NCBI GenBank assembly: GCA_020832185.1
Contig: JAFIFE010000008.1
Span: forward strand, 1-64,000
Origin: Alkalibacterium sp.
Lineage (GTDB): Bacteria; Bacillota; Bacilli; Lactobacillales; Carnobacteriaceae_A
Reading direction: 5' to 3'
DNA length: 64,000 bases
This document shows, one piece after another, positions 1 through 64,000 of the stretch. The notes below the pieces were generated by a model. The model made no database searches. It was given only the letters and a program-made list of their open reading frames with translations, and was not told where the DNA came from. Every line of letters begins with the position of its first letter. Position 1 is the first letter of the stretch. A program made the position numbers and the translations under genes.

Positions 1-265
1 CTTCTAATACTTCGATTTGGTCTACTAAATTTCTATAAGCCCCATATCTTTATACAATCCTTAAATGACTCATCCATAATAGGTATACCCGTTTGATGAT
101 TTTAGAAAGACGAAGTTTTTCATAGATTATTGGGAGTTACCAATAACTGTATTGTCTTAAGTATAACTCAAAACGACAGCATTCATAACAAGTAATATAT
201 TTTTATTTATAGGGAGTGTAGAGCTGCTGTTTGTTTTAATATATACTAATACTGAGGTGAAACGA
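1..265. other. Intergenic start of window, no gene seen
   Basis: This AT-rich stretch precedes the response regulator gene. Both strands carry stop codons at short intervals and no gene with a ribosome binding site was found. It should hold the promoter of the two-component operon. I looked here for the LytTR-type direct repeat found at 2464-2493 and did not see one. Confidence 0.5.
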
Positions 266-982
266 ATGAACTGGCGTGTAGCTCTTGTAGATGATGAAGC
301 AATTCAACTGAAATTACTGAAAAAGCTGTTGATGGAATACGGAGAAATTAACGAGGTGAGCTTTGACATCTCAACGTTTGAGTCTTCAGAAGCTTTTTTA
401 TTTCACTTTGAAGAAGATAAGGCATTCGATTTATTAATACTGGATATTGAAATGGGCAAAATGAATGGCATGGAATTAGCTAAACATTTGCGTGCCCAAA
501 ATCACGAAATCAAACTGCTTTTTGTAACAGGCTATACAGATTATATCGGTCAAGGATATGAAGTCAGTGCTATGGACTATGTATTGAAGCCAGTTAATAA
601 AGAAAAACTCTTTCAGGTCTTAAATCGGTTCCAGAAGATTGCCCCAAAAGAAGAGGTCTATATTTTTGTAGAGACCCATGAGGGAATGAGTCGGATTAGC
701 CAAGCCGATGTCGTCTACCTTGAAGCGAACAGACATCAGACTATTCTAGTCACAGTCAATGATGAAATGGAAGTCAAAGAACCATTCAGTCATTTTGAAG
801 ATACTCTATCATCCGATAATTTTATCAAAACGCACCGGTCTTACTTAGTTAATTTATCGCACATTAAAACCTTAAGAAAGCAGGATGTTGTCTTGGACGA
901 CGAGTCGACTGTTCCGATTTCCAGAAGGAAGGTTAAAGAAGTGAATCAGGCTTTTATCGACTATTATAAAAGGAGAGTATAG
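266..982 (+). CDS. LytTR-family response regulator (AgrA/LytR type)
   Basis: A DNA-binding response regulator of 238 aa. The N-terminal receiver domain (about 1-120) has the acidic pair DD at 9-10, the phospho-acceptor Asp60 in LLILDIEM, Thr88 and Lys108 in YVLKPVNK. The C-terminal LytTR domain (about 135-235) contains the typical KTHRSYLVNLSHI and PISRRK segments. A GTG nine bases upstream (257) is in frame, but GAGGTG at 254-259 is correctly placed as the ribosome binding site for ATG 266. The partner kinase follows one base after the stop. LytTR regulators bind 9-bp direct repeats about 12 bp apart, and such a repeat lies upstream of the ABC exporter at 2551, which is the likely target. 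Confidence 0.9.
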   Translation: MNWRVALVDDEAIQLKLLKKLLMEYGEINEVSFDISTFESSEAFLFHFEEDKAFDLLILDIEMGKMNGMELAKHLRAQNHEIKLLFVTGYTDYIGQGYEVSAMDYVLKPVNKEKLFQVLNRFQKIAPKEEVYIFVETHEGMSRISQADVVYLEANRHQTILVTVNDEMEVKEPFSHFEDTLSSDNFIKTHRSYLVNLSHIKTLRKQDVVLDDESTVPISRRKVKEVNQAFIDYYKRRV

Positions 983-983
983 A

Positions 984-1709
984 ATGACTGTTTATCATTA
1001 TGCTGGGATAGGGTTCGTTCTGATGATTACCATCGGGTTGCTTGTTCGTCGATATGTACAAACCTATTATGAGAAAAAGTTATTCGAAGCAAATGAAACC
1101 CTGGTTAATTTTCATGTCGAAGAGGTTGAAAGCATCTATAAACAGATGAGGGGCTGGCGGCACGATTATAAAAATCATATCCAGGCCATGAAAGCTTACT
1201 TAGAGTTAGATCAGTTAAACGAGCTGGAGCGCTACCTTGATGAACTGGATGAAGATTTAATCTCGGTCGATACGATTATTAAATCCGGAAACGTGATGGT
1301 GGATGCGGTGCTGAACAGTAAATTCACGCTTGCACAATCCAAGAATGTAACTTTACATGCGAAGGCCCATGTACCAGAAAAAATAGCGGTTCAAGATGTA
1401 GATTTAGGAATCATATTAGGGAACCTTTTGAGCAATGCGATTGAAGGCTGTCAATCTGTTGAAAATCCAGAGGAACGGTTCATCAGAGTGTATATCCATG
1501 AAATGAAGGGTCAGCTGTACATGAATATCACCAATACCATGGAACGGAAAATCAAGAAAGCGGGAAGCGAGATTCTGACGACTAAAAGGGGAAAAGACCA
1601 CGGATTTGGGTTGAAACGAGTCGACAAGACGGTAGAAAAATATGGTGGCTATATTAACCGTCAGTTTGAAGAAGGAGTGTTTGCAACGGAGATTACATTG
1701 CCGCTGTAG
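984..1709 (+). CDS. GHKL-type sensor histidine kinase, minimal sensor region
   Basis: A kinase of 241 aa, cotranscribed with the response regulator (stop 982, start 984, ribosome binding site AAAGGAG). One transmembrane helix lies at about 5-22. The phospho-acceptor is His60 in WRHDYKNHIQ, the SpoOB/AgrC-like H-box. It is followed by an N-box (GNLLSNAIEGC, about 147-157) and a G-box (DHGFGLKRV, about 205-213) of the HATPase domain. AgrC-type kinases usually have five to seven membrane helices that sense a peptide. Here these are missing, so the protein may sense through its single helix, through another membrane protein, or from inside the cell. The C-terminus is complete, so it does not look truncated at that end. 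Confidence 0.88.
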   Translation: MTVYHYAGIGFVLMITIGLLVRRYVQTYYEKKLFEANETLVNFHVEEVESIYKQMRGWRHDYKNHIQAMKAYLELDQLNELERYLDELDEDLISVDTIIKSGNVMVDAVLNSKFTLAQSKNVTLHAKAHVPEKIAVQDVDLGIILGNLLSNAIEGCQSVENPEERFIRVYIHEMKGQLYMNITNTMERKIKKAGSEILTTKRGKDHGFGLKRVDKTVEKYGGYINRQFEEGVFATEITLPL

Positions 1710-1721
1710 CACTCCATTGCT

Positions 1722-2075
1722 TTATTCAATAATGGCCTGCAGAACATCCTGCACCTCTTCTAGCAGGTCAGAGGGCAGCTTTTCTTTGAACTGAATGCCT
1801 CGTGAGATGTAATCCAGTGATTTTAACTGTTCACACATAATAGATCCGCTAGTATCCGTTCTTTCGTCCAGTCGCACATGTGTGGGGTAGTGACGACGAG
1901 TATTTGTTATCGGCAGGAAAAAGGCAAGAGACGATTTCTGGCTCAAGAGTTTATTGCTGATAACCAGTGCAGGTCTTTTGCCTTTTTGTTCATGTCCACG
2001 TTGGGGATTTAAATTTATGTACACTATATCCCCTTGTTCAGGTATATAGTGTGAATGATGAGAAGACTGATTCAT
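1722..2075 (-). CDS. mazF: MazF/PemK-type endoribonuclease toxin
   Basis: The toxin of a type II toxin-antitoxin pair, 117 aa, a usual MazF length. The conserved start GDIVYINLNPQRGHEQKGKRP and the PALVIS strand identify the PemK/MazF fold. A later segment, TSGSIMCEQLKSLDY, matches the family's second conserved block. MazF enzymes cut mRNA at short specific sequences. The gene follows the antitoxin with a 15-base gap and has its own AAGGAGG site. It converges on the kinase gene, with only 12 bases between the two stops. A second, different mazEF pair lies at 60851-61451. Confidence 0.9.
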   Translation of the reverse strand: MNQSSHHSHYIPEQGDIVYINLNPQRGHEQKGKRPALVISNKLLSQKSSLAFFLPITNTRRHYPTHVRLDERTDTSGSIMCEQLKSLDYISRGIQFKEKLPSDLLEEVQDVLQAIIE

Positions 2076-2090
2076 ATATAAGTGACCTCC

Positions 2091-2381
2091 TTAAAAAATT
2101 TCTGCTCCTTGAGAATCACCTGAATCCCATTCTTCAGGTTTGTAGTCACCCTCGTAATGGGCAAAGCGTTCTTCCAATGTCTGATGGGTGGTTTGCTTCT
2201 CGAGAATGATTCGATTGTTTACAACATACATATTAAGTTCTTCTTCTATGATAAAACCAGCTTTCTTCAACTCGTCCTTTGATAAACGGATGGCTTGACT
2301 GTTTCCCCACTTACTTATTTTAACCGTACCATCAGGCGACTTCTTATCTGCAGTATAAAATGGCATGGATTCATTATTCAC
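2091..2381 (-). CDS. mazE: MazE-type antitoxin, AbrB/SpoVT fold
   Basis: The antitoxin of the mazEF pair, 96 aa. The N-terminal AbrB-like DNA-binding domain reads VKISKWGNSQAIRLSKDELK. The acidic C-terminal tail (YEGDYKPEEWDSGDSQG) is the part that wraps the toxin in this family. The start was set at GTG 2381 because AAGGGGGT stands seven bases upstream on the minus strand. A longer open frame to 2441 has no ribosome binding site. MazE proteins repress their own operon, so the mazEF promoter should lie just beyond 2381, close to the LytTR repeat of the divergent ABC exporter. Confidence 0.88.
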   Translation of the reverse strand: MNNESMPFYTADKKSPDGTVKISKWGNSQAIRLSKDELKKAGFIIEEELNMYVVNNRIILEKQTTHQTLEERFAHYEGDYKPEEWDSGDSQGAEIF

Positions 2382-2463
2382 TAGGTGTACCCCCTTGCTA
2401 TTATTTGCTTTAAGTATATCCCGTGTATATCCATAATGCAATAGTTAAGCAAATGAATAAAAG

Positions 2464-2518
2464 ACCGTCCGTGTATTAAATGCGACCGTTCGTTAAAAAA
2501 TTTACCTTACGATATGAT
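2464..2518 (+). promoter_or_regulatory. LytTR-type direct repeat and promoter of the ABC exporter
   Basis: Two 9-bp direct repeats, ACCGTCCGT (2464-2472) and ACCGTTCGT (2485-2493), are separated by 12 bp. The right copy fits the LytTR/AgrA consensus [TA][AC][CA]GTTN[AG][TG] fully and the left copy has one mismatch. The right repeat overlaps the -35 position of a -10 box TATGAT at 2513-2518, the usual layout of LytTR-activated promoters. The ABC exporter starts at 2551. Confidence 0.65.
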
Positions 2519-2550
2519 TTGAGTTTATGATACAGATGAGGTGATGAAAG

Positions 2551-4380
2551 ATGGAAAAAAAATCAGAACAGACCTATTCGACAGCCAATAATATGATATT
2601 TCTGTTTAAGGAAATCTGGGGATATAATAAACGGCTAATGCTGCACGTTTTGTCGGCTGGAGTATCTGAAATGCTGCTTCCCCTAGGAACTCTTGGACTG
2701 ACGGCTGTCGTAATCGACGCAGTAGCTGAAAGTGGAGATATAAATAGCTTGATGATTATGTTTGCTTTGTTGCTTATAATCGTTCTAGTATTTACCATGG
2801 TTTCAAAAACAAGTATGAATATACTAATCAGTCAAGGGAATGCTTTTAGAATAACTATTTTGAACAGACTGGCTATGCATTTGACTTCAGTGGATTTTGA
2901 TATATTCGATGGAAATCAGGGACAGGAGAAAATCAATAAGGCGTTTGATACGGCCAGCTCTCCTGAACAAGTTTTTCAACATATTTTCATACTAGCTGAA
3001 GACGCAGTAAAGAACATTCTCGGTTTCCTTTTATACAGTTTTATTTTAGCTGACATTCACTGGATTTTTATAGTATTGATAGCAATCTCATCTATAGTAA
3101 ATTTCCGGTACAGTATGTTTGTCAACAAGAAAGAAGATGAAAACAAAGAGTTCGTGAGCCCAATCAATCGGAAAATCAATTATTTAAGAGATAAAACGGG
3201 GGACTTCAAGCAGGCTAAAGATATGCGTTTATACAAAATGGAGGGGTGGTTCGGATCAGTCTTCACTGAACTGAGTCGGCAGAAATACGGGTACTTAGAA
3301 AAAATCCTTCGCAAAAAATTTGGAGGAAACGTCCTAAACGGATTCTCAACTTTATTGATTGATCTGGTCGCTTACATTTTTCTGATTCAACAAATTATAA
3401 ACGGGCAAATAAGTGTTGCGAGCTTTACTATTTATTTTGGAGCGATTGCCACTTTATCCAATTGGATCAGCGGCTTACTGAAAAATGCAGTCGATTTGAA
3501 TAAAATGGCGCTGGAAATAGATGATTATAGAGAGTTTATGGCAATAGAAAGTAGAATGAATCATGGGAAAGGGATTGAAATAGATCCTGAAGATACTGCA
3601 TCTTATTCGATCGAATTTAATGATGTCTCCTACCGCTATCCAAAAGCAGAAAAAGACACAATAAAAGCCTTTAATGTATCTATCGAAGCAGGAGAGAAAA
3701 TAGCGTTAGTTGGAGTGAATGGTGCAGGGAAATCAACATTGATCAAGTTACTGACAGGGTTATACCGGCCGACTGAAGGAGAAATTAAAATCAATGGGTA
3801 TTCAGTAGATGACTATAATATTCAAGATTACTTTGACTTGTTTTCGGTTGTTTTTCAGGATTATTACGAACTCCCAGTAACAATCGAAGAAATGATCGTT
3901 CAAGGAAAAGATAAGGATGCTATAAGGCTCGAAACCGTATCAAAGCAAAGTGGACTGAAAAATATAATAGAAGCCTTGCCGCACAAGAGTCAGTCAAAAC
4001 TGGTCAAACGTGTCTATTCAGATGCAGTTGATTTGTCAGGGGGTCAAAAGCAGAAACTGCAGTTAGCAAAAGCGTTATACAAAAAAGGATCGATTCTTGT
4101 TTTAGATGAACCCACCGCCGCGCTGGATCCTATTGCAGAAAGTGAAATCTATAATCAGTATGAAGAACTATCCAAAAACAAGACCTCAATTTTTATTTCT
4201 CACCGTCTGGCGTCTACTCGTTTCTGCGATCGTATTTTGTTTTTGGAGGATGGACGAATTATTGAAGAAGGATCACATACTCAGTTGATGGAACAGAAAG
4301 GTAAGTATTGTAAGATGTTTGAAACACAAAGTTACTACTATAAAAACGAGGCAGGTGAAGATCAGTATGCAGTCGTTTAA
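2551..4380 (+). CDS. ABC exporter half-transporter, subunit 1
   Basis: A half-transporter of 609 aa with an N-terminal membrane domain (about 1-330) and a C-terminal ATPase domain. The ATPase has Walker A GVNGAGKST (about 389), a Q-loop in VVFQDYYELP, signature LSGGQKQK (about 495), Walker B ILVLDEPTAALDP and the H-loop FISHR. The ribosome binding site is GAGGTGATGAAAG before ATG 2551. The gene overlaps its partner by 14 bases, so they probably form a heterodimer. Family members export drugs, lipids or peptides; the substrate is not visible here. No peptidase domain and no adjacent bacteriocin gene were found. The LytTR repeat upstream suggests control by the two-component system at 266-1709. 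Confidence 0.88.
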   Translation: MEKKSEQTYSTANNMIFLFKEIWGYNKRLMLHVLSAGVSEMLLPLGTLGLTAVVIDAVAESGDINSLMIMFALLLIIVLVFTMVSKTSMNILISQGNAFRITILNRLAMHLTSVDFDIFDGNQGQEKINKAFDTASSPEQVFQHIFILAEDAVKNILGFLLYSFILADIHWIFIVLIAISSIVNFRYSMFVNKKEDENKEFVSPINRKINYLRDKTGDFKQAKDMRLYKMEGWFGSVFTELSRQKYGYLEKILRKKFGGNVLNGFSTLLIDLVAYIFLIQQIINGQISVASFTIYFGAIATLSNWISGLLKNAVDLNKMALEIDDYREFMAIESRMNHGKGIEIDPEDTASYSIEFNDVSYRYPKAEKDTIKAFNVSIEAGEKIALVGVNGAGKSTLIKLLTGLYRPTEGEIKINGYSVDDYNIQDYFDLFSVVFQDYYELPVTIEEMIVQGKDKDAIRLETVSKQSGLKNIIEALPHKSQSKLVKRVYSDAVDLSGGQKQKLQLAKALYKKGSILVLDEPTAALDPIAESEIYNQYEELSKNKTSIFISHRLASTRFCDRILFLEDGRIIEEGSHTQLMEQKGKYCKMFETQSYYYKNEAGEDQYAVV

Positions 4381-6247
4381 AGAAAATACGCAATTGATTT
4401 GGAAAGGGTACAAAGAAGTCTATCTTTTGGAGCCCAAACTATTGATTACTAGTATAGTGCAAGGTCTGTTCCAGGCTATTGTCCCATTTATTTCTCTATT
4501 CTTTACATCCTGGATCTTAAATATCCTCTTCACTGACCCATCGTTTGATGCGCTGACACCGGTCGTAGCGATGACCCTTATTCTTTCTTTTGGGGCCGGG
4601 CTGTTATCAAATGGACTGGATCATTACCGAATTGCCTTGATTTATCAGGCTAGAGATAAAAAGGAAATGAAGATAAACAATAAAATCATTTTTATGGATT
4701 ATGAATTTGTTGAAAAATCAGAAGTTCATGAAATGAGAAACCATCTTGCAATAGCTGAATTAACAGGGGGCCAGGGACTTTATTACCTTCTATCCGAAAC
4801 GATGCGATTGATTAATATTCTGTTTACTACGCTGATCTCCTTCGGGTTTGTTTTAGCATTGTTTTTGGCACGAGTACCTGCGGATAGTCCATTGTCTTTT
4901 TTAAACAGTCACTGGTTTTTGGTTGGGTCGATTGCAACGTATATTGTTTATTTTAAATACGCCTCCAAAATTTATGAAAAAGCAGTTAATGAGTTGAATC
5001 GAATGATTGAAAAAGGAATGCATGGGAATAATATTTATGGTTTTATAATGGGTCAGTTAATGGATTATCAGTCAGGAAAGGAAATTAGACTGTACAAGCA
5101 GCAGGGACTGTACGATAAAGTATTTAGTGATATGAGCAGTATAACCTTTCAAGCATTAACAAATATGCAGAACGCAGAAAATAAAGGCACCATTAAAATT
5201 CAGATTTGGATTCACATATTTTTAGGATTAGGGTTCCTATTTTCAGCGTTTAAAGCAATAGGGGGTGCAATCCTTCCAGGTTCCATCGTTATTTACACAG
5301 GAGCTGTTTCGAACTTTGTACAGACATTCCCGGAGTTCGTCTCAGAATTTTCTAGGTTGTACAACAACAATATAGTATTGAGTAAATACTTCGAGTTTCT
5401 GGAACTGAAAAGCGTTAAACATGAGGGTACACTTCCCGTTGAAAAACGTGTGGATAATGAATATGAGCTGGAAGTACGCAATCTATCGTTCAAATATCCC
5501 GGTAGCGAAGAGTTGGTATTGAAAAATATCAATTTGAAACTGACTATCGGAGAAAAAATGGCTATAGTCGGTATGAACGGAAGTGGGAAAACCACATTCA
5601 TTAAACTGCTGTCGAGACTATATGATCCGACAGAAGGAGAGATCCTTTTAAATGGAATTGATATCAGAAAATACGATTACGATGATTATTTACGTTTATT
5701 TTCAGTTGTATTCCAGGACTTTGGGCTTTATTCGTTCAATCTTGGTCAAAACGTTGCAGCATCAACAGATTACGATGAAGAGCGAGTGCTGTCTGCCATT
5801 AAAGATGCCGGCTTTTATTCCCGATACAAACAGCTTCCAAAGGGACTGGATACTTATCTTTATCAGAATTTCGAAAAGGACGGCGTTGAAATTTCCGGTG
5901 GAGAGGCTCAAAAGATTGCCATGGCAAGGGCCATTTATAAAGATACGCCAATCGTTATTTTAGATGAACCAACAGCTGCATTGGACCCAATAGCTGAGTT
6001 TGAAATATACTCACAATTTGACAAAATTGTGGGACAGAAGACCGCTCTTTTCATTTCTCACCGTCTATCAAGCTGTCGATTCTGTGACGAGATAGTAGTG
6101 TTTGATGATGGTCGAATCGTTCAGAGAGGGACTCATAACGACTTGGTTAAATTGAAAAACAAAAAGTATTATGAATTATGGAATGCCCAGGCTCAGTATT
6201 ATGTCGAAGATAATGAAGGAATAATCAAAGAAGTTGCCTTAACCTAG
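4367..6247 (+). CDS. ABC exporter half-transporter, subunit 2
   Basis: The second half-transporter, 626 aa, with the same layout as its partner: membrane helices in the first 330 residues, then an ATPase with Walker A GMNGSGKTT (about 402), Q-loop VVFQDFGLYS, a variant signature ISGGEAQK, Walker B VILDEPTAALDP and H-loop FISHR. The start was placed at ATG 4367, inside the end of the upstream gene, because AGGCAGGTGAAG precedes it. An in-frame ATG at 4319 has no site. Both subunits keep the Glu after Walker B, so both nucleotide sites look catalytically complete. Shared phrases (PTAALDPIAE, FISHRL) show the two subunits are paralogues. Confidence 0.87.
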   Translation: MQSFKENTQLIWKGYKEVYLLEPKLLITSIVQGLFQAIVPFISLFFTSWILNILFTDPSFDALTPVVAMTLILSFGAGLLSNGLDHYRIALIYQARDKKEMKINNKIIFMDYEFVEKSEVHEMRNHLAIAELTGGQGLYYLLSETMRLINILFTTLISFGFVLALFLARVPADSPLSFLNSHWFLVGSIATYIVYFKYASKIYEKAVNELNRMIEKGMHGNNIYGFIMGQLMDYQSGKEIRLYKQQGLYDKVFSDMSSITFQALTNMQNAENKGTIKIQIWIHIFLGLGFLFSAFKAIGGAILPGSIVIYTGAVSNFVQTFPEFVSEFSRLYNNNIVLSKYFEFLELKSVKHEGTLPVEKRVDNEYELEVRNLSFKYPGSEELVLKNINLKLTIGEKMAIVGMNGSGKTTFIKLLSRLYDPTEGEILLNGIDIRKYDYDDYLRLFSVVFQDFGLYSFNLGQNVAASTDYDEERVLSAIKDAGFYSRYKQLPKGLDTYLYQNFEKDGVEISGGEAQKIAMARAIYKDTPIVILDEPTAALDPIAEFEIYSQFDKIVGQKTALFISHRLSSCRFCDEIVVFDDGRIVQRGTHNDLVKLKNKKYYELWNAQAQYYVEDNEGIIKEVALT

Positions 6248-6261
6248 TTAATAAAGCACAC

Positions 6262-6310
6262 AAAAAAGCAGTCAATCCTGATCTTATTGATCAAGGTCGA
6301 CGGCCTTTTC
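6262..6310. terminator. Bidirectional terminator
   Basis: A hairpin between convergent genes: AAAAAGCAGTC pairs imperfectly with GACGGCCTTTT, and an inner CCTGATC pairs with GATCAAGG. A and T runs on the two outer flanks let it work in both directions. Confidence 0.6.
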
Positions 6311-6316
6311 TGTTAA

Positions 6317-7858
6317 TTAATCCATTCTCTTCAAAGGTTTAACCGCGGGGCCGTTCAGTACTTCGCCGGAATAAGAGAACCTGGAGCCATGGCATGGACA
6401 GTCCCACGAGCGTTCACCATCATTCCATTCAAGTCCGCACCCCATGTGTGTACAGGTTGTCTTGATCAAGTGCAGAGTTCCCTCTTTATCACGGTAGCCC
6501 CCCAGTTTTTTGCCATCCACAGAGACAATGCCGCCTTCATCAGCTTTTAAATCATCGGGTGTTTTATCTGGGCGTTTAGCTTTGGTCCAGATGAGGTCTT
6601 TACTGACTGCGGCATTCTTTTTAGTAAATTGTGTGGCGTCTTTGAGTTTGAACTTGCTGCGGGTCGGATTGAACAAGTGAGTGTAGGCATTCGGTCTTTC
6701 CAGGACGATATCAGATAGGATTTTTCCTGCTGTTGCGCCCATCGCCATGCCCCATTTGTTGAATCCAGTCGCGACGTAAACATTTTTTGTCGTGCGGGTC
6801 ATCTGTCCGATATATGGAAGTTTGTCCAGTGTCGTCATATCCTGAGCGGACCAGTGATTTAATACGCTGGACAAGCTGAACCATTGCTCCCCAAATGTTT
6901 TCAGGTTCTGGTAGTGTTCTTGTGTCGGCACGCTGCTTTTGCCTGTCTGATGGCTTTCTCCTCCAATCAGAAGGAGCGGTTTTCCGTTCTCGTCTTTAAC
7001 GGTCCTCAAGGATCTGGTAGGGGATTCCACGCTGATATACATCTGCTCGGGTAATGTCCCGCTGATTTCAGCGACGAGTGCGTATGACCGTTTAATCGTC
7101 AGTTTGGAAAAATAGAGTCCTCTAAAATCGTTGAAAGGGTAGTGTGTGGTGACAATTATTTGATTAGCATCAATTACTGCCCCGTGTTCTGTCAGGATGC
7201 CTGTTTTCTGTTTCAGTAAACCGACTGCTCGGGTGTACTGGTATATTTTCCCGCCCAGGCGTCTGATTTCCTCCGCGAGTTTAGAAAGGAATTTGACAGG
7301 ATGGAACTGGGCTTGTTCTGCCATAGTCAGCGCAGCTTCTGTTGGGAAAGGGAGGTCTGAGACTTGCCCATTCGTCAAGTAGCCGTTGATACTCAGAGAT
7401 TCATAGGCACGTGCTTCTTTTTCGATCTGTTTTTTTCCTTTTTCAGAAGTGGCAAACACGACAGCTTCTTTGTCTTCAAAGTCACAATCAATATCCAAAG
7501 TGTCAGACGTTTCCTTGACGAAACGGATTCCCTCCATATTTGCATCATAGTAAAGCCGTGCTTTATCTTCATTGAATGTCTTGATCAATTCGCTGTAAAT
7601 GAGTCCGTGCTGAGCAGACAGTTTTGCGGTGGTATTTCCGGTCACGCCGGATACGAGTGTGCCGGATTCAATCAGCGTCACATCTTTTCCTGCCTTTGCC
7701 AGACGGTATGCTGTGATAATGCCGACCATACCTCCGCCAATTACGGCGATGTCCGTCGTTATATTTTCGTTCAAGGTCGGGAACTGAGGGACAGACTGTT
7801 CGAGCCAGTAAGACTTGGGAAAATGATCCAATGTTGAATCGTTGCGTTTAGTTGACAT
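6317..7858 (-). CDS. FAD-dependent oxidoreductase with C-terminal Rieske domain
   Basis: A flavoprotein of 513 aa. The N-terminal DAO-type Rossmann motif is IAVIGGGMVGIITAYRLAKAG (about 36-56). The C-terminus carries a Rieske [2Fe-2S] domain with CTHMGC (about 470) and CPCHGSRF, giving the usual CxH...CxxH ligand set. The order matches the B. subtilis YhfW type. The substrate is unknown; DAO relatives oxidise amines or amino acids. It stands alone, divergent from the SRAP gene at 8126, with ribosome binding site GAAGGTGGG before ATG 7858. Confidence 0.88.
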   Translation of the reverse strand: MSTKRNDSTLDHFPKSYWLEQSVPQFPTLNENITTDIAVIGGGMVGIITAYRLAKAGKDVTLIESGTLVSGVTGNTTAKLSAQHGLIYSELIKTFNEDKARLYYDANMEGIRFVKETSDTLDIDCDFEDKEAVVFATSEKGKKQIEKEARAYESLSINGYLTNGQVSDLPFPTEAALTMAEQAQFHPVKFLSKLAEEIRRLGGKIYQYTRAVGLLKQKTGILTEHGAVIDANQIIVTTHYPFNDFRGLYFSKLTIKRSYALVAEISGTLPEQMYISVESPTRSLRTVKDENGKPLLLIGGESHQTGKSSVPTQEHYQNLKTFGEQWFSLSSVLNHWSAQDMTTLDKLPYIGQMTRTTKNVYVATGFNKWGMAMGATAGKILSDIVLERPNAYTHLFNPTRSKFKLKDATQFTKKNAAVSKDLIWTKAKRPDKTPDDLKADEGGIVSVDGKKLGGYRDKEGTLHLIKTTCTHMGCGLEWNDGERSWDCPCHGSRFSYSGEVLNGPAVKPLKRMD

Positions 7859-8125
7859 AAGAGACCCACCTTCTTTTTTAAAAATAAACGGTTATGTTTC
7901 CTAGAGTATAGCACTCTCTTTTTTGAAAATAAAAGAATAGCCTTGCGTCCCGGGTAGAGTATTCAACATGAATAATTATGCATTGAATCATTTCTACACT
8001 GACTACTCTCTATCAGACTCGGTTTTAAAAGAGTAATGACATCTGCTAACCTGATTTCACTTTTTTTTGTTAGAATAAGAATAGATAAAAACTGTCAGCG
8101 CTACCAATAAATAGGAGGGGTTACC

Positions 8126-8731
8126 ATGTGTGGACGTTACGGATTGACGGTATCTGAAGAAGAACTCATCAAACGGTATCAGCTGGACTATGATGACTTT
8201 TCGTCAAACGACTACGACTATGAAGAAAGAAGTGAAATCTTTCCAACGACTGAGAACATTGTATTGCTGCCAAATCAAAAACTGTACCCGGTCAAATGGG
8301 GATTTACGCCCGGGTTTGCCAAGCGTCCTTTGATCAATGCCCGTTCTGAGAATATTTTGGAGAAGAAGACGTTCAAAGAACCCTTTGCTAAAAAAAGATG
8401 TATTGTACCTGCCAGTTACTTTTTTGAATGGCAGAAAGTGGAAGGTCAACAAAAGAAAGATAAGAAAATAATCACGGTTAAACAGTTGCCTATTTTTTCA
8501 ATGGCCGGTGTCTGTGAACGCTATACGGATGATGATGGTCAGAGTATTTTGACTTATGCGATATTAACTACAGATGCCAACGATCAGATGAAGCCGATCC
8601 ATGACCGGATGCCGGTTATTCTAGACCCGGAACATGAAGCACAGTATTTAGACTTAAATGCAGATTTGGATGACATCCAAAAGTTCCTGAGACCGACTGA
8701 ATTGGAGTTGGATATTGAGTCATCCAGTTGA
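8126..8731 (+). CDS. SOS response-associated peptidase (SRAP, YedK/HMCES family)
   Basis: A 201-aa SRAP protein. It starts with MCGRYGL, so that after Met removal Cys2 becomes the catalytic residue that crosslinks to abasic sites in single-stranded DNA. Other family marks are the Asn in INARSEN, the segment PASYFFEW with its conserved Glu, and the His in IHDRMPVIL. The ribosome binding site TAGGAGGGG precedes ATG 8126. I looked upstream for a LexA box of the GAAC-N4-GTTC type and found none, so SOS control is not supported by sequence. It converges on a VOC-family gene. Confidence 0.93.
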   Translation: MCGRYGLTVSEEELIKRYQLDYDDFSSNDYDYEERSEIFPTTENIVLLPNQKLYPVKWGFTPGFAKRPLINARSENILEKKTFKEPFAKKRCIVPASYFFEWQKVEGQQKKDKKIITVKQLPIFSMAGVCERYTDDDGQSILTYAILTTDANDQMKPIHDRMPVILDPEHEAQYLDLNADLDDIQKFLRPTELELDIESSS

Positions 8732-8738
8732 CTCCTAA

Positions 8739-9170
8739 TCAGTCAGAAGGGTTAGAGGCTGCGTCTTCTTTCTCACGTTCAGTCATCAGTGAAACCGGTT
8801 TGTTGGTCCATTCCAGGAACTCCATGCGGTGTCCAAAGAAACTGTAGGTATAAAAACGTCTGGCTCCAGGCATATTGAAGTCTTCTTCATAGCTGATATC
8901 ATACTTGTCCAACCGGTCCATCAGCCCTTGAATATTCGCTACATCGAAAGCGGGGTGGCCTCTTTTTTCAGCGCGATGATTTTCATCCAGGCCTACATGA
9001 ATAATGTGACTGCCCATATCGAACCAAAGACTGTCAAAATGGCTGAGGGAGTCCGGTTTTTCAACTTCAGGACACCCCAGGACTTCAGTGAAGAAATAGC
9101 GTGTTTCCTTTTCGGTACCCAAAGGGGCAGTGAGCTGAAAGTGATCTAACCCATTAAACTTAAATGTCAT
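8739..9170 (-). CDS. VOC family protein (glyoxalase/dioxygenase fold)
   Basis: A small metalloenzyme-like protein of 143 aa. It opens with LDHFQLTAP, the first metal-ligand strand of the vicinal oxygen chelate fold. Later segments HVGLDENHRAEKRGHPAF and FFGHRMEFLEW are also typical, the last supplying a Glu ligand. The substrate cannot be told. ATG 9170 was chosen because AAGGAG lies eight bases upstream; an in-frame GTG at 9179 has no site. Its stop lies seven bases from the end of the convergent SRAP gene, and no terminator separates them. Confidence 0.8.
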   Translation of the reverse strand: MTFKFNGLDHFQLTAPLGTEKETRYFFTEVLGCPEVEKPDSLSHFDSLWFDMGSHIIHVGLDENHRAEKRGHPAFDVANIQGLMDRLDKYDISYEEDFNMPGARRFYTYSFFGHRMEFLEWTNKPVSLMTEREKEDAASNPSD

Positions 9171-9355
9171 ACGAAACACTCCTTGTCTGTATTCTGGTAT
9201 AAGTGTAGCATAGCTCGGCTCAATTTTTTAATAATAGAATACGGGTTGTAATCTTGAAATATCTTGTCTAAAAGTATCATCAAATCCTTGCAATATTTAT
9301 CCAGTGTGCTTAAATATAGTTAAACGCAAGAGTCATCTATTGAGTGGAGGCTGTC

Positions 9356-10342
9356 ATGAATAAAGAGAAGAAAAGCCCAGATATCAAAATTTTCGCCTTG
9401 AATTCCAACCGGTCGTTAGCTGAAGAAATTGCAGAAGAAGTGGGGGTAGCGCTTGGTCAAGCAGATATCACCACGTTCGAAGATGGAGAAATCCGGATCA
9501 ATATTGAAGAAAGTATTCGTGGAGACGATGTATACATTATTCAGTCGACCAATGATCCGAGCAATGATTACATTATGGAAGCCCTAATTATGATCGATGC
9601 GCTGAAACGGGCAAGTGCGCGCACCATCAATGTTGTGATGCCTTATTACGGCTACGCCAGGCAGGATCGTAAGCCGGGACCAAGAGAAGCCATCACGGCC
9701 AAAGTGGTCGCAAACATGCTGACGATTGCAGGTGCGACACGTATCGTAACAATGGACCTGCATGCACCGCAAATCCAGGGATTCTTTGATATCCCGGTGG
9801 ATCATTTATCGGCTACTGCGATACTAGTCAATTATTTTATCGATCATAAATTTGGTGGGGACGGGACGGTCGTGGTTTCACCTGATCACGCCGGGGTGTC
9901 ACGTGCTCGAGAAATGGCAGAACTCCTGGACTCACGCTTAGCCATCATTGATAAACGGGCAGCGGACGAAGAGGTCGAGGAAGAACTAAATCTCGTCGGA
10001 GATGTTGACGGGTGCACCTGTATTTTATTTGATGACATTATGGATACCGCCAGAACAGTGACGAAAGCTTGCGCTATGCTGAAAGAATCGGGAGCTAAAG
10101 ATGTGTATGTCTGCGTGACTCATCCGGTCCTTTCGGGAAAAGCCATCGATCGCATTAATGCATCCGGCATCAAAAAAGTAGTGGTTACAAACACCATCGA
10201 TATTAAGGAGAAAGCAGACTGTCCATTTATTGAAGTCATCAGCATTGCGCCTATAATTGGGGATGCGATTAAACGCATTCAAGGGCACAGATCAATCAAA
10301 CCGTTATTTGACAAAGACTATGTCGATCGACTGATCCATTAA
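9356..10342 (+). CDS. prs: Ribose-phosphate pyrophosphokinase (Prs2 type)
   Basis: A PRPP synthase of 328 aa, which turns ribose 5-phosphate and ATP into PRPP for nucleotide, His and Trp synthesis. Family marks are GQADITTFEDGEI, the RQDRKPGPREAI catalytic flap, VVVSPDHAGVSRAREMAELL, and the PRPP loop LFDDIMDTARTVTKA. In the canonical loop DDxxDTAGT the Gly is conserved; here it is Arg. The flexible loop after IIDKRAADEE also lacks the usual KRRPRPN. Both changes suggest a Prs2-type paralogue rather than the main enzyme. ATG 9356 follows GTGGAGG; the in-frame GTG at 9344 overlaps that site and was rejected. Confidence 0.9.
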   Translation: MNKEKKSPDIKIFALNSNRSLAEEIAEEVGVALGQADITTFEDGEIRINIEESIRGDDVYIIQSTNDPSNDYIMEALIMIDALKRASARTINVVMPYYGYARQDRKPGPREAITAKVVANMLTIAGATRIVTMDLHAPQIQGFFDIPVDHLSATAILVNYFIDHKFGGDGTVVVSPDHAGVSRAREMAELLDSRLAIIDKRAADEEVEEELNLVGDVDGCTCILFDDIMDTARTVTKACAMLKESGAKDVYVCVTHPVLSGKAIDRINASGIKKVVVTNTIDIKEKADCPFIEVISIAPIIGDAIKRIQGHRSIKPLFDKDYVDRLIH

Positions 10343-10352
10343 ACTATATAAA

Positions 10353-10407
10353 CGAAGACTTCACTGAAGAAAGGGCTGCAGACCCTGTTCAGTCGGAGTC
10401 TTTTTTT
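10353..10407 (+). terminator. Terminator after prs
   Basis: An intrinsic terminator: AGACTTCACTGA pairs with TTCAGTCGGAGTCT around an inner AGGGCTGCAGACCCT hairpin, and seven T follow. Confidence 0.75.
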
Positions 10408-10409
10408 AC

Positions 10410-10718
10410 AAATTAAATAGTGGAAAAGACGTCATCTATTGATTAGCATATTAGGTAGAAATTAACAGCTTTTGTTCTAAGTAAATAGTCAATGTTATAG
10501 GGTCGGAGATAGATTTTCATCACTGAATCAAGGGGTGTTTGTAACGATATTAGCCACCTCAGCTGGAGCCGAACCCGTCGCTGATTGATCAGGCGACAGC
10601 GTGAAGTTAGCGAGTTTGGACCCCGTTTGTTATTAGTTGCTTTCTCTAACAAAAGGCATACAATAGATGTGAAGAGGGAACAAAAGGCGAGACAATTTAA
10701 TCGAAAGGAGGGGTAGTG
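10410..10718 (+). other. Structured intergenic region with hsp20 promoter
   Basis: About 300 bases with no convincing gene. A GC-richer part (10540-10625) contains GTCGCTGAT facing ATCAGGCGAC, a 9-bp stem with one bulge. The hsp20 promoter is probably TTGCTT (10637-10642), 16 bp, TACAAT (10659-10664). No HrcA/CIRCE or CtsR box was seen. A 69-codon frame on the minus strand has no ribosome binding site and is not counted. Confidence 0.45.
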
Positions 10719-11138
10719 ATGAACGATATGATTCCTTCTAGACGTGATTTTTTTGACTTTGGCAGACGTTTTTTCGATGATGCACTCGGACAGAATTTCG
10801 GGGATTTTGGCAGCTTCAAGACAGATATTATTGAGAAAGATGATGCATACGAAGTGGAAGCAGAACTCCCAGGTATGTCAAAAGATAATATAGAACTGGA
10901 TTACCATGATAATGTCTTGTCGATTTCAGCTAAACAGGAAACAGAAAAAGATGAGAGTGACAAGGAACGTAACTATATTAGACGTGAGCGATCCAGTCGC
11001 TCTTTCAGCCGACAATTCATTATTCAAAATATTGATAAAGATAACATCAAGGCTCGGTTTGATAATGGTGTCCTGAAAATCGACCTGCCTAAGCAGGAAC
11101 CCACAGCTCCAGAATCAAAACGTATAGATATTGAGTGA
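10719..11138 (+). CDS. hsp20: Hsp20/alpha-crystallin small heat-shock protein
   Basis: An ATP-independent holdase chaperone of 139 aa. The alpha-crystallin domain (about 30-130) begins at KTDIIEKDDAYEVEAELPGM, the strand pattern DNVLSISAKQ follows, and it ends with ARFDNGVLKIDLPK, the usual GVL signature. A short C-terminal tail follows. The N-terminus is rich in Phe and Asp (DFFDFGRRFFDD), as expected for oligomer contacts. AAAGGAGGGG stands before ATG 10719; the overlapping GTG at 10716 is less well spaced. The gene is monocistronic, with a terminator just after it. Confidence 0.93.
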   Translation: MNDMIPSRRDFFDFGRRFFDDALGQNFGDFGSFKTDIIEKDDAYEVEAELPGMSKDNIELDYHDNVLSISAKQETEKDESDKERNYIRRERSSRSFSRQFIIQNIDKDNIKARFDNGVLKIDLPKQEPTAPESKRIDIE

Positions 11139-11155
11139 TCACCTCATTAATAAGA

Positions 11156-11206
11156 AAAGCTTGAAGACTGATTAATTTATTTTAATCGGTTTTCGAGTTT
11201 TTTTTG
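11156..11206 (+). terminator. Terminator after hsp20
   Basis: AAGCTTGAAGACTGATTA pairs with TAATCGGTTTTCGAGTT, followed by a run of eight T. Confidence 0.8.
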
Positions 11207-11272
11207 TGCTAAAATCTGAGTGAGGAGTTATTTTTATAACCCTATCAAACATATGATGAAGGAAGTGTCATT

Positions 11273-12199
11273 TTGAAGATAGCACAATCTATTACTGAAT
11301 TAATCGGCGAAACGCCTTTGTTAAAATTAAACCGAGTAATTTCTGAAGACGTAGCGAATGTGTATGTCAAAATCGAGATGTTGAATGCTGGAGGAAGCGT
11401 TAAGGACCGTATTGCATTGAACATGATCGAAGAGGCAGAAAAAGCGGAGATATTGAAAGAAGGAGACACCATTGTTGAAGCGACGAGTGGAAACACTGGG
11501 GTGGGACTGGCTATGGTTGCTGCAGCAAAAGGCTATAAAACAATCTTTGTCATGCCTGATACGCTGAGTGTTGAGCGCCGTTCGTTAATGAAAGCCTACG
11601 GAGCAGACCTCGAGTTAACTCCTGGAGACGATGGGATGCCTGGATCTATTAAACGAGCAGAAGAACTAGCTGAGCAAGATCATTTCTTCATGCCGTCTCA
11701 ATTTATTAATCCTGCTAATCCAGCCGTACACATTCAGACGACGGGTCCTGAAATCATCGAAGCATTAGAAGGAAAAGTCCCGGATGCCTTTGTTGTAGGG
11801 GTAGGGACAGGCGGTACATTGACTGGCGTAGGAAAAGTAATGAAGCTCCATGACCCTTCTACTAAAATCATTGCTGTCGAGCCTCATGAATCAGCAGTTC
11901 TGACTGGACGTGAGAAAGGAAAGCATAAAATACAAGGCATGGGTGCAGGCTTCATTCCGGACATTTTAGAAACTGACCTGATAGACGACATCATTACTGT
12001 AACAAGTGAAGAAGCTATCGAAATGACGCGCCGCTTAGCGAAAGAAGAAGGCCTATTAGTTGGTATTTCATCTGGCGCTAATATTGCAGCCGCTATTCGA
12101 GTAGCAGAACAGCTTGGAAAAGGAAAAACTGTTGTGACGGTTGCACCGGATACAGGGGAGAGGTACCTCTCCACACCCGTCTTTTCTGACGCTGATTAA
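11273..12199 (+). CDS. cysK: Cysteine synthase A (O-acetylserine sulfhydrylase)
   Basis: A PLP enzyme of 308 aa that makes cysteine from O-acetylserine and sulfide. It shows the family start [15 protein letters not shown], the PLP lysine in GGSVKDRIA (about 44), the substrate loop TSGNTG, the phosphate-binding [12 protein letters not shown] and the Ser in [10 protein letters not shown]. It starts with TTG 11273: AAGGAAGTG stands upstream and no ATG is in frame nearby. It is a single-gene unit with a strong terminator. No T-box or S-box leader was seen in the short upstream region. Confidence 0.94.
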
Positions 12200-12217
12200 G
12201 TAGATAAATGAGAGGTG

Positions 12218-12249
12218 AGAAGCATCCTAAGCGATGCTTCTTTCTTTTT
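12218..12249 (+). terminator. Terminator after cysK
   Basis: AGAAGCATC and GATGCTTCT form a perfect 9-bp stem around CTAAGC, followed by TTCTTTTT. Confidence 0.85.
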
Positions 12250-12325
12250 GAGCAGGTAGGTGGGGACTGAGTGTGACATACTATACTGAGTGAACACATT
12301 AAACAGACACAAACTAAGACACGCG

Positions 12326-12382
12326 AAAAAAGGCCACTACTACAGAAGGAATCACGCGCCTTCTGATAATAGTGGTCTTTTA
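12326..12382. terminator. Bidirectional terminator downstream of pspA
   Basis: GGCCACTA pairs with TAGTGGTC, and an inner AGAAGG pairs with CCTTCT. Runs of A upstream and T downstream mean it can stop the minus-strand pspA operon and any plus-strand read-through. Confidence 0.7.
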
Positions 12383-12425
12383 AATGCTTTAAATGAGGGT
12401 TTTTCCTCGGGGAAATCGTATCGCT

Positions 12426-13133
12426 TTACTCACTTTGCTCGTCGTCAGATGAAGACAAGCCCATTTCTTTTTTCATGCGTGCCAATTCATCTTCAACAGC
12501 GGCTGAGCCTGATTCTTCTGCATATTTTTCTTCCAATGATTGTGCTTCGTCTTTTTGTTCTTTGTTTAGTTCTGACATCGCATCGGATTCATCCAGGCGA
12601 CGTGATGCTTTTTCTTCCATACGTTCAAATGACCCCATAGCGCCATTAGATTTACCAATTGAATCGTTCACTTTATTCAATTTATCCTGAGTATCTGCTA
12701 CAGAAAGCTGAGCCTTGATCATAGAGCGACGCTGTCTCAGTTTTTCAATGTCAGTCGCCAGTTTATCATGCATCTGACGCATTTTTGAGGCATTTTCATG
12801 TGCTTTAGCGTAGGCATTAGCCAACCCGGTGCCAACATCTTCCAGTTCTTGTTTCTTGGATAAGAAGACACGTGCGTCGCCGTCATTACCAGCTTCGAGT
12901 GCTTTTTTAGCAAAGTTGCCGTATTTGGAAACTTCTGCTTCATTTTCATCAACTAAACGTTTAGCTCGTGTTTCTTCAGCCATGACACTTGCGGTATTTT
13001 TCTTAACTTCAGCTAGATCATCCATCATTTTGCGTAAATACTGGTCGATCATTTTTTCAGGATCTTCCATTCGATCGATTAAAGCATTGACGTTTGCACT
13101 GATAATATCGGAAAAGCGGTCTAAAATAGCCAT
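12426..13133 (-). CDS. pspA: PspA/IM30 family membrane-stress protein
   Basis: A peripheral membrane protein of 235 aa, almost entirely coiled coil, of the PspA/IM30/ESCRT-III family. It starts MAILDRFSDIISANVNALID, the amphipathic helix that binds stressed membranes, followed by DPEKMIDQYLRKM. Long charged helices run to about residue 215 and a Ser/Asp-rich tail ends the protein. The ribosome binding site is AGGAGGAAGAACA. It is the second gene of a unit after the TPM protein, 32 bases apart, recalling the B. subtilis pspA(ydjF)-ydjGHI cluster, in which a TPM-domain protein also accompanies PspA. Confidence 0.92.
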   Translation of the reverse strand: MAILDRFSDIISANVNALIDRMEDPEKMIDQYLRKMMDDLAEVKKNTASVMAEETRAKRLVDENEAEVSKYGNFAKKALEAGNDGDARVFLSKKQELEDVGTGLANAYAKAHENASKMRQMHDKLATDIEKLRQRRSMIKAQLSVADTQDKLNKVNDSIGKSNGAMGSFERMEEKASRRLDESDAMSELNKEQKDEAQSLEEKYAEESGSAAVEDELARMKKEMGLSSSDDEQSE

Positions 13134-13165
13134 TTGTTCTTCCTCCTATATTGTTTTGTCTGTCG

Positions 13166-14245
13166 TTAATAATTATCCCAGTCCTCATCATCTTTGTCTT
13201 TGTCCTGATATTTCTTAGATAATTCTTCTGCTTCAGAACGCCCAAATGTGTGGATGGGTTTATTCAGCATTTCTTCTGTTCGTTTAGCTTCTTTTTCTTT
13301 TGATGCTTGTTTGGATGTCCACCATTTATATAGAATATATAATACTACAACTAAGCCGAAAATACTTAAAACAGGTATCCAAGGGGATGTGGTGACATCC
13401 ATGATCCGGTCAGCAGCATCTCTGAATGAGTTGCTGAAGTACTGTTCATCTGTTAAATCTTCGTCAAAATAATACCGATCCAGATAGTCGAGGAGTATAT
13501 CTCCAGCTTCTGTATCGATGACGCTTCTGGCTTGAGATCCGACGATATAGTACGACATATACTCGTTAGGACGTGGTTCTAAAAACACTAGCAGCAAATG
13601 GGCTTCATCTGTAAATAGCTCATCGTACATCGCGTTAGCGTAAGCTTCCAGTTCATCTTGAGTGGGATCCGGGTTGCCATCCACGTCTCCTATAATGTGT
13701 ACATGTGGCTGGACGCCCGTTTCATTATAAAAATGACGTAGCCCATCGACCATTTGAGTATGATTTCCAATCCAGCCTAAATCATCTGTGTAATAATCTG
13801 TTTCATTGACTGAGCCAGCGGGTAAAGGTTCTCTTTCGACGGTGGACGATGTGATGTCACCTGAACCGCCGCCGATTCCTCCACCACCGGTCCCGAAGTT
13901 ACCAATAGTTGTAAGGAGACTGAACATGATAAACAGGAAAAATAGAACGGTAAAAATACTTCCGCATCCCATGAGACCACACCCGCCACCTCCTGGAGAA
14001 TAGCGTCTTCTTCCAAAACCGCCTAGGAAAATGGGTCCCATGTATGGTCCGCGATTTCTGGGACGTCGATTGTACCCGCCACCGCTGCCAAAACCGCCTC
14101 CGCCGAAGCCTCCACCACCGAAACTTCCGCCGCCACGACCGGCACCGCTGCTGCGACCTCCGCCGCCACGGCCACCTCCGAATCCGCCGCCTCGACCTCC
14201 GCCACTGAAGCCTCCACCGCCACCGCGGCCGCCTCCTCTTCCCAT
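13166..14245 (-). CDS. Glycine/arginine-rich TPM-domain membrane protein
   Basis: A 359-aa protein with three parts. Residues 1-90 are a low-complexity Gly/Arg/Phe tract (GRGGGFGGGRGGGG style) with a short Cys pair GCGLMGCG near 96. A membrane helix follows (about 100-120). The middle part (about 145-285, from YYTDDLGWIGNHTQMVDGLR) is a TPM (YgcG-like) domain, and a second helix lies at about 290-310 before a charged tail. Two helices would leave both the glycine-rich end and the tail in the cytoplasm with the TPM domain outside; this topology is inference. It is cotranscribed with pspA. The glycine tract is much richer in G and C than its surroundings. Confidence 0.8.
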   Translation of the reverse strand: MGRGGGRGGGGGFSGGGRGGGFGGGRGGGGRSSGAGRGGGSFGGGGFGGGGFGSGGGYNRRPRNRGPYMGPIFLGGFGRRRYSPGGGGCGLMGCGSIFTVLFFLFIMFSLLTTIGNFGTGGGGIGGGSGDITSSTVEREPLPAGSVNETDYYTDDLGWIGNHTQMVDGLRHFYNETGVQPHVHIIGDVDGNPDPTQDELEAYANAMYDELFTDEAHLLLVFLEPRPNEYMSYYIVGSQARSVIDTEAGDILLDYLDRYYFDEDLTDEQYFSNSFRDAADRIMDVTTSPWIPVLSIFGLVVVLYILYKWWTSKQASKEKEAKRTEEMLNKPIHTFGRSEAEELSKKYQDKDKDDEDWDNY

Positions 14246-14383
14246 ATGTAACCATCCTCTCTTAGTGCGTCATGTTATCCAAAATCTAGCACAACCGGTA
14301 ACCGTTGTCAATTTTTACCCTTATAAATCAGTCTTAAGACCGGGCTTTTCAGCTCCTTTTCGTATAATGATCTATGATTTCGA

Positions 14384-14423
14384 CAAAAAAGCAGAGGACC
14401 CTTGGAAGGGGGAATCTCTGCTT
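14384..14423 (-). terminator. Terminator after arsA
   Basis: Read on the minus strand, AAGCAGAG and CTCTGCTT form an 8-bp stem with a C/G-rich inner part, ending in TTTTTTG. Confidence 0.8.
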
Positions 14424-14430
14424 CAGTCTT

Positions 14431-16158
14431 CTATTGAGATAATGCCACATCAAATGCGGGTGTAAATTCCACAGTTGCGAAGTGACCGTTTGATAGAGCA
14501 GCTACTTTGTTGATCCACTGGACTTCATTCTGCGCACGCGCACGCAAAATAGCGTTCGTAGGATGAGCTGCATACATGCTCTGATTGACCAGCCACCATG
14601 AGTGAGCAATATTAGCTCGTTTCAAATCTTCATCCAGTCGCATGGACTCATATACAGGCGTCGTTTCCGGTAGGGTCACCATGACGACTTCTGTTTCTTC
14701 TGGATTTTGAAGTCTAGGTAACAGTTTTTGAATAGAAACCGGGACTTCTCCAGAGCTTCGCTCGAGTTCTTTAGCGTAACTTTGCGTGGATTCCAGAAGG
14801 AGTAAGGTATGACCTGTAGGTGCGGTATCGATGACGACAACTTCTTCATCAGCGCGGTCGACTATTTCTGCAAAGGCTCTAAACAAAGCAATTTCCTGCG
14901 TGCAAGGAGAGCGCAAGTCCTCTTCAACGTAGGCAACGTCATCTTGACTCATGGTTTTTCTGGCTTTAGCTAATACTTCTTCTGTATAATCAGCCAGTTC
15001 TTTATCTTCATCGATATGACTGACGGTTAAATCAGATGTTTCTTTAAGGTAGAGGTGGATATGATTTGCCGGATCGGTTGTGGCCAGATGCACTTTTTTA
15101 CCAGCCTGAACCAGTGATTGAGCAATCTGAATAGCGATCGTCGTTTTGCCGACCCCGCCTTTACCCATAGTGAAAATAATTTTTTTGTCGGTTTTTATTA
15201 AGTCTTCCACCATATCCTCTAGCGTTGCGGAAGGTTCCATTATGTGTTCAAACGCTTCTTCGTCGAATGTTGCATCAGTTAAAAAGGCACGCAGTTTGTC
15301 GATGCCTGTAATAGTATAGGGACGAAGCGGGATAGCGTAGTGTTCAAACGCTTGAAGCGGCTTGGGTATGTGAGTTAACGCTGTGTGCTGCTGATTCAAG
15401 ATGGCAGTCGACAAGGGATCGTCTGCGTTTTCCAGCAGGCCATTTAAAATAACTACCTGATTCAAAATGCCGAGGTGACTTAGCTCCTCGCTCGCTCTAC
15501 TTGCTTCAATAAGCGAAGAGTCTTGTGGACGAGAAACCAGCATCAAGGTCGTCAGTTGCTTATCACTTAAGGTTTCGACCGCATGCGCATACATCTCTTT
15601 CTTGTCGCCTAAGCCGGATAACTGACCTAAACAAGACGCACCCGTCGAGTTCTCATCCAGATATTGACTCCAGGCAGATGGCAGCTCAAGCATTCTTAAC
15701 GTGTGTCCGGTCGGAGCCGTATCGAACAGAATATAATCATAATCTGCTTCAACTTTTTTATCAGTCAGAACATGGGCAAACTCGTTGAACGCTGCGATTT
15801 CGACTGTACATGAACCTGACAACTGTTCTTCCATATTTTCTAAAGCTGAATCAGGTAAGATTCCTCTGTAGGGGTCGATGACGCTGGCTCTATATTCAGC
15901 TGCGGCGGTGACTGGGTCGAAGTTGGCTACCTTTAAGTTCGGTATCGAGTCGATGGCCACCGGCTTGTTGGAAAGGGGTGTTTCAAATACGTCCTGCAAA
16001 TTTGAAGCGGGATCTGTACTCACCAGTAAAACTGAATGCCCTTGGTCTGCGAGCTGCATAGCTGTTGCACAGGCGGTCGTTGTTTTACCTACGCCACCTT
16101 TGCCAGTGAAAAACAGATAGGGAGTCAATGGGATTTGATTTGGATTGTATATTTGCAT
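14431..16158 (-). CDS. arsA: Arsenite efflux ATPase ArsA
   Basis: A tandem ATPase of 575 aa that energises an arsenite pump. Each half has a P-loop, FFTGKGGVGKTT (about 16-27) and FTMGKGGVGKTT (about 328), and a DTAPTGHTL switch motif. The three Cys known to bind As(III) in E. coli ArsA appear in matching contexts: SGSCTVEIAAF, TGASCLGQL and SPCTQEIALF. AGGAGGCACATC precedes ATG 16158. It is last in arsR-arsD-arsA. No pump gene lies in this unit; the likely partner is the Acr3 permease at 23305, more than 6 kb away on the other strand. Confidence 0.94.
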   Translation of the reverse strand: MQIYNPNQIPLTPYLFFTGKGGVGKTTTACATAMQLADQGHSVLLVSTDPASNLQDVFETPLSNKPVAIDSIPNLKVANFDPVTAAAEYRASVIDPYRGILPDSALENMEEQLSGSCTVEIAAFNEFAHVLTDKKVEADYDYILFDTAPTGHTLRMLELPSAWSQYLDENSTGASCLGQLSGLGDKKEMYAHAVETLSDKQLTTLMLVSRPQDSSLIEASRASEELSHLGILNQVVILNGLLENADDPLSTAILNQQHTALTHIPKPLQAFEHYAIPLRPYTITGIDKLRAFLTDATFDEEAFEHIMEPSATLEDMVEDLIKTDKKIIFTMGKGGVGKTTIAIQIAQSLVQAGKKVHLATTDPANHIHLYLKETSDLTVSHIDEDKELADYTEEVLAKARKTMSQDDVAYVEEDLRSPCTQEIALFRAFAEIVDRADEEVVVIDTAPTGHTLLLLESTQSYAKELERSSGEVPVSIQKLLPRLQNPEETEVVMVTLPETTPVYESMRLDEDLKRANIAHSWWLVNQSMYAAHPTNAILRARAQNEVQWINKVAALSNGHFATVEFTPAFDVALSQ

Positions 16159-16168
16159 GATGTGCCTC

Positions 16169-16528
16169 CTAGCAGCAACCTGATCCGCCGCAACAACCTG
16201 ATGACTGTTCCTGATTTACAAACACAACACCTGTATAGTCCGTGATTTCTTCAAGTGATGGATACGTCCCGGATTTCATGACTTCGCCATTTACCAAAGT
16301 AACAGGTAAGCTGTCTTTACCGTTTTTCTTCATTAAAGACAGGATTGTCTGGTTATTGACGAAGGCATCGGGATCACTGGTAAGGTTATGGCGTGACGCT
16401 TCCACGCTTGAGACTTTAGATAAGCCTTCAAACGCAGAGGTGATCATGAGTAAAGTGTCATCAACGGATGGTCCGCAGACCCCTGTAGAGCAGCACATTG
16501 CTGGTTCAAACAATTCTATTTTTGTCAT
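16169..16528 (-). CDS. arsD: ArsD arsenite metallochaperone
   Basis: A metallochaperone of 119 aa that hands As(III) to ArsA and has weak repressor activity in this family. The N-terminus IELFEPAMCCSTGVCGPSVD holds the Cys12-Cys13-Cys18 arsenite site, and the C-terminus ends GCCGGSGCC with two vicinal Cys pairs. It starts at ATG 16528 after AAAGGAGACG and overlaps arsR by 23 bases, which suggests translational coupling. The stop is ten bases before arsA. Confidence 0.93.
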   Translation of the reverse strand: MTKIELFEPAMCCSTGVCGPSVDDTLLMITSAFEGLSKVSSVEASRHNLTSDPDAFVNNQTILSLMKKNGKDSLPVTLVNGEVMKSGTYPSLEEITDYTGVVFVNQEQSSGCCGGSGCC

Positions 16529-16856
16529 GTGTAACGTCTCCTTTGCAAGTACATTTTTTAGTCGTGCAGATGCAGTCGTCTTCGTTTGGTGAAAACAGAC
16601 TCATCATAGTATCCATAAATGAGGTGATGAAGTCTTCCTTCAATTGATAATGGTGCCACTGTCCTTGTTTGCTGACGGACACGATGCCTGCCTTTTCGAG
16701 GACTTTCATGTGATGAGACAATGAGGGCTGAGTAAACTCGAAATGCTCGAGAATGTCACAGGCGCATTGACTGCCACAGGATAAAATATCGATGATTTTC
16801 ATACGGTTAGGGTCGCTGATCGCTTTCAGTACTTTTGATGTTTCAACATAATCCAT
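16506..16856 (-). CDS. arsR: ArsR/SmtB-family arsenite-responsive repressor
   Basis: A winged-helix repressor of 116 aa. The helix-turn-helix reads TQPSLSHHMKVLEKAGIV. The sensor Cys lie in LSCGSQCACDIL, equivalent to the ELCVCDL motif of R773 ArsR. The tail adds CICTTKKCTCKG, four more Cys that could bind metal, which is unusual. It starts with ATG 16856 after GGAGG. Its own promoter carries the palindrome ATAGAC-N4-GTCTAT between -35 and -10, and the same palindrome recurs in the cadD promoter and in degraded form before acr3. A regulator wider than the arsRDA operon is therefore likely. Confidence 0.93.
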   Translation of the reverse strand: MDYVETSKVLKAISDPNRMKIIDILSCGSQCACDILEHFEFTQPSLSHHMKVLEKAGIVSVSKQGQWHHYQLKEDFITSFMDTMMSLFSPNEDDCICTTKKCTCKGDVTHDKNRIV

Positions 16857-16896
16857 TAACGGGAGCCTCCTTTTAAGTCATGCTCTTCTTAGTTTC

Positions 16897-16925
16897 AATA
16901 TAGACGTATGTCTATGTAAAGTCAA
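16897..16925 (-). promoter_or_regulatory. arsRDA promoter with ArsR-type operator
   Basis: On the minus strand TTGACT (16920-16925), 17 bp, TATATT (16897-16902). The palindrome ATAGAC-N4-GTCTAT (16900-16915) starts five bases after the -35 box and runs into the -10 box, so a bound repressor would block RNA polymerase. Confidence 0.8.
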
Positions 16926-17070
16926 GCGAAGCTGCCAAAGACTGAAATTAAAGGTCAAGTGACCGAAGAGAAAACAGATAGCTAGTTTGTGTGGACTTAT
17001 TCAACTCGGATAAATAGGGATGATTAAGATTCTTAATTAAAGGCGAATAGGTTGCACTCAAAGCATTCAG

Positions 17071-17353
17071 AAGAGTGAGTAATCTAAATAGAGGGATATA
17101 TGTGCAAGTCAAGGAGTGGGGCTTAGCCGAGTGGAGCATATAAAGGTCTGTAACTACTACTCAAATGCTAGAGGAAGAGTGAGTGATCTAAATAGAGAGA
17201 TATATGTGCAAGTCAAGGAGAGGGGCTTAGCCGAGTAGAGCATATAAAGGCCTGTAACTACTACTCAAGAGCTAGAGGAAGAGTGAGTAATCTAAATAGG
17301 GAGGTATTTGCGGAAGTCGAAGGATGGGGACTAGCCGGGTGGATCAAGTAAAG
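17071..17353. repeat. 104-bp tandem repeat, 2.7 copies
   Basis: Unit 1 is 17071-17174, unit 2 is 17175-17278 and a diverged partial unit 3 is 17279-17353. Units 1 and 2 differ at about seven positions. Each unit opens AAGAGTGAGTnATCTAAATAG and carries GGCTTAGCCGAGT in the middle. The unit length is not a multiple of three and no gene runs through it. The repeat fills the middle of a 628-base gap (16929-17556) between arsR and the ABC-F gene; nothing else was seen in that gap except the terminator at its end. Confidence 0.9.
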
Positions 17354-17460
17354 AAGAATAGAGTGAATTGAAAGTAATCGGAACAGCAAGGTAGACAAAT
17401 AAGCAGTAAATAAGGCGAACGTATAGCGCTGCAGAGACGCAAGCCGGACCTGATAAACAG

Positions 17461-17500
17461 AAAAATCCGGATAAAGAGGGAAGACATCTCTATCCGGATT
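17461..17500 (-). terminator. Terminator after YbiT-type ABC-F
   Basis: AATCCGGATA and TATCCGGATT are perfectly complementary around an AGAG/CTCT-extended loop. Read on the minus strand the stem is followed by TTTTT. Confidence 0.8.
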
Positions 17501-17556
17501 ATATTTAAGTTAAATCATACAGTGTAGTGATCGAAGTAGACAGACTGTCTCGTTAA

Positions 17557-19185
17557 TTAGTCTTCGTACAATTCAGCGATTTGTTTCTGTACATCTTTGT
17601 TTTCCAGGAATTCATCATATGTGGTTTCAGCACGATTGACTGACCCATTAGGTGTCAATTCAATGATGCGGTTCGCGATCGTCTGAATGAACTGGTGGTC
17701 ATGTGATCCGAAAAGAATTGAGCCTTTGAAGTCGATCAATCCATTATTAAGAGCAGTGATCGATTCAAGGTCCAAGTGGTTTGTCGGGTCATCCAGAACC
17801 AAAACGTTCGCTTTACTTAACATTAGTTTAGACAACATACAACGGACTTTTTCTCCACCGGATAGAACGTTGACTTCTTTCTGCACTTCTTCACCAGAGA
17901 AAAGCATACGACCTAAGAATCCTCTTAAGAATGTATTATCGCTCTCTTCTTTAGAAGCGTATTGACGCAGCCATTCGAGAATTGTCATTGAGCTGTTTTC
18001 AAACTCGCTTGACGTATCTTTCGGCAGGTAGGTTTGTGAAGTAGTCACGCCCCACTGGTAAGACCCAGAATCTGGTTCCATTTCACCCATGATGATTTTG
18101 AATAAAGTAGTGATCGCAATATCGTTACGACTGACAAAGGCAACTTTGTCATCACTACCTAAGTTGAAGGAAATATTACTCAATACTTTTTTGCCGTCAA
18201 TCGTTTTAGACAGATTCTCAACACGGATCAAGTCATTACCGATTTCACGTTCCGGGCTGAACCCGACAAATGGGTAGCGGCGTGAAGACGGCTGAATATC
18301 ATCCAAAGTAATTTTTTCCAGCATTTTCTTACGTGAAGTGGCCTGTTTAGACTTAGATGCATTCGCGCTGAAACGTGCGACAAAGGCTTCCAGTTCTTTG
18401 ATTTTTTCTTCTTTTTTAGCGTTTGAGTTCGCTTGAAGTTTTGTAGCCAGCTGGCTTGATTCCAACCAGAAGTCATAGTTTCCTACGAATAATCTGATTT
18501 TACCAAAGTCCACGTCGACCATGTGTGTACATACTTTATTCAGGAAGTGACGGTCATGGGAAACAACGATAACTGTATTTTCAAAGTTGATCAAAAACTC
18601 TTCCAGCCATGAAATAGATTGTGTGTCGAGACCGTTTGTCGGCTCATCTAAAAGCAGAACATCGGGTTTGCCGAATAATGCCTGGGCAAGTAGGACTTTA
18701 ACTTTCTGTCCACCTGTCAATTCGCTCATTTTTTTGTCGTGCAGACTTTCTGGAAGACCTAAACCCTGGAGCAAAGTTGTAGCTTCAGGTTCAGCTTCCC
18801 ACCCATCAAGCTCTGCAAATTCGCCTTCAAGTTCCGCGATACGCATTCCATCTGCATCTGAAAAGTCAGATTTCATGTAGACTTCATTTTTTTCCTGGAT
18901 GATAGCATATAAGCGTTCATGTCCCATAATAACAGTATCGATAACTGTGTGGTCTTCGTAGTCGAACTGATTTTGTTTTAATACTGCCATACGCTGGTCT
19001 TTAGGGAGCGAAACGTCTCCACTTGTCGGTGCGATTTCACCGGATAATATTTTAAGGAAGGTTGATTTACCGGCACCATTTGCACCGATTACCCCGTAAC
19101 AATTGTCATTTGAGAATTTTAAATTAACGTCTTCGAATAATTTTCGGTCTGAGAAACGTAAGCTTACGTCTGTTACTGTGATCAT
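17557..19185 (-). CDS. ABC-F ATPase, YbiT/YkpA type
   Basis: A translation-factor-like ABC-F protein of 542 aa, two ATPase domains and no membrane part. Domain 1 has Walker A GANGAGKST (about 36), signature LTGGQKVKV and LLLDEPTNGLD. The linker (about 245-310) is charged and Lys-rich. In domain 2 the Walker A position reads VSRNDIAITTLF, with no GK[ST], and the Walker B is VLVLDDPTNHLD with Asp in place of the usual Glu; the signature LSGGEKVR is intact. Degeneration of the second Walker A is, as I recall, usual in the YbiT group. ATG 19185 was chosen because it begins the family's MITVTDVSLRF; upstream frame extension lacks a good site. Confidence 0.88.
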   Translation of the reverse strand: MITVTDVSLRFSDRKLFEDVNLKFSNDNCYGVIGANGAGKSTFLKILSGEIAPTSGDVSLPKDQRMAVLKQNQFDYEDHTVIDTVIMGHERLYAIIQEKNEVYMKSDFSDADGMRIAELEGEFAELDGWEAEPEATTLLQGLGLPESLHDKKMSELTGGQKVKVLLAQALFGKPDVLLLDEPTNGLDTQSISWLEEFLINFENTVIVVSHDRHFLNKVCTHMVDVDFGKIRLFVGNYDFWLESSQLATKLQANSNAKKEEKIKELEAFVARFSANASKSKQATSRKKMLEKITLDDIQPSSRRYPFVGFSPEREIGNDLIRVENLSKTIDGKKVLSNISFNLGSDDKVAFVSRNDIAITTLFKIIMGEMEPDSGSYQWGVTTSQTYLPKDTSSEFENSSMTILEWLRQYASKEESDNTFLRGFLGRMLFSGEEVQKEVNVLSGGEKVRCMLSKLMLSKANVLVLDDPTNHLDLESITALNNGLIDFKGSILFGSHDHQFIQTIANRIIELTPNGSVNRAETTYDEFLENKDVQKQIAELYED

Positions 19186-19343
19186 ATTTATTATAGCCTC
19201 AATTCTTAATGTATTCATTTGGACATTTAGTCCATTACTTCTATTATACGCACTTTTCATGCGAAATGTCAGTGTTTAAGGTGATTTAGTGAAAAATGTT
19301 GAAAAAACGTCAAAAGTCGGTCATATATAAGGATCACAAAGGG

Positions 19344-20534
19344 TTAAAGAAAAAAGCCTAAGAGCAGGACGGAACCAATAATGATTGGAACAGGGACTTT
19401 TTTAGTGTGCAGCAATACGACAGTGGATAAGGTGACGAGTAAGTTAATGAATGTAACTCCGCTTTGCTGTGTGAGAATGACTGCAGCAACAGCTATGAGT
19501 CGGCCAGCTACAGCTGTAACGCCTTTGAGAGCGACTCTAAATCCTTTGATGAGTTTTAAATTCTCCCACATCGGGTATACAAAGAAAATAAGCAATACAC
19601 CAGGAAGAAAAATTCCGATACCACCAGCTAATGCGCCAAGAATTTGAGTGAAAACCGTTGCGTTCTGGACAGACAGTCCGCCTGCATATGCACTAAAGCT
19701 GAACATGGGACCAGGAATTCCCTGAACCAGGCCGTAACCCGTCAGAAATTCCTCGCTGGTCATTAAGGCATTCACATCTACCAGTTCACTGTACATAAGT
19801 GGAATAACGACTTGCCCACCTCCGACAACTAAATAACCATAACGGTAAAAGCGTTCAAATATGTCGATCAGTTCACTTTGGAAAATCAAAGCGGCCAGCA
19901 GACTGCCTATCGTAAAAAACAGGAACAATGCCAAGTACTTGTATGGAGGATTGAGTTCAACTTTATACCAGAGATCTTTTTCCCGTGTAATATAGAGGGA
20001 AACAAGTCCACCAATCAGAAAGACTAGCGGGAAGATCCATGCGGCTCGTATAAAGTAAGTGGTGATGAAACCGAATAAAAACAAGGCAACCGTCATGCGG
20101 TCGTATACAACCTTTTTCCCTATTTTATAGGCAGCTAGAATAATAAAACCGACAGCCAGTGGTCCAATAAAGCGTAATATATCAGCTGAGATATTTTGAG
20201 CATCCAGAAACTGATACAAAAAAGATAGCGTCGTCATGATCGCGAGTGCGGGAAGCGCCCAGACCAGCATGGTCAATAGTGCCAAAATAGGGCCGCCGAC
20301 TTTATGCCCGATGGCAATGATCGTTTGTGTACTGCTGGGTCCAGGTAAAAAGGCGCATAAAGCCATCAGCTCAACAATGTCTTCCTCGGTTAAGTATTCT
20401 TTCTTTATGACCATCTGATCGGTGAACACACCGTAATGTGCTTCGGGTCCTCCAAATGCGCCAAGGGAACAGATAAGGACATCTTTTAAGAATGCTGACC
20501 ATTGGACTGTTCTATTTTTTGCGTTGTCTTCCAT
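19344..20534 (-). CDS. chrA: Chromate transporter ChrA family
   Basis: A membrane protein of 396 aa built from two homologous CHR domains. The first has GAFGGPEAHYGVF and LPGPSSTQ, the second has GGGQVVIPLM and GIPGPMFSFSAYAGG. Members export chromate using the proton gradient, though many are only inferred to do so. ATG 20534 follows AGGAGATGACACC; in-frame starts further upstream (20582) have no site. The gene is divergent from cadD, and the 187-base spacer holds promoters for both. A likely -35/-10 on the minus strand is TTGAAA, 16 bp, TATACT. Confidence 0.9.
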   Translation of the reverse strand: MEDNAKNRTVQWSAFLKDVLICSLGAFGGPEAHYGVFTDQMVIKKEYLTEEDIVELMALCAFLPGPSSTQTIIAIGHKVGGPILALLTMLVWALPALAIMTTLSFLYQFLDAQNISADILRFIGPLAVGFIILAAYKIGKKVVYDRMTVALFLFGFITTYFIRAAWIFPLVFLIGGLVSLYITREKDLWYKVELNPPYKYLALFLFFTIGSLLAALIFQSELIDIFERFYRYGYLVVGGGQVVIPLMYSELVDVNALMTSEEFLTGYGLVQGIPGPMFSFSAYAGGLSVQNATVFTQILGALAGGIGIFLPGVLLIFFVYPMWENLKLIKGFRVALKGVTAVAGRLIAVAAVILTQQSGVTFINLLVTLSTVVLLHTKKVPVPIIIGSVLLLGFFL

Positions 20535-20630
20535 GGTGTCATCTCCTAGTTTAGTATTAAAAATCATATGACTGATCGGCATTTCCTTTTTAAGTATATA
20601 GTAAGGCGGAATGTTTTCAATATAGTCGGT

Positions 20631-20645
20631 ACAGGATTAACCTGT
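20631..20645. promoter_or_regulatory. Inverted repeat between chrA and cadD
   Basis: ACAGG-ATTAA-CCTGT is a perfect 5-bp inverted repeat upstream of both promoters. It could bind a chromate-responsive regulator, but the short arms make chance possible. Confidence 0.3.
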
Positions 20646-20647
20646 TT

Positions 20648-20676
20648 TTTACATAAGATAGACAAGCGTCTATAAA
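20648..20676 (+). promoter_or_regulatory. cadD promoter with ArsR-type operator
   Basis: TTTACA (20648-20653), 17 bp, TATAAA (20671-20676). The palindrome ATAGAC-AAGC-GTCTAT (20658-20673) has the same arms, same 4-bp centre length and same position relative to the promoter as the one before arsR. Confidence 0.75.
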
Positions 20677-20721
20677 GTGAGTATACTGAAATGGATTTTA
20701 GATAAAGGAGGAAGTGCGTTG

Positions 20722-21330
20722 ATGTCCGTTCTATTTACTGCACTGGTTTCTTATATAGGAACCAGCATCGATTATATTATCGTGCTTATTTTACTCTTTG
20801 CGCACATTCGAAAAAACTCAAAAGGCATTATGGCCATTGTGCTTGGGCAATATGTGGGGCTGGGTATATTATTAGGAATCAGTATACTGGCAGCATATGG
20901 CTTGGGGTTTATCCGGGAGGACTGGGTCGGGTTTTTAGGGTTAGTACCGATTTTTTTAGGCCTGAAAGTGGCGTTTGAAAAAGAGGAAGAAGGGGAAGCT
21001 GAAGAGGCCGTAGAATCATCCTTTGTGAAACATAAAAATGTGTTCTGGAGTGTGGTCTTTTTAATGCTGGCTTTAGGTGGAGATAATTTGGGTGTCTACA
21101 TCCCATTATTTGCAGCTTTTTCACTAAGCGAACTTGTATTGACAATAGGTGTGTACTTTGTTTTATCAGCGGGGTTGTTATTTGGAACGTATAAAATTGC
21201 TGAAGTAAATAAAGTCAGTAACTGGGTTGAAAAATATGAAAGAGTCCTCGTGCCTTTAGTGTTTGTTGGGATCGGGCTATATATCATGTGGGAAAGCGGG
21301 ACCTTTCTCTTTCTCGCGAATCTGTTGTAG
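20722..21330 (+). CDS. cadD: CadD-family cadmium resistance transporter
   Basis: An integral membrane protein of 202 aa, the usual length of CadD. It has about five to six hydrophobic segments, a cytoplasmic Glu-rich loop (KEEEGEAEEAVE) and the conserved LGGDNLGVYIPLFAAFS. Members lower cadmium (and sometimes zinc) sensitivity; whether by export or binding is not settled. ATG 20722 follows AAAGGAGG; an upstream in-frame start at 20677 has no site. CadD is often regulated by an ArsR-family CadC encoded next to it. None is encoded here, which fits control by the ArsR at 16506 through the shared operator. Confidence 0.9.
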   Translation: MSVLFTALVSYIGTSIDYIIVLILLFAHIRKNSKGIMAIVLGQYVGLGILLGISILAAYGLGFIREDWVGFLGLVPIFLGLKVAFEKEEEGEAEEAVESSFVKHKNVFWSVVFLMLALGGDNLGVYIPLFAAFSLSELVLTIGVYFVLSAGLLFGTYKIAEVNKVSNWVEKYERVLVPLVFVGIGLYIMWESGTFLFLANLL

Positions 21331-21443
21331 CCCATTCTTTACATAGATTTTACACTATTCTATACAAAGGGTATGGATTGTAAAAATAAGACTTGGTACA
21401 CTTATTCTGTAATACGCTGGAATATTTGGAAGGAGTATAAAAT

Positions 21444-23102
21444 ATGAAAATTGTTATCATCGGTTCGGTTGCTGCAGGGACTTCTGTGGCGGCCAAAGCA
21501 AGACGTAATGACGAATCAGCAGAGATCATTGTGTATGAAGCGGCAGAAGATATATCCTATTCTGTATGTGGAATGCCGTATTTTTTAGGTGGAGAAGTAG
21601 AGACGATCGACGAGCTGATTCCTCGAGATCCTCAGTGGTTCAAGAAACGCTTTGAAATTGATATTCATACCACTCACTTCGTTAAAGCCATACACCCTGA
21701 TGAAAAAACCATAGATGTGTACAATAAAGCAAAGGGTGTCAGTTTTCGTGAATCGTTTGACAAACTGATACTGGCGACTGGATCGTATTCGTTAAGTCCT
21801 GCACCGTTTAACTTAAAACAGCATGACAATATCTTCCACGTTAAGTCAATGGATGACACTAGAGCCATTGACCAGTATATGAAAACGACTGACGTCAAAA
21901 ATGTAACCATAGTGGGATCCGGATTTATCGGGCTTGAAATGACAGAACAATTAGCTCAAAAGGGACTGAATGTGTCGATTGTCGAGCTGGCAGATCAGGT
22001 TTTCCCTAAAATTGATGCTGATATGTCGGTCCATCTGAAAAAAGAACTGATTACGCATGGTATTGATCTCTATTTAGGGGATAAAGTAACAGCTATTCAA
22101 GGAGAGTCTAAAGCGTCGGTTCTAACCACTAAAAATGGAGTTGAGCTGCAGACAGATATGGTGATTTTAGCGGTTGGTGTTCGTCCGAATACGAATCTGG
22201 CAACCAATACAAGTATTCAATTAGGGCAGACTGGGGCCATCAAGGTTAATGAATTCATGGAAACCTCAGTAAAAGATGTTTTTGCAGTTGGAGACGTTGC
22301 GGAAAGCTTCCATAGAGTAACCGGTAAACCCATTTACCATCCACTAGGGTCAACTGCCAATAAAATGGGACGAATTGCTGGCGATTATATTACCGGTGGA
22401 AAGTTGTCATTCAAAGGGACGCTGGGAACCGGTATTTTCAGACTGTTTGATTTAACTATAGGCTACACTGGCTTATCTCCCTCAGAAGCAAAAGCGGCTG
22501 GGTTCGATCCTGTGGTCGTTCACAATATCAAACCGGCGCATGCTCAGTATGTCGGTGGTAAAAACATGGTGATCAAAGCAGTGGCTGACCGCGAAACCGG
22601 GCGATTCTTAGGGGCACAGATTGTCGGGCCACAAGGGGTTGACAAGCGTATCGATGTCTTTGCCACGGCTATTTCGTTTGAAGCCAATGCAGAAGAGCTG
22701 TTTGATCTTGATTTAGCGTATGCACCCCCTTTCAGTACAACCAAGGATCCCGTCATTTATACAGGAATGGTTCTGGAAAATGCGAGAGAACACTTGCCTC
22801 TTATGACACCTGAAGAAGTGATCAGCAAGCAGAAAGCCGGAGAGCACATGCAAGTTGTCGATGTCCGTTCACCAAAGCAGTATGAGAAAAATCATGTCGA
22901 TCAGGCAGTCAATATTCCGATGCCGAAGCTGCGTAACAGACTGGACGAACTGGATAAGTCTCTTCCTACTGTTGTTTACTGTAATAAAGGGGTCACCAGT
23001 AATACGGCTCAAAATGTGCTGCGAAATAATGGGTTCGAGGACGTTTACGTGTTATCTGGGGGAAATACCAATTTTCATTACTATTTAGATAGTTTAAATT
23101 AA
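21444..23102 (+). CDS. cdr: CoA-disulfide reductase with C-terminal rhodanese domain
   Basis: A flavin disulfide reductase of 552 aa. It begins KIVIIGSVAAGTSVAAKARR (FAD site). The single active-site Cys42 lies in SYSVCGMPYF, as in CoA-disulfide and persulfide reductases, and an NAD(P)H-binding motif VGSGFIGLEM is near 155. From about 455 a rhodanese domain follows with the loop YCNKGVTS (Cys about 512). Such CoADR-RHD fusions reduce CoA persulfide or polysulfide. Its place between cadD and acr3 suggests a role in thiol balance under metal stress, which is inference. AAGGAG precedes ATG 21444. Confidence 0.92.
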   Translation: MKIVIIGSVAAGTSVAAKARRNDESAEIIVYEAAEDISYSVCGMPYFLGGEVETIDELIPRDPQWFKKRFEIDIHTTHFVKAIHPDEKTIDVYNKAKGVSFRESFDKLILATGSYSLSPAPFNLKQHDNIFHVKSMDDTRAIDQYMKTTDVKNVTIVGSGFIGLEMTEQLAQKGLNVSIVELADQVFPKIDADMSVHLKKELITHGIDLYLGDKVTAIQGESKASVLTTKNGVELQTDMVILAVGVRPNTNLATNTSIQLGQTGAIKVNEFMETSVKDVFAVGDVAESFHRVTGKPIYHPLGSTANKMGRIAGDYITGGKLSFKGTLGTGIFRLFDLTIGYTGLSPSEAKAAGFDPVVVHNIKPAHAQYVGGKNMVIKAVADRETGRFLGAQIVGPQGVDKRIDVFATAISFEANAEELFDLDLAYAPPFSTTKDPVIYTGMVLENAREHLPLMTPEEVISKQKAGEHMQVVDVRSPKQYEKNHVDQAVNIPMPKLRNRLDELDKSLPTVVYCNKGVTSNTAQNVLRNNGFEDVYVLSGGNTNFHYYLDSLN

Positions 23103-23107
23103 TTGAT

Positions 23108-23141
23108 GACAGGGAGAGACCACACTTTCCCTGTCTTTTTT
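23108..23141 (+). terminator. Terminator after cdr
   Basis: GACAGGGA pairs with TCCCTGTC around GAGACCACACTT, followed by TTTTTT. Confidence 0.85.
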
Positions 23142-23175
23142 AATTAAACTATAATGAAATAAGCCAGACTATTGA

Positions 23176-23226
23176 TTGACGAATAGTCTAAATTAACGTA
23201 CTCTTTATATATAGGTACTTGTCTAT
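23176..23226 (+). promoter_or_regulatory. acr3 promoter with imperfect ArsR-type operator
   Basis: TTGACG (23176-23181), 17 bp, TACTCT (23199-23204). Directly at the expected start of transcription lies ATAGGT-ACTT-GTCTAT (23211-23226). Its right arm and the following GTA match the arsR operator, and its left arm has two mismatches. Confidence 0.5.
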
Positions 23227-23304
23227 GTACGAGGTTGCGGAATGCGCTATTATTTTTTTCATCTGTATATAGATGGTTGTTTATATAAAAAGGAGGACAT
23301 AACG

Positions 23305-24369
23305 ATGTCAGATACTGTAAAGCACGATCCGAACATCAGCATTTTTGAAAAATACTTAACGGTCTGGGTACTCATTTGTATGGGAGTCGGCATTCTCATC
23401 GGTCAGTTTTTACCGGTCATACCGGAGACTTTGAGCCGGTTTGAATACTATCAAGTCTCGATTCCAGTCGCTATACTGATCTGGATCATGATTTTTCCGA
23501 TGATGGTCAAAATCGATTTTACGAGTATTTTGAATGTGACGAAAAAACCTCGAGGACTTTTTCTGACGACCTTCATGAACTGGGCAATTAAACCGTTCTC
23601 GATGTTTCTGATAGCTTCTTTTTTCTTCCTTTTCGTTTTTGGAGGGCTGATCGAAGATGCCCTGGCGCGCGAATACATTGCGGGTGCCGTGCTGCTCGGA
23701 GCCGCACCGTGTACGGCTATGGTATTTGTCTGGAGTAAGCTGACAAACGGGGATCCAGCTTACACGCTGGTTCAAGTATCCGTCAATAATATCATCATTC
23801 TCCTTCTGTTCGCACCGATCGTGGCACTGCTTCTCGGAGTAGGAAATGTAATCGTTCCGTGGAACACGCTGATTCTGTCGACCATTTTATTTGTTGTTGT
23901 TCCTGTTGTTCTGGGATTCGCCACGCGAAAAACGGTCGTCAAGAAAAAAGGGATGGCTTATTTTGAAGAAGAATTCGTCAATAAATTCGATAAAGTGACC
24001 ATGATCGGGTTATTGATGACACTGACGATCATCTTCTCATTCCAGGGAGAACGTATTATTCAAAATCCGTATCACATTATCCTGATTTCTATCCCACTCA
24101 TTATTCAGACGTTCTTCATTTTTGTGGCAACTTATGGCGGAGCGTATGCATGTAAGCTGCCGTTTGCAGTAGCAGCACCGTCTGCATTTATTGGCGCAAG
24201 CAATTTTTTTGAACTGGCTGTGGCGGTGTCTATTTCTTTATTTGGACTGAACTCCGGAGCTACACTGGCAACAGTGGTAGGGGTGCTGGTCGAGGTGCCA
24301 GTCATGCTGCTGCTGGTGAAGATAGCCAACAAAACACAAGGAAAATTTGCCCGATTCGAAAACAACTAA
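23305..24369 (+). CDS. acr3: Arsenite efflux permease Acr3
   Basis: A ten-helix permease of 354 aa of the ACR3 branch of the bile acid:sodium symporter superfamily. It has the family start ISIFEKYLTVWVLICMGVG, the segment MIFPMMVKIDF, and the conserved Cys in LGAAPCTAMVFVWSKL that is needed for arsenite transport. ATG 23305 follows AAAGGAGG; the frame extends to 23242 without a site. It supplies the membrane pump that arsRDA lacks. ArsA is better known with ArsB, but ArsD-ArsA-Acr3 sets also occur. Its promoter carries a related operator, so joint induction by arsenite is likely. Confidence 0.93.
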   Translation: MSDTVKHDPNISIFEKYLTVWVLICMGVGILIGQFLPVIPETLSRFEYYQVSIPVAILIWIMIFPMMVKIDFTSILNVTKKPRGLFLTTFMNWAIKPFSMFLIASFFFLFVFGGLIEDALAREYIAGAVLLGAAPCTAMVFVWSKLTNGDPAYTLVQVSVNNIIILLLFAPIVALLLGVGNVIVPWNTLILSTILFVVVPVVLGFATRKTVVKKKGMAYFEEEFVNKFDKVTMIGLLMTLTIIFSFQGERIIQNPYHIILISIPLIIQTFFIFVATYGGAYACKLPFAVAAPSAFIGASNFFELAVAVSISLFGLNSGATLATVVGVLVEVPVMLLLVKIANKTQGKFARFENN

Positions 24370-24383
24370 GTAAATCAGATAAG

Positions 24384-24428
24384 ATGTCTTTAAGTCTCAA
24401 GAACATGCGGACTTAAAGATGTTTTTTT
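24384..24428 (+). terminator. Terminator after acr3
   Basis: CTTTAAGTC pairs perfectly with GACTTAAAG, followed by ATG and seven T. Confidence 0.85.
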
Positions 24429-24512
24429 GTATAAGTTTAACTTTTCCGGTATCTCGAGAAAGAATTTGATATACTACCAGTAGAAGATTTAATCAGAAAG
24501 TAGGACTCAGCT

Positions 24513-25520
24513 TTGACTAGCTATATCAATCAGTTTCCAATCAGTGTCATCATTATTCTTTTTATCGTTTCCTTGATTATTTTGTCACAGTCCGCCGATA
24601 AGCTTATTGACCGAGCAGTGGCGCTCTCACTGCATTTTGGCCTGTCAAAAGTAGTCGTTGGGGCAACCATCTTGTCTATAGGGACCACTCTTCCAGAAGT
24701 CGCCTCTTCAGTAGCCGCCACGTTAGGCGGAAACGGACAGTTTGGGCTCGGGAACGCGGTCGGCTCGATGATTACGAATGCCTCTCTGGTACTGGGGATC
24801 GGTGCGTTAGGCGGGATCATTCCTGTCAAAAACGAATTGAAGAAAACCTTTCTTTTCCTATGTGGCCTCTCGGGTATTTTCATCGCAACGAGCATAGGAG
24901 CGGGTCTGACTATTGAAGGTGGATACTTTCCAAGATGGACAGGTGGCGTGCTGCTGATCCTTCTCCCACTGTATTTGATTTACACTGTCAAGCAGAAACC
25001 GGAGGCGCTTCTTAATGAATTGCCTGAAGAAACCCTGTCAGAAACAGAAGACAAACGCTCGGTCAATATTGTCCAGTCTGTTCTGATTTTAATTGCCAGT
25101 TCTCTTGGAGTAACGTTTGGAGCAACCTTGCTTGTAGCCACAGCGGAAGTCAGTGCGGCTCGTTTAGGGATTCCGGATAGTGTGATCTCCTCAACGATCG
25201 TAGCGTTCGGGACAAGTGTTCCGGAAGTCACAACGACTCTGGTTGCAGTCAGATATGGGCATGGTGAGCTGGCGATCGGTAATGTACTTGGAGCTAATAT
25301 GATGAACCTTCTACTGGTCATGGGGACCACCATCACGCTGCTTCCTGGGGGAGTCAATGTGCCGTCCAGTTACTTCATGATTCAGTTTCCGATCCTTATC
25401 ATTGTTTTCATTCTTTTGAGCATTCCTATTCTTACAAAAAAAGTGGAAGCCATCAACCGACTGCAGGGGTTCCTGCTGATTGGGATTTATGCCCTTTATC
25501 TGTTCACAAACTTTATATAA
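24513..25520 (+). CDS. CaCA-family calcium/cation antiporter (YrbG type)
   Basis: A membrane antiporter of 335 aa with two inverted alpha repeats. Repeat 1 has GTTLPEVASSVAAT and NAVGSMITNASLVLG; repeat 2 has GTSVPEVTTTLVAV and NVLGANMMNLLLV. The Glu in each xPE motif binds the cation. Five helices stand on each side of a cytoplasmic Glu-rich loop (about 165-185). Members exchange Ca2+ for Na+, H+ or K+. The start is TTG 24513 with a modest AGTAGGA site; no in-frame ATG fits the family N-terminus better. It lies just after acr3 but behind a terminator, so it is a separate unit. Confidence 0.87.
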   Translation: MTSYINQFPISVIIILFIVSLIILSQSADKLIDRAVALSLHFGLSKVVVGATILSIGTTLPEVASSVAATLGGNGQFGLGNAVGSMITNASLVLGIGALGGIIPVKNELKKTFLFLCGLSGIFIATSIGAGLTIEGGYFPRWTGGVLLILLPLYLIYTVKQKPEALLNELPEETLSETEDKRSVNIVQSVLILIASSLGVTFGATLLVATAEVSAARLGIPDSVISSTIVAFGTSVPEVTTTLVAVRYGHGELAIGNVLGANMMNLLLVMGTTITLLPGGVNVPSSYFMIQFPILIIVFILLSIPILTKKVEAINRLQGFLLIGIYALYLFTNFI

Positions 25521-25526
25521 ACTAAA

Positions 25527-25567
25527 AAAACAGCTTACTCTCCTAATTAAAAGAGTAAGCTGTTTTT
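25527..25567. terminator. Bidirectional terminator
   Basis: AAACAGCTTACTCT and AGAGTAAGCTGTTT form a perfect 14-bp stem between convergent genes, flanked by A and T runs. Confidence 0.9.
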
Positions 25568-25575
25568 GATTTGAT

Positions 25576-26028
25576 TTAAGAATGAACGACTGTTTCTTCT
25601 TTATTGAGCTCCATGTCGTAATGACCAATCTCTTCGTCATAATAAAGATCTGAAGCGACTTTAAAGCCGAATGACTCATAAAACTCTTTCAAGTATGCTT
25701 CAGCCTGAATTTCGACTTCCGCTTTCGGGTGTTTACAAATTATATAATCCAGTGCAACTTTTAGTAGTTCTCGTCCGTGGCCTTCACTTCTATATTCTGA
25801 AGGGACCAGTACACGACCAAGGTGCATTTTTTTATTCTCTTTATAAATACGGGCGTAGGCTTTAATAATGCCTTTTTGACGTTTGATCACATGAACAGCA
25901 TGTAAATCAATGTCATCTATTTCCTGGTATGCACAGCCTTGTTCGACTACAAATACTTTAGTTCGTTCTTTTGCTATCTGATGATAGTCTTTTGCGCTTA
26001 ATTCTTCAAATTGTTTAAACTGCCACAT
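25576..26028 (-). CDS. GNAT acetyltransferase, ElaA family
   Basis: A 150-aa N-acetyltransferase. It begins with the ElaA-type block LSAKDYHQIAKERTKVFVVEQ, followed by EIDDIDLHAVHVI. The acetyl-CoA site reads LGRVLVPSEYRSEGHGRELL, in which RSEGHG fits the R/QxxGxG/A motif. The substrate is unknown. It is a single-gene unit converging on the CaCA antiporter. The start ATG 26028 is followed directly by the family sequence WQFKQFEEL. Confidence 0.85.
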   Translation of the reverse strand: MWQFKQFEELSAKDYHQIAKERTKVFVVEQGCAYQEIDDIDLHAVHVIKRQKGIIKAYARIYKENKKMHLGRVLVPSEYRSEGHGRELLKVALDYIICKHPKAEVEIQAEAYLKEFYESFGFKVASDLYYDEEIGHYDMELNKEETVVHS

Positions 26029-26260
26029 AATAGTTGTGTCAATCCCCTTTTTTAATCAATTATATCCCGCAAAACACTTAATATAATCAGTGTCATACGG
26101 GACCCACAACACTAGTATACATCTTTAATTCAGAAGGTCAAATGAATTAGCGAAAAATAATTAATTTTCTGAAAATCCTTGATTTAAAAAGGATTTAGGA
26201 GCATAATTTTATATGGATAAATCAACTGATCATATTTAATAGAAAGAAGGAAGATGTAAA

Positions 26261-26617
26261 ATGGAGCTCGTTATTATAGTTTTGAACAAGACAGATTTGC
26301 TGGATGAAATTTTGACTCTGTTTATGAGATACAAGATCAAAGGAGCTACTGTCTTGGATAGTAGCGGTATGGGGCATCTGATTTCCAATCAGTTTCCAAT
26401 GTTTTCAATGTTTGCTGAGCTTGGAGAAGAACGGGAATCAAACAGTAAGACGATTTTTACAGTTGTAAAAGATGAAGAAGAACGCAAAGAAGTCCTCTCT
26501 ATTGTAGAGAGCGTGTGTGGCGATCTTTCAGTACCAGACACTGCCATTTTCTTTAGTGTGCCTGTCAACTTTACAAAAGGAATCGATAACGAAACTAAAT
26601 TAGAAGAAGGGTTTTAA
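26261..26617 (+). CDS. PII-like signalling protein, partner of antiporter
   Basis: A small soluble protein of 118 aa that resembles the PII superfamily. It starts MELVIIVLNKTDLLDEILTLF, matching the first beta-alpha unit of PII (as in KKIEAII..LDEV), then GATVLDSSGMGHLI in the place of the T-loop, and IFTVVKDEEERKEVLSIVES as the second beta-alpha-beta unit. It lacks the GlnB uridylylation Tyr context. AAAGAAGGAAG precedes ATG 26261. It ends two bases before a CPA2 antiporter gene. PII-like proteins often stand next to the transporter they gate, so it is probably an adenine-nucleotide sensor for that antiporter. This is inference from layout and fold resemblance. Confidence 0.65.
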   Translation: MELVIIVLNKTDLLDEILTLFMRYKIKGATVLDSSGMGHLISNQFPMFSMFAELGEERESNSKTIFTVVKDEEERKEVLSIVESVCGDLSVPDTAIFFSVPVNFTKGIDNETKLEEGF

Positions 26618-26619
26618 AC

Positions 26620-27810
26620 ATGACGTATTCGCTTTACATTGCTATATTAATGCTTGTTGGGATTGCTGGAGGGAAAATAGCCAGCAAACTAGGCTTGCCG
26701 ACAGTAACCGGCTATCTCTTATGTGGGTTGCTTTTAGGACCAAGTGTATTGAATCTCATTACAAGTGAGGTTTATTACAGTTTGGGGTTTGTTAATGAGT
26801 TGGCGCTTGGTATGCTGGCGCTCTCTATCGGAACTGAGCTGCACTACTTGATGTTCAGGAAGTTCGGTAAAAATCTGGTTACTATTTCTATAGGAAGTGC
26901 AGTTTTAACGATTTCGGTGGTCACTCTATTAACGTGGCTGACTGGAATGCCCTTACAATATGCACTTGTTTTAGGCACTCTGGCGTTGACAGTTTCACCC
27001 GCTGGAGTAGTTGAGGTAGTAAAAGATACACGTTCTGAAGGAGAAATGACTCAGAACGTCCTAGGACTGGTTGCTTTCGATAACCTTGTAGCCATTATGG
27101 CATTCGGAATGATGATTTCCTTTGTTCAATCTTTGGGAGATCAGGGATCTGGAGGAATCGCATTAATTGCTACTGTTCTATTAGATATTTTATATGGATT
27201 AGTGGTGGGTGCTGTAAGTGGACTCTTTGTCTCTTATTTCATTCGAAAAGATACATCAAGTGATAAATTACTGGTTTTTCTGATTGCAGCTATCTTGTTT
27301 AATACGGGTATTGCCTCTATGTTTGGATTATCTCCCGTGTTGATCAATATTTTTTCTGGTATTGCCATTACTAACCTGACATCTAGAAAAGTACTGGTTG
27401 CCAGTTTACTCAACCGTATTGAACTACCGATTTTTGTAGTATTTCTGACCTTAGCTGGTGCTCATATTGATGTTTCTATCATTGGAACAGTCGGTCTAGC
27501 AGGCCTTGCTTATATTATCGCCCGTTCCATTGGGAAGTATGCAGGATCACTCATATTTTCTCAGTTCACGAACGTGAACAAAAAAATTCGACCATATATT
27601 GGTTTGGGTCTTTTTCCGCAGGCGGGAATTGCCATTGGGTTAGCTACGATTGCGGAACGAAGTCTTCCGAATGTATCTGGAGCTATAATAGGCGTCATCT
27701 TGACCGGAGCAGTATTCTTTGAGATATTTGGTCCGATGATTACTGGCTATGCATTGAAAGCAGTCGGAGAAACTCAGGAAAAGAGAAGTAAGAAGATAAT
27801 AAAGAAATAG
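26620..27810 (+). CDS. CPA2-family cation:proton antiporter
   Basis: A membrane antiporter of 396 aa with about 12 helices. Family marks are GGKIASKLGLPTVTGYLLCGLLLGPS at the N-terminus, TLALTVSPAGVVEVVKDTRS (the unwound crossing helix) and VLGLVAFDNLVAIMAFG. In electrogenic CPA2 proteins that last site is usually a DD pair; here it is Asp-Asn. No RCK/TrkA-N domain follows, unlike KefB/C. The PII-like protein encoded two bases upstream may replace that regulatory domain. A terminator follows the gene. Na+ or K+ as substrate cannot be decided. Confidence 0.87.
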   Translation: MTYSLYIAILMLVGIAGGKIASKLGLPTVTGYLLCGLLLGPSVLNLITSEVYYSLGFVNELALGMLALSIGTELHYLMFRKFGKNLVTISIGSAVLTISVVTLLTWLTGMPLQYALVLGTLALTVSPAGVVEVVKDTRSEGEMTQNVLGLVAFDNLVAIMAFGMMISFVQSLGDQGSGGIALIATVLLDILYGLVVGAVSGLFVSYFIRKDTSSDKLLVFLIAAILFNTGIASMFGLSPVLINIFSGIAITNLTSRKVLVASLLNRIELPIFVVFLTLAGAHIDVSIIGTVGLAGLAYIIARSIGKYAGSLIFSQFTNVNKKIRPYIGLGLFPQAGIAIGLATIAERSLPNVSGAIIGVILTGAVFFEIFGPMITGYALKAVGETQEKRSKKIIKK

Positions 27811-27830
27811 ACCTTCAATTAATTCAGCAT

Positions 27831-27872
27831 CCAACGATTGAGAAATTTTTTCTCAGTAGTTGGGGCTTTTTT
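27831..27872 (+). terminator. Terminator after antiporter
   Basis: CCAAC...TGAGAAA pairs with TTTCTCA...GTTGG, followed by GGCTTTTTT. Confidence 0.8.
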
Positions 27873-28008
27873 ATTGCCATAAGGCTGAGTGGGAATGTAT
27901 AAGAACGATGAAAAAACTGATATAATTAAAGAAAGAAATGTTCTCTCTAATGACAGGACGTATAAAGCACTGACCAATCATTAAACCAAATAAAGGTGGG
28001 GAATGACT

Positions 28009-28746
28009 ATGACAGATTCAAATAATGTCATCCAAGTTGATCATGTGTATAAATCTTACGGGAAACAAAAGGTGTTAAAAGGTATTGATTTAACTATTAA
28101 AGAAGGGGAGATTTTCGGACTGCTGGGTCCTTCAGGTGCGGGGAAGACGACTCTGGTCAAACAACTGGTCGGTCTTGAGGAAGTGTCTTCCGGAGAAGTT
28201 CGTCTCTTAAACGAGAAACAACCGTCACTTAGTCTGATTGAACGGATAGGGTATATGGCTCAGTCAGATGCGCTTTATACCGAGCTGTCTGCCAGAGAGA
28301 ATCTGGAGTTCTTTGTGTCTCTTTACAACCTGACCAAACACCAGCGAAAAGAACGGATCAAAGAGGTCATGCGTGTAGTGGATCTCGAAGATGCGATGGA
28401 TAAAGTTGTCGCAGACTATTCAGGCGGGATGAAGCGGCGATTGAGCCTCGCCATTTCTATGCTGCATGAGCCGGTCATTCTTATTCTAGACGAACCGACA
28501 GTCGGTATGGATCCTATTTTAAGAAAAAGTATCTGGGAAAGTTTCAACGCACTGAAAAAGAGAGGGGTCACTATTATTGTGACGACTCACGTAATGGATG
28601 AAGCGGAGAAATGCGACCGCTTAGGCATGATTCGAGAAGGCAGACTGACGGCAGTGGGCTCTCCAGACGAACTGAAAAAAGAAGCGGATGTAAAGAATTT
28701 AGAGGCTGCATTTCTTGTGTTTGGGGGCGTTCACTATGAGAGTTAA
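28009..28746 (+). CDS. ABC transporter ATP-binding protein (ABC-2 exporter)
   Basis: An ATPase subunit of 245 aa. It has Walker A GPSGAGKTT (about 43), Q-loop GYMAQSDALYTELSARENL, signature YSGGMKRRLS, Walker B LILDEPTVGMDP and H-loop TTHVMDEAEKCDR, the pattern of NatA/DrrA-like ABC-2 exporters. Two ATG codons are possible: 28003 sits only three bases after AAGGTGG, and 28009 sits nine bases after it. I chose 28009. It overlaps the permease gene by 11 bases. The exported substrate is unknown. Confidence 0.88.
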   Translation: MTDSNNVIQVDHVYKSYGKQKVLKGIDLTIKEGEIFGLLGPSGAGKTTLVKQLVGLEEVSSGEVRLLNEKQPSLSLIERIGYMAQSDALYTELSARENLEFFVSLYNLTKHQRKERIKEVMRVVDLEDAMDKVVADYSGGMKRRLSLAISMLHEPVILILDEPTVGMDPILRKSIWESFNALKKRGVTIIVTTHVMDEAEKCDRLGMIREGRLTAVGSPDELKKEADVKNLEAAFLVFGGVHYES

Positions 28747-29761
28747 AGCACTCGTTATACGCATTCTACGCCAGTTCAAACGTGATAAACGAACAATGGC
28801 CTTACTGATCTTTGCACCTATCCTGGTTTTATCCTTACTCTATCTAGTCTTTGGTGATGATGATTATTCTCCAAGTATTGGTCTGGTAGACTTTCCTGAA
28901 GAAGTGGTGGAATCCCTTGATTTATCGGGAGCAGTCATCACGATTTATGAAGAAGAAGCAGCTGCTTTTGGAGATCTGGACACGCAGGATCTGGATGCGT
29001 TTGTCACCCTGGATGACAATCAGCCCCACGTCACACTTGAGGGAAGTGATCCGCTCATCAATTCGGCTGTGCTCAACTGGATGCAGGAAGCGTTTGGATC
29101 ATTGACAGGGGAAACTGAGCGTCAGGTGGAGGCAACGTTTGTTCACGGGCATGAAGATATGCGTCACTTTGATTACTTCGGTCCTGTTCTTTTAGGCTTT
29201 TTCATCTTCTTTTTCGTCTTTCTTATTTCGGGAGTGTCTTTCTTAAGGGAACGAACCAGGGGGACACTGGAGCGGCTTTTATCAAGTCCACTCAGAAAAT
29301 GGGAGATCGTTATTGGCTACGTAATAGGGTTTGGCTTGTTTACCATTCTGCAGGCCTCGATTATTTCAGCCTATTCCATATTTGTCCTGGGGATGATGAT
29401 GGAAGGGAATTTCTTTTATGTACTGCTGATAACCTTGTGCTTGTCATTTTCAGCATTGACTTTAGGAATCCTGTTATCATCATTCGCACACAACGAACTG
29501 CAGATGATTCAGTTTATCCCGATCGTTATTGTCCCGCAGCTGTTCTTTTCAGGTCTGTTCAATTTAGACACGATATCTGACTGGGTGAGCTGGATCGGCC
29601 GGCTGACGCCATTATATTATGCAGCAGATGCGTTAAGGAATGTCATGGTGAGAGGATTTGGATTTGAACATGTGTATATTCAGCTGTTAATTCTCCTGGG
29701 ATTTTCAGTGGTCTTTGTCGTTTTAAATATTATCGTGCTTCGCCAACATAGAAAAGTGTGA
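28736..29761 (+). CDS. ABC-2 type permease
   Basis: The membrane partner of the ATPase above, 341 aa. An N-terminal helix (about 15-38) is followed by an extracellular domain (about 40-135), then five helices in the C-terminal half. The segment FLRERTRGTLERLLSSPLRKWEIVIGY is the standard coupling block of ABC2_membrane_3 proteins. The start is ATG 28736 inside the end of the ATPase gene, with GGGGGCG as ribosome binding site. An upstream in-frame start at 28715 has none. Confidence 0.87.
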   Translation: MRVKALVIRILRQFKRDKRTMALLIFAPILVLSLLYLVFGDDDYSPSIGLVDFPEEVVESLDLSGAVITIYEEEAAAFGDLDTQDLDAFVTLDDNQPHVTLEGSDPLINSAVLNWMQEAFGSLTGETERQVEATFVHGHEDMRHFDYFGPVLLGFFIFFFVFLISGVSFLRERTRGTLERLLSSPLRKWEIVIGYVIGFGLFTILQASIISAYSIFVLGMMMEGNFFYVLLITLCLSFSALTLGILLSSFAHNELQMIQFIPIVIVPQLFFSGLFNLDTISDWVSWIGRLTPLYYAADALRNVMVRGFGFEHVYIQLLILLGFSVVFVVLNIIVLRQHRKV

Positions 29762-29856
29762 TAAGTGTGTCCGTTTCAAGTTGGAAAAAAGACTTATAAC
29801 TTTTCTAAAATACACTCTGTTTCACACCACTCTTTTTCTGGCAAATGATGAACAGG

Positions 29857-29892
29857 AAAGACATCTTCCCATACAGGATAGATGTCTTTTTT
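29857..29892 (+). terminator. Terminator after ABC-2 exporter
   Basis: AAAGACATCT pairs with AGATGTCTTT around TCCCATACAGGAT, with six T at the end. Confidence 0.75.
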
Positions 29893-29959
29893 AATGAAAA
29901 AATCGTTCCCTACCATTGTATTTAAAGCCCATTTGGTATAAAGTGAAGGGAGGGATTTT

Positions 29960-29981
29960 GTGAAACAAAAAACTGTTTCAC
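29960..29981. promoter_or_regulatory. Everted parS-like half-sites upstream of rsmG-parAB
   Basis: GTGAAACA (29960-29967), six bases, TGTTTCAC (29974-29981). These are the two halves of the ParB site TGTTTCACGTGAAACA in reversed order. A third half, TGTTTCAC, lies at 29818-29825. As an inverted repeat it could also be an RNA hairpin. Confidence 0.35.
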
Positions 29982-30008
29982 GACTGATCATAGAAAGGAT
30001 TTTAGAGA

Positions 30009-30728
30009 ATGACTCCAGAAGAATTTCAGACAGAACTGAATGAAAGAAATATTCCAGTAACGGCAGACAAAATGCGTCAGTTTGAACGCTACCTTGAGCT
30101 GTTACAAGAGTGGAATGAAAAAATTAATTTAACCGCTATTACTAAAAAAGAAGAAGTTTATTTAAAACATTTTTATGATTCACTGACCGCAGGCCTATAT
30201 GTAGATTTTAGCAAAGGGGTCCACAGCTTATGCGATGTAGGCTCAGGTGCTGGTTTTCCTAGCATCCCCCTGAAAATCATCTACCCTGAACTGAAGATCA
30301 CGATTGTTGACTCATTGAAAAAACGAATTGGTTTCCTGGAAACAGTCGTTGAAGAACTAGGGCTGGAAGGTGTTTACCTTTATCACGACCGTGCAGAAAC
30401 ATTTGGACAGAATAAACAGTTCAGAGCCACTTTTGATTTTGTAACGGCCCGTGCCGTCGCACGCATGAGTGTGCTGGCAGAACTATGCCTGCCGCTTGTT
30501 AAAAAAGAAGGCACATTTATTGCCATGAAAGCGGCGCATGCACCGGAAGAACTTAACGATGCGAAAAAAGCGATCGGCTTATTAGGTGGAAAAGTGAGAG
30601 ACGATATCTCATTTGAGCTGCCTGAAGAAGCTGGGGAGCGTCATATTATTTTGATTGATAAAAAGAAAGAAACGCCGAATAAATACCCGAGAAAACCAGG
30701 AACTCCTAACAAGAGTCCGTTGGCATAA
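30009..30728 (+). CDS. rsmG: 16S rRNA m7G527 methyltransferase RsmG (GidB)
   Basis: A SAM-dependent methyltransferase of 239 aa that modifies G527 of 16S rRNA; loss gives low-level streptomycin resistance in several species. The SAM motif is [17 protein letters not shown] (about 73-89), preceded by [17 protein letters not shown], a family signature, and followed by ARAVARM. The C-terminus is basic ([14 protein letters not shown]), which suits rRNA binding. It heads the rsmG-parA-parB unit, an order conserved in many Firmicutes. Confidence 0.95.
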
Positions 30729-30755
30729 TGACAATAGAAAGTTTGGAGGACTAGT

Positions 30756-31517
30756 ATGGCACAGATTATAGCCGTCGCAAACCAAAAAGGTGGAGTGGGA
30801 AAAACCACGACAACTGTTAACTTAGGTGCGTCACTTGCTTATGTAGGCAAAAAAGTACTGCTGATCGATATGGATGCTCAGGGAAACGCTACAAGTGGCC
30901 TGGGTGTACGCAAAGGGGAAGTCGACCGGGACATTTATGATGTCCTGATCAATGAAGTGCCGCTTGAAGATGTGATCCTTCCCTCAAGTCGTGACAACTT
31001 AAGCATGGTACCGGCAACGATTCAGTTAGCTGGGGCAGAGGTTGAACTGACTAGCTTGATGGCAAGAGAAACGCGATTGAAGAGCGCCGTTGAAACAGTG
31101 AAGGACCAGTATGATTATATTCTGATCGACTGTCCGCCCTCACTCGGTCACTTGACGATCAATGCGTTTACAGCTAGCGATTCTGTCTTGATTCCTGTTC
31201 AGTGTGAGTACTATGCACTTGAAGGGTTGAGTCAGCTGTTAAACACAGTCCGTCTTGTTCAAAAACACTTCAATAAAGACTTGAAAGTTGAAGGGGTACT
31301 CTTGACAATGCTTGACGCCCGTACGAACTTAGGGTTTGAAGTGGTCAATGAAGTGAAAAAATACTTCAGAGAAAAAGTGTATCAGACTATTATCCCTAGA
31401 AATATACGATTATCTGAAGCCCCAAGTTATGGCTTGTCTATTATCGATTATGATTTAAAATCGAAGGGTGCTGAAGTGTATCAAGCATTAGCAGAGGAAG
31501 TGTTAAGTAATGGCTAA
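30756..31517 (+). CDS. parA: Chromosome partitioning ATPase ParA (Soj)
   Basis: A 253-aa Walker-type ATPase that works with ParB in chromosome segregation and control of DnaA. The deviant Walker A is NQKGGVGKTTTTVNLG (about 8-23) with both Lys. Other marks are IDMDAQGNATSGLG, YDYILIDCPPSLG, and the end region RNIRLSEAPSYGLSI. AGTTTGGAGGA precedes ATG 30756. It overlaps parB by eight bases. No N-terminal HTH is present, as expected for a chromosomal ParA. Confidence 0.95.
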   Translation: MAQIIAVANQKGGVGKTTTTVNLGASLAYVGKKVLLIDMDAQGNATSGLGVRKGEVDRDIYDVLINEVPLEDVILPSSRDNLSMVPATIQLAGAEVELTSLMARETRLKSAVETVKDQYDYILIDCPPSLGHLTINAFTASDSVLIPVQCEYYALEGLSQLLNTVRLVQKHFNKDLKVEGVLLTMLDARTNLGFEVVNEVKKYFREKVYQTIIPRNIRLSEAPSYGLSIIDYDLKSKGAEVYQALAEEVLSNG

Positions 31518-32391
31518 TAAGAAAAAGGGATTAGGCCGTGGAATAGACGCTTTATTTGATGTGCCGGATTTTGAAGAAGAAGTCAAAAATAACAATGAGC
31601 AAGTGGAACTGATCGACCTGACAGAGATTCGCCCGAATCCGTACCAGCCAAGACGTCACTTTGATGAAGAAGCATTGAATGAACTGGCGGCTTCGATTCA
31701 AATTTCTGGTGTACTGCAGCCGATCATCCTGCGTAAGTCATCGGTCAAAGGATACGAGATCATTGCAGGCGAACGCCGTTTCAGAGCATCGAAACTGGCA
31801 GGCAAAGACGCTATTCCGGCAATCGTTCGGGAATTAAATGAAGAAGTGATGATGCAGGTCGCTATTTTAGAAAACCTGCAGCGTGAAGACTTGACGTCAC
31901 TTGAAGAAGCTGAAGCCTATAATATGATGATGGACAAATTATCCATGACTCAGGAGATGGTAGCGGAGCGCTTAGGTAAAAGCCGGTCGTATATCGCTAA
32001 CCACCTGCGTCTGCTTTCGTTACCTGAAGAAGTCAAAAAACTGGTTCAGGAAGGCAAGTTATCCAATGGTCAGGCCCGTACGCTGCTTGGACTGAAAGAT
32101 AAATCTAAAATCAAGAAACTGGCCCGCCGTGCAGTGAAAGAGAAACTGACTGTGAGACAACTGGAACACTTAGTAGCTGAAGCGAACCAGCACCCTAAAA
32201 AAGACGTGGATAAAGAAACGGGTGCAGTGAAATCAGTTTATATCAAGAAATCAGAAGAATTGTTGACTGACAAGTTCGGGACAAGTGTAGTCATTCGTGA
32301 AAAAGGCGAAAAAGGGAAAATTGAAATCGAATATGTTTCCCCTGACGACTTGAACCGTATTTTAGAAGAACTGAACATTGATTTAAATTAA
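31510..32391 (+). CDS. parB: Chromosome partitioning protein ParB (Spo0J)
   Basis: A parS-binding CTPase clamp of 293 aa. It starts with the ParA-stimulating end MANKKKGLGRGIDALF. The CTP-binding region includes IRPNPYQPRRHFDEEAL and GERRFRASKLAGK, and the HTH is EMVAERLGKSRSYIANHLRLL (about 165). A C-terminal dimer domain ends the protein. No full 16-bp parS was recognised in the window; half-sites lie upstream of rsmG. Confidence 0.95.
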   Translation: MANKKKGLGRGIDALFDVPDFEEEVKNNNEQVELIDLTEIRPNPYQPRRHFDEEALNELAASIQISGVLQPIILRKSSVKGYEIIAGERRFRASKLAGKDAIPAIVRELNEEVMMQVAILENLQREDLTSLEEAEAYNMMMDKLSMTQEMVAERLGKSRSYIANHLRLLSLPEEVKKLVQEGKLSNGQARTLLGLKDKSKIKKLARRAVKEKLTVRQLEHLVAEANQHPKKDVDKETGAVKSVYIKKSEELLTDKFGTSVVIREKGEKGKIEIEYVSPDDLNRILEELNIDLN

Positions 32392-32428
32392 ATGTGACTG
32401 AAATGACCTTTAGTCAGGAGGAAATCAA

Positions 32429-32614
32429 GTGGAGAAGACCTATGATTTGCATGATTTGGTTGAGATGAAAAAAGCCCACCCATGTGGCGTGAACAGATGG
32501 GAAATTATTCGTATGGGAGCGGACATCCGCATCAGGTGCACGGGATGTGACCATTTGGTATTAATGCCTCGCCGTGAGTTTGACCGCAAGATGAAAAAAG
32601 TACTGAAAGATTAA
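32429..32614 (+). CDS. DUF951 family protein
   Basis: A small basic protein of 61 aa of the DUF951 family, which sits between parB and ychF in many Lactobacillales and Bacilli. It has the conserved MKKAHPCGVNRWEIIRMGADIRIRCTGC; the Cys and the CxxC-like pair may bind a metal. Later LVLMPRREFDRK is also conserved. It starts with GTG 32429 after CAGGAGG. Its function is unknown. Confidence 0.9.
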   Translation: MEKTYDLHDLVEMKKAHPCGVNRWEIIRMGADIRIRCTGCDHLVLMPRREFDRKMKKVLKD

Positions 32615-32655
32615 TTGACCACTAGATTATTAGGAAGAGAAAGGTGAATAAATAA

Positions 32656-33756
32656 ATGCCTTTAACAGCAGGAATTGTAGGACTACCAAACGTGGGGAAA
32701 TCCACGTTATTTAATGCCATAACTAAAGCAGGAGCAGAAGCTGCGAACTATCCTTTTGCGACGATCGATCCGAACGTAGGGATCGTAGAAGTACCGGACG
32801 AACGTTTAGACCGTTTGGCTGAACTCGTTAACCCGGCGAAAGTCGTTCCCACAACATTTGAATTTACTGATATTGCCGGTATCGTCAAAGGTGCCAGCAA
32901 GGGAGAAGGACTGGGGAATAAATTCCTGGCCAATATCCGTGAAGTGGATGCGATCTGTCACGTCGTGCGTTGCTTCGAAGACGACAACATCACGCACGTT
33001 TCAGGAAAAGTAGACCCCGCTGAAGATATTGAAACGATCAACCTGGAGCTGGCTCTGGCTGATCTGGAAGCTGTCGACAAGCGAATCGAACGCGTCAGAA
33101 AACAGGCGAAATCAAAAGATGCTGATGCAGTGGCACTTTTAGCTGTATTAGAAAAAATCAAACCCGTCCTGGAAGAGGGGAAACCCGTTCGTGTCCTGGA
33201 CTTTACACCTGAAGAGCTGCCTGTTCTGCGCTCACTGTTCTTACTGACAAGCAAGCCTGTACTGTACGTGGCTAATGTATCAGAAGAAGAAATAGCTGAC
33301 CCTGAAAGTAACCAGTATTTACAAAAAGTTCGCGAAATTGCTGAAGAAGAAGGCGCAGAAGTTGTCGCCATTTCAGCAGCGATCGAAGAGGAAATAGCTG
33401 AACTGGATGATGAAGAGAAAGCAGAATTCCTTGATGACTTAGGGGTGACTGAACCAGGTCTGAACAAGCTGATCCGCACGTCATATGACTTGCTTGGACT
33501 GGCAACCTTCTTTACTGCAGGACCTCAGGAAGTGCGTGCGTGGACCTTTAAGAAAGGCATGAAAGCTCCACAAACAGCCGGTGTCATTCATACTGACTTT
33601 GAAAGAGGCTTTATTCGTGCTGAAACCATTGCCTATGAAGATTACGATCAACTCGGTAGTGAGAAAGCTGCCCGTGAAGCAGGAAAATTAAGATCTGAAG
33701 GAAAAGATTACCTCGTCAAAGACGGCGACGTTATTTTATTCCGCTTTAACGTGTAG
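32656..33756 (+). CDS. ychF: Ribosome-binding ATPase YchF (Obg family)
   Basis: A 366-aa OBG-family P-loop protein that prefers ATP over GTP and binds the ribosome. G1 is [13 protein letters not shown] (about 8-20), G3 is [20 protein letters not shown], and the G4 site is altered (VANVSEEE instead of NKxD), which underlies ATP use. A coiled coil spans about 130-170 and a C-terminal TGS domain begins near 280 with [14 protein letters not shown]. It lies 41 bases after the DUF951 gene. Confidence 0.96.
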
Positions 33757-33775
33757 GAAGAGAGGAAACAATAGA

Positions 33776-34480
33776 ATGCTTAAGAAAAAGAAACCTGTTG
33801 AACAAGAACCGGAAGTGACTGTTCAAGACAAGAAAAAGGAAAACGATGTCTTGTTCGAACAGTTAACGAATAAAAATAAAGAGTATATGGTGAAACTGAA
33901 CCGTAAACTTGAAGAAGCCGGTTTTCCGGAAGACAACAAAATTCTAGTCTTTAACGAGATGCTGAAAAATATTGTTGCTGAACAGCCCAATCATGTTACT
34001 GCACGTAAATTATACGGCACAGCGACTGATCAGGCGAACCATCTGACTGACAGCGGACAAGGCGAAGTAACTAAACCTGTCGTCGTTTCTGAAACATGGA
34101 AGATCTATCTGGATGGTGCATTGCTCCTTGGGGGAATGTTTGCCATCATCACGGGCTTATCATATGTATTTGGAGATCAGGAAGCCGGTCTTGGGCTGAT
34201 TACAATGCTCTTGAACTTCCTTCTTGGTGGACTGGCTGTTATGGTCATCACTAAGTATGCGCCTCAGCCAGGTGTCAAAGGTGGATTCCTGAAATATATC
34301 ATCGCCACTACGGTTACCATGATTATATGGATCCTTCTTATGGCGTTTGGGACAGCGATGCTTCCACAGGCGTTAAACCCAATCATACCGGGATCGTATA
34401 CTTTAGTCATAGGGATCATTGCATTTGCTGCTAAATGGTACTTGAAGAAGAAACTGAATATTCAAGGCACTCTGATTTAA
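33776..34480 (+). CDS. DUF1129 family membrane protein
   Basis: A 234-aa protein. A charged N-terminal soluble part (about 1-100) reads LFEQLTNKNKEYMVKLNRKLEEAG, typical of DUF1129. Four membrane helices follow (about 112-132, 142-160, 178-200 and 208-226), with a basic end. It lies 19 bases after ychF, a conserved neighbour in Lactobacillales. Its function is unknown; the layout suggests a regulator of a membrane process. Confidence 0.85.
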   Translation: MLKKKKPVEQEPEVTVQDKKKENDVLFEQLTNKNKEYMVKLNRKLEEAGFPEDNKILVFNEMLKNIVAEQPNHVTARKLYGTATDQANHLTDSGQGEVTKPVVVSETWKIYLDGALLLGGMFAIITGLSYVFGDQEAGLGLITMLLNFLLGGLAVMVITKYAPQPGVKGGFLKYIIATTVTMIIWILLMAFGTAMLPQALNPIIPGSYTLVIGIIAFAAKWYLKKKLNIQGTLI

Positions 34481-34495
34481 CGCCCTTGAAAATAA

Positions 34496-34545
34496 GGAAG
34501 ACCTTTTCGGCTTATGTGAGTTAACATAAGTCGGGGAGGTCTTTT
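34496..34545 (+). terminator. Terminator after DUF1129 gene
   Basis: GAAGACC pairs with GGTCTT, and an inner CTTATGT pairs with ACATAAG around GAGTTA. TTTTCT follows. Confidence 0.75.
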
Positions 34546-34703
34546 CTGCTGTCATAAACACACACATCAGGTAACGGTTTTCTCGTCTAAAGAAAATTAG
34601 TCAGTTCCTTCTGTTAGAGTTCGCAATATCTCTTCTAATTATGATACAATGGTAAAGCGAGAATGAGACGTTTCTCATAATTAACTATTCGGAGGGATTT
34701 ACA

Positions 34704-36083
34704 TTGACTAAAAATTCGACAACTGAACTGATTCAGCAAGTAGTGGATCATGTGGTAAAAGATGACAAGGACGTATTAGCTGACTGGGGAGATAACCGTG
34801 ACCAATGGGTGCAGATGGGTGGCGACTTGCTTAAGGGCATAGACAAAGTCATTTCAAGCGACCTGCGTATCACCAAAGACGATGGAACAATCGGCACGTA
34901 TCCTGCTTTCCGAGTGCAGCACAACAATGCATGCGGCTATTACAAAGGGGGGATCCGCTTCAGCACAGGTGTCAGTCAATCGGAAGTTAAAACACTGGCG
35001 ATGCTGATGACACTGAAGAATGCACTGCACGATCTGCCTTATGGTGGAGGAAAAGGTGGGGTACATATTAACCCACGTCACCATTCCAAGCGTGAGATCA
35101 AAGAGGTCAGCAAGGCCTTTGTCCGCATGCTTCAAAACGATATCGGACCGTATAGAGATATCCCGGCACCAGATGTCGGAACAGGTGAGGAAACGATGGA
35201 CTGGATGACAGAGGAGTATAAACTTCTTCATCCGAATCAGCCATTTATTAATACTTTTACTGGAAAAAGCATCGCCAATGGTGGGGCAAAAGGACGTGCA
35301 GAATCTACCGGGATCGGAACGTTTTTAAGTTACTATTATCTAGTGGAAGCCGTTATCAGCGGCAGCTTGTCGGTCAATGATAGGCATGCTAAAACGAAAG
35401 ATAAAGTAAAAGCCATCGCTGAAAAAGATAATGTAATCGTGGCGGTTCAAGGATTTGGTAATTTGAGTCGTGCCGCAGCTATTGAAGCAGCGAATTGCGG
35501 GAAAAAGCATACGGTTATCGCAGTATCTGACAGCCGAGCAACTATTTTCAATCAGGACGGTTTAGATGTGGAAGCATTAGCGCCATTTAAAGAGAAAAAT
35601 GACCGCCTGCCAAATGAAGATGAGTTGAAAGATCTTGGTATAGCTGGAGAAGTCCTTGATCCTAATGCAGTCTTAACCTTAGAGTGTGATGTTCTTATTC
35701 TAGGCGCAATCGAAGATCAGATCACAAAAGATAACCAGGCAGACATCAAAGCTGACATCCTGGTAGAAGGTGCGAACGGTCCAATTACGAGAGAAGCAGA
35801 CGAATACCTTGAATCAAAAGGCAAAGTTATTATTCCAGACGTATTGGCTAATGCCGGGGGTGTGACTGTTTCATACCTCGAATGGGTACAAGGCTTCAAC
35901 AATGAAGCGAAATCTGAAGACGAAAATCTGAAAGATATGAGCGACCGTATGAGAAATGTCAGTTACCGTGTCTATAATGCCTACTTCTCGTCAGAAAGTA
36001 ACGTAACGATGCGTTTCTTATGCTACAAACTGGCGTTTTTAAGAGTCATCGATTTAATGAAACGATCTGGTAAAATAGTCTAA
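34704..36083 (+). CDS. Glu/Leu/Phe/Val dehydrogenase, probable glutamate dehydrogenase
   Basis: A 459-aa amino-acid dehydrogenase. It has YKGGIRFSTGVSQSEVKTLAMLMTLKNAL, the catalytic Lys in LPYGGGKGGVHINPR, the Asp in APDVGTGEETMDWM, and the Rossmann motif VAVQGFGNLSRAAA (about 252). Length and the Lys/Asp set fit hexameric glutamate dehydrogenase, and the PYGGGKGG form is closer to the catabolic RocG/GudB type than to GdhA. Cofactor preference cannot be read safely. It starts with TTG 34704 after GGAGGGAT. The short SDR gene after it may be cotranscribed (14-base gap). Confidence 0.88.
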   Translation: MTKNSTTELIQQVVDHVVKDDKDVLADWGDNRDQWVQMGGDLLKGIDKVISSDLRITKDDGTIGTYPAFRVQHNNACGYYKGGIRFSTGVSQSEVKTLAMLMTLKNALHDLPYGGGKGGVHINPRHHSKREIKEVSKAFVRMLQNDIGPYRDIPAPDVGTGEETMDWMTEEYKLLHPNQPFINTFTGKSIANGGAKGRAESTGIGTFLSYYYLVEAVISGSLSVNDRHAKTKDKVKAIAEKDNVIVAVQGFGNLSRAAAIEAANCGKKHTVIAVSDSRATIFNQDGLDVEALAPFKEKNDRLPNEDELKDLGIAGEVLDPNAVLTLECDVLILGAIEDQITKDNQADIKADILVEGANGPITREADEYLESKGKVIIPDVLANAGGVTVSYLEWVQGFNNEAKSEDENLKDMSDRMRNVSYRVYNAYFSSESNVTMRFLCYKLAFLRVIDLMKRSGKIV

Positions 36084-36097
36084 AACAGGAGACGTTC

Positions 36098-36838
36098 ATG
36101 ATGAAAAAACTGCTTTTAACGGGGGCGGCCGGACGAATCGGGTCGCGTCTGATAGAAGATTTAGCGGATGAGTATGAATTGATTTTGACAGACAGGGATT
36201 GTTCGGCAATCAAAAACTGGGCTGAAAAAGGCTGTACAGTAGAGTCTTTCGATATTACCCATTTTGAGGAGTGTCTTAAGTTTTGTGAAGGAGTCGATAC
36301 GGTCATTCATCTGGCCGGCAATCCTTCTCCACTGGCGACCTATGATGAAGTCAAAAAGGTCAATATTGACGGGACCTATAACATGATGCAGGCAGCAAAA
36401 AATCAGGGATGCAGACGTCTGATTTTTGCCAGCAGTATTCACGCTGTAAAAGGCTATCCTCAAGATGAGCAGGTCAAAACAACGAGTCCAATCAGACCTA
36501 AGGATGTGTATGGGGTCAGTAAGGCGTTCGGCGAGGCGATGGGAAACTACTTTGCCTACCAGCAAGGCCTTGAAGTCATTGCTATTCGAATAGGTGGACA
36601 CCGGTCAATCGAGATGATGGATGAAAGAGGAGAGAAACCTGACCAGCGTGAGCGAAGCACCTACATTAGTGCGAAAGATATGAATCAACTGATCAGGCGC
36701 TGTATTGAAGCTCAACTCACGCATCCTTTTGAAATTGCACATGGGGTGTCAGACAACACATTTAAATTCCTGGACCTATCGGATACAAAAGAAAAGGTCG
36801 GGTATGAACCGGATGATAATGGATTTGAGTTTGACTAA
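36098..36838 (+). CDS. NAD-dependent epimerase/dehydratase family protein (SDR)
   Basis: An extended short-chain dehydrogenase of 246 aa. It has the cofactor motif LLTGAAGRIGSRL (about 5-17), IHLAGNPSP, the catalytic Ser region ASSIHAVKGY, and YGVSKAFGE with Tyr and Lys. The arrangement resembles uronate dehydrogenase-like proteins, but the substrate is not certain. CAGGAGACGTTC precedes ATG 36098; a second ATG follows directly. It ends ten bases before the convergent ogt gene. Confidence 0.85.
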   Translation: MMKKLLLTGAAGRIGSRLIEDLADEYELILTDRDCSAIKNWAEKGCTVESFDITHFEECLKFCEGVDTVIHLAGNPSPLATYDEVKKVNIDGTYNMMQAAKNQGCRRLIFASSIHAVKGYPQDEQVKTTSPIRPKDVYGVSKAFGEAMGNYFAYQQGLEVIAIRIGGHRSIEMMDERGEKPDQRERSTYISAKDMNQLIRRCIEAQLTHPFEIAHGVSDNTFKFLDLSDTKEKVGYEPDDNGFEFD

Positions 36839-36848
36839 GGCAAAATTA

Positions 36849-37355
36849 CTAGTCTCTTTCTAACGTCAGCAGGTTCATCTTCATGTCCAGCCCGCCTCTG
36901 AATCCTCTTGGAAGAGACGATTTAGGGACGACGCGGTGACAGGGATAGACGATCAATAAAGGATTTTTTCCTATAGCACTGCCGACTGACCGTGCTGCTT
37001 TAGGAGATAAATCATTTTTAACAGCTAATTCACTATAAGTAATCGTTTCACCGTATGGAATAGTCCTTAGACTGTTCCATATTTTTTTCTGAAAAGACGT
37101 CCCGATTTGGACAACGGGGACATCAATCAAAGAGGATCGTTTAGATAAATAGTCGGTAACAGCTTTCTCATAGGGCGCAAGTCTCTCCTGATTTTCTTCA
37201 ATAGTCGCGAGAGGGAAACGGGACTGGATCCAGTTCAGACACTCCTCTTTTGAAGCAGGCATAGAGCCTACAAAGCACAAACCTTCAAGTGTTGCGGCTA
37301 TATAAAATGACCAGTCCTCATAGGAGATAAGTGAGTAATATACAGTTTCTTCCAT
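36849..37355 (-). CDS. ogt: Methylated-DNA-protein cysteine methyltransferase
   Basis: A suicide DNA-repair protein of 168 aa that takes the alkyl group from O6-methylguanine. The acceptor Cys lies in IVYPCHRVVPKS (about 138). The helix-turn-helix reads GETITYSELAVKNDLSPKAARSVGSAIGKNP, and RGFRGGLDMK is the C-terminal signature. It has only a short N-terminal domain, as in Ogt, and no Ada domain. Confidence 0.95.
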   Translation of the reverse strand: MEETVYYSLISYEDWSFYIAATLEGLCFVGSMPASKEECLNWIQSRFPLATIEENQERLAPYEKAVTDYLSKRSSLIDVPVVQIGTSFQKKIWNSLRTIPYGETITYSELAVKNDLSPKAARSVGSAIGKNPLLIVYPCHRVVPKSSLPRGFRGGLDMKMNLLTLERD

Positions 37356-37380
37356 TAGTAAAACATCCTTTCTTATGTAG

Positions 37381-37462
37381 AAAAAACCGCCGGCCAGTCT
37401 CTTATGTACAAGTATCCTTCAAGTAATCAAAGGGAGAACGTGTAGAGATAGTCAGCGGTTAG
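37381..37462 (-). terminator. Probable terminator after deoxynucleoside kinase gene
   Basis: On the minus strand CTAACCGCTGAC...ATCTC pairs with GAGA...GCCGGCGGTTTTTT over a long loop. The stem is imperfect. Confidence 0.5.
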
Positions 37463-37478
37463 TTCTATTGCAGATGGG

Positions 37479-38120
37479 TTAGTCTTCTTTCGTTTCTTCC
37501 AGTGCTTGTTTTACTTTTTCCATCACTAATTCTTTGTCTTCAGGTCTTTCCAGGTTGACTTCATCAATGTCGATCACAAGTGTCTGACTCTTATCATAAG
37601 AAGCAAACCATTCATCATAGCGGCTGTGCAGTTTTGTATAATAATCCAGCAGTTCTGCATTCCCTTCGATTTGTTCGAACGGACGGCCACGTTTTTGAAT
37701 GCGTTCCAGGTGAGTGCTTAGTGACCCTCTTAAGTAAATAAGTAAATCCGGTCCTTTTTTAGGCATGCCATCGATTTCTTCCATCATATTATCCAGTAAA
37801 TCAGTGTACAAAGCCATTTCAGCTTCACTCATGTTGCCTTGCTCATAGTTGATGCGTGTAAATAAAGCATCTTCATAAATTGAACGGTCCAGCACATTGT
37901 GGCGGTGGACTAACGCCTGCTTGATACTTCTAAAACGCGTGTTCAAAAAGAAAATCTGCAGTGAAAATGCCCAGCGTTTCGGGTTATCATAAAACTTCTC
38001 CAAAATCGCATTGTCCTTAACCTGCTCGTAAAATGCAACACTTTTTAATTCTTCTGAGATTAGAGTAGTGTACGTACTTTTACCTGCTCCAATCATTCCT
38101 GCTAAAACAATCACAGACAT
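37479..38120 (-). CDS. Deoxynucleoside kinase (dGK/dAK family)
   Basis: A nucleoside salvage kinase of 213 aa. The P-loop is LAGMIGAGKSTYT (about 6-18). NVLDRSIYEDALF is the DRS/ERS motif, and the lid-type Arg lie in LERIQKRGRPFEQIE. Members phosphorylate deoxyadenosine or deoxyguanosine, sometimes deoxycytidine. Many Lactobacillales carry two such genes; only one is seen here. ATG 38120 follows AAGGAGACACA; the in-frame start at 38135 lies upstream of that site. Confidence 0.92.
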   Translation of the reverse strand: MSVIVLAGMIGAGKSTYTTLISEELKSVAFYEQVKDNAILEKFYDNPKRWAFSLQIFFLNTRFRSIKQALVHRHNVLDRSIYEDALFTRINYEQGNMSEAEMALYTDLLDNMMEEIDGMPKKGPDLLIYLRGSLSTHLERIQKRGRPFEQIEGNAELLDYYTKLHSRYDEWFASYDKSQTLVIDIDEVNLERPEDKELVMEKVKQALEETKED

Positions 38121-38292
38121 TGTGTCTCCTTCCAACTCATCCTTTTATTTCATCTTTTTTATCATACCATAGAATCAGCATCTTAAGAATACAGACTTAG
38201 AGATTGACATAAAGTCGATGAAATGTTGTGATAAACACCGATAGACTACATTTAAAAGAATTTCCAGTTTGTAACGAGTATAAATAGAAGGA

Positions 38293-38333
38293 TTGATCTA
38301 TATCAAGGAACGATGGGCTATATCTGATAGAAT
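38293..38333 (+). promoter_or_regulatory. FNR-box promoter upstream of cupin gene
   Basis: A perfect FNR box TTGAT-CTAT-ATCAA (38293-38306). A -10 box TAGAAT (38328-38333) begins 28.5 bp from its centre, about the class II distance. The cupin start is about 200 bases downstream, so a long leader or a separate small RNA is implied. Confidence 0.65.
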
Positions 38334-38374
38334 AGGGGTATAGAGAAAACCGCTCATTTAATCCTCAATCCCTC

Positions 38375-38391
38375 ATTGTAACTGTTACAAT
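38375..38391. promoter_or_regulatory. 17-bp perfect palindrome in cupin upstream region
   Basis: ATTGTAAC-T-GTTACAAT, a perfect inverted repeat with one central base. It lies 42 bases past the FNR-driven -10 box. It could be an operator or a short RNA hairpin. It does not fit a CRE, Fur, PerR or LexA site well. The 410-base gap (38121-38530) holds no gene; a nearer promoter for the cupin may be TTGAGA, 16 bp, TATTCT at about 38463-38490. Confidence 0.45.
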
Positions 38392-38530
38392 CTGAAAATA
38401 GGATGATGACACCTAGTTATTGCTGTGAGGGCAAGCTTTTTTGAAAAATGAAGGGTAATTAGTTGAGATTTTTTCTTAACATGCTATTCTTACTTTAGAA
38501 TGAGTACAATTCCAAAAGGAGGAAGAAAAA

Positions 38531-38953
38531 GTGGACATAGATTACAAAGATCATGGCAAAACACCTTATATTATCAATATCGAGAAGGCTACGTTGGATA
38601 ATAACAACTACCGTACAACGATTTGGACAGGGAAGAAACTTCAGGTAACGGTCATGTCGATTGAACCAGGCGATGATATCGGACTGGAAGTGCATGAAGG
38701 GATCGATCAGTTTATTCGTATTGAAGAAGGACAAGGCGTATGTAAAATGGGCCCCACCAAAGATGATTTGAACCTGGAAGAAAAGGTAGCTGACGATGAT
38801 GCTGTATTTGTGCCAGCCGATATGTGGCATAACATCGAAAATACAGGTGACAAGCCACTTAAACTCTACACCATTTATGCCGGACCCGATCATGTAGAAG
38901 GCACGGTTCATCCGACTCATAAAGATGCAGAAAACGATCCTAACGAAGACTGA
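38531..38953 (+). CDS. Cupin domain protein
   Basis: A single-domain cupin of 140 aa. The first cupin motif is GDDIGLEVHEGIDQFIRIEEGQG, where His (and the Glu positions) are likely metal ligands; the second is VFVPADMWHNIENTG. The metal and substrate are unknown. It starts with GTG 38531 after AAAAGGAGGAAG, a near-perfect site. The N-terminus is acidic. An FNR box lies 225-238 bases upstream, suggesting oxygen- or redox-linked expression. Confidence 0.87.
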   Translation: MDIDYKDHGKTPYIINIEKATLDNNNYRTTIWTGKKLQVTVMSIEPGDDIGLEVHEGIDQFIRIEEGQGVCKMGPTKDDLNLEEKVADDDAVFVPADMWHNIENTGDKPLKLYTIYAGPDHVEGTVHPTHKDAENDPNED

Positions 38954-38978
38954 CCATCAAGCAGACCACTAAACTAAT

Positions 38979-39017
38979 CTAAAGCCTCCAGGAGTGACTT
39001 ATTCCTGGAGGCTTTAG
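38979..39017. terminator. Bidirectional terminator
   Basis: CTAAAGCCTCCAGGA and TCCTGGAGGCTTTAG form a perfect stem between convergent genes. Confidence 0.85.
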
Positions 39018-39023
39018 TATGTG

Positions 39024-39779
39024 TCAGGTCGCTAGAAAATCGATTAGCGTAAAGAGACCTAAAAGAAAGATGAAATAAATGACATACTTTCTGAAATGAT
39101 CAACTTGGATCTTTGAATAGAGATAATTTCCAAGACATATTGCCAAAATAACAGCAGGGATAGACCAAACATAATATAAACCGACCGAGCTCGTCCAGAA
39201 TCCACTCAAAAAATGACTGAAGATAATCAGCAGACTGGATAACAGGAAGTGAGCCTGCAAGTTGTCTTTGAATTCTTTAGGCGGCCAGTGTCTAGTTGTC
39301 CCGTATAAAACAATAGGAATCCCATTCATATTATACGCGCTTCCCAGCATTCCAGACGCAAAGCCAAACGGAAGAGAATACAGTGGATGGGTAAACGGGT
39401 TATGGCTCCTGTGGCCCTTGTTTCGAGTACTTATGATCGAGTAACTAGAATAGATGAGTAACAGGGAGCCTAGTATAAGATTGACCCACTGTCTTTGGAC
39501 AGACTGAACTAGAAATAGTCCAAAAGGAATACCTGACACAGTCGATAAGGACAACCACTTAAGGACCTGTTTATCTATATGTTTCCAGCTGGTAAATACG
39601 GAAAACAAAGCAACTGTAAATCCAACTAGTCCAACTAAAGCTACTGCTTCAGAAAAAGGAATGGGTAATAGAGCCAGTATAGGCATACTAATGACAGAGT
39701 CCCCAAATCCAAAGGTAGAGCGCATTAAGGAACCCAGAAACACTGCCCCTATGACTAATACAATCAGCGACACGTCCAC
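39024..39779 (-). CDS. TSUP (TauE/SafE) family membrane transporter
   Basis: A membrane protein of 251 aa with about eight helices. It begins SLIVLVIGAVFLGSLMRSTFGFGDSVISMP, where the STFGFG stretch is the first TSUP repeat motif, and has LPFGFASGMLGSAYNMNGIPIVLYG as the second. Members move sulfite, sulfonates or other organic anions. GTG 39779 was chosen because GGAGGTG lies five bases upstream. An FNR box (39811-39824) is 32 bases upstream, but it is spaced for the divergent fnr promoter, so at this gene it might act as a repressor site or not at all. Confidence 0.82.
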   Translation of the reverse strand: MDVSLIVLVIGAVFLGSLMRSTFGFGDSVISMPILALLPIPFSEAVALVGLVGFTVALFSVFTSWKHIDKQVLKWLSLSTVSGIPFGLFLVQSVQRQWVNLILGSLLLIYSSYSIISTRNKGHRSHNPFTHPLYSLPFGFASGMLGSAYNMNGIPIVLYGTTRHWPPKEFKDNLQAHFLLSSLLIIFSHFLSGFWTSSVGLYYVWSIPAVILAICLGNYLYSKIQVDHFRKYVIYFIFLLGLFTLIDFLAT

Positions 39780-39810
39780 ACATTCACCTCCAGAATCAAA
39801 CAGACATTTC

Positions 39811-39852
39811 TTGATTTGTATCAATTTAGTCGTTAATTTAATATGGTATAGT
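39811..39852 (+). promoter_or_regulatory. fnr promoter with class II FNR box
   Basis: A perfect box TTGAT-TTGT-ATCAA (39811-39824). A -10 box TATAGT (39847-39852) starts 29.5 bp from its centre, which puts the box at about -41.5, the class II activator position. This implies self-activation of the regulator at 39927. Confidence 0.75.
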
Positions 39853-39926
39853 AAGTGTAACATAAGTGGTCAAGAGTTATTAATTTACTGTGAAGGATAT
39901 ACCGTTCAACAATAGGAGATGGAGTA

Positions 39927-40631
39927 ATGAGTAATGAAAACCAGTTAAAAAAGAATGGGTGCAGTCCCTCTCATCAAGGCTGTGTATCGATGGTTCCTAT
40001 TTTTAATCATCTGGATGAGGTCCAAATGGAAGAGATCATGCAAACTGTTCAGTCTTACTCGTTTAAAAAAGGGGAACTGATTTACAGGGCGGGGGACACT
40101 TCCAATGTATTGACGATCGTAAATAAGGGGAGTCTTCGTATCTACCGATTATCTGAGTCAGGGAAAGAGCAGCTCGTCCGGGTGTTAAAACCTGGGGCAT
40201 TTACCGGCGAACTGGCTCTTTTCAACGAGACAGTACATGAGAATTATGCGGAAGCAATGGAGGAAACGTCGGTTTGTCAGATTACTCGTGAATCACTTGA
40301 GAAACTGCTCATTAAATACCCTTCTATTTCGTTGAAAATTCTTCAGGCCTTATCGACTCGTGTAGATGAAAGTGAACATCAGGCTACACAATTCTCGACA
40401 GAATCAACTGAGCAGCGGCTGGCATCTTACTTGGTAGATTTACTTGGAGAAGGCAATGAATCAATGATTGTGACACTGCCGATGACCAAAAAAGATCTGG
40501 CATCCTACATCGGAACGACTCCGGAAACGGTCAGTCGGAAGTTAAAAGAACTGGAAGACATGAAGCTGATCAAACGCATCAGTTCATCCAGAATCAAAAT
40601 TCTGGATGAAGATAACCTGTTGTTTCTATAA
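39927..40631 (+). CDS. Crp/Fnr-family regulator (Flp/Fnr-like)
   Basis: A transcription factor of 234 aa. It has an N-terminal cAMP-binding-like domain (about 25-140) and a C-terminal HTH whose recognition helix TPETVSRKLKELE carries the E-x-x-S-R set that reads TTGAT half-sites. Cys12 and Cys19 lie before the sensor domain and Cys117 within it. E. coli FNR needs four Cys for its [4Fe-4S] cluster, while Lactobacillus FLP uses a Cys pair as a dithiol switch; three Cys fit the second better, though this is inference. AATAGGAGATGGAGTA precedes ATG 39927. Three perfect FNR boxes lie within 2.6 kb. Confidence 0.92.
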   Translation: MSNENQLKKNGCSPSHQGCVSMVPIFNHLDEVQMEEIMQTVQSYSFKKGELIYRAGDTSNVLTIVNKGSLRIYRLSESGKEQLVRVLKPGAFTGELALFNETVHENYAEAMEETSVCQITRESLEKLLIKYPSISLKILQALSTRVDESEHQATQFSTESTEQRLASYLVDLLGEGNESMIVTLPMTKKDLASYIGTTPETVSRKLKELEDMKLIKRISSSRIKILDEDNLLFL

Positions 40632-40654
40632 GTTTAATAGAATATGAGACCTTG

Positions 40655-40682
40655 ACCCTGATCGACATGATCGGGGTTTTTG
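40655..40682 (+). terminator. Terminator after fnr-like gene
   Basis: ACCCTGATC and GATCGGGGT flank a short loop, followed by TTTTT. Confidence 0.8.
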
Positions 40683-40757
40683 TTATGCGATGGGCAGCTT
40701 TTTTAGGGGAAAGTTAGAAACTATATGGCAAGAAACATAAAGGGGGAGGCAGATAAG

Positions 40758-40808
40758 GTGGACCGGTTAAGAGAATTAAAAAAACTGAGGAATGAATTTA
40801 GTCTATAA
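40758..40808 (+). CDS. Possible 16-aa microprotein or gene remnant
   Basis: A very short frame, MDRLRELKKLRNEFSL when translated from GTG 40758, with the unusually strong site AAAGGGGGAGG seven to eight bases upstream. It lies between the fnr terminator and the next FNR box, which starts two bases after its stop. It might be a leader peptide, a microprotein or the start of a lost gene. Codon and length evidence is too slight to tell. Confidence 0.3.
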   Translation: MDRLRELKKLRNEFSL

Positions 40809-40809
40809 C

Positions 40810-40851
40810 TTGATACTGATCAATTTTAAGAAAAGAAGTCAGCGGTATACT
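40810..40851 (+). promoter_or_regulatory. Class II FNR-box promoter of HMA protein/ATPase genes
   Basis: A perfect box TTGAT-ACTG-ATCAA (40810-40823). The -10 box TATACT (40846-40851) starts 29.5 bp from its centre, exactly as in the fnr promoter. Confidence 0.75.
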
Positions 40852-40904
40852 AAGGGTGTAAGAGAGATAGGCCATATCAACTATAACTAAAGGAGAGATA
40901 TCAA

Positions 40905-41138
40905 ATGGAAAAAGCGATCATCAAATTGGAAACACTGTCTTGCCCGAGCTGTCTGCAGAAGATAGAGAATGCGCTGCAAGGGGTTGAGGGTGTAGATAAA
41001 GAGAGTATATCCGTCTTATTCAACTCGAGTAAAGTGAAAATGACGTATGACTCTAAACAGACCTCAATAGAAGCAATCGAGAAAACGATCGAAGCTCTGG
41101 GGTACCCGGTAATTAAGTCAACGGTTAAAGCAGCATAA
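40905..41138 (+). CDS. HMA-domain metal-binding protein (CopZ-like)
   Basis: A free-standing heavy-metal-associated domain of 77 aa. The metal site is LETLSCPSCLQKIENAL; CPSC stands where CopZ has GMxCxxC, but the Met is replaced by Leu. The rest, VEGVDKESISVLFNSSKVKMTYD and IEALGYPV, is the standard ferredoxin-like fold. AAAGGAGAGATATCAA precedes ATG 40905. It probably delivers a soft metal to the P-type ATPase 200 bases downstream, which has no HMA domain of its own. An FNR-box promoter drives it. Confidence 0.88.
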   Translation: MEKAIIKLETLSCPSCLQKIENALQGVEGVDKESISVLFNSSKVKMTYDSKQTSIEAIEKTIEALGYPVIKSTVKAA

Positions 41139-41199
41139 GGAATGAAGAAAGAAACAGATGAAACGGACCGAAGTGAGTATTCAATACTAATAACGATTT

Positions 41200-41232
41200 C
41201 CCGGAGAGCAGTTAAAATCTTTCCGGGTTTTA
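41200..41232 (+). terminator. Terminator between HMA protein and ATPase genes
   Basis: CCCGGA and TCCGGG flank a 16-base loop, followed by TTTT. The stem is short and some read-through into the ATPase is likely. Confidence 0.6.
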
Positions 41233-41342
41233 CATAGCAGCTGTGCAGTTAACTATATCCATACTAGATAGCAGTCAATTTTATGCCGATACAGACTGGT
41301 TATACTGTAGATAAGAACATAAGTAAAAAAGGAGGATGCATC

Positions 41343-43235
41343 ATGCAGTCAATTATTTTAAGTAGAAAAAAACTCATCATGCTGATCAGTGGGGTACTCA
41401 TCGTGCTCGGTTTTTTCAGTCGATTTGTATTTGGGAACATGCTGGTATTTGAAGGGGCATTAGTCATTGCTTCCGTTTTAGGGATTACACCTATTGCCAT
41501 CCAGGCTTTTCAGGCCTTGAAAGTAAAAGTCATCAGTATCGATGTTTTAGTCACGATAGCCGTTACAGGTGCTCTTCTGATTCAGAACTTTGAAGAATCA
41601 GCTATTGTAACGTTCCTGTTTCTCTTCGGCCATTTTCTGGAACAGCGCACATTGAATAAGACCCGATCCGCCATAAAAGAATTGACTGAAATGGCGCCAG
41701 AAAGTGCAATGGTTCAAATGGCCAGCGGAGACTTTGAAGAAGTAGATGTGGAGGAAGTTGACGAAGGGGACACCTTATTGGTCAAAACAGGTGGAAAAGT
41801 ACCGGTCGATGGCACAGTCGTCGTTGGGAGCGGTTATATTAACGAAGCAAGCATTACGGGTGAGTCAGTTTCCGTGACCAAAGAAAAGGATTCTACTGTT
41901 TTTGCCGGAACTATTCTTGAAAATGGAACACTTCAGATACGGGCTGACCGAGTCGGGGAAGACACAACATTTGGACGAATAATAGAACTGGTTGAAGAAG
42001 CTCAAGACTCGAAATCAGAAGCCGAGCGGTTTATTGACCGTTTCTCTAAATACTATACCCCTGTTGTTTTGCTGCTGTCCTTCGTTGTCTGGCTGTTCAG
42101 TCAGAATCTTGAACTGGCGATCACTATTTTAGTACTGGGCTGTCCCGGAGCCCTAGTGATTGGCGTACCGGTGTCAAATGTTGCCGGTATCGGAAACGGC
42201 GCACGTAATGGAGTGCTGCTTAAAGGGAGTGAAGTTATTCATGATTTCAGTCGAGTGGATACCATTGTTTTTGACAAAACAGGCACACTGACTGCTGGAA
42301 ATCCAACAGTCGCAGACACCAGAGTGTATGTAAGTGAGAAACAACAAGTGTTGAACTATCTAGCGAGTGTGGAGCATGAATCAGACCATCCTCTTGCCAG
42401 AGCTGTAGTGGAGACTATTAAGGACGCGCATATCTACCCTGTTGAAGAGACAGAAGTAGTGAAGGGTGGCGGAGTGGTATCGACTGTAGATGGACACCGT
42501 ATTGCAGTTGGAAATGTGGCGCTAATGGAAAGGGAAGAGATTTCACTAGATGATGAGGCGTTAAATGATGTAAAGGAATTTGAACTGAATGGCAACTCTC
42601 TTGTATTAGCAGCAATGGATGGAAAAGTGGCATTAGTGATGGGGATTCGTGACCAGGTCCGACCGGGTGTTAAAGCAAATCTGCAGGAACTGAAAGCAAT
42701 GGGCATCAAGCAGTTAGTGGTCCTTTCAGGAGATAATCAAGGAACTGTTGATGCTGTCGCTGGTGAATTAGGACTGACAGACGCATACGGACATATGCTG
42801 CCGGAGGATAAAGCGGCTTATATCAAAGAGCTGCAAGAAAAGGGACAGATTGTTGCTTTCGTAGGGGATGGTGTGAATGACAGTCCTTCATTGGCTCTAG
42901 CAGACATCGGGATTGCAATGGGAAACGGAACGGATGTGGCGATTGAAACTTCTGATGTCGTCTTGATGAACTCAGATTTCAGTCATTTGCCGCATGCATT
43001 AGGTCTCACGAAAGCAACAGCTAATAATATGATACAAAATATAGTGATTGCGGTTGGTGTCGTGTTGATCCTATTAGTCAGTGTGTTTTTCAGCGACTGG
43101 ATGACCATGTCGATCGGCATGCTGGTTCATGAAGCCAGTATTCTTGTGGTCATATTTAATGGCATGCGTTTGCTCAACTACCGCTCACGAAAAAATAAAC
43201 AATCGGCCAAAGGAGTCCATTTAAGGACAGCTTGA
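41343..43235 (+). CDS. P1B-type heavy-metal ATPase with CPG motif
   Basis: A metal-transporting P-type ATPase of 630 aa. It has TGES (actuator), DKTGTLTAGNP with the phospho-acceptor Asp (about 310), the nucleotide-binding ESDHPLARA, and GDGVNDSPSLALADIGIAMG. The membrane metal site reads LGCPGALVIGVPVSN (about 264), so the usual CPC/CPH/SPC is CPG. No N-terminal HMA domain is present; the 77-aa HMA protein upstream may replace it. The ion cannot be named with confidence. ATG 41343 follows AAAAGGAGG; an in-frame start at 41283 has no site. Confidence 0.9.
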   Translation: MQSIILSRKKLIMLISGVLIVLGFFSRFVFGNMLVFEGALVIASVLGITPIAIQAFQALKVKVISIDVLVTIAVTGALLIQNFEESAIVTFLFLFGHFLEQRTLNKTRSAIKELTEMAPESAMVQMASGDFEEVDVEEVDEGDTLLVKTGGKVPVDGTVVVGSGYINEASITGESVSVTKEKDSTVFAGTILENGTLQIRADRVGEDTTFGRIIELVEEAQDSKSEAERFIDRFSKYYTPVVLLLSFVVWLFSQNLELAITILVLGCPGALVIGVPVSNVAGIGNGARNGVLLKGSEVIHDFSRVDTIVFDKTGTLTAGNPTVADTRVYVSEKQQVLNYLASVEHESDHPLARAVVETIKDAHIYPVEETEVVKGGGVVSTVDGHRIAVGNVALMEREEISLDDEALNDVKEFELNGNSLVLAAMDGKVALVMGIRDQVRPGVKANLQELKAMGIKQLVVLSGDNQGTVDAVAGELGLTDAYGHMLPEDKAAYIKELQEKGQIVAFVGDGVNDSPSLALADIGIAMGNGTDVAIETSDVVLMNSDFSHLPHALGLTKATANNMIQNIVIAVGVVLILLVSVFFSDWMTMSIGMLVHEASILVVIFNGMRLLNYRSRKNKQSAKGVHLRTA

Positions 43236-43249
43236 CCGATGGTATCATG

Positions 43250-43287
43250 AGCCCTCTTCTGGACTGTTTCCAGAGGGCTTTTTTTTG
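43250..43287 (+). terminator. Terminator after P-type ATPase gene
   Basis: AGCCCTCT and AGAGGGCT form a perfect stem, followed by TTTTTTT. Confidence 0.85.
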
Positions 43288-43392
43288 TTGTTGAAGGATC
43301 GACTTATATACTTTATTAAAGCTGTTAGTGAATAAACAAATAGAATACAGGTGTTGACGTGCCTGTGTTAAATGTGTAAGCTAGTATAGTGT

Positions 43393-43407
43393 TAACCCCC
43401 AGGGGTA
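43393..43407. promoter_or_regulatory. GC-tract palindrome, possible CsoR/CstR-type operator
   Basis: TAACCCC-CA-GGGGTA. The ACCCC/GGGGT arms in an AT-rich setting resemble operators of the CsoR/CstR family, but the spacing is shorter than in the published consensus. It lies about 40 bases before the membrane protein-ccdA operon. No csoR-like gene is seen in the window. Confidence 0.35.
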
Positions 43408-43445
43408 TTTTTACTAAACATGTTATTCACTAAGGAGTCGATTGT

Positions 43446-44084
43446 TTGAATACTATTACTGCGAACCCCATGTTCAGTTCTATAGTGGTACTGATCGTGG
43501 GAGTCATCGTCTGGTTTGGCCTTTCTGACGGTGAAATGCGAGAAAAAAAGGCAATCCTGTCTATTTTTATGGATGTGGTCTTCTATTTTGTGCTTTTTCT
43601 GTTCGGTTTTAATGCCATACTGAATCTATCAGAAATAATTGAAGTACCGTATAGGGTATTATTGTTTTCATCACCTATCGTCTGGCTGGCAACGTTAAGT
43701 ATCGTTGTCTATGGTGGAATAAAATACGGCAGACCCTTATGGGAAAATCCATCCAAAGCGAAAAGTGTCTCAGTCCTTTTGACACTTATCGGCCTGAGTA
43801 ATCATTTGTACTTATACTTTTTGTACTCATCGACCTATGCCTTACGCTTTATTGGACTCTATCTGATTCTCTTACTGCTTTTATCATTTACATCAATTGT
43901 AGAAAAAGTAAACCCGGTTTTTGTTTTGCTGGGGACTGGAATCGTGCATGCACTGCTTATGGGTGGACACTCGACTATCTATTTTAATTTTGCATTTAAC
44001 GCGATTCCATTGCTTACGCTCTTTCTCGTCTTGAGCGCGGTACTGATGTTTCAAAGGAGGAAAAGCTTATCACAACAGAACTAA
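43446..44084 (+). CDS. Unrecognised polytopic membrane protein
   Basis: A hydrophobic protein of 212 aa with about six helices. I do not recognise the family. Charged loops include LSDGEMREKK and ENPSKAKSV; HALLMGGHS near 175 holds two His in or near a helix, which could bind heme or metal. It starts with TTG 43446 after AAGGAG. It is the first gene of a unit with ccdA and a TlpA-like thioredoxin, so a role in electron or thiol transfer across the membrane is a reasonable guess and no more. Confidence 0.6.
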   Translation: MNTITANPMFSSIVVLIVGVIVWFGLSDGEMREKKAILSIFMDVVFYFVLFLFGFNAILNLSEIIEVPYRVLLFSSPIVWLATLSIVVYGGIKYGRPLWENPSKAKSVSVLLTLIGLSNHLYLYFLYSSTYALRFIGLYLILLLLLSFTSIVEKVNPVFVLLGTGIVHALLMGGHSTIYFNFAFNAIPLLTLFLVLSAVLMFQRRKSLSQQN

Positions 44085-44092
44085 CAGCACTG

Positions 44093-44806
44093 ATGGCTCT
44101 TTCGGCCGGGGCTTTGTCCTTTTTATCTCCCTGTACGTTACCGCTTCTCCCGTTATATCTATCATATATTACCGGGAAGAGTGTAAAGGAAGTCAAAGAA
44201 AATAATTCCAGAGCGTTCAAGAAAAGTGTGATGCTCCATTCGCTAGTCTTCCTGATCGGTGTGTCGACTGTCTATGTGAGTCTCGGATTAAGCATTACGT
44301 ATCTCGGCGAATTTTTTACAACATTAATGACCGGTTCGACCAGCGTGTTTCTTCAAAGAATAGCTGGACTCCTGATCATTGTCATGGGACTCGCAACGGC
44401 AGAGTGGCTGCACATTCCCGCACTTCTTAAAGATACACGCAAGATGAATGGAAAACGCACGACGAGCTTTCTATCCAGCTACTTTATTGGATTAGGGTTT
44501 GCGGCCGGATGGACACCTTGTATCGGTCCCATTTTTTCTTCGATTCTGCTGATTGGGATCTCAACAGGGTCGCCACCCGCAATTTACTTGACCCTCTATA
44601 TCATTGGTTTCGCGCTGCCGTTTTTACTCGTATCCTTTTTCATTGGAAAAATGGACAGTATTATGAAACACAGCCGAAAACTGATGAAAATCGGTGGAGT
44701 CTTGATGATTATGATGGGTATCCTGCTGTTTACAGGGGCACTGGAATCCTTGTCTGAAATACTGGCACAGTGGCTTCAAGGCACCCCTTTTGAATTACTG
44801 GGTTAA
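44093..44806 (+). CDS. ccdA: CcdA-type thiol:disulfide interchange membrane protein
   Basis: A membrane protein of the CcdA/DsbD family, 237 aa from ATG 44093, which carries electrons from cytoplasmic thioredoxin to the outside. The two redox Cys lie in SFLSPCTLPLLPLYLSYITG and GWTPCIGPIFSSIL, each followed by Pro-rich turns. ATG 44093 has no ribosome binding site. A perfect AAAGGAGG (44054-44061) instead faces an in-frame ATC at 44069, which would add eight residues and restore the usual CcdA N-terminus. The true start may therefore be non-standard. Confidence 0.88.
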   Translation: MALSAGALSFLSPCTLPLLPLYLSYITGKSVKEVKENNSRAFKKSVMLHSLVFLIGVSTVYVSLGLSITYLGEFFTTLMTGSTSVFLQRIAGLLIIVMGLATAEWLHIPALLKDTRKMNGKRTTSFLSSYFIGLGFAAGWTPCIGPIFSSILLIGISTGSPPAIYLTLYIIGFALPFLLVSFFIGKMDSIMKHSRKLMKIGGVLMIMMGILLFTGALESLSEILAQWLQGTPFELLG

Positions 44807-44840
44807 CCATAAGATGCGGATTAAGTGAGGAGAATAATAG

Positions 44841-45491
44841 ATGCTGAAAAAAGGAATGTGGGCGTTACTGGCTTTAGTTTTAGCCTTTGTCGTCTACGAT
44901 TTTGTAACGGGACTGAATCAGGAACAACAGGTGAGAGAACAGGCGGGCATACAGGTTCAGGACAGTATGGAAGAAGAAACAGTCGATTTAACAGATGAAG
45001 AGGCAGAGGCGCTTCTTGAAAATCTAGACAGTGGGTCACTCAATACGGAAGTTGAGTCAGGGGTGGAGTACGGCTTGAGAGCAGGCAACACCGCTTATGA
45101 TTTTGAGCTGGAAGATAGGGAAGGCAACACCGTTCGGTTGTCGGACTTCAGAGGGCAGAAAGTGTTCCTGAATTTCTGGGCTAGCTGGTGTCCGCCTTGC
45201 CGTGTTGAGATGCCTCACCTGCAGGAATTTCATGAAGAAAACGAGGATGTAGTGGTATTGGGAGTGAACGTCATGTCGTCTGAAAGTCATCCTGAGAATG
45301 CAGGCACCTTTATTGATGAGTTGGGTCTGACGTTCCCCAATGTATATGGTGTAGATGACATTGTCGATTTATTTCTGGTCGAGTCGCTGCCAACCTCATA
45401 CTTTATTGGAACAGACGGGACTGTCTATGAACGCGTGGTCGGACCGGTAACTAAGGATATACTGGAAGCCCGCTTCTCAATGATCGACTAA
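44841..45491 (+). CDS. TlpA/ResA-type membrane-anchored thioredoxin
   Basis: An extracytoplasmic thiol-disulfide protein of 216 aa. An N-terminal anchor helix (about 5-22) is followed by an acidic linker rich in Glu and Asp (about 30-70), then the redoxin domain with FWASWCPPCRVEMPHL (about 113). VESLPTSYFIGTDG contains the cis-Pro. CcdA encoded just upstream would keep its CxxC reduced. Family members serve cytochrome c maturation or other thiol repair; no cytochrome genes are visible, so the client is unknown. GTGAGGAG precedes ATG 44841. Confidence 0.9.
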   Translation: MLKKGMWALLALVLAFVVYDFVTGLNQEQQVREQAGIQVQDSMEEETVDLTDEEAEALLENLDSGSLNTEVESGVEYGLRAGNTAYDFELEDREGNTVRLSDFRGQKVFLNFWASWCPPCRVEMPHLQEFHEENEDVVVLGVNVMSSESHPENAGTFIDELGLTFPNVYGVDDIVDLFLVESLPTSYFIGTDGTVYERVVGPVTKDILEARFSMID

Positions 45492-45504
45492 ACCGAATAG
45501 CATA

Positions 45505-45541
45505 AAGGAATCTTCCGTATTCAAAGGGAGGTTCTTTTTTT
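45505..45541 (+). terminator. Terminator after TlpA-like gene
   Basis: AAGGAATCTTCC pairs with GGGAGGTTCTTT through an imperfect stem and ends in a T run. Confidence 0.65.
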
Positions 45542-45812
45542 ATTAGGACACATGGTGCTAGTGATTGAGTCTGCAGAAGGGAGCTGTCCTTGGACTAACT
45601 ATAGGACTAAAGACAAGCGGGATAATTGGTTAACGGAACCCTAAGGTGTTAGTGTATAACGACTAAACAAACGGACGTCGAGAAAAATGATAAAATCACG
45701 CGACATGTGACACCTGTAAAACGTATTCAAGTTATAAAGTGCACAATTGACCTTTCAAAGCTTTTAGATTTCGTTTAAAATGAAGCGGAATAGGTAAGAG
45801 GAGGAGTGTCTT
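45542..45812. other. Intergenic region before lrgA, no gene seen
   Basis: About 270 bases without a gene. It should carry the lrgAB promoter. I looked for LytTR-type direct repeats, because LytR controls lrgAB in staphylococci, and for a CcpA site, and found no convincing copy of either. Confidence 0.4.
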
Positions 45813-46202
45813 GTGAGGCAGTTGAAGCAATTATTTTGGATTTTTTTATTTTCATTTATCGGAGAATTCTTATCACTGATCAGTCCGGTTGCGATTCCCG
45901 GAAGTGTTATCGGTATGGTCTTATTATTTATCGCTTTGCATTTTAAATGGATCAAGCTGGTTCAAGTTGAAGAAGTGGGAAACTGGCTCACTGATAACAT
46001 GGCGATATTTTTTGTGCCGGCTGGTGTCGGTCTGATGACGAATTTCAATATACTGGGAGATATCTGGTGGCAATTACTGCTGACAGTTCTCATTACAACC
46101 ACTTTAATGATTGGGTTTGTAGCCTACGTTGTCCAGTGGTTTAAACGCCGCACAGATAGAAAATTAGAGACTACTGCGTCTATGGCTAAGGAGTCGATAT
46201 AA
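45813..46202 (+). CDS. lrgA: LrgA/CidA holin-like protein
   Basis: A 129-aa membrane protein with four helices. It has the family block FLSLISPVAIPGSVIGMVLLFIALHF and FFVPAGVGLMTN. LrgA-type proteins counter or help murein hydrolase release; related proteins carry pyruvate in B. subtilis. It starts with GTG 45813 after GAGGAGGAG. The lrgB gene follows one base after the stop. Confidence 0.9.
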   Translation: MRQLKQLFWIFLFSFIGEFLSLISPVAIPGSVIGMVLLFIALHFKWIKLVQVEEVGNWLTDNMAIFFVPAGVGLMTNFNILGDIWWQLLLTVLITTTLMIGFVAYVVQWFKRRTDRKLETTASMAKESI

Positions 46203-46203
46203 C

Positions 46204-46908
46204 ATGCTGGAACTCATTTCAACTAATCCGTTTTTCGGGTTGTTCGCCACATTTTTCTTCTTTATTCTGGGAACGATGCTGCATAGAAGATGGCCGATCC
46301 CCTTATTTAATCCGTTGATTTTTTCTATTACGATTATTATATTGGTATTGCTTGTCACAAATGTGTCTTACAGTGATTATAACGAAGGTGGTCGATTTGT
46401 TAACTTCTGGATCACGCCTGCGACAGTCGCTCTGGCAATCAAATTAGAGAAAAATTTTATTTATCTGAAAAAATATTACACAGCTATATTGTCCGGTATC
46501 GTATTAGGTGTACTATTCCATACAGGTGTTTTAGTAGTCGTTAGTCTCTTATTCAGGTTCAACGAAGAACTTGTGCTGACTTTATTTCCTAAAGCCATTA
46601 CGACTGCTATCGCTTTAGGGGTATCTGAATCGCTTGGAGGTATCGTATCCTTAACAGTGGCCATTGTTGTGTTGACCGGTGTAATCGGGACAGTTGTGGG
46701 GCCGCCCATTTTTGCCCTCTTGAGAATAGATGATCCGGTAGCTCAAGGAGTGGCATTGGGATCCGGCTCTCACGCGATGGGGACTGCAAAAGCGATTGAA
46801 CTGGGGGATGTCCAGGCTGCTATGGCAGGACTGTCGATCGTCCTGACAGGGATTGTTGTGGTCATACTGGCACCATTTGTTCTGGAATTTGTTGGGGTAT
46901 TATTTTAA
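46204..46908 (+). CDS. lrgB: LrgB family protein
   Basis: A membrane protein of 234 aa, the standard partner of LrgA. It has the conserved KSVTTAIAL-type block here as FPKAITTAIALGVSESLGG, followed by VAIVVLTGVIGTVVGPPIFALLRI and ALGSGSHAMGTAKAIELGD. The start at ATG 46204 lies within AAGGAG reach of the lrgA end. The pair forms one transcript that ends in a long nested hairpin. Confidence 0.92.
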   Translation: MLELISTNPFFGLFATFFFFILGTMLHRRWPIPLFNPLIFSITIIILVLLVTNVSYSDYNEGGRFVNFWITPATVALAIKLEKNFIYLKKYYTAILSGIVLGVLFHTGVLVVVSLLFRFNEELVLTLFPKAITTAIALGVSESLGGIVSLTVAIVVLTGVIGTVVGPPIFALLRIDDPVAQGVALGSGSHAMGTAKAIELGDVQAAMAGLSIVLTGIVVVILAPFVLEFVGVLF

Positions 46909-46915
46909 GATGATT

Positions 46916-47002
46916 AAAAGCTATCCACCTTTGATAGACAATCTAACGCAGCCATTTCATGAGCTGAATGTAAGATTGATTCAAGGAATGGATAGCTTTT
47001 TT
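46916..47002 (+). terminator. Long nested terminator hairpin after lrgB
   Basis: AAAAGCTATCC pairs with GGATAGCTTTTTT, CAATCT with AGATTG, and GCAGC with GCTG, giving one long stem with internal loops over 87 bases and a final T run. Confidence 0.75.
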
Positions 47003-47015
47003 AGTGTGCTTTCGA

Positions 47016-47177
47016 CTAAGTATGGGCGTTCTTTTTAGTCAATGACTCTTTCTCCAGACTATTTGCGATTCTCTCCAGTGACTGTGAGATCTTAAATACC
47101 ATGACCGCAAAATATATAGCGCCTACTGGAGCCGCAAGGGCCAGCAGTAGAGGGAAAATACCGAACATGAGACGCAT
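47016..47177 (-). CDS. Small membrane protein, 53 aa, in operon with rpiR
   Basis: A short gene reading MRLMFGIFPLLLALAAPVGA at the start, one helix to about residue 29, then a charged amphipathic end (KISQSLERIANSLEKES). AAAGGAGGACAACACCT stands directly before ATG 47177, an excellent site. It begins 36 bases after the RpiR-type regulator stops and runs the same way. I do not recognise a family. The helix plus amphipathic tail recalls small regulatory membrane peptides. Confidence 0.65.
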   Translation of the reverse strand: MRLMFGIFPLLLALAAPVGAIYFAVMVFKISQSLERIANSLEKESLTKKNAHT

Positions 47178-47213
47178 AGGTGTTGTCCTCCTTTGAATAG
47201 GTTTTATAGAATC

Positions 47214-48068
47214 TTAAAAGCGTTCTTCTAAAAATAATGTTTCTGAGGCGATCCGTTTGGACTGGTTTTTCTCATAATTTGAAACGAATAAGCACCCGTA
47301 TAAGGTATTCAAGACGTAATCGATTGCGACTTGAGACGAGAAGGTCGACAGTTTGACTGATTGGCTTTCATTCTTTGCGACCGGTAGAATTAAATCACCG
47401 AGCGATGCAATGTGAGACGCTGGATTTCCCGTAATCACGATCACAGTCGCTTCGTTTCGATTCAACAGCTCAGTAATGTAAAAGTTATTTTTACTCTCTC
47501 CGCTATAAGAAATAACGATAGCGCAGTCGCCTTTTTTGAAGTTCGTTGCTAAATGACGGTTTTCACCAGGAAGGGTGGCTAACTGAACGGACATATCGAT
47601 TTTCATCAGCTTATTCTGGAAATTTAAAGCCGGCAGATAGGTATCCCCATAAGCAAACAGACCGATTTTGTTCGCTTGCAGTAGATACTCTACTGCTTTT
47701 TCCATTCGGTCATTGGACAGGATCTGATTAGTTTCGTTCAGAGAATCAGTGAACAGCTCCAGAATCTTCTTCTGAATTTCTCCGTACGAATCATCTTCTG
47801 TAAAAGGAAAGTCAGGATCCACATTCGTGATGGCATTATATTCTTTCTGCAGTTCAGCGGACCATTTGATCTTAAAATCCTTGAAACCCTTCAGTCCAAT
47901 TTTCCGGCAGAGACGCACGATGGTTGAAGGCGATGTATAGGTGCGTTCTGACAACGTCTGAATGGACAAGTCGAGAACCTCTTCACGATGTGAAAGTATG
48001 TATTGAGCAACCGTTTCTTCGGACGCATTGAAGTGTGAACGGCTTTGTAAATCAGCCAGTACTGACAT
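47214..48068 (-). CDS. RpiR/MurR-family transcriptional regulator
   Basis: A sugar-phosphate-responsive regulator of 284 aa. The N-terminal HTH (about 1-77) includes TLSERTYTSPSTIVRLCRKIGLKGFKDFK, and the SIS domain (about 125-260) includes KIGLFAYGDT and CAIVISYSGESKNNFYITELL. The ligand is usually a phosphosugar. It is divergent from the Gfo/Idh/MocA gene at 48271, which is a likely target. The ribosome binding site AGGGAGGTTAGT precedes ATG 48068. Confidence 0.9.
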   Translation of the reverse strand: MSVLADLQSRSHFNASEETVAQYILSHREEVLDLSIQTLSERTYTSPSTIVRLCRKIGLKGFKDFKIKWSAELQKEYNAITNVDPDFPFTEDDSYGEIQKKILELFTDSLNETNQILSNDRMEKAVEYLLQANKIGLFAYGDTYLPALNFQNKLMKIDMSVQLATLPGENRHLATNFKKGDCAIVISYSGESKNNFYITELLNRNEATVIVITGNPASHIASLGDLILPVAKNESQSVKLSTFSSQVAIDYVLNTLYGCLFVSNYEKNQSKRIASETLFLEERF

Positions 48069-48270
48069 ATACTAACCTCCCTTTACAGTAAGTTTGCCTC
48101 AACTCTAAAAGCATGTCAAACAGCTTTTGGTAGTTTATGTCATGTAAGGGTCTGGTATTCTCTTGAATTATGAAAAAACTGCCCAATAACGCTATCAGAT
48201 TTACTTATCAGTCTGTGCATGATTAAATAGAAGGGTACTGAATAGTGAGTAATTATTTAGGAGGACAATC

Positions 48271-49290
48271 ATGTTAACCATCGCTTATATAGGAAACGGA
48301 AAGAGCGCGAACCGCTATCACATCCCATTTTCTAGTCAGGTAGAAACGATTAAAATCAAGAAAATTTTATCCAGAGAAGATAATCCAGCCTGGGCAAAAG
48401 TTCAAGGTGTTGAGTACGTTAAAGACATTGAAGACATCTGGACCGATCCGGAAATCGATCTGGTCGTCCTTTCAACACCACCGCATACACATTACCCATT
48501 AGCTAAAGAGGCACTTTTAAACGGAAAGAATGCACTAGTCGAAAAACCGTTTGCTGAAACGTCTGAACAGGCAAAAGAACTGTTTGCCTTAGCCAAGGAA
48601 AAAGGCTTATTCATCCAATGTTATCAGAACCGCCGTTTTGATTCTGATTTTCTGACTGTTCAGAAAGTAATTGAAAGTGGAAGATTAGGTGATATCTTAG
48701 AAGTCGAGATGCACTTTGACTATTTCCGTCCGGAAGTTCCGCAACATACAGACCACTTTGATCCAATGGAAAGCTTTTTATACACCCATGCGTGCCATAC
48801 AGCGGATCAGGTCCTGTCGTATTTCGGAAACCCTGAAACCATTCAGTATGACGTGCGCCAATTGATGGGCGAGAACCGAATGAATGACTACTTTGACTTG
48901 GACTTTTTCTACAAGAACAACCTGAAAGTGTCAGTTAAATCAAGTTACTTCAGATTGAAAGAACGTCCAAGCTTCATTGTGTACGGAACGAAAGGAACTT
49001 TTGTCAAAGAAAGCAAAGACCGTCAGGAAGAACACCTTAAATTGTTCTACATGCCGACTAATACCGACTTCGGAGTAGACTTGCCGGAACACTACGGGAC
49101 TTTGTACTATATGGACAAGGAGCAGTACCACGAAGAAAAAGTCATATCTGAAAACGGAAGTTACGCTCGCTTTTATGAGGCGCTTGCAGATACTCTGTTA
49201 AACGGCGCTGAGAAACTCGTCAAAGACGAAGAAACCATCCGCCAGATCGAGATCCTTGAAGAAGGCATTCAGAAGATGACAAACGACTAG
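48271..49290 (+). CDS. Gfo/Idh/MocA-family oxidoreductase
   Basis: An NAD(P)-dependent sugar or polyol dehydrogenase of 339 aa. The Rossmann motif is IAYIGNGKSANRYHIPF, followed by LVVLSTPPHTHYPLAKEALLNGK and ALVEKPFAET, the family EKP motif with catalytic Lys (about 91). The C-terminal beta-sheet domain is complete. The substrate is unknown. It faces an RpiR-family regulator across a 202-base spacer. TTAGGAGGACAATC precedes ATG 48271. Confidence 0.9.
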   Translation: MLTIAYIGNGKSANRYHIPFSSQVETIKIKKILSREDNPAWAKVQGVEYVKDIEDIWTDPEIDLVVLSTPPHTHYPLAKEALLNGKNALVEKPFAETSEQAKELFALAKEKGLFIQCYQNRRFDSDFLTVQKVIESGRLGDILEVEMHFDYFRPEVPQHTDHFDPMESFLYTHACHTADQVLSYFGNPETIQYDVRQLMGENRMNDYFDLDFFYKNNLKVSVKSSYFRLKERPSFIVYGTKGTFVKESKDRQEEHLKLFYMPTNTDFGVDLPEHYGTLYYMDKEQYHEEKVISENGSYARFYEALADTLLNGAEKLVKDEETIRQIEILEEGIQKMTND

Positions 49291-49342
49291 TGAATCGATT
49301 TAAATACGGATATGAACGTTTAAAGGCAACGAGATGGTCCAT

Positions 49343-49516
49343 TCAGGAATCTTTTTCGTTGTCTTTATTATTTTGATAAATAAAATATATACCCAGGGCT
49401 GAAAAAGGTAAGATTAAAAAAGTGCTCGCCCGTGATGGCAACTCTAAAACAGCGATGACAGTAACTACTATGATGGCTAGAACCACACTTATGAATAGTT
49501 GTTTTTTTGTAAACAA
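49343..49516 (-). CDS. Small two-helix membrane protein
   Basis: A 57-aa protein with two helices (about 8-25 and 31-47) and a polar end QNNKDNEKDS. I chose TTG 49516 because AAAGGATG lies nine bases upstream. An in-frame ATG at 49573 is not preceded by a site. Its function is unknown. It converges on the end of the Gfo/Idh/MocA gene. Confidence 0.5.
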   Translation of the reverse strand: MFTKKQLFISVVLAIIVVTVIAVLELPSRASTFLILPFSALGIYFIYQNNKDNEKDS

Positions 49517-49589
49517 ATATAAACATCCTTTCGTGTTATATGGATCCCTCATCCTGAACTTGTTTATGGACATTCAGGCTCGTTATCAA

Positions 49590-49616
49590 GAAAAAGTGAT
49601 GCAGTTGGCATCACTT
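49590..49616 (-). terminator. Terminator at the end of HIT gene
   Basis: On the minus strand AAGTGATGCC and GCATCACTT pair around AACT, followed by TTTTTC. The stem overlaps the HIT stop codon (49611-49613). Confidence 0.75.
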
Positions 49617-49967
49617 CATTATATTTCTTACGCCGCCTCGAGGGTTTTCAACGTCGCCTTCGTACCTTGGAATCAGATGGAAGTGGGCGTGCCTGACCGA
49701 TTGACCTGCAGCTGTTCCGCAGTTTGCTCCCAAATTGTAGGCGGCTGGGTGATGATCTTTGTCGACCAGTTCTTTAGCCTCCATGAGTAAATCGTTGACA
49801 CCCTGCTGTTCTTCTTTAGTCATGTGAAAGAAATCAGGCGTATGCCGTTTCGTGAATACGAGGAAATGTCCCGGTGAAGAAGGGGATGCATCGTAATACC
49901 CAGCCGCATACTCATTTTCGATCACATATGAATCTGTATCCATACTACAGTAGTAACAATCTGTCAT
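49611..49967 (-). CDS. HIT-family nucleotide hydrolase/transferase
   Basis: A 118-aa histidine-triad protein. The triad is VRHAHFHLIPR, a HxHxH followed by hydrophobic residues. N-terminal CYYC (with DCYYCSMD) is the zinc-type Cys pair of this group. Members cleave AMP from small adducts. TAGGAGAGTGACTT precedes ATG 49967. The SOUL-family gene lies 31 bases upstream on the same strand and may share its transcript. Confidence 0.9.
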   Translation of the reverse strand: MTDCYYCSMDTDSYVIENEYAAGYYDASPSSPGHFLVFTKRHTPDFFHMTKEEQQGVNDLLMEAKELVDKDHHPAAYNLGANCGTAAGQSVRHAHFHLIPRYEGDVENPRGGVRNIMK

Positions 49968-49998
49968 AAGTCACTCTCCTATGATTAGTGATGTGTGT

Positions 49999-50508
49999 TT
50001 AGTCTATACTCACTCTAACCCAAATTTCATTTCGTCTCAACATGGGGAGCGTGAACGGGCCATTATAGATAGCGACCATGAAATGGGATTCTTTTTCATA
50101 GCCTTTTTTCTGAACCCATTCATTCAACTTTTTCTTCATTTTTTCTTCTTTTGAGTCGTTAGACAAACCGGAATAAGTGACAGAGGCAAAAAAACCTTCG
50201 GCGAATTTCTTCGGCTTCAGATTTGGATTATTTGGTTCTGGAATATGGTCTTCATATTTCTCGGGGACCACAAAAGCCATTTTCCTGTTTTGACCAGTCG
50301 CTTCCTGGATAACGGGGACAGTCATCGAGATTTTTTCATTTTCTTTATTATCATCAGAAATGTATTTGAACAATGTGCGAAAGGCATTATTTACTTCAGG
50401 ATCAGCTGTGTTTTCATATTCGACTATGAAAAAATGGGCGTATTTTCTCAGTTCAAAATCCTTTTCTTTTGTCACTACTTCATAATCGGGTGTTTCGTAT
50501 TTACCCAT
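49999..50508 (-). CDS. SOUL-family heme-binding protein
   Basis: A 169-aa protein of the SOUL/heme-binding family. It opens TPDYEVVTKEKDFELRKYA, the typical Y-x-V...FE-x-R-x-Y start, and has FRTLFKYISDDNKENEKISMTVPV, with the hallmark I-x-MTxPV. Members bind heme or porphyrin loosely; the bacterial role is not clear. ATG 50508 follows GGAGTGAGAGT; an in-frame start at 50544 lies upstream of this site. Confidence 0.88.
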   Translation of the reverse strand: MGKYETPDYEVVTKEKDFELRKYAHFFIVEYENTADPEVNNAFRTLFKYISDDNKENEKISMTVPVIQEATGQNRKMAFVVPEKYEDHIPEPNNPNLKPKKFAEGFFASVTYSGLSNDSKEEKMKKKLNEWVQKKGYEKESHFMVAIYNGPFTLPMLRRNEIWVRVSID

Positions 50509-50653
50509 ACTCTCACTCCGTTCATAATAAGTTGATAATCTCACTGTTATTGTATCATTACTGACCTTGAATCCATCATCATCAAGATTTGTGATGAAAA
50601 TTTAAAATAATTAAACAGAAACTTGAAACATGTGCTATAATTATGAATGTTCC

Positions 50654-50737
50654 GGCTAGGTGGTGGAATGGTAGACACGCCAGACTCAGAATCTGGTGAG
50701 CGTAACGCTCGTGAGGGTTCAACTCCCTTCCTGGCCA
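50654..50737 (+). tRNA. tRNA-Leu (CAG)
   Basis: A cloverleaf of 84 bases. Acceptor arms GGCTAGG and CCTGGCC pair, the anticodon arm is CCAGA-CTCAGAA-TCTGG with CAG at 50687-50689, the long variable arm TGAGCGTAACGCTCG marks class II Leu, and the T arm is GAGGG-TTCAACT-CCCTT. The discriminator is A and CCA is not encoded. Confidence 0.97.
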
Positions 50738-50748
50738 TAACTTTTTGA

Positions 50749-50789
50749 GCGCGTGATTTCTCTAACTATTGAGAAATCACGCGCTTTTG
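50749..50789 (+). terminator. Terminator after tRNA-Leu
   Basis: GCGCGTGATTTCTC and GAGAAATCACGCGC form a perfect 14-bp stem, followed by TTTTG. Confidence 0.9.
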
Positions 50790-50888
50790 TATACACGCAT
50801 ATTTTCTCAACAAGTAATTGGGTAAAGTCGAGAGGGAGTAGATTTCAAGCAGGCCGCAATCAGCTTGTTAAAAACAAATAGATGAACC

Positions 50889-50932
50889 CGCAGGAACTGA
50901 GCGGTCAGTCTATTTAGTCTCCTGCGCTTTTC
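50889..50932 (+). terminator. Second terminator-like hairpin before sbcD
   Basis: CGCAGGA and TCCTGCG flank a 24-base loop, followed by CTTTTCT. No gene lies between this hairpin and the tRNA terminator, so it may end an unseen short transcript or attenuate sbcDC. Confidence 0.5.
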
Positions 50933-50986
50933 TGATAAAATAAGAGAAATACACTGAACGTGATGAATAAAAAACGGAGGAAAATC

Positions 50987-52120
50987 ATGAGAATCTTACA
51001 TACAGCAGATTGGCATATCGGAAAAATCGTCAATGAGTTTTCGATGCTTGAAGACCAGGCTGACGTGCTGCACCAGTTAGTTGATGATGTGAAAAAAATG
51101 GACGTCGATGTTTTGATCATGGCTGGAGACTTGTATGACCGGGCAATCCCACCTAAAGAAGCGGTCGTGTTGGCGACGGATATTTTCACGCGACTGATTC
51201 GTGAAGCAGGCATTCCGGTTTTAGCTATCGCAGGGAACCACGACAGTAACGAGCGACTGGAGTACGGGGCGCAACTTCTATCAACGAGTGAACTGTACAT
51301 TGAAGGCACAGTCAAAAAAGACATCAGAAAAGTAACCATTAAAGGCGCTAACTTTTACCTGCTGCCTTTTGCGGATCATGTGACTATCCGAAAACTGCTG
51401 GATGACGAGGACATTCGGGATCTGCAGGATGCGACGCGTAAGCAAGTAGAGTCGATCAAAGAAGATATGAACCCTGATGAACTGAATATTCTGATTGCGC
51501 ATGGGTATGTCGTGAATGGCGGAAAAGAATCGGTAGAAGATTCTGATTCTGAGCGTCCGTTGAGTATCGGGACCGCTGAATATGTCGATGTCGATTTGTT
51601 TGATGCCTTTGACTATGTGGCATTGGGTCATCTTCATAAAGCGCAGAAAGTAAAAACTGACCGAGTCCGTTACAGCGGCTCACCTTTGAAGTATTCAAAA
51701 TCAGAGGTAAAACACAAGAAGCAGCATTTACTTGTGGAACTTGAAAAAGAAACGATCGATGTCCAGACGATCGTCACTGAACCCAAACGCGACATGCGGG
51801 TAATGAAAGGCCTGTTCAGCGAGATGATGCAGGGCGAATCGGACGATTATATTTTCTTCGAACTGGATGATGAGCATTACGTGATGGATGCGATGCACCA
51901 GTTACGCCGCCGTTACCCGTATGCGATGGGGCTTGAATACACGGCAAAAAAAGAAAGACAGTCTAAAGAAACAACCCGGACACACCAGCTCGCAGACAAG
52001 AAAAATGTACTGGAACTGTTCAGTGATTTTTACACCAATTATAAGGATCAGCCGCTGGATGACGAGCGTAAAAAAGCAGTCAATGCGATTTGGGAAACCA
52101 CCCAGAGAGGGGAAGAGTAG
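50987..52120 (+). CDS. sbcD: Exonuclease SbcD (Mre11-type nuclease)
   Basis: The nuclease subunit of SbcCD, 377 aa, which cuts hairpins and protein-blocked DNA ends. Metal-binding motifs are LHTADWHIGK (about 3-12), IMAGDLYDRAIPP, AGNHDSNERL and ILIAHGYV with GHLHKAQ. ATG 50987 follows ACGGAGG; the frame opens earlier at 50960 without a site. It is followed directly by sbcC, with the stop and next start touching. Confidence 0.95.
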   Translation: MRILHTADWHIGKIVNEFSMLEDQADVLHQLVDDVKKMDVDVLIMAGDLYDRAIPPKEAVVLATDIFTRLIREAGIPVLAIAGNHDSNERLEYGAQLLSTSELYIEGTVKKDIRKVTIKGANFYLLPFADHVTIRKLLDDEDIRDLQDATRKQVESIKEDMNPDELNILIAHGYVVNGGKESVEDSDSERPLSIGTAEYVDVDLFDAFDYVALGHLHKAQKVKTDRVRYSGSPLKYSKSEVKHKKQHLLVELEKETIDVQTIVTEPKRDMRVMKGLFSEMMQGESDDYIFFELDDEHYVMDAMHQLRRRYPYAMGLEYTAKKERQSKETTRTHQLADKKNVLELFSDFYTNYKDQPLDDERKKAVNAIWETTQRGEE

Positions 52121-55100
52121 ATGCGTCCATTAAAACTGAAGATGAGTGCGTTCGGTCCATATAAAGGCGAAGTCGAAATCGATTTTACAGAATTTAATCA
52201 GTCCTCACTCTTTCTGGTCAGCGGACCGACTGGTGCAGGTAAAACAACTATTTTTGATGCCATCGCTTATGCATTGTTTGATAAACCCTCCAAAGATGGC
52301 CGCGAAAAGGATACATACAAATCCGACCATGCGAGTGATACGGATTTGTGTTACGTCTATTTCGAATTTGAGCTGGGACAGAAACGCTACTCAGTTCGCC
52401 GTGAGCCAAACCAGACAGGACCAGGAACCCGTTCTAAAACCAAGCAAATCCTGGCGAGTGTCGAATTTCACAACGGCAGTCAGGTGACAACGAAGATAAA
52501 TGAAGCCAATAAAGAAATCGAATCACTGATGGGCCTCACGCATGATCAGTTCAGACAGATCGTGATGCTGCCGCAGGGGGACTTCAAACGCATGCTGGAT
52601 TCAAACAGTGCGGACAAAGAAAAGATTTTTCGAAATATTTTCCAGACCAATCAGTTTGAAGCGTTCCAGGAAAAGTTGAAAGAAAAGGCGAAGGAACTGA
52701 AAAAAGAGCGGGACAGTTATGAGCAGGCTGTTAACCTGGCATTTCAAAACGTTCAAACGAAAGACAACGCAGTGCTTGAAAAAGCAATCGAGCAGTTTGA
52801 TGTCACTGTAGCATTAGACGAGATAGAGAAGCTGGTCGAAGCTGATTCGAAGGAACTTGCAGAGGTCAAGGCGTCTATCAAACACCTTCAGAATCAAAAA
52901 ACAACCTTTGAACGACTGATCGAACGTCTGGAGAAGAAAGCGTATCTGGGTAAAGAAAAAGGGCAGCTGGACGACACGGAGCAGACGATCAGCAGTTACA
53001 GAGAAAAGCTTTCTGAAAATGAAGAAGCTGTGAAACTGGTTGAAGCCCAAAAAGGGGTCGTAGAGCTAGCTAAAGAAATCAAACAGACGGATGAAAAACT
53101 GACTCGCTTAAAAGAAGAACAGAAAACCCTGACTCTAGACTTATCAAAAGCTGACGAGCAGCGTGAGTCAATTCAAAAAGAAGTAGCGGAATTAAACACT
53201 GTTCGTGAGGCAATCCAGAAGCTCAAAAACGAACTGGAACACCTGAAAGAAGTCGAGAAGAAACAGGCATCACTTGCTCTCTTTGAAAAACAAATCAAAG
53301 AGAATCAGGCGAAACGACACGAGTTGAATGGTCAAAGTGATAAATTAAAAGAAACAGTCAAGACTCAACAAGAGGAATTAAAAAAACTTCAAACAATCAA
53401 GGACAGTTTTTCCAAAAAGTATGACCAGATCAATGAGTTGAAGGACCAGAAGACTCAGAAAAGCCAGAAACTGGAGAAACTGAACGAATTATGTGACTTG
53501 AGAAAAGAAGGCGCTAACGTTAAGGCAAGTTTTTCAGAAGCAGCTAAAAAGCTGAAACAAGCCACCCAAAAATGGCAGGAGGCGAAAGAAGCCTACTTCA
53601 GCAATATTGCAGTCGTCCTTGCAGGTGACTTGAATGAAAACGACCCGTGCCCCGTCTGTGGAGGAACCGAGCACCCTAATCTGGCGCACTCGTCTGACGT
53701 GTCTGTATCAAAAGAAGTGGTCGACCGTCTGGAGAATGACAAATCAGAGGTTGAAACAGAGTACAACAAAATTGCTGCCCAGCTGCAGCAGTTATCGGAA
53801 GCGGTAGGCAAGCGCTGTAAAGAACTCAAAATCGTCCATTCCGATGCAGATGTGGTTCTTAAGGAGACGACACAGACAGTTAAAGAACTGAGCGAATCGC
53901 TGGATGCTCTTGAAAAAGACTTGAAACTAAAGCAAAAACAAGTGGAACAGGAGGGGAACCTGTCCAGAAAGTTAGATGCCCTTCAAAAAGAAGAGCGTGA
54001 ACTCTCAGATCACGTCGTGCAGCTGAAAGCAGATGAAGAACACAAAGTGAAACGCATCGGTGAACTGGAAGCAGAGTTGAAAGACCTTGAATCCTCTCTT
54101 TCTTTTGAATCAGAAAAACAAATTCGAGACGCGATCGAAGCGAAAGAAAAAGTGATTACTGAAACGGAGAAAAAAGCCAGGGATAGTCAGAAACGGGTCC
54201 AGGATCTAAGCGGCAATCTTTCTGCAAATAAACGGGGGATTGAACTCACGGAAGATCAGCTGGATTCTTTAAATAAAAAACACGTGGAAGCAGAAACATA
54301 TTTCACACACTTAATTAAAGGCAGTAAGCTAAACGATGATTTTGAAACAGTCGTGCTTGAAAAAGAGACAGCAGATAAGATGCAGTCAGCGATCAGTGAC
54401 TATGAAAAAGCCCGTCACAGCTTAAATGTTCAGCTGGAAGAAATCGAAGCCTTCTTAGAAGAGGAAGAAAGCATCTTACCAGTAGAAGACTATAAGGAAA
54501 AATGCATTGAAATCGATGACTCCCTTCCAAAACGTGAAGAAGCCCGTGATGATCTGGTCAAGTCAGTGAACCAGAACCAGCAGGCTTTGGAATCGGTCAG
54601 AATTCATCAAGGAAAGAGCGATGAAATTGAAAAAGACTTTCAAGTGTATAACGAACTGGCTTTAATGGCAGGCGGAACGAGTAACGAAACGGACCGTATC
54701 TCGTTTGAGCGTTATGTATTAGGGATTTACTTCGATGAAATACTGCAGGCAGCTAACGAACGGTTTGGCGATATGACCAATAACCGCTATGAACTGCAGC
54801 GTAAAATGGATGCTGCTAAGGGGAATAAACCTAAAGGCCTGGATATGGACGTGTTTGACTATGAAACAGGCAAAATCCGTGGAGTGAATACGTTATCGGG
54901 AGGCGAATCCTTTAAGGCATCACTTGCATTAGCGCTGGGACTCAGTGACGTGATTCAAAGTCAAAGTGGCGGCGTAAGCGTTGATACACTATTCATTGAT
55001 GAAGGATTTGGGACGCTGGATTCAGATTCCTTAGACAAAGCGATTCAAACTCTCTTAGACCTGCACAAACGCGGACGATTAGTCGGTATCATTTCTCACG

Positions 55101-55186
55101 TCGACGAACTGAAGACACGCATACCTTCGCATATCGTCGTCGAAAAGACAGCGGAAGGCAGTAAAGTCAGCGTGCAGTCGGTTTAG
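52121..55186 (+). CDS. sbcC: Exonuclease SbcC (Rad50-type ATPase)
   Basis: The SMC-like ATPase of SbcCD, 1021 aa. Walker A is VSGPTGAGKTTIFDAIAYAL (about 33-52). Two long coiled coils flank the zinc hook CPVCGGTEHP (about 509). The C-terminal half-domain has the signature NTLSGGESFKASLALALGL and Walker B DTLFIDEGFGTLDSDSL. It forms the second gene of sbcDC. No clear terminator was seen after it. Confidence 0.95.
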   Translation: MRPLKLKMSAFGPYKGEVEIDFTEFNQSSLFLVSGPTGAGKTTIFDAIAYALFDKPSKDGREKDTYKSDHASDTDLCYVYFEFELGQKRYSVRREPNQTGPGTRSKTKQILASVEFHNGSQVTTKINEANKEIESLMGLTHDQFRQIVMLPQGDFKRMLDSNSADKEKIFRNIFQTNQFEAFQEKLKEKAKELKKERDSYEQAVNLAFQNVQTKDNAVLEKAIEQFDVTVALDEIEKLVEADSKELAEVKASIKHLQNQKTTFERLIERLEKKAYLGKEKGQLDDTEQTISSYREKLSENEEAVKLVEAQKGVVELAKEIKQTDEKLTRLKEEQKTLTLDLSKADEQRESIQKEVAELNTVREAIQKLKNELEHLKEVEKKQASLALFEKQIKENQAKRHELNGQSDKLKETVKTQQEELKKLQTIKDSFSKKYDQINELKDQKTQKSQKLEKLNELCDLRKEGANVKASFSEAAKKLKQATQKWQEAKEAYFSNIAVVLAGDLNENDPCPVCGGTEHPNLAHSSDVSVSKEVVDRLENDKSEVETEYNKIAAQLQQLSEAVGKRCKELKIVHSDADVVLKETTQTVKELSESLDALEKDLKLKQKQVEQEGNLSRKLDALQKEERELSDHVVQLKADEEHKVKRIGELEAELKDLESSLSFESEKQIRDAIEAKEKVITETEKKARDSQKRVQDLSGNLSANKRGIELTEDQLDSLNKKHVEAETYFTHLIKGSKLNDDFETVVLEKETADKMQSAISDYEKARHSLNVQLEEIEAFLEEEESILPVEDYKEKCIEIDDSLPKREEARDDLVKSVNQNQQALESVRIHQGKSDEIEKDFQVYNELALMAGGTSNETDRISFERYVLGIYFDEILQAANERFGDMTNNRYELQRKMDAAKGNKPKGLDMDVFDYETGKIRGVNTLSGGESFKASLALALGLSDVIQSQSGGVSVDTLFIDEGFGTLDSDSLDKAIQTLLDLHKRGRLVGIISHVDELKTRIPSHIVVEKTAEGSKVSVQSV

Positions 55187-55631
55187 GGGCGAATTAGTAA
55201 GACGATTATAGCTACTGAGATATTTAGATTGTTGAGTTGGATGAATGAGATCACTATTATTAAAACTGAAGAAATTAATGTAGTGAGTGGAAAGAATAGG
55301 AACACGATTGTTGTAACTGAAGCGTTAAATCACTTGAGCTTTCAAAATATAGGAATTATTGTAAGAACTCGAGGGAATTTTTCGTAGAGTAAATACAATA
55401 AAGACCGTATTTAAGTAACTCAAACAGTAACGTAGGTGAGTTTGCAAAATAACAGCTTCATTATTGAAAGTGGAGTGCATTTTCAAATGAGTATCTAGAA
55501 TAGGGATCATATTATTAGAACTCGAAAGAAAAAGGTAGTCAGTTGCAAGAATAGGGCCTATTAAAATCACTCCACTGTGAGAATCAGACTGGATACTCAC
55601 TCATATTTTTAAATAGAATAGGATGAAAAGA
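55187..55631. other. AT-rich intergenic gap with degenerate short repeats
   Basis: About 445 bases without a supported gene. Four loosely similar blocks of the form ATAGG(A)-N-ATTATT-N-GAACTCGAA (or AACTGAAG) lie near 55247, 55295, 55350 and 55505. They may be decayed repeats. A 91-codon minus-strand frame here has no ribosome binding site. Confidence 0.35.
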
Positions 55632-56810
55632 ATGTCAGCCACTTTTAAAGAAAAAGTAGAGTCAATCGTTAATGAATTAAGACCTGAACTCAAGGAATTA
55701 AGTGAATACATCTATGCGAATCCTGAGCTGGGTCATGAGGAATTTCTATCTTCAAAAGCGCACGTGGAATTATTAAAAAAACATGGGTTTGAAGTCGAGT
55801 ATCCTTACCTGGGCATAGGTACGGCGTTTAAAGCAGTGTACAAAAGCAAGACAGAGGGGCCGACGATTGCTTATCTCTCTGAGTATGATGCCCTTCCAGG
55901 AATCGGACACGGATGCGGGCATAACTTGCTTGGAGCGACGGATACCGGTGCTGGGATCGCATTGTCGAAGCTTGTTGACGAAGCTGGCGGAACAGTTATT
56001 GTACTGGGAACACCTGCGGAAGAAACGAACGGCGATAAAGTAACAATGGCAGATGCGGGGACATTTGATGACGTCGATGTTGCATTCTGTACTCACCCGT
56101 CAGATGGGTATTATGCCAGCGGAACGTCAATGGCGATGGAAGCCATCGATTTTCGCTTCCACGGTCAAACGTCCCATGCTGCAGCGAGCCCTTTTGAAGG
56201 CAAAAATGCATTGGATGCGTGTATCAACTTCTTCAACAATGTCAGCTCACTCAGACAGCAGATTCATCCGAGTGCTCGTGTACATGGCGTCATCAAAGAT
56301 GGTGGGAAAGCAGCGAACGTGATTCCTGACTACACACGTGCAGAGTTTTATGTGAGAGCAATGGATATGCCTTACCTGAATGAACTGCGTGAAAAGGTGA
56401 TCCGCTGCGCTGAAGCAGGCGCATTGGCAGCTGACTGCACCATGGAGTGGGGCCACTATGAAGCAGCTTATAAAAATTTGATTACCAATGAGACCCTATC
56501 CACTCTATATAATGAAAATATGAAAGAGTTAGGCATCGAGATGATCACTGAAGAACGCGACTCGATGGGGTCAATGGATATGGGGAATGTTAGCCAAGTC
56601 GTTCCTGCAATCAACCCGTATTTTGAAATTACTAACGGCAAATCAGTGTCGGGTCATACCACAGAATTCAGAGAGTGCACGTTAACTGAAGAAGCTTATG
56701 AAGCAATGGACAAAACAATTGCCGGCTTGACGTATACAGCACTGGACTTGATTGGAAATCCGGATAAATTGAGTAAAGTAAAAGAAGAATTCACTAAGAA
56801 ACTGAAGTAA
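55632..56810 (+). CDS. M20-family amidohydrolase/peptidase
   Basis: A zinc hydrolase of 392 aa. Metal-ligand regions are LSEYDALPGIGHGCGHNLLG (about 85-104), TPAEETNGDK and CTHPSDGYY. The middle dimerisation domain includes TSHAAASPFEGKNALDA. It is closest in pattern to AbgB/AmhX-type amidohydrolases that act on N-acyl amino acids or p-aminobenzoyl-glutamate; the substrate is not certain. ATG 55632 was preferred over 55623 because AGGA sits eight bases upstream of it. Confidence 0.87.
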   Translation: MSATFKEKVESIVNELRPELKELSEYIYANPELGHEEFLSSKAHVELLKKHGFEVEYPYLGIGTAFKAVYKSKTEGPTIAYLSEYDALPGIGHGCGHNLLGATDTGAGIALSKLVDEAGGTVIVLGTPAEETNGDKVTMADAGTFDDVDVAFCTHPSDGYYASGTSMAMEAIDFRFHGQTSHAAASPFEGKNALDACINFFNNVSSLRQQIHPSARVHGVIKDGGKAANVIPDYTRAEFYVRAMDMPYLNELREKVIRCAEAGALAADCTMEWGHYEAAYKNLITNETLSTLYNENMKELGIEMITEERDSMGSMDMGNVSQVVPAINPYFEITNGKSVSGHTTEFRECTLTEEAYEAMDKTIAGLTYTALDLIGNPDKLSKVKEEFTKKLK

Positions 56811-56829
56811 AGATAGGTTTTATATAAAG

Positions 56830-56864
56830 AAGAGGGGCTGAGATTAATTTCTCAGTCCCTCTTT
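56830..56864. terminator. Bidirectional terminator
   Basis: AAGAGGGGCTGAGA and TCTCAGTCCCTCTT pair around TTAATT, between convergent genes. Confidence 0.8.
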
Positions 56865-56876
56865 AATATAATTTTC

Positions 56877-58457
56877 CTATGATAGTTTATCTTGAATCTC
56901 TCTTTTCCTTTGGAGCAAGTTATTAAACTCCTCGTCTTTCGCTTTGGAAAATTCCATTGATAAGGATCCAAGTACTTCAGCGATTTTATTATCGATGCGC
57001 ATGAGGTCTTCTTCAGTGGTATCGACGGGTGCGGTGTACATTTTGGATGCTTCCCACCCAGCAAGATTCCCTTCAAACTCATGTATTTTTCTCTCTTCGA
57101 TCACCCATACTTTTGATGCGATCTGATTCACAAATGACCGGTCGTGTGAGACGAAGAGTATGCTTCCTTCATATGATCCAAGTAGACCTTCCAGTGCCTC
57201 TGCAGCTTGAATATCCAGAAAATTGGTCGGTTCATCCAAGATCAGCGTGTTGTAATTTCCCGCAATCAACTTAGCAAGTGACACTTTTACGCGTTCGCCT
57301 CCGCTAAGGACTGAAACAGGTTTGTAGACATCATCTCCTCTAAAATGAAGCTGGGCCAAAATGACTCGGATTAGTGTTTCAGACTGCACAGCGTCTTTTT
57401 TCACATTTTTAAGAATCGATTCTGAAACCTCGAGCGTACTTAAGTCCTGAGAAAAGTAGCCTATCTTCAGAGATGGAGAGACCTGAATAGCGTCATCGCC
57501 TTTCAGTAATTTATTTATCAGTGTCGTTTTCCCGCTCCCATTAGGTCCGATCAGAGCGACTTTTTCGCCCCCTTTGATGGATAGGGTCGCTGGATTCCAT
57601 AACAATTTACCTGGCACTTCTCCCAAACTATTGGTGGCACGTACGACAAAGCGACTTTTCAACTTCTCCATATCCGGCAATTCAATCTTGATAGCTTCCG
57701 ATTCTCTCGGCTTGTCAACTTTTTCCAGTTTCTCTATTCGTGTGTCCAGAGACTTCTGAACTTGATGGAGTTTCTTGGACTTTTTCTGAAAGTAGGGAGC
57801 CGATCCCTTCAAGTTATATTCTGAGTCTCCAACTTTTGCCTTTCGCTTCGTCGCATTCGTTGCCTGGCGCGCTTTCTTCTCTTTCGCCTCAATCAACTGA
57901 CTGCGTTTACTGGTGTATTTTTCATATTCTGTCTGCTGATGCTGAAAGGCATTCTCTTTTTCCCGTTTATAGGCAGTATAATTACCTGAATACACTTTGA
58001 TCGTCTGGTTATCCAGTTCCCATATAGTTGTGCAGACACGGTTCAAAAATTCCCGGTCATGTGAAACGACGATAAAGGCTCCGTTAAATCGCAGAAATGA
58101 CTTTTCCACCCAGTCGATGTGCTGGATATCGAGATGAGTGGTCGGTTCATCCGCCAGCAGGAGTTTAGGGCTTGTAATCAAAGCCTGAATGATAGACTCC
58201 GCAGTCGTTTCACCTCCGCTTTTCGTGGCATGAGAATCCTTCAATTGAGGCAGCAATTCTACGGTCGCGTGTCTTTCGATCATACCTTCGTCCGGCTCTT
58301 CCAGGCCTTTGATAAGGTTAAACAAGGTGGATTTTCCGCTTCCGTTTGCCCCGACTAGTCCGATTCTATCTGTTTCTTCAATGTGCAGTTGCTCTATATC
58401 AAATAATAAGCGGTCTGCGTAACTCTTTTTAATCTTATTCAATGAGACTAATGACAT
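56877..58457 (-). CDS. ABC-F ribosomal protection protein, Vga/Msr/VmlR-like
   Basis: An ABC-F protein of 526 aa. Domain 1 has Walker A GLVGANGSGKST (about 33) and, only some 40 residues on, signature KSGGETTAESI, the shortened first domain seen in Vga/Msr/VmlR proteins. A long charged linker (about 180-270) is the arm that reaches the ribosome. Domain 2 has GPNGSGKTT, LSGGERVKV and LILDEPTNFLD. Relatives free ribosomes from lincosamides, streptogramins A, pleuromutilins or macrolides; the drug cannot be read off. Three in-frame ATG stand close together; ATG 58457 is nine bases after AAGGA. The leader holds an attenuator, as in many resistance ABC-F genes. Confidence 0.87.
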   Translation of the reverse strand: MSLVSLNKIKKSYADRLLFDIEQLHIEETDRIGLVGANGSGKSTLFNLIKGLEEPDEGMIERHATVELLPQLKDSHATKSGGETTAESIIQALITSPKLLLADEPTTHLDIQHIDWVEKSFLRFNGAFIVVSHDREFLNRVCTTIWELDNQTIKVYSGNYTAYKREKENAFQHQQTEYEKYTSKRSQLIEAKEKKARQATNATKRKAKVGDSEYNLKGSAPYFQKKSKKLHQVQKSLDTRIEKLEKVDKPRESEAIKIELPDMEKLKSRFVVRATNSLGEVPGKLLWNPATLSIKGGEKVALIGPNGSGKTTLINKLLKGDDAIQVSPSLKIGYFSQDLSTLEVSESILKNVKKDAVQSETLIRVILAQLHFRGDDVYKPVSVLSGGERVKVSLAKLIAGNYNTLILDEPTNFLDIQAAEALEGLLGSYEGSILFVSHDRSFVNQIASKVWVIEERKIHEFEGNLAGWEASKMYTAPVDTTEEDLMRIDNKIAEVLGSLSMEFSKAKDEEFNNLLQRKREIQDKLS

Positions 58458-58514
58458 ATCCATCATTCCTTTTCCATTTTTTATCTATGGATTGGCACAC
58501 TCACTTTTGCATAT

Positions 58515-58552
58515 AAAAAACCTCCCATTTTGTTTTCAGACAAAGTGGGAGG
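58515..58552 (-). terminator. Attenuator terminator in ABC-F leader
   Basis: On the minus strand ACCTCCCACTTTGT and ACAAAATGGGAGGT form a long stem, followed by TTTTTT, about 60 bases before the ABC-F start. An upstream segment CAGACTAAGATGGGATT (58623-58639) is complementary to the left arm and could form the competing antiterminator. Confidence 0.75.
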
Positions 58553-58693
58553 TGGATTAGGCAGAATGATTTAAAGACGCAATAAAACAAGAGTCTCTAG
58601 TATTTAGCCAGTCCGTCAATCAATCCCATCTTAGTCTGAAAAAAGACATCACAAATAAGACCGTCCTCCGATCTTATTCTGCTTCTTTTCGAC

Positions 58694-58726
58694 TTATAAA
58701 ATGAGATTAGTTAAGCATTGGCTCAA
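58694..58726 (-). CDS. Leader peptide of ABC-F attenuator (10 aa)
   Basis: From TTG 58726 the frame reads MSQCLTNLIL then stop. AGGAG lies six bases upstream. It is the first frame after the predicted transcription start (about 58750) and precedes the antiterminator region. Drug-stalled translation here would favour antitermination and ABC-F expression. The sequence does not resemble known ABC-F leaders that I can recall. Confidence 0.5.
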   Translation of the reverse strand: MSQCLTNLIL

Positions 58727-58756
58727 ATAACACTCCTGTCCTGATTTGATATAGGT

Positions 58757-58785
58757 AGAATAGCTCATTAAAACCCAATTGTCAA
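58757..58785 (-). promoter_or_regulatory. Promoter of ABC-F leader
   Basis: On the minus strand TTGACA (58780-58785), 17 bp, TATTCT (58757-58762), a near-consensus sigma-A promoter. The leader from here to the ABC-F start is about 290 bases long. A further 10-bp hairpin (AATAAGATCG with CGGTCTTATT, about 58655-58679) lies between the leader peptide and the attenuator. Confidence 0.75.
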
Positions 58786-58908
58786 ACCTCAATAAATAGT
58801 TAAACGGTCCAATAGAAAAATTCTTAAAAAATCTCATATAAGTAACTGACTTTTTTCTGAGCTATGCTATACTTCAATTAAATAGTTCAAAAAGGGAGTG
58901 GATGAACA

Positions 58909-60141
58909 GTGTTAGAAACCAGTTATGATCAGGAAGTATTTGAGGCAATTGCGTTAGAGAAGAAAAGACAGGAAGAGAACATCGAGTTGATTGCATCGGA
59001 AAACTTTGTATCTCAAGCAGTTATGGATGCTCAGGGAAGTGTATTGACGAATAAATATGCAGAAGGCTATCCGGGTAAACGATACTATGGGGGCTGTGAG
59101 TTCGTTGATGTCGTGGAAAACCTGGCAATTGACCGCGCAAAAAAACTGTTTAATGCGGAGTATGCAAATGTTCAGCCACACTCCGGGTCTCAGGCTAACA
59201 TGGCTGTATTTCAGACGTTCTTAAACCCTGGTGATACATATATGGGGATGGACCTGAACCATGGAGGACATTTAACGCACGGGTCTCCGGTGAATTTCAG
59301 TGGTAAGCTGTACAATGTCGTCCCTTATGAGGTCGATAAAGAAACAGAAACGATTGATTATGAGCAAGTGAGAGAACTGGCTTTAGAACATAAACCTAAA
59401 ATGATTATTGCAGGCTACAGTGCCTATCCTAGAGCCATCGATTTTGCGAAATTTCGTGAAATCGCTGATGAAGTTGGCGCTATTTTACTGGTCGACATGG
59501 CACATATTGCCGGACTGATTGCGACAGGGGAACATCCAGATCCTGTTCCTTATGCGGATGTTGTGACCAGTACGACTCATAAAACATTGAGAGGACCAAG
59601 GGGCGGTCTGATCCTGGCAAAAGAAGAATACGGAAAAAAACTGAACAGTGCGATCTTCCCAGGGATTCAGGGTGGCCCACTTGAACACATCATAGCGGCA
59701 AAAGCTGTTGCATTCAAAGAAGCCTTGCAGCCTGAATTTAAAGACTATGCTAAGCAAATCAAAGCAAATGCTCGAGCAATGGCTGAAGTATTTGAAGGGT
59801 CGAAAGGACGACTGATCAGCGGTGGTACAGATAATCACTTACTGTTGATGGAAGTCACTGACTTTGGGATGAACGGCAAACAGGCAGAAAACTTACTGGA
59901 TAGAGTGGGTATCACGGTTAATAAAAACTCGATTCCATTTGATACGTTAGGTCCATTCAAAACAAGCGGCATCCGAATCGGAACACCAGCTATTACAACT
60001 CGCGGATTCAAAGAAGACGACTGTAAAAAAGTAGCTCAATTGATTGTAGAGGCACTATCAGCTAAAGACGATGAAGACAAACTGGCTGAAGTAGAAAAAG
60101 CAGTACGTGAATTAACTACGCGTTTGCCATTGTACAAGTAA
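58909..60141 (+). CDS. glyA: Serine hydroxymethyltransferase
   Basis: A PLP enzyme of 410 aa that links serine, glycine and one-carbon folate units. It has [34 protein letters not shown], the PLP Lys in [14 protein letters not shown] (about 226), and GTPAITTRG near the end. The length is usual. It starts with GTG 58909 after GGGAGTGGATGAA. It is a single-gene unit; the promoter probably includes TATACT at 58867-58872. It is divergent from the ABC-F leader. Confidence 0.96.
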
Positions 60142-60169
60142 ACAAGGATTTAGAATCAGTAGATTAAGG

Positions 60170-60203
60170 AAACCTCTCTTTCAACTAGAAAGAGAGGTTT
60201 TTA
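60170..60203 (+). terminator. Terminator after glyA
   Basis: AACCTCTCTTTC and GAAAGAGAGGTT form a perfect 12-bp stem, followed by TTT. Confidence 0.85.
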
Positions 60204-60287
60204 GGCTTAAAATAAAAAAAGATATAAGTTTTTCAGCTCAATTTTTGTTACACTATTCACAAACGAACTCTGAGAGGACCTGCGAAT

Positions 60288-60614
60288 ATGAATCTTATGA
60301 TAATGTTTCAACTAGTAATTGTTATAGTGATACTTGTTTCTGGACTATTTGTAAGAAGGAGAATAGGCAATCGACAATTTAATTATGGGGTGCTATCTCT
60401 TCAAGCGCTGATACTAGCCTTATACTTTACGAACACGTTTGCTCGAATAGGTATGCCGTTGCCTGCTTTTGATACTGTTTTTTGGAGCATCTTAGCCCTC
60501 GGTATAGTTTGTACGGTGGATTCTATGAGGATCGTTACTCGTCTTGCACTAATAAATATACTGATGAACTTTGTGTTAATTAATCTGATTGCTTTTTTTC
60601 TTGGTCATGTATAA
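60288..60614 (+). CDS. Unrecognised small membrane protein
   Basis: A protein of 108 aa with four helices (about 3-21, 34-48, 62-76 and 84-104) and a short basic loop RRRIGNRQ. I do not recognise a family. GAGAGGACC lies before ATG 60288. It stands alone between the glyA terminator and an AT-rich spacer (60615-60850) in which no gene was seen. Confidence 0.55.
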   Translation: MNLMIMFQLVIVIVILVSGLFVRRRIGNRQFNYGVLSLQALILALYFTNTFARIGMPLPAFDTVFWSILALGIVCTVDSMRIVTRLALINILMNFVLINLIAFFLGHV

Positions 60615-60850
60615 TGCTGACAAATTAAAACTAGCATAAGATACTCAAAATTTCATCAAGAATAAAAGCATTAAACGCTTGAATAGAGTAAATGAAAACC
60701 TATGAATATAATAAAAGTGATTATGAGAATAACCGAGTTTAGTATTAAAGCTATTAGAAAAATATAATACTAACAATAAGTAAATACATAGTAATTACTG
60801 TATCGAAATGATATTATATAGTTACTATCATACGAAAGGAATGAACGATA

Positions 60851-61075
60851 TTGAAAACAAGAAAACAGGGAAATGCGATTGTTTTAACCGTACCCACTAA
60901 ATTTAATATTCCATCAGATCAAGAATTTATAGCTATTAAAGGAGAATTTGGAAGCATAACTTATGTGCCAAAATTGAAAAATATTTTCAAAGAAGCAATT
61001 GAGAATGACCAAGATTTAAGGTTCAGAGATGATTTTGATGAGGACACTCATTTGGTAGGAAGAGAAGAAGTCTGA
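60851..61075 (+). CDS. mazE: AbrB/MazE-type antitoxin
   Basis: A 74-aa antitoxin. The N-terminal AbrB-like fold reads TRKQGNAIVLTVPTKFNIPSD and the C-terminus is acidic (FRDDFDEDTHLVGREEV), which suits toxin binding. It starts with TTG 60851, with AAAGGA ten bases upstream; the ATG at 60841 is in another frame. The toxin gene follows one base after the stop. It differs clearly from the antitoxin at 2091, so the two modules are probably independent. Confidence 0.78.
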   Translation: MKTRKQGNAIVLTVPTKFNIPSDQEFIAIKGEFGSITYVPKLKNIFKEAIENDQDLRFRDDFDEDTHLVGREEV

Positions 61076-61076
61076 T

Positions 61077-61451
61077 ATGGTGTACGACATTAATGGGTAT
61101 ACCCCCAAACAGGGTGATATCGTATGGATTAACTTTAATCCTAGTGCAGGAAGAGAAATTAGGAAAAAAAGACCTGCTTTAGTCATCAGTTCAAATGACT
61201 ATAATTTTTCCACAGGTTTTATTCAAGTTTGTCCAATCACAACAACTGACAAAATAAATAAAGGGTTTGTTAAGCTTTCCAGTGAGCATAACGTCCGGGG
61301 AAGTATAAATGCAATGCAGGTCAAGGGATTTGATTTTTTATCAAAAGAAAGAGCAGTAACGTTTATAGAGAAGGCATCGATGGCTGAACTCGGAATGACT
61401 GCCCAAATAGTAAGTGATATTTTTTCTTTTGAAGATTTAATTGGAGAATGA
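61077..61451 (+). CDS. mazF: MazF/PemK-type endoribonuclease toxin
   Basis: A 124-aa toxin with the conserved QGDIVWINFNPSAGREIRKKRPALVIS start, ITTTDK, and GSINAMQVKGFDF, the second family block. It is translationally coupled to the antitoxin (TGA 61073, ATG 61077). AGAGAAGAAG may serve as ribosome binding site. A bidirectional terminator follows about 60 bases on. Confidence 0.9.
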   Translation: MVYDINGYTPKQGDIVWINFNPSAGREIRKKRPALVISSNDYNFSTGFIQVCPITTTDKINKGFVKLSSEHNVRGSINAMQVKGFDFLSKERAVTFIEKASMAELGMTAQIVSDIFSFEDLIGE

Positions 61452-61512
61452 TAAAAAACCTGTTAATCTAGCTCAAAAATGTTGGTTAGTTGTATGATTC
61501 TGCCATAGTATC

Positions 61513-61546
61513 AAAAAAGCAGTCAGCACGTAGCTGACCGCTTTTC
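61513..61546. terminator. Bidirectional terminator
   Basis: AAAAAAGC-GTCAGC pairs with GCTGAC-GCTTTT around ACGT, between the second mazF and the lipoprotein gene. Confidence 0.75.
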
Positions 61547-61591
61547 TTTATAACAGATAATATAGCCATACCAGCGATGAATAAAACAATA

Positions 61592-61993
61592 TCAGTCCGT
61601 TTGGTCCTCTTCGCCTAGCAAGTAGGCATCTGTACTGAGTTCCATATCATTTTCGTTATCACGAAAAAGTCTGGGTCCCAAGATTTCAAGCTCATAGACA
61701 CTGTCATCTGCCTCGATACTCAGTGTCTCCTCTGTATGTACTATAGTATAATCTTCGTAGTAATGTTCTGGTACAAAAGGGAAAGGGTACTCAGCCACAA
61801 AATTATGTGCATTGCGTATTTTCATGCCTTCAGACTGAAAAGTGATTAAAGGTGAATCCCCTGAATCAAAGCTGAACGCCCCTGCTGCTTCAATAATACT
61901 GTCGGTATCGACACTTTCTTCTTGAGAACAGCCAGCTAAAAAAACTGAACTTAGAAAACCTATTGCTAATAGTTTTGAGATCATTATTTTCAT
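61592..61993 (-). CDS. Small putative lipoprotein
   Basis: A 133-aa secreted protein. The signal peptide MKIMISKLLAIGFLSSVFLAGC ends in a lipobox LAGC, so Cys22 would be lipid-anchored. The mature part is acidic and includes YPFPFVPEHYYEDYTIVHTEETLSIEADD. No family was recognised. ATAAAGGAGTC precedes ATG 61993. It is a single-gene unit between terminators. Confidence 0.72.
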   Translation of the reverse strand: MKIMISKLLAIGFLSSVFLAGCSQEESVDTDSIIEAAGAFSFDSGDSPLITFQSEGMKIRNAHNFVAEYPFPFVPEHYYEDYTIVHTEETLSIEADDSVYELEILGPRLFRDNENDMELSTDAYLLGEEDQTD

Positions 61994-62086
61994 TCTAATC
62001 GACTCCTTTATATAATTTAATATTATAGAATATTATATAAAATAGCAAATAGGCTTGATGTTTATACGGTACCTTATACTTATTTC

Positions 62087-62127
62087 AAAAAGCCGCCCTC
62101 TATCTATAATATAAGAGGGCGACTTTT
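62087..62127. terminator. Terminator after GlcD-type oxidase gene
   Basis: AAAAAGCCGCCCTCT pairs with AGAGGGCGACTTTT around a short loop. It can work in both directions. Confidence 0.8.
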
Positions 62128-62154
62128 CAGATTTTAGTTAAGGTTTATTTCGTA

Positions 62155-63516
62155 TTAGACTATCTTCCCGGGATTCAACCGGTTATCCGGATCGAATACT
62201 TTCTTAATTGCACGCATGTATTTCAGATTAACGTCATCGGTCATGCTTTCCATGTATTCTTTTTTGACGATGCCGATGCCGTGTTCTGCAGAAGGGAGGC
62301 CGCCTAAGTCAGCGACTTTCTGATACAAGTCTTTAAGCAAGGCTGCTCTCCTGAGGGTCCACTCTTCTTCACTTAAATCATCTTTCATCAAAAGGGTATG
62401 CACGTTTCCGTCCCCGGCATGACCAAAATTCAAGACGTTCAGTCCGTGTTTTTCCTGCATCTGCTTGGTTGACTCGATCAGCTCAGCAAATTTATTGATC
62501 GGCACAACTTCATCCAGCAGTTCAAACTCGGTAAAGACAGTCAGTCCCAGAAGGATATTGTCTCTCAGTGCCCAGTTTTTAGCCGCTTCTTCCTCAGTCA
62601 GCACGTGACTTTCCAGAGCGGTTTCTTTTGCAATCAGTTCGATTAGCTCAACACGGCCAGCTAAGTCTGCCTGGTCATTTCCATCCAGCGTCATCAGCAA
62701 GTAGGCTTCTCCCACTTGAGATTTTAATGGGTAGCCCAAGTTTTCTTCAGCATAGTGAAGGGCTTGTCGTTCAAACAATTCGACCCCAGAAGGATCAGCC
62801 CCACTTGTTAAAATCGCGAGTGTTGCATCGGTCGCCTGCTGGACAGTATCGAATGCAAGCAATAGTGAGACGCTGGCTTTAGGCAGAGGAATGAGTTTCA
62901 GCTTGATTTCTGTTGTGATGCCCAATGTGCCTTCTGATCCGATGAATAAGTCTTTCATGTCGTAACCCGAACTGCTCTTGATGTTTTTACTTCCTAGCGT
63001 CATGCTTTCTCCACTTGGCAGAACGGCAGTCAGTGCTCTTACATAATCACGGGTCGTTCCGTATTTGACTGCACGCAGTCCCCCAGCATTGGTTGCGACA
63101 TTTCCACCAATCGTCGAGTGTTTCGAAGCAGGATCGGGTGGATAGAAGTATCCTTTACTCTCGACGTAGTGATGAATGTCTCCAACCAGCACACCAGGTT
63201 CAACGGTCAGTGTTAAGGTTTCTTCATCGAGTTCAGTGATCTGATCCATCAAGTGGACATCGATAATCAATTCGTTCCCATTAAGAGGGACTTGTGCCCC
63301 GGCAACACCCGTACCCGCACCGCGTGCCAGGATATGAAGATCTTTTTCAATAGCATAGTTGACAAGCGCTATGACTTCTTCCTGTGTTTTCGGCAAAGCC
63401 ACTGCATGGACCGGTTTGATGTTTTTAACATAGGTATCGTGATAGTAGTGATCGGGAATATCATTTCCTGTATAAAGTCGGGTAGAGTCTGATATAATAT
63501 CTTCTAGATGCAGCAT
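62155..63516 (-). CDS. FAD-linked oxidase, GlcD/D-lactate dehydrogenase type
   Basis: A flavoprotein of 453 aa. The PP-loop FAD domain includes ARGAGTGVAGAQVP (about 60-75), LTVEPGVLVGDIHHYVESKGYFYPPDPASK and GGNVATNAGG. The C-terminal FAD-oxidase domain has HAGDGNVHTLL and ends SAEHGIGIVKKEYM...DPDNRLNPGKIV, the standard family finish. It probably oxidises glycolate or D-lactate; no partner iron-sulfur subunit is encoded nearby. AGGAGG precedes ATG 63516. Confidence 0.9.
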   Translation of the reverse strand: MLHLEDIISDSTRLYTGNDIPDHYYHDTYVKNIKPVHAVALPKTQEEVIALVNYAIEKDLHILARGAGTGVAGAQVPLNGNELIIDVHLMDQITELDEETLTLTVEPGVLVGDIHHYVESKGYFYPPDPASKHSTIGGNVATNAGGLRAVKYGTTRDYVRALTAVLPSGESMTLGSKNIKSSSGYDMKDLFIGSEGTLGITTEIKLKLIPLPKASVSLLLAFDTVQQATDATLAILTSGADPSGVELFERQALHYAEENLGYPLKSQVGEAYLLMTLDGNDQADLAGRVELIELIAKETALESHVLTEEEAAKNWALRDNILLGLTVFTEFELLDEVVPINKFAELIESTKQMQEKHGLNVLNFGHAGDGNVHTLLMKDDLSEEEWTLRRAALLKDLYQKVADLGGLPSAEHGIGIVKKEYMESMTDDVNLKYMRAIKKVFDPDNRLNPGKIV

Positions 63517-63755
63517 GTAAATCCTCCTAGATTCATGAATAGAAAGCGGTTCATTCTTAACCCTATCTTATCTGACTAGAGGGGCACCTGTCTAATGAAT
63601 ACAGTAAATTTCAGTGATTAGGGTACAAATATCCAAGAAGTGAACGTTTTAAATCACTATTGACCCTAAATGTTGATACATTGTCTTAAATGGAGTCCAT
63701 TATACTAAAATATGAATATAAGAAACAAAATACATACGGAGAAAGAGGCATAATT

Positions 63756-64000
63756 ATGTGGGAATGGTTTGTAGAATTAAGTCCGACAGTTCAGACACTG
63801 TTAGCAACATTATTTACGTGGGGGATGACAGCTGCAGGTGCAGCTCTGGTATTCACGGCAAAAAGGGTAAATCAGCGGTTAATGGATGGCATGCTGGCGT
63901 TCGCAGGTGGAGTGATGATCGCAGCAAGTTTCTGGTCACTGCTGCAGCCGGCGATTGATATGGCTGAATCAGGTCCACTCCCGTCTTGGATCCCAGCCGC
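63756..64000 (+). CDS. ZIP-family metal transporter, partial (runs off the window)
   Basis: The N-terminal 81 residues of a ZIP transporter. The first helix reads LLATLFTWGMTAAGAALVF, followed by the loop TAKRVNQRLMDGMLAFAGGVMIAASFWSLL, typical of the ZupT/GufA branch that takes up Zn2+, Fe2+ or Mn2+. GGAGAAAGAGG lies before ATG 63756. The gene is cut by the window end. Nothing else was seen in the 240-base spacer upstream. Confidence 0.85.
   Translation, partial: MWEWFVELSPTVQTLLATLFTWGMTAAGAALVFTAKRVNQRLMDGMLAFAGGVMIAASFWSLLQPAIDMAESGPLPSWIPA

Follow-up and report, generated by a model that had tools for sequence, protein, structure and literature searches.

The analysed stretch, referred to below as the window, comprises 64,000 nt of Alkalibacterium sp. 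DNA (assembly GCA_020832185.1, contig JAFIFE010000008.1, positions 1–64,000 of the forward strand). The locus opens with box 1 (TTGATCTATATCAA) and an extended −10 (TGATAGAAT) at 38293–38333 on the plus strand, a possible distal promoter of a gene for a cupin-domain protein of 140 aa (38531–38953, plus strand; Pfam Cupin_2, 1.1e-13). A strong terminator-like hairpin (38979–39017; RNA fold z −6.65 over 38960–39030) lies between the cupin gene and a convergent gene for a TauE/SafE family permease (39024–39779, minus strand; Pfam TauE, 6.8e-31), which is in turn divergent from flp. The longest mechanical TauE ORF (39024–39863) contains box 2, and the TauE start was taken as 39779. All further features lie on the plus strand. 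Box 2 (TTGATTTGTATCAA) with the −10 TATAGT, preceded by TGG, forms the putative flp promoter (39811–39852), and flp itself (39927–40631) encodes a predicted CRP/FNR-family activator of 234 aa with the Pfam domains cNMP_binding and HTH_Crp_2. An intrinsic-terminator-like hairpin follows at 40654–40678 (terminator scan and RNA fold), and then box 3 (TTGATACTGATCAA) with the −10 TATACT (40810–40851), the putative promoter of a gene for a small HMA-domain protein of 77 aa with a CPSC motif (40905–41138; Pfam HMA, 1.9e-12). The gap between the HMA and ATPase genes holds a terminator-like hairpin of 9 pairs followed by TTTT (41200–41227; RNA fold z −2.27), which falls outside the listing of the terminator scan with its loop limit of 8, and the degenerate box 4 (TAGATAGCAGTCAA) with TATACT at gap 22 (41265–41306), a putative ATPase promoter. 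The last gene (41343–43235) encodes a heavy-metal P1B ATPase (TIGR01525) with a CPG transmembrane metal motif and HEASI near the C-terminus; its start was set at 41343 because the −10 of box 4 falls after the alternative start at 41283. The terminator scan places an intrinsic-terminator-like hairpin 3' of it at 43255–43277. The sole Rfam match in the window is a tRNA.

Boxes and promoter spacing in the genome

The first-pass annotation had described three perfect TTGAT-N4-ATCAA boxes with class II spacing, and both observations are reproduced exactly: the boxes occupy 38293–38306, 39811–39824, and 40810–40823, and the distances from box centre to −10 are 28.5 bp (TAGAAT, 38328), 29.5 bp (TATAGT, 39847), and 29.5 bp (TATACT, 40846), respectively. 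Box 1, with the shorter spacing, is also without the AAAC flank. Perfect boxes number 4 in the window vs 0.19 expected, and none of 100 shuffles reaches 4; perfect boxes followed by TANNNT at a gap of 20–23 number 3 vs 0.03 expected, again with 0/100 shuffles reaching 3. When one mismatch is allowed and no −10 is required, the window has 12 boxes vs 6.0 expected, a count that 3 shuffles equal. Box 4, overlooked earlier, begins at 41265 and reads TAGAT-N4-GTCAA, 22 bp ahead of TATACT and upstream of the ATPase gene; when the right half begins with R and up to 2 mismatches are allowed, 3 matches are found vs 0.18 expected.

As for the genes behind the boxes, the gene order proposed earlier (a cupin gene, the fnr-like gene, and an HMA/ATPase pair) is correct, but the pair does not look like one unit. 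Hairpins are found 3' of the cupin, flp, and HMA genes, and the one between HMA and ATPase means that these two are probably separate units. A single HMA–ATPase operon under box 3 is accordingly not the simplest reading, given this hairpin and box 4.

The genome scan proposed with the first-pass annotation yields 18 perfect sites vs 2 for a reversed-pattern control. A class II −10 accompanies 6 of them, three in the window and three on another contig, C26, while 10 of the remaining 12, all without this geometry, lie inside ORFs of at least 100 aa. At a fixed gap of 22 with one mismatch allowed, the same genome gives 29 rows vs 3 in the reversed control; the 23 one-mismatch rows comprise 17 in ORFs of at least 100 aa, 4 that belong to the two metal clusters, and 2 in intergenic sequence elsewhere. 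The second metal cluster, on C26, carries the same promoters (two of its boxes with mismatches) at two HMA genes, an ATPase gene, a Dps gene, and a gene for a 103-aa protein, has no flp, and is mobile-looking. The earlier description of the regulon as local is therefore too narrow. The 103-aa protein has no Pfam or NCBIfam match, and its structure model is of low confidence (pLDDT 65). In this genome, no right-geometry site outside the two metal clusters precedes a recognised anaerobic-metabolism gene. Flp is the only protein of the genome above the cut-off for PF13545 (Crp-type HTH), with three weak partial matches below it, which speaks against the boxes belonging to a different Crp/Fnr protein.

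Promoter code, targets, and co-occurrence in relatives

The spacing found in the window is also the preferred one elsewhere. In a first set of 36 loci, TANNNT at gap 22 follows 36/84 oriented perfect boxes, with a mean of 2.9 at other gaps; in 71 further loci the corresponding values are 42/98 and 3.8. Six control palindromes of the same composition gave 0–2 oriented perfect sites among the 36 loci, and four gave 0–12 among the 71. The 71 loci remain from 80 named ones after removal of 9 (L112–L118, L144, and L149) that overlap the first set; further exclusions were promoters sharing an identical 50-mer and ORFs lying 320 bp or less from the end of a locus. According to the best match to TTGACA, 2.43 of 6 positions for 150 promoters vs 2.51 at random positions, these promoters have no −35, and the position of the −10 puts the box centre at −41.5 or −40.5, as in class II activation.

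Regarding the target genes, a box within 300 bp upstream is found in the first set for 25/31 HMA, 18/25 ATPase, 4/7 Dps, and 2/3 cupin genes vs 7/324 other ORFs of at least 150 aa (called mechanically, some spurious), and in the independent set for 34/49 HMA and 16/46 ATPase genes vs 15/644 others; since the loci are related, these counts are not independent. TauE genes have such a box in 0/7 cases. Self-activation, as proposed earlier, is suggested by the box before flp here and before 12/34 flp genes of the Lactobacillales set, but is not general: the independent set has such a box before 5/71 flp genes, and flp there often lies 3' of the ATPase gene.

Sites and regulator also occur together. 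The exact box with TATNNT at gap 22 gives 62 oriented matches in 32 Flp-positive genomes and 6 in 28 Flp-negative ones, and the reversed control 10 over all 60. Exceptions exist on both sides: 7/32 Flp-positive genomes are without an exact TATNNT site and 5/28 Flp-negative genomes have one. Flp-positive here means a match of at least 116 bits (next score 54 bits), and the CPG ATPase was called at 495 bits or more (next score 420 bits); the Flp and ATPase lists were read by eye, the site tallies were summed by hand, and palindromes on both strands count twice. Among 59 relatives, 30 have both Flp and the CPG ATPase, 1 has Flp only, none has the ATPase only, and 28 have neither. Within Alkalibacterium, 10/12 genomes have sites, 34/36 site rows are at Flp or CPG-ATPase genes, and the two site-free genomes (G006 and G011) have neither Flp nor the CPG ATPase. 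Flp relatives at 54–83% identity occur in Bacilli, Clostridia, and single metagenome bins labelled Acholeplasmataceae and Fusobacteria, which may be mixed.

Sequence and comparison establish the boxes and how they are spaced, as well as the target genes and their co-occurrence with the regulator. TTGAT and ATCAA are fairly common words, and 12 of the 18 perfect genome sites are without the geometry, which would suit a chance cluster of such a word; this explanation, however, has next to no probability in view of the spacing peak, the shuffles, and the Flp-negative genomes.

Flp and its partner proteins

The best PDB matches of Flp are FNR structures. Flp has the cysteines C12, C19, and C117 and the recognition helix E200..S203 R204, and was compared within a set of 108 distinct proteins (identity of 33% or more across 190 columns). 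The helix is conserved (E200 108/108, S203 107/108, R204 108/108) and has the same E..SR as the aligned FNR. E. coli FNR has a TTGAT-N4-ATCAA site and a −41.5 placement like the boxes in the window. The four cluster ligands of E. coli FNR, Cys20, 23, 29, and 122, are not all retained: Cys23 and Cys122 have conserved counterparts (C19 in 108/108 and C117 in 106/108), whereas Cys20 is replaced by His (H16) and Cys29 by Pro (P24). C12, at the Cys16 position, is found in 19/108, and H28 is near-invariant. Also in contrast to FNR, the N-terminal tail is rich in His and Cys; among those of the 108 proteins that match the motif around C19, H+C make up 24.5% of the tail vs 2.5% elsewhere, about a tenfold enrichment, and the tail looks metal-binding. 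The earlier idea of a self-activating redox regulon controlling metal is supported for the regulon around an Fnr/Flp gene, the class II geometry, the box before flp, and the metal-pump targets, whereas redox control by Flp, with two conserved cysteines, is no more than a possibility.

In the lactic acid bacteria (LAB), the Flp regulators (L. casei FLP, L. lactis FlpA/FlpB, and S. suis FlpS) share with the window protein the FNR-family fold and two conserved cysteines, a feature of LAB Flp according to PMC5039431. Metal-homeostasis genes are likewise targets here, as judged from their families; the FlpA regulon is classed as metal homeostasis in PMC3616900. The window genes differ in each having a class II promoter of their own and in their products, a CPG-type ATPase and an HMA protein, joined elsewhere by Dps and a RIC-like protein. 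Flp is read as a variant of the known LAB Flp regulators, a predicted FNR-type metal-stress activator. The flp genes of L. lactis close orfX-orfY-flp operons.

As for the pump, the window ATPase scores 561.9 bits against TIGR01525 (cut-off 346.25), the P1B signature. Aligned to sCoaT (7QBZ), it has CPG where P1B-4 pumps (sCoaT, and DR1440 with SPC) have SPC; the CPC of P1B-1 and P1B-2 is also absent. DR1440 is named a potential iron exporter in PMC6091924. Of 80 pump copies that share 40% or more identity with a reference pump, 77 have CPG, and the 3 with CPC match the ZntA reference. The H and E of the P1B-4 motif HEGxT are kept (HEGS in sCoaT, HEAS in the window pump), but its T is replaced by I or V: HExS[IV] is found in 67/69 distinct CPG pumps, one of the two exceptions being cut by a contig end and the other having HQAS. 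CPG pumps cluster with support 99/97 in an unrooted tree of 33 sequences chosen for spread (30 of them different), which contains two long branches. Judged by motifs and tree, the ATPase partner of Flp is a distinct CPG-type P1B group. It also differs from P1B-4 pumps in having a separate HMA partner; P1B-4 ATPases are described without heavy-metal-binding domains in PMC8880997. Metal export is the function that the family suggests. CPSC is present in 65/74 distinct HMA proteins of the loci. This motif fits Cu(I) or Zn(II) better than iron.

Dps occurs in the clusters of some relatives and on C26, and a RIC/ScdA-like partner in 20/80 loci of relatives; the window cluster has neither. The RIC-like partner resembles the ScdA fold of the RIC/ScdA/YtfE Fe-S repair proteins, its predicted model matching S. 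aureus ScdA with Z 12.0 and 2.3 Å over 100 residues, but at about 100 aa and 48.6 bits (8.4e-13) against the TIGR03652 cut-off of 204.7 it is no full RIC. A module of Dps, Flp, HMA, and ATPase genes is present on Enterococcus plasmids, and one plasmid copy adjoins CadD and a CDF transporter.

Signal, metal, and the cupin promoter

These data are best explained by a small regulon of the FNR type, dedicated to metal stress (probability about 0.6). Flp would bind TTGAT-N4-(A/G)TCAA boxes centred near −41.5 and switch on promoters with a −10 and without a −35. In the window it would drive its own gene and those of the cupin, the HMA protein, and the CPG-type P1B ATPase as separate units, and in trans the C26 cluster, whose genes encode a further ATPase, two HMA proteins, Dps, and the 103-aa protein. 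A redox or metal change at a site of C19, C117, and His would activate Flp, with efflux and buffering of metal as the output. From sequence we infer the binding, the activation, the transport direction, the metal, and the signal.

In one alternative, Flp acts as a redox switch for oxygen or NO, through an FNR-like cluster or a C19–C117 disulfide, and the pumps answer anoxia or oxidants rather than metal itself. The invariance of C19 and near-invariance of C117 suit a disulfide, and Dps and RIC-like partners suit oxidative or nitrosative stress; PMC5039431 also reports that FlpS-dependent arcABC expression in S. suis varies with oxygen and attributes to FlpA an oxygen-labile cluster with non-cysteinyl ligands. 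The lost Cys20 and Cys29 equivalents, the His/Cys-rich tail, and the lack of right-geometry sites before recognised anaerobic-metabolism genes beyond the two metal clusters, however, argue the other way, and we give the redox switch a substantial minority chance. Rather unlikely, in our estimate, is a more specific proposal, in which Flp is a metal sensor on an FNR frame, its [4Fe-4S] site rebuilt as a mixed site with C19, C117, and tail histidines such as H16 and perhaps H28 as ligands. Metal-loaded Flp would then activate, rather than derepress, the CPG-type P1B exporter and HMA genes and, in relatives, those of Dps and a mini-RIC.

Regarding the metal, Fe(II) is our first guess, at slightly under even odds. 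Dps and the RIC/ScdA-like partners of some relatives hint at iron; against it, P1B-4 cargo is tabled as Co, Cd, and Zn, with Fe under other classes, in PMC7558416. That Zn, Cd, Co, or Cu is handled instead, by a conventional metal-homeostasis or resistance set, has nearly an even chance too. The CPSC of the HMA proteins, the motif shared with P1B-4 pumps, the plasmid copy beside CadD and the CDF transporter, the FlpA regulon, and L. lactis flp literature pointing to zinc (PMC9964109) are in line with it, but Dps and RIC-like partners handle iron, and CPG differs from the CPC of Zn/Cd and Cu pumps.

A literature search with subscription journals mostly outside its scope found neither a CPG class of P1B ATPase nor a publication that connects Flp or Crp/Fnr to this ATPase, to Dps, or to RIC. 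If the metal-sensor proposal is right, a metal-activated FNR system would be Firmicutes-wide and also plasmid-borne. The results tie a poorly understood FNR-like group to a precise promoter code and one uncharacterised P1B pump clade. Whether Flp responds to oxygen, thiol state, or metal, a long-standing question, thereby becomes directly testable, and on Enterococcus plasmids the metal and the signal would bear on the plasmids' use to their hosts.

At the cupin gene, some 200 bp separate box 1 from the gene start, and a sigma-70-like site, a possible second cupin promoter (TTGAGA-16-TATTCT, 38463–38490, plus strand), is closer; it comes from a consensus scan that gives 9 promoter-like sites in the region vs 12.4 in shuffles and is weak alone. 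The long leader, with a weak hairpin (38420–38434) and a T run, and the nearer site would suit box 1 as a remnant or as the start of a short separate transcript. This is unlikely, as the hairpin, with z −0.89, does not stand out from shuffles; together with the tRNA as only Rfam match, that result also led us to reject an sRNA from box 1. The position of box 1 is, moreover, kept in two other Alkalibacterium loci: L093 has a perfect box with gap 23, and L092, read by eye, a box with one mismatch and CATACT.

Promoter design and transcription units

The three perfect TTGAT-N4-ATCAA boxes reported by the first-pass annotation, at 38293, 39811, and 40810, are present together with their −10 hexamers at the claimed spacing, and their number is far above chance expectation. 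A two-gene operon under the third promoter, comprising the genes for a small metal-binding protein (HMA) and a P-type ATPase, is the less likely arrangement: a degenerate fourth box at 41265, overlooked in that annotation, precedes the ATPase gene and reads TAGATAGCAGTCAA, then 22 bases, then TATACT, and each of the four units (cupin, flp, HMA, ATPase) ends in a hairpin. The window thus probably holds four single-gene units, each with its own copy of one promoter design, rather than three promoters and a two-gene operon. A further perfect box at 7160–7173 lies within a 513-aa ORF, lacks a −10 hexamer at the right spacing, and is probably not a site.

Regarding the spacing across loci, perfect boxes peak at a gap of 22 bases between box and hexamer, the class II (−41.5) geometry: 36 of 84 oriented boxes vs a mean of 2.9 at other gaps in a first set of 36 loci that surround Flp genes or targets, and 42 of 98 vs 3.8 in 71 more loci, drawn from Bacilli, Clostridia, and other groups. 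Exact boxes with TATNNT at gap 22 number 62 in 32 genomes with Flp (the CRP/FNR-family regulator encoded in the window at 39927..40631) vs 6 in 28 genomes without it, with 10 for the reversed control over all 60 genomes; because the compared sequences are related, none of these counts are independent draws, and their weight rests on the agreement between separate sets. Alignment of 140 sites, whose selection already required the box and some of the −10 positions, gives AAAC-TTGAT-N4-(A/G)TCAA-(T/G)TTT. No −35 element is detected in these promoters (best-match score of 2.43 vs 2.51 at random positions). Upstream boxes are frequent at HMA genes, moderately to highly frequent at ATPase and Dps genes, and rare at the remaining genes.

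Extent of the regulon and a second cluster

The genome holding the window (contig C23) comprises 2.64 Mb in 28 contigs and contains 18 perfect boxes, 6 of which have a −10 at gap 21–22: three in the window and three on contig C26. Among the 23 one-mismatch rows of the gap-22 scan, 17 fall within ORFs of at least 100 aa, 4 sit at either cluster, and the remaining 2 (loci L029 and L047) are intergenic. Judging from this placement, the regulon seems to serve metal genes specifically, with room for weaker targets. L029 (C1:331378–331419) carries TAGATT at gap 22, its box being 175 bp upstream of an ORF that reads like a Spx/ArsC-family protein, and is a possible weak further target.

The second cluster (L016:3064–6941, minus strand; L016 is C26:1–12000) has the same promoters as that of the window and encodes a 103-aa protein, HMA, an ATPase with the CPG motif, a second HMA, and Dps. 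Gap-22 boxes, perfect or with one mismatch, precede the 103-aa gene, both HMA genes, and the ATPase gene, and dps lies 40 bp downstream of the second HMA gene. No flp is found in L016; the only copy in the genome is that of the window, and the C26 cluster would depend on this resident Flp. ATPases 98–99% identical to the C26 copy, surrounded by HMA, Dps, and boxes, occur in four other genomes: G007, G009, and G010, and also G020, which belongs to a different genus. Together with an integrase-like ORF fragment nearby, read by eye, these near-identical sets suggest that the C26 cluster is probably mobile.

The CPG ATPase and other partners

The window's ATPase is assigned to P1B at the curated cut-off and, compared with the P1B-4 reference pump sCoaT, has CPG in place of SPC and HEAS in place of HEGS. 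HExS[IV] is found in 67 of 69 distinct CPG relatives and an N-terminal CxxC in none of the 69; in a tree of 33 rows the CPG ATPases form one group (support 99/97). While a Flp gene is found no more than 5 kb from 76 of the 77 CPG pumps in the fetched loci, nearly all of these loci had been picked for Flp, so co-occurrence over 59 relatives is the fairer test: 30 have both Flp and the CPG ATPase, 1 has Flp alone, none the ATPase alone, and 28 neither. Flp, ATPase, and sites are jointly missing from two genomes of the genus, one of which is 89% complete. Among the 80 named loci, a CPG ATPase gene lies no further than 6.5 kb from Flp in 56, an HMA gene in 55, and both in 52.

A RIC/ScdA-like protein of ~100 aa (e.g., L161:8819–9121) is encoded near Flp in 20 of these 80 loci, with a box at most 200 bp upstream in 10 of the 20. 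It is absent from the window; in other Alkalibacterium its gene sits between those for HMA and ATPase. Its model (pLDDT 91) matches ScdA with Z 12.0 and 2.3 Å over 100 residues (Foldseek E 2.8e-3), values that helical bundles can reach by fold alone, so what matters is the profile match to RIC/ScdA, which is below cut-off.

Genes at 43446–45491, after the ATPase, encode a family-less membrane protein and CcdA/DsbD-like and ResA-like thioredoxin proteins. They also occur in other Alkalibacterium (L093, L094, and L097), and no box precedes any of the three (0 of 4 each).

Regulator, signal, and metal

The regulon is real, and its anatomy was well foreseen by the first-pass annotation; its signal and metal can only be suggested. 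Flp is 83% identical to the regulator of Alkalibacterium olivapovliticus, on which ground the source organism is assigned to Alkalibacterium. Flp contains the Pfam domains cNMP_binding and HTH_Crp_2, and has FNR structures as its best solved relatives. Its recognition helix retains E200, S203, and R204, which, given the known FNR contacts, fits the TTGAT half-site. Among the FNR cluster cysteines, Flp keeps the equivalents of Cys23 (C19, with a one-residue alignment gap close by; 108 of 108 Flp proteins) and Cys122 (C117; 106 of 108), whereas Cys20 is replaced by H16 (histidine in 65 of 108) and Cys29 by P24 in the window's Flp. H28 is present in 102 of 108. Across the Flp proteins that match a motif around C19, His and Cys make up 24.5% of the up to 20 residues before C19 vs 2.5% in the rest of the protein, the tail of the window's Flp holding only C12 and H16. 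Two cysteines are described as frequent in Gram-positive FNR-like proteins, and cluster formation in them as debated (PMC5039431). Given this debate, the partial cysteine set, and the His/Cys-rich tail, Flp could be switched by oxygen, by a disulfide, or by metal; a role for bound metal is favoured, not claimed.

As for the metal handled, Dps and the RIC-like protein point to iron, while CPSC in HMA, the P1B-4 cargo table, and older Flp literature point to zinc, cobalt, or copper. We tentatively name iron, at slightly worse than even odds. Earlier papers place FlpA of lactic acid bacteria among the metal-homeostasis regulons (PMC3616900), tie flpB to zinc homeostasis (PMC9964109), and report that the FlpA motif proposed earlier was not found upstream of flpB (PMC3547956). 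Relative to the literature searched, these points are new as far as could be shown: a promoter code whose spacing is fixed; a clade of CPG ATPases that constantly accompanies Flp; the RIC-like protein as a partner; a tail rich in His and Cys; a distribution that extends past lactic acid bacteria; and a second cluster that lacks a regulator of its own.

The set Dps, Crp/Fnr, HMA, and ATPase also occurs, in the same order, on the two Enterococcus plasmids examined, from Enterococcus gallinarum (L201:5685–9905, with optrA and fexA) and E. faecium (L202:3596–8905, with a CadD gene). In the window itself, ORF translations read by eye at 14431–25520 resemble ArsA, ArsD, ArsR, a chromate transporter, CadD, CoA-disulfide reductase, and ACR3, as if this were a metal-resistance stretch.
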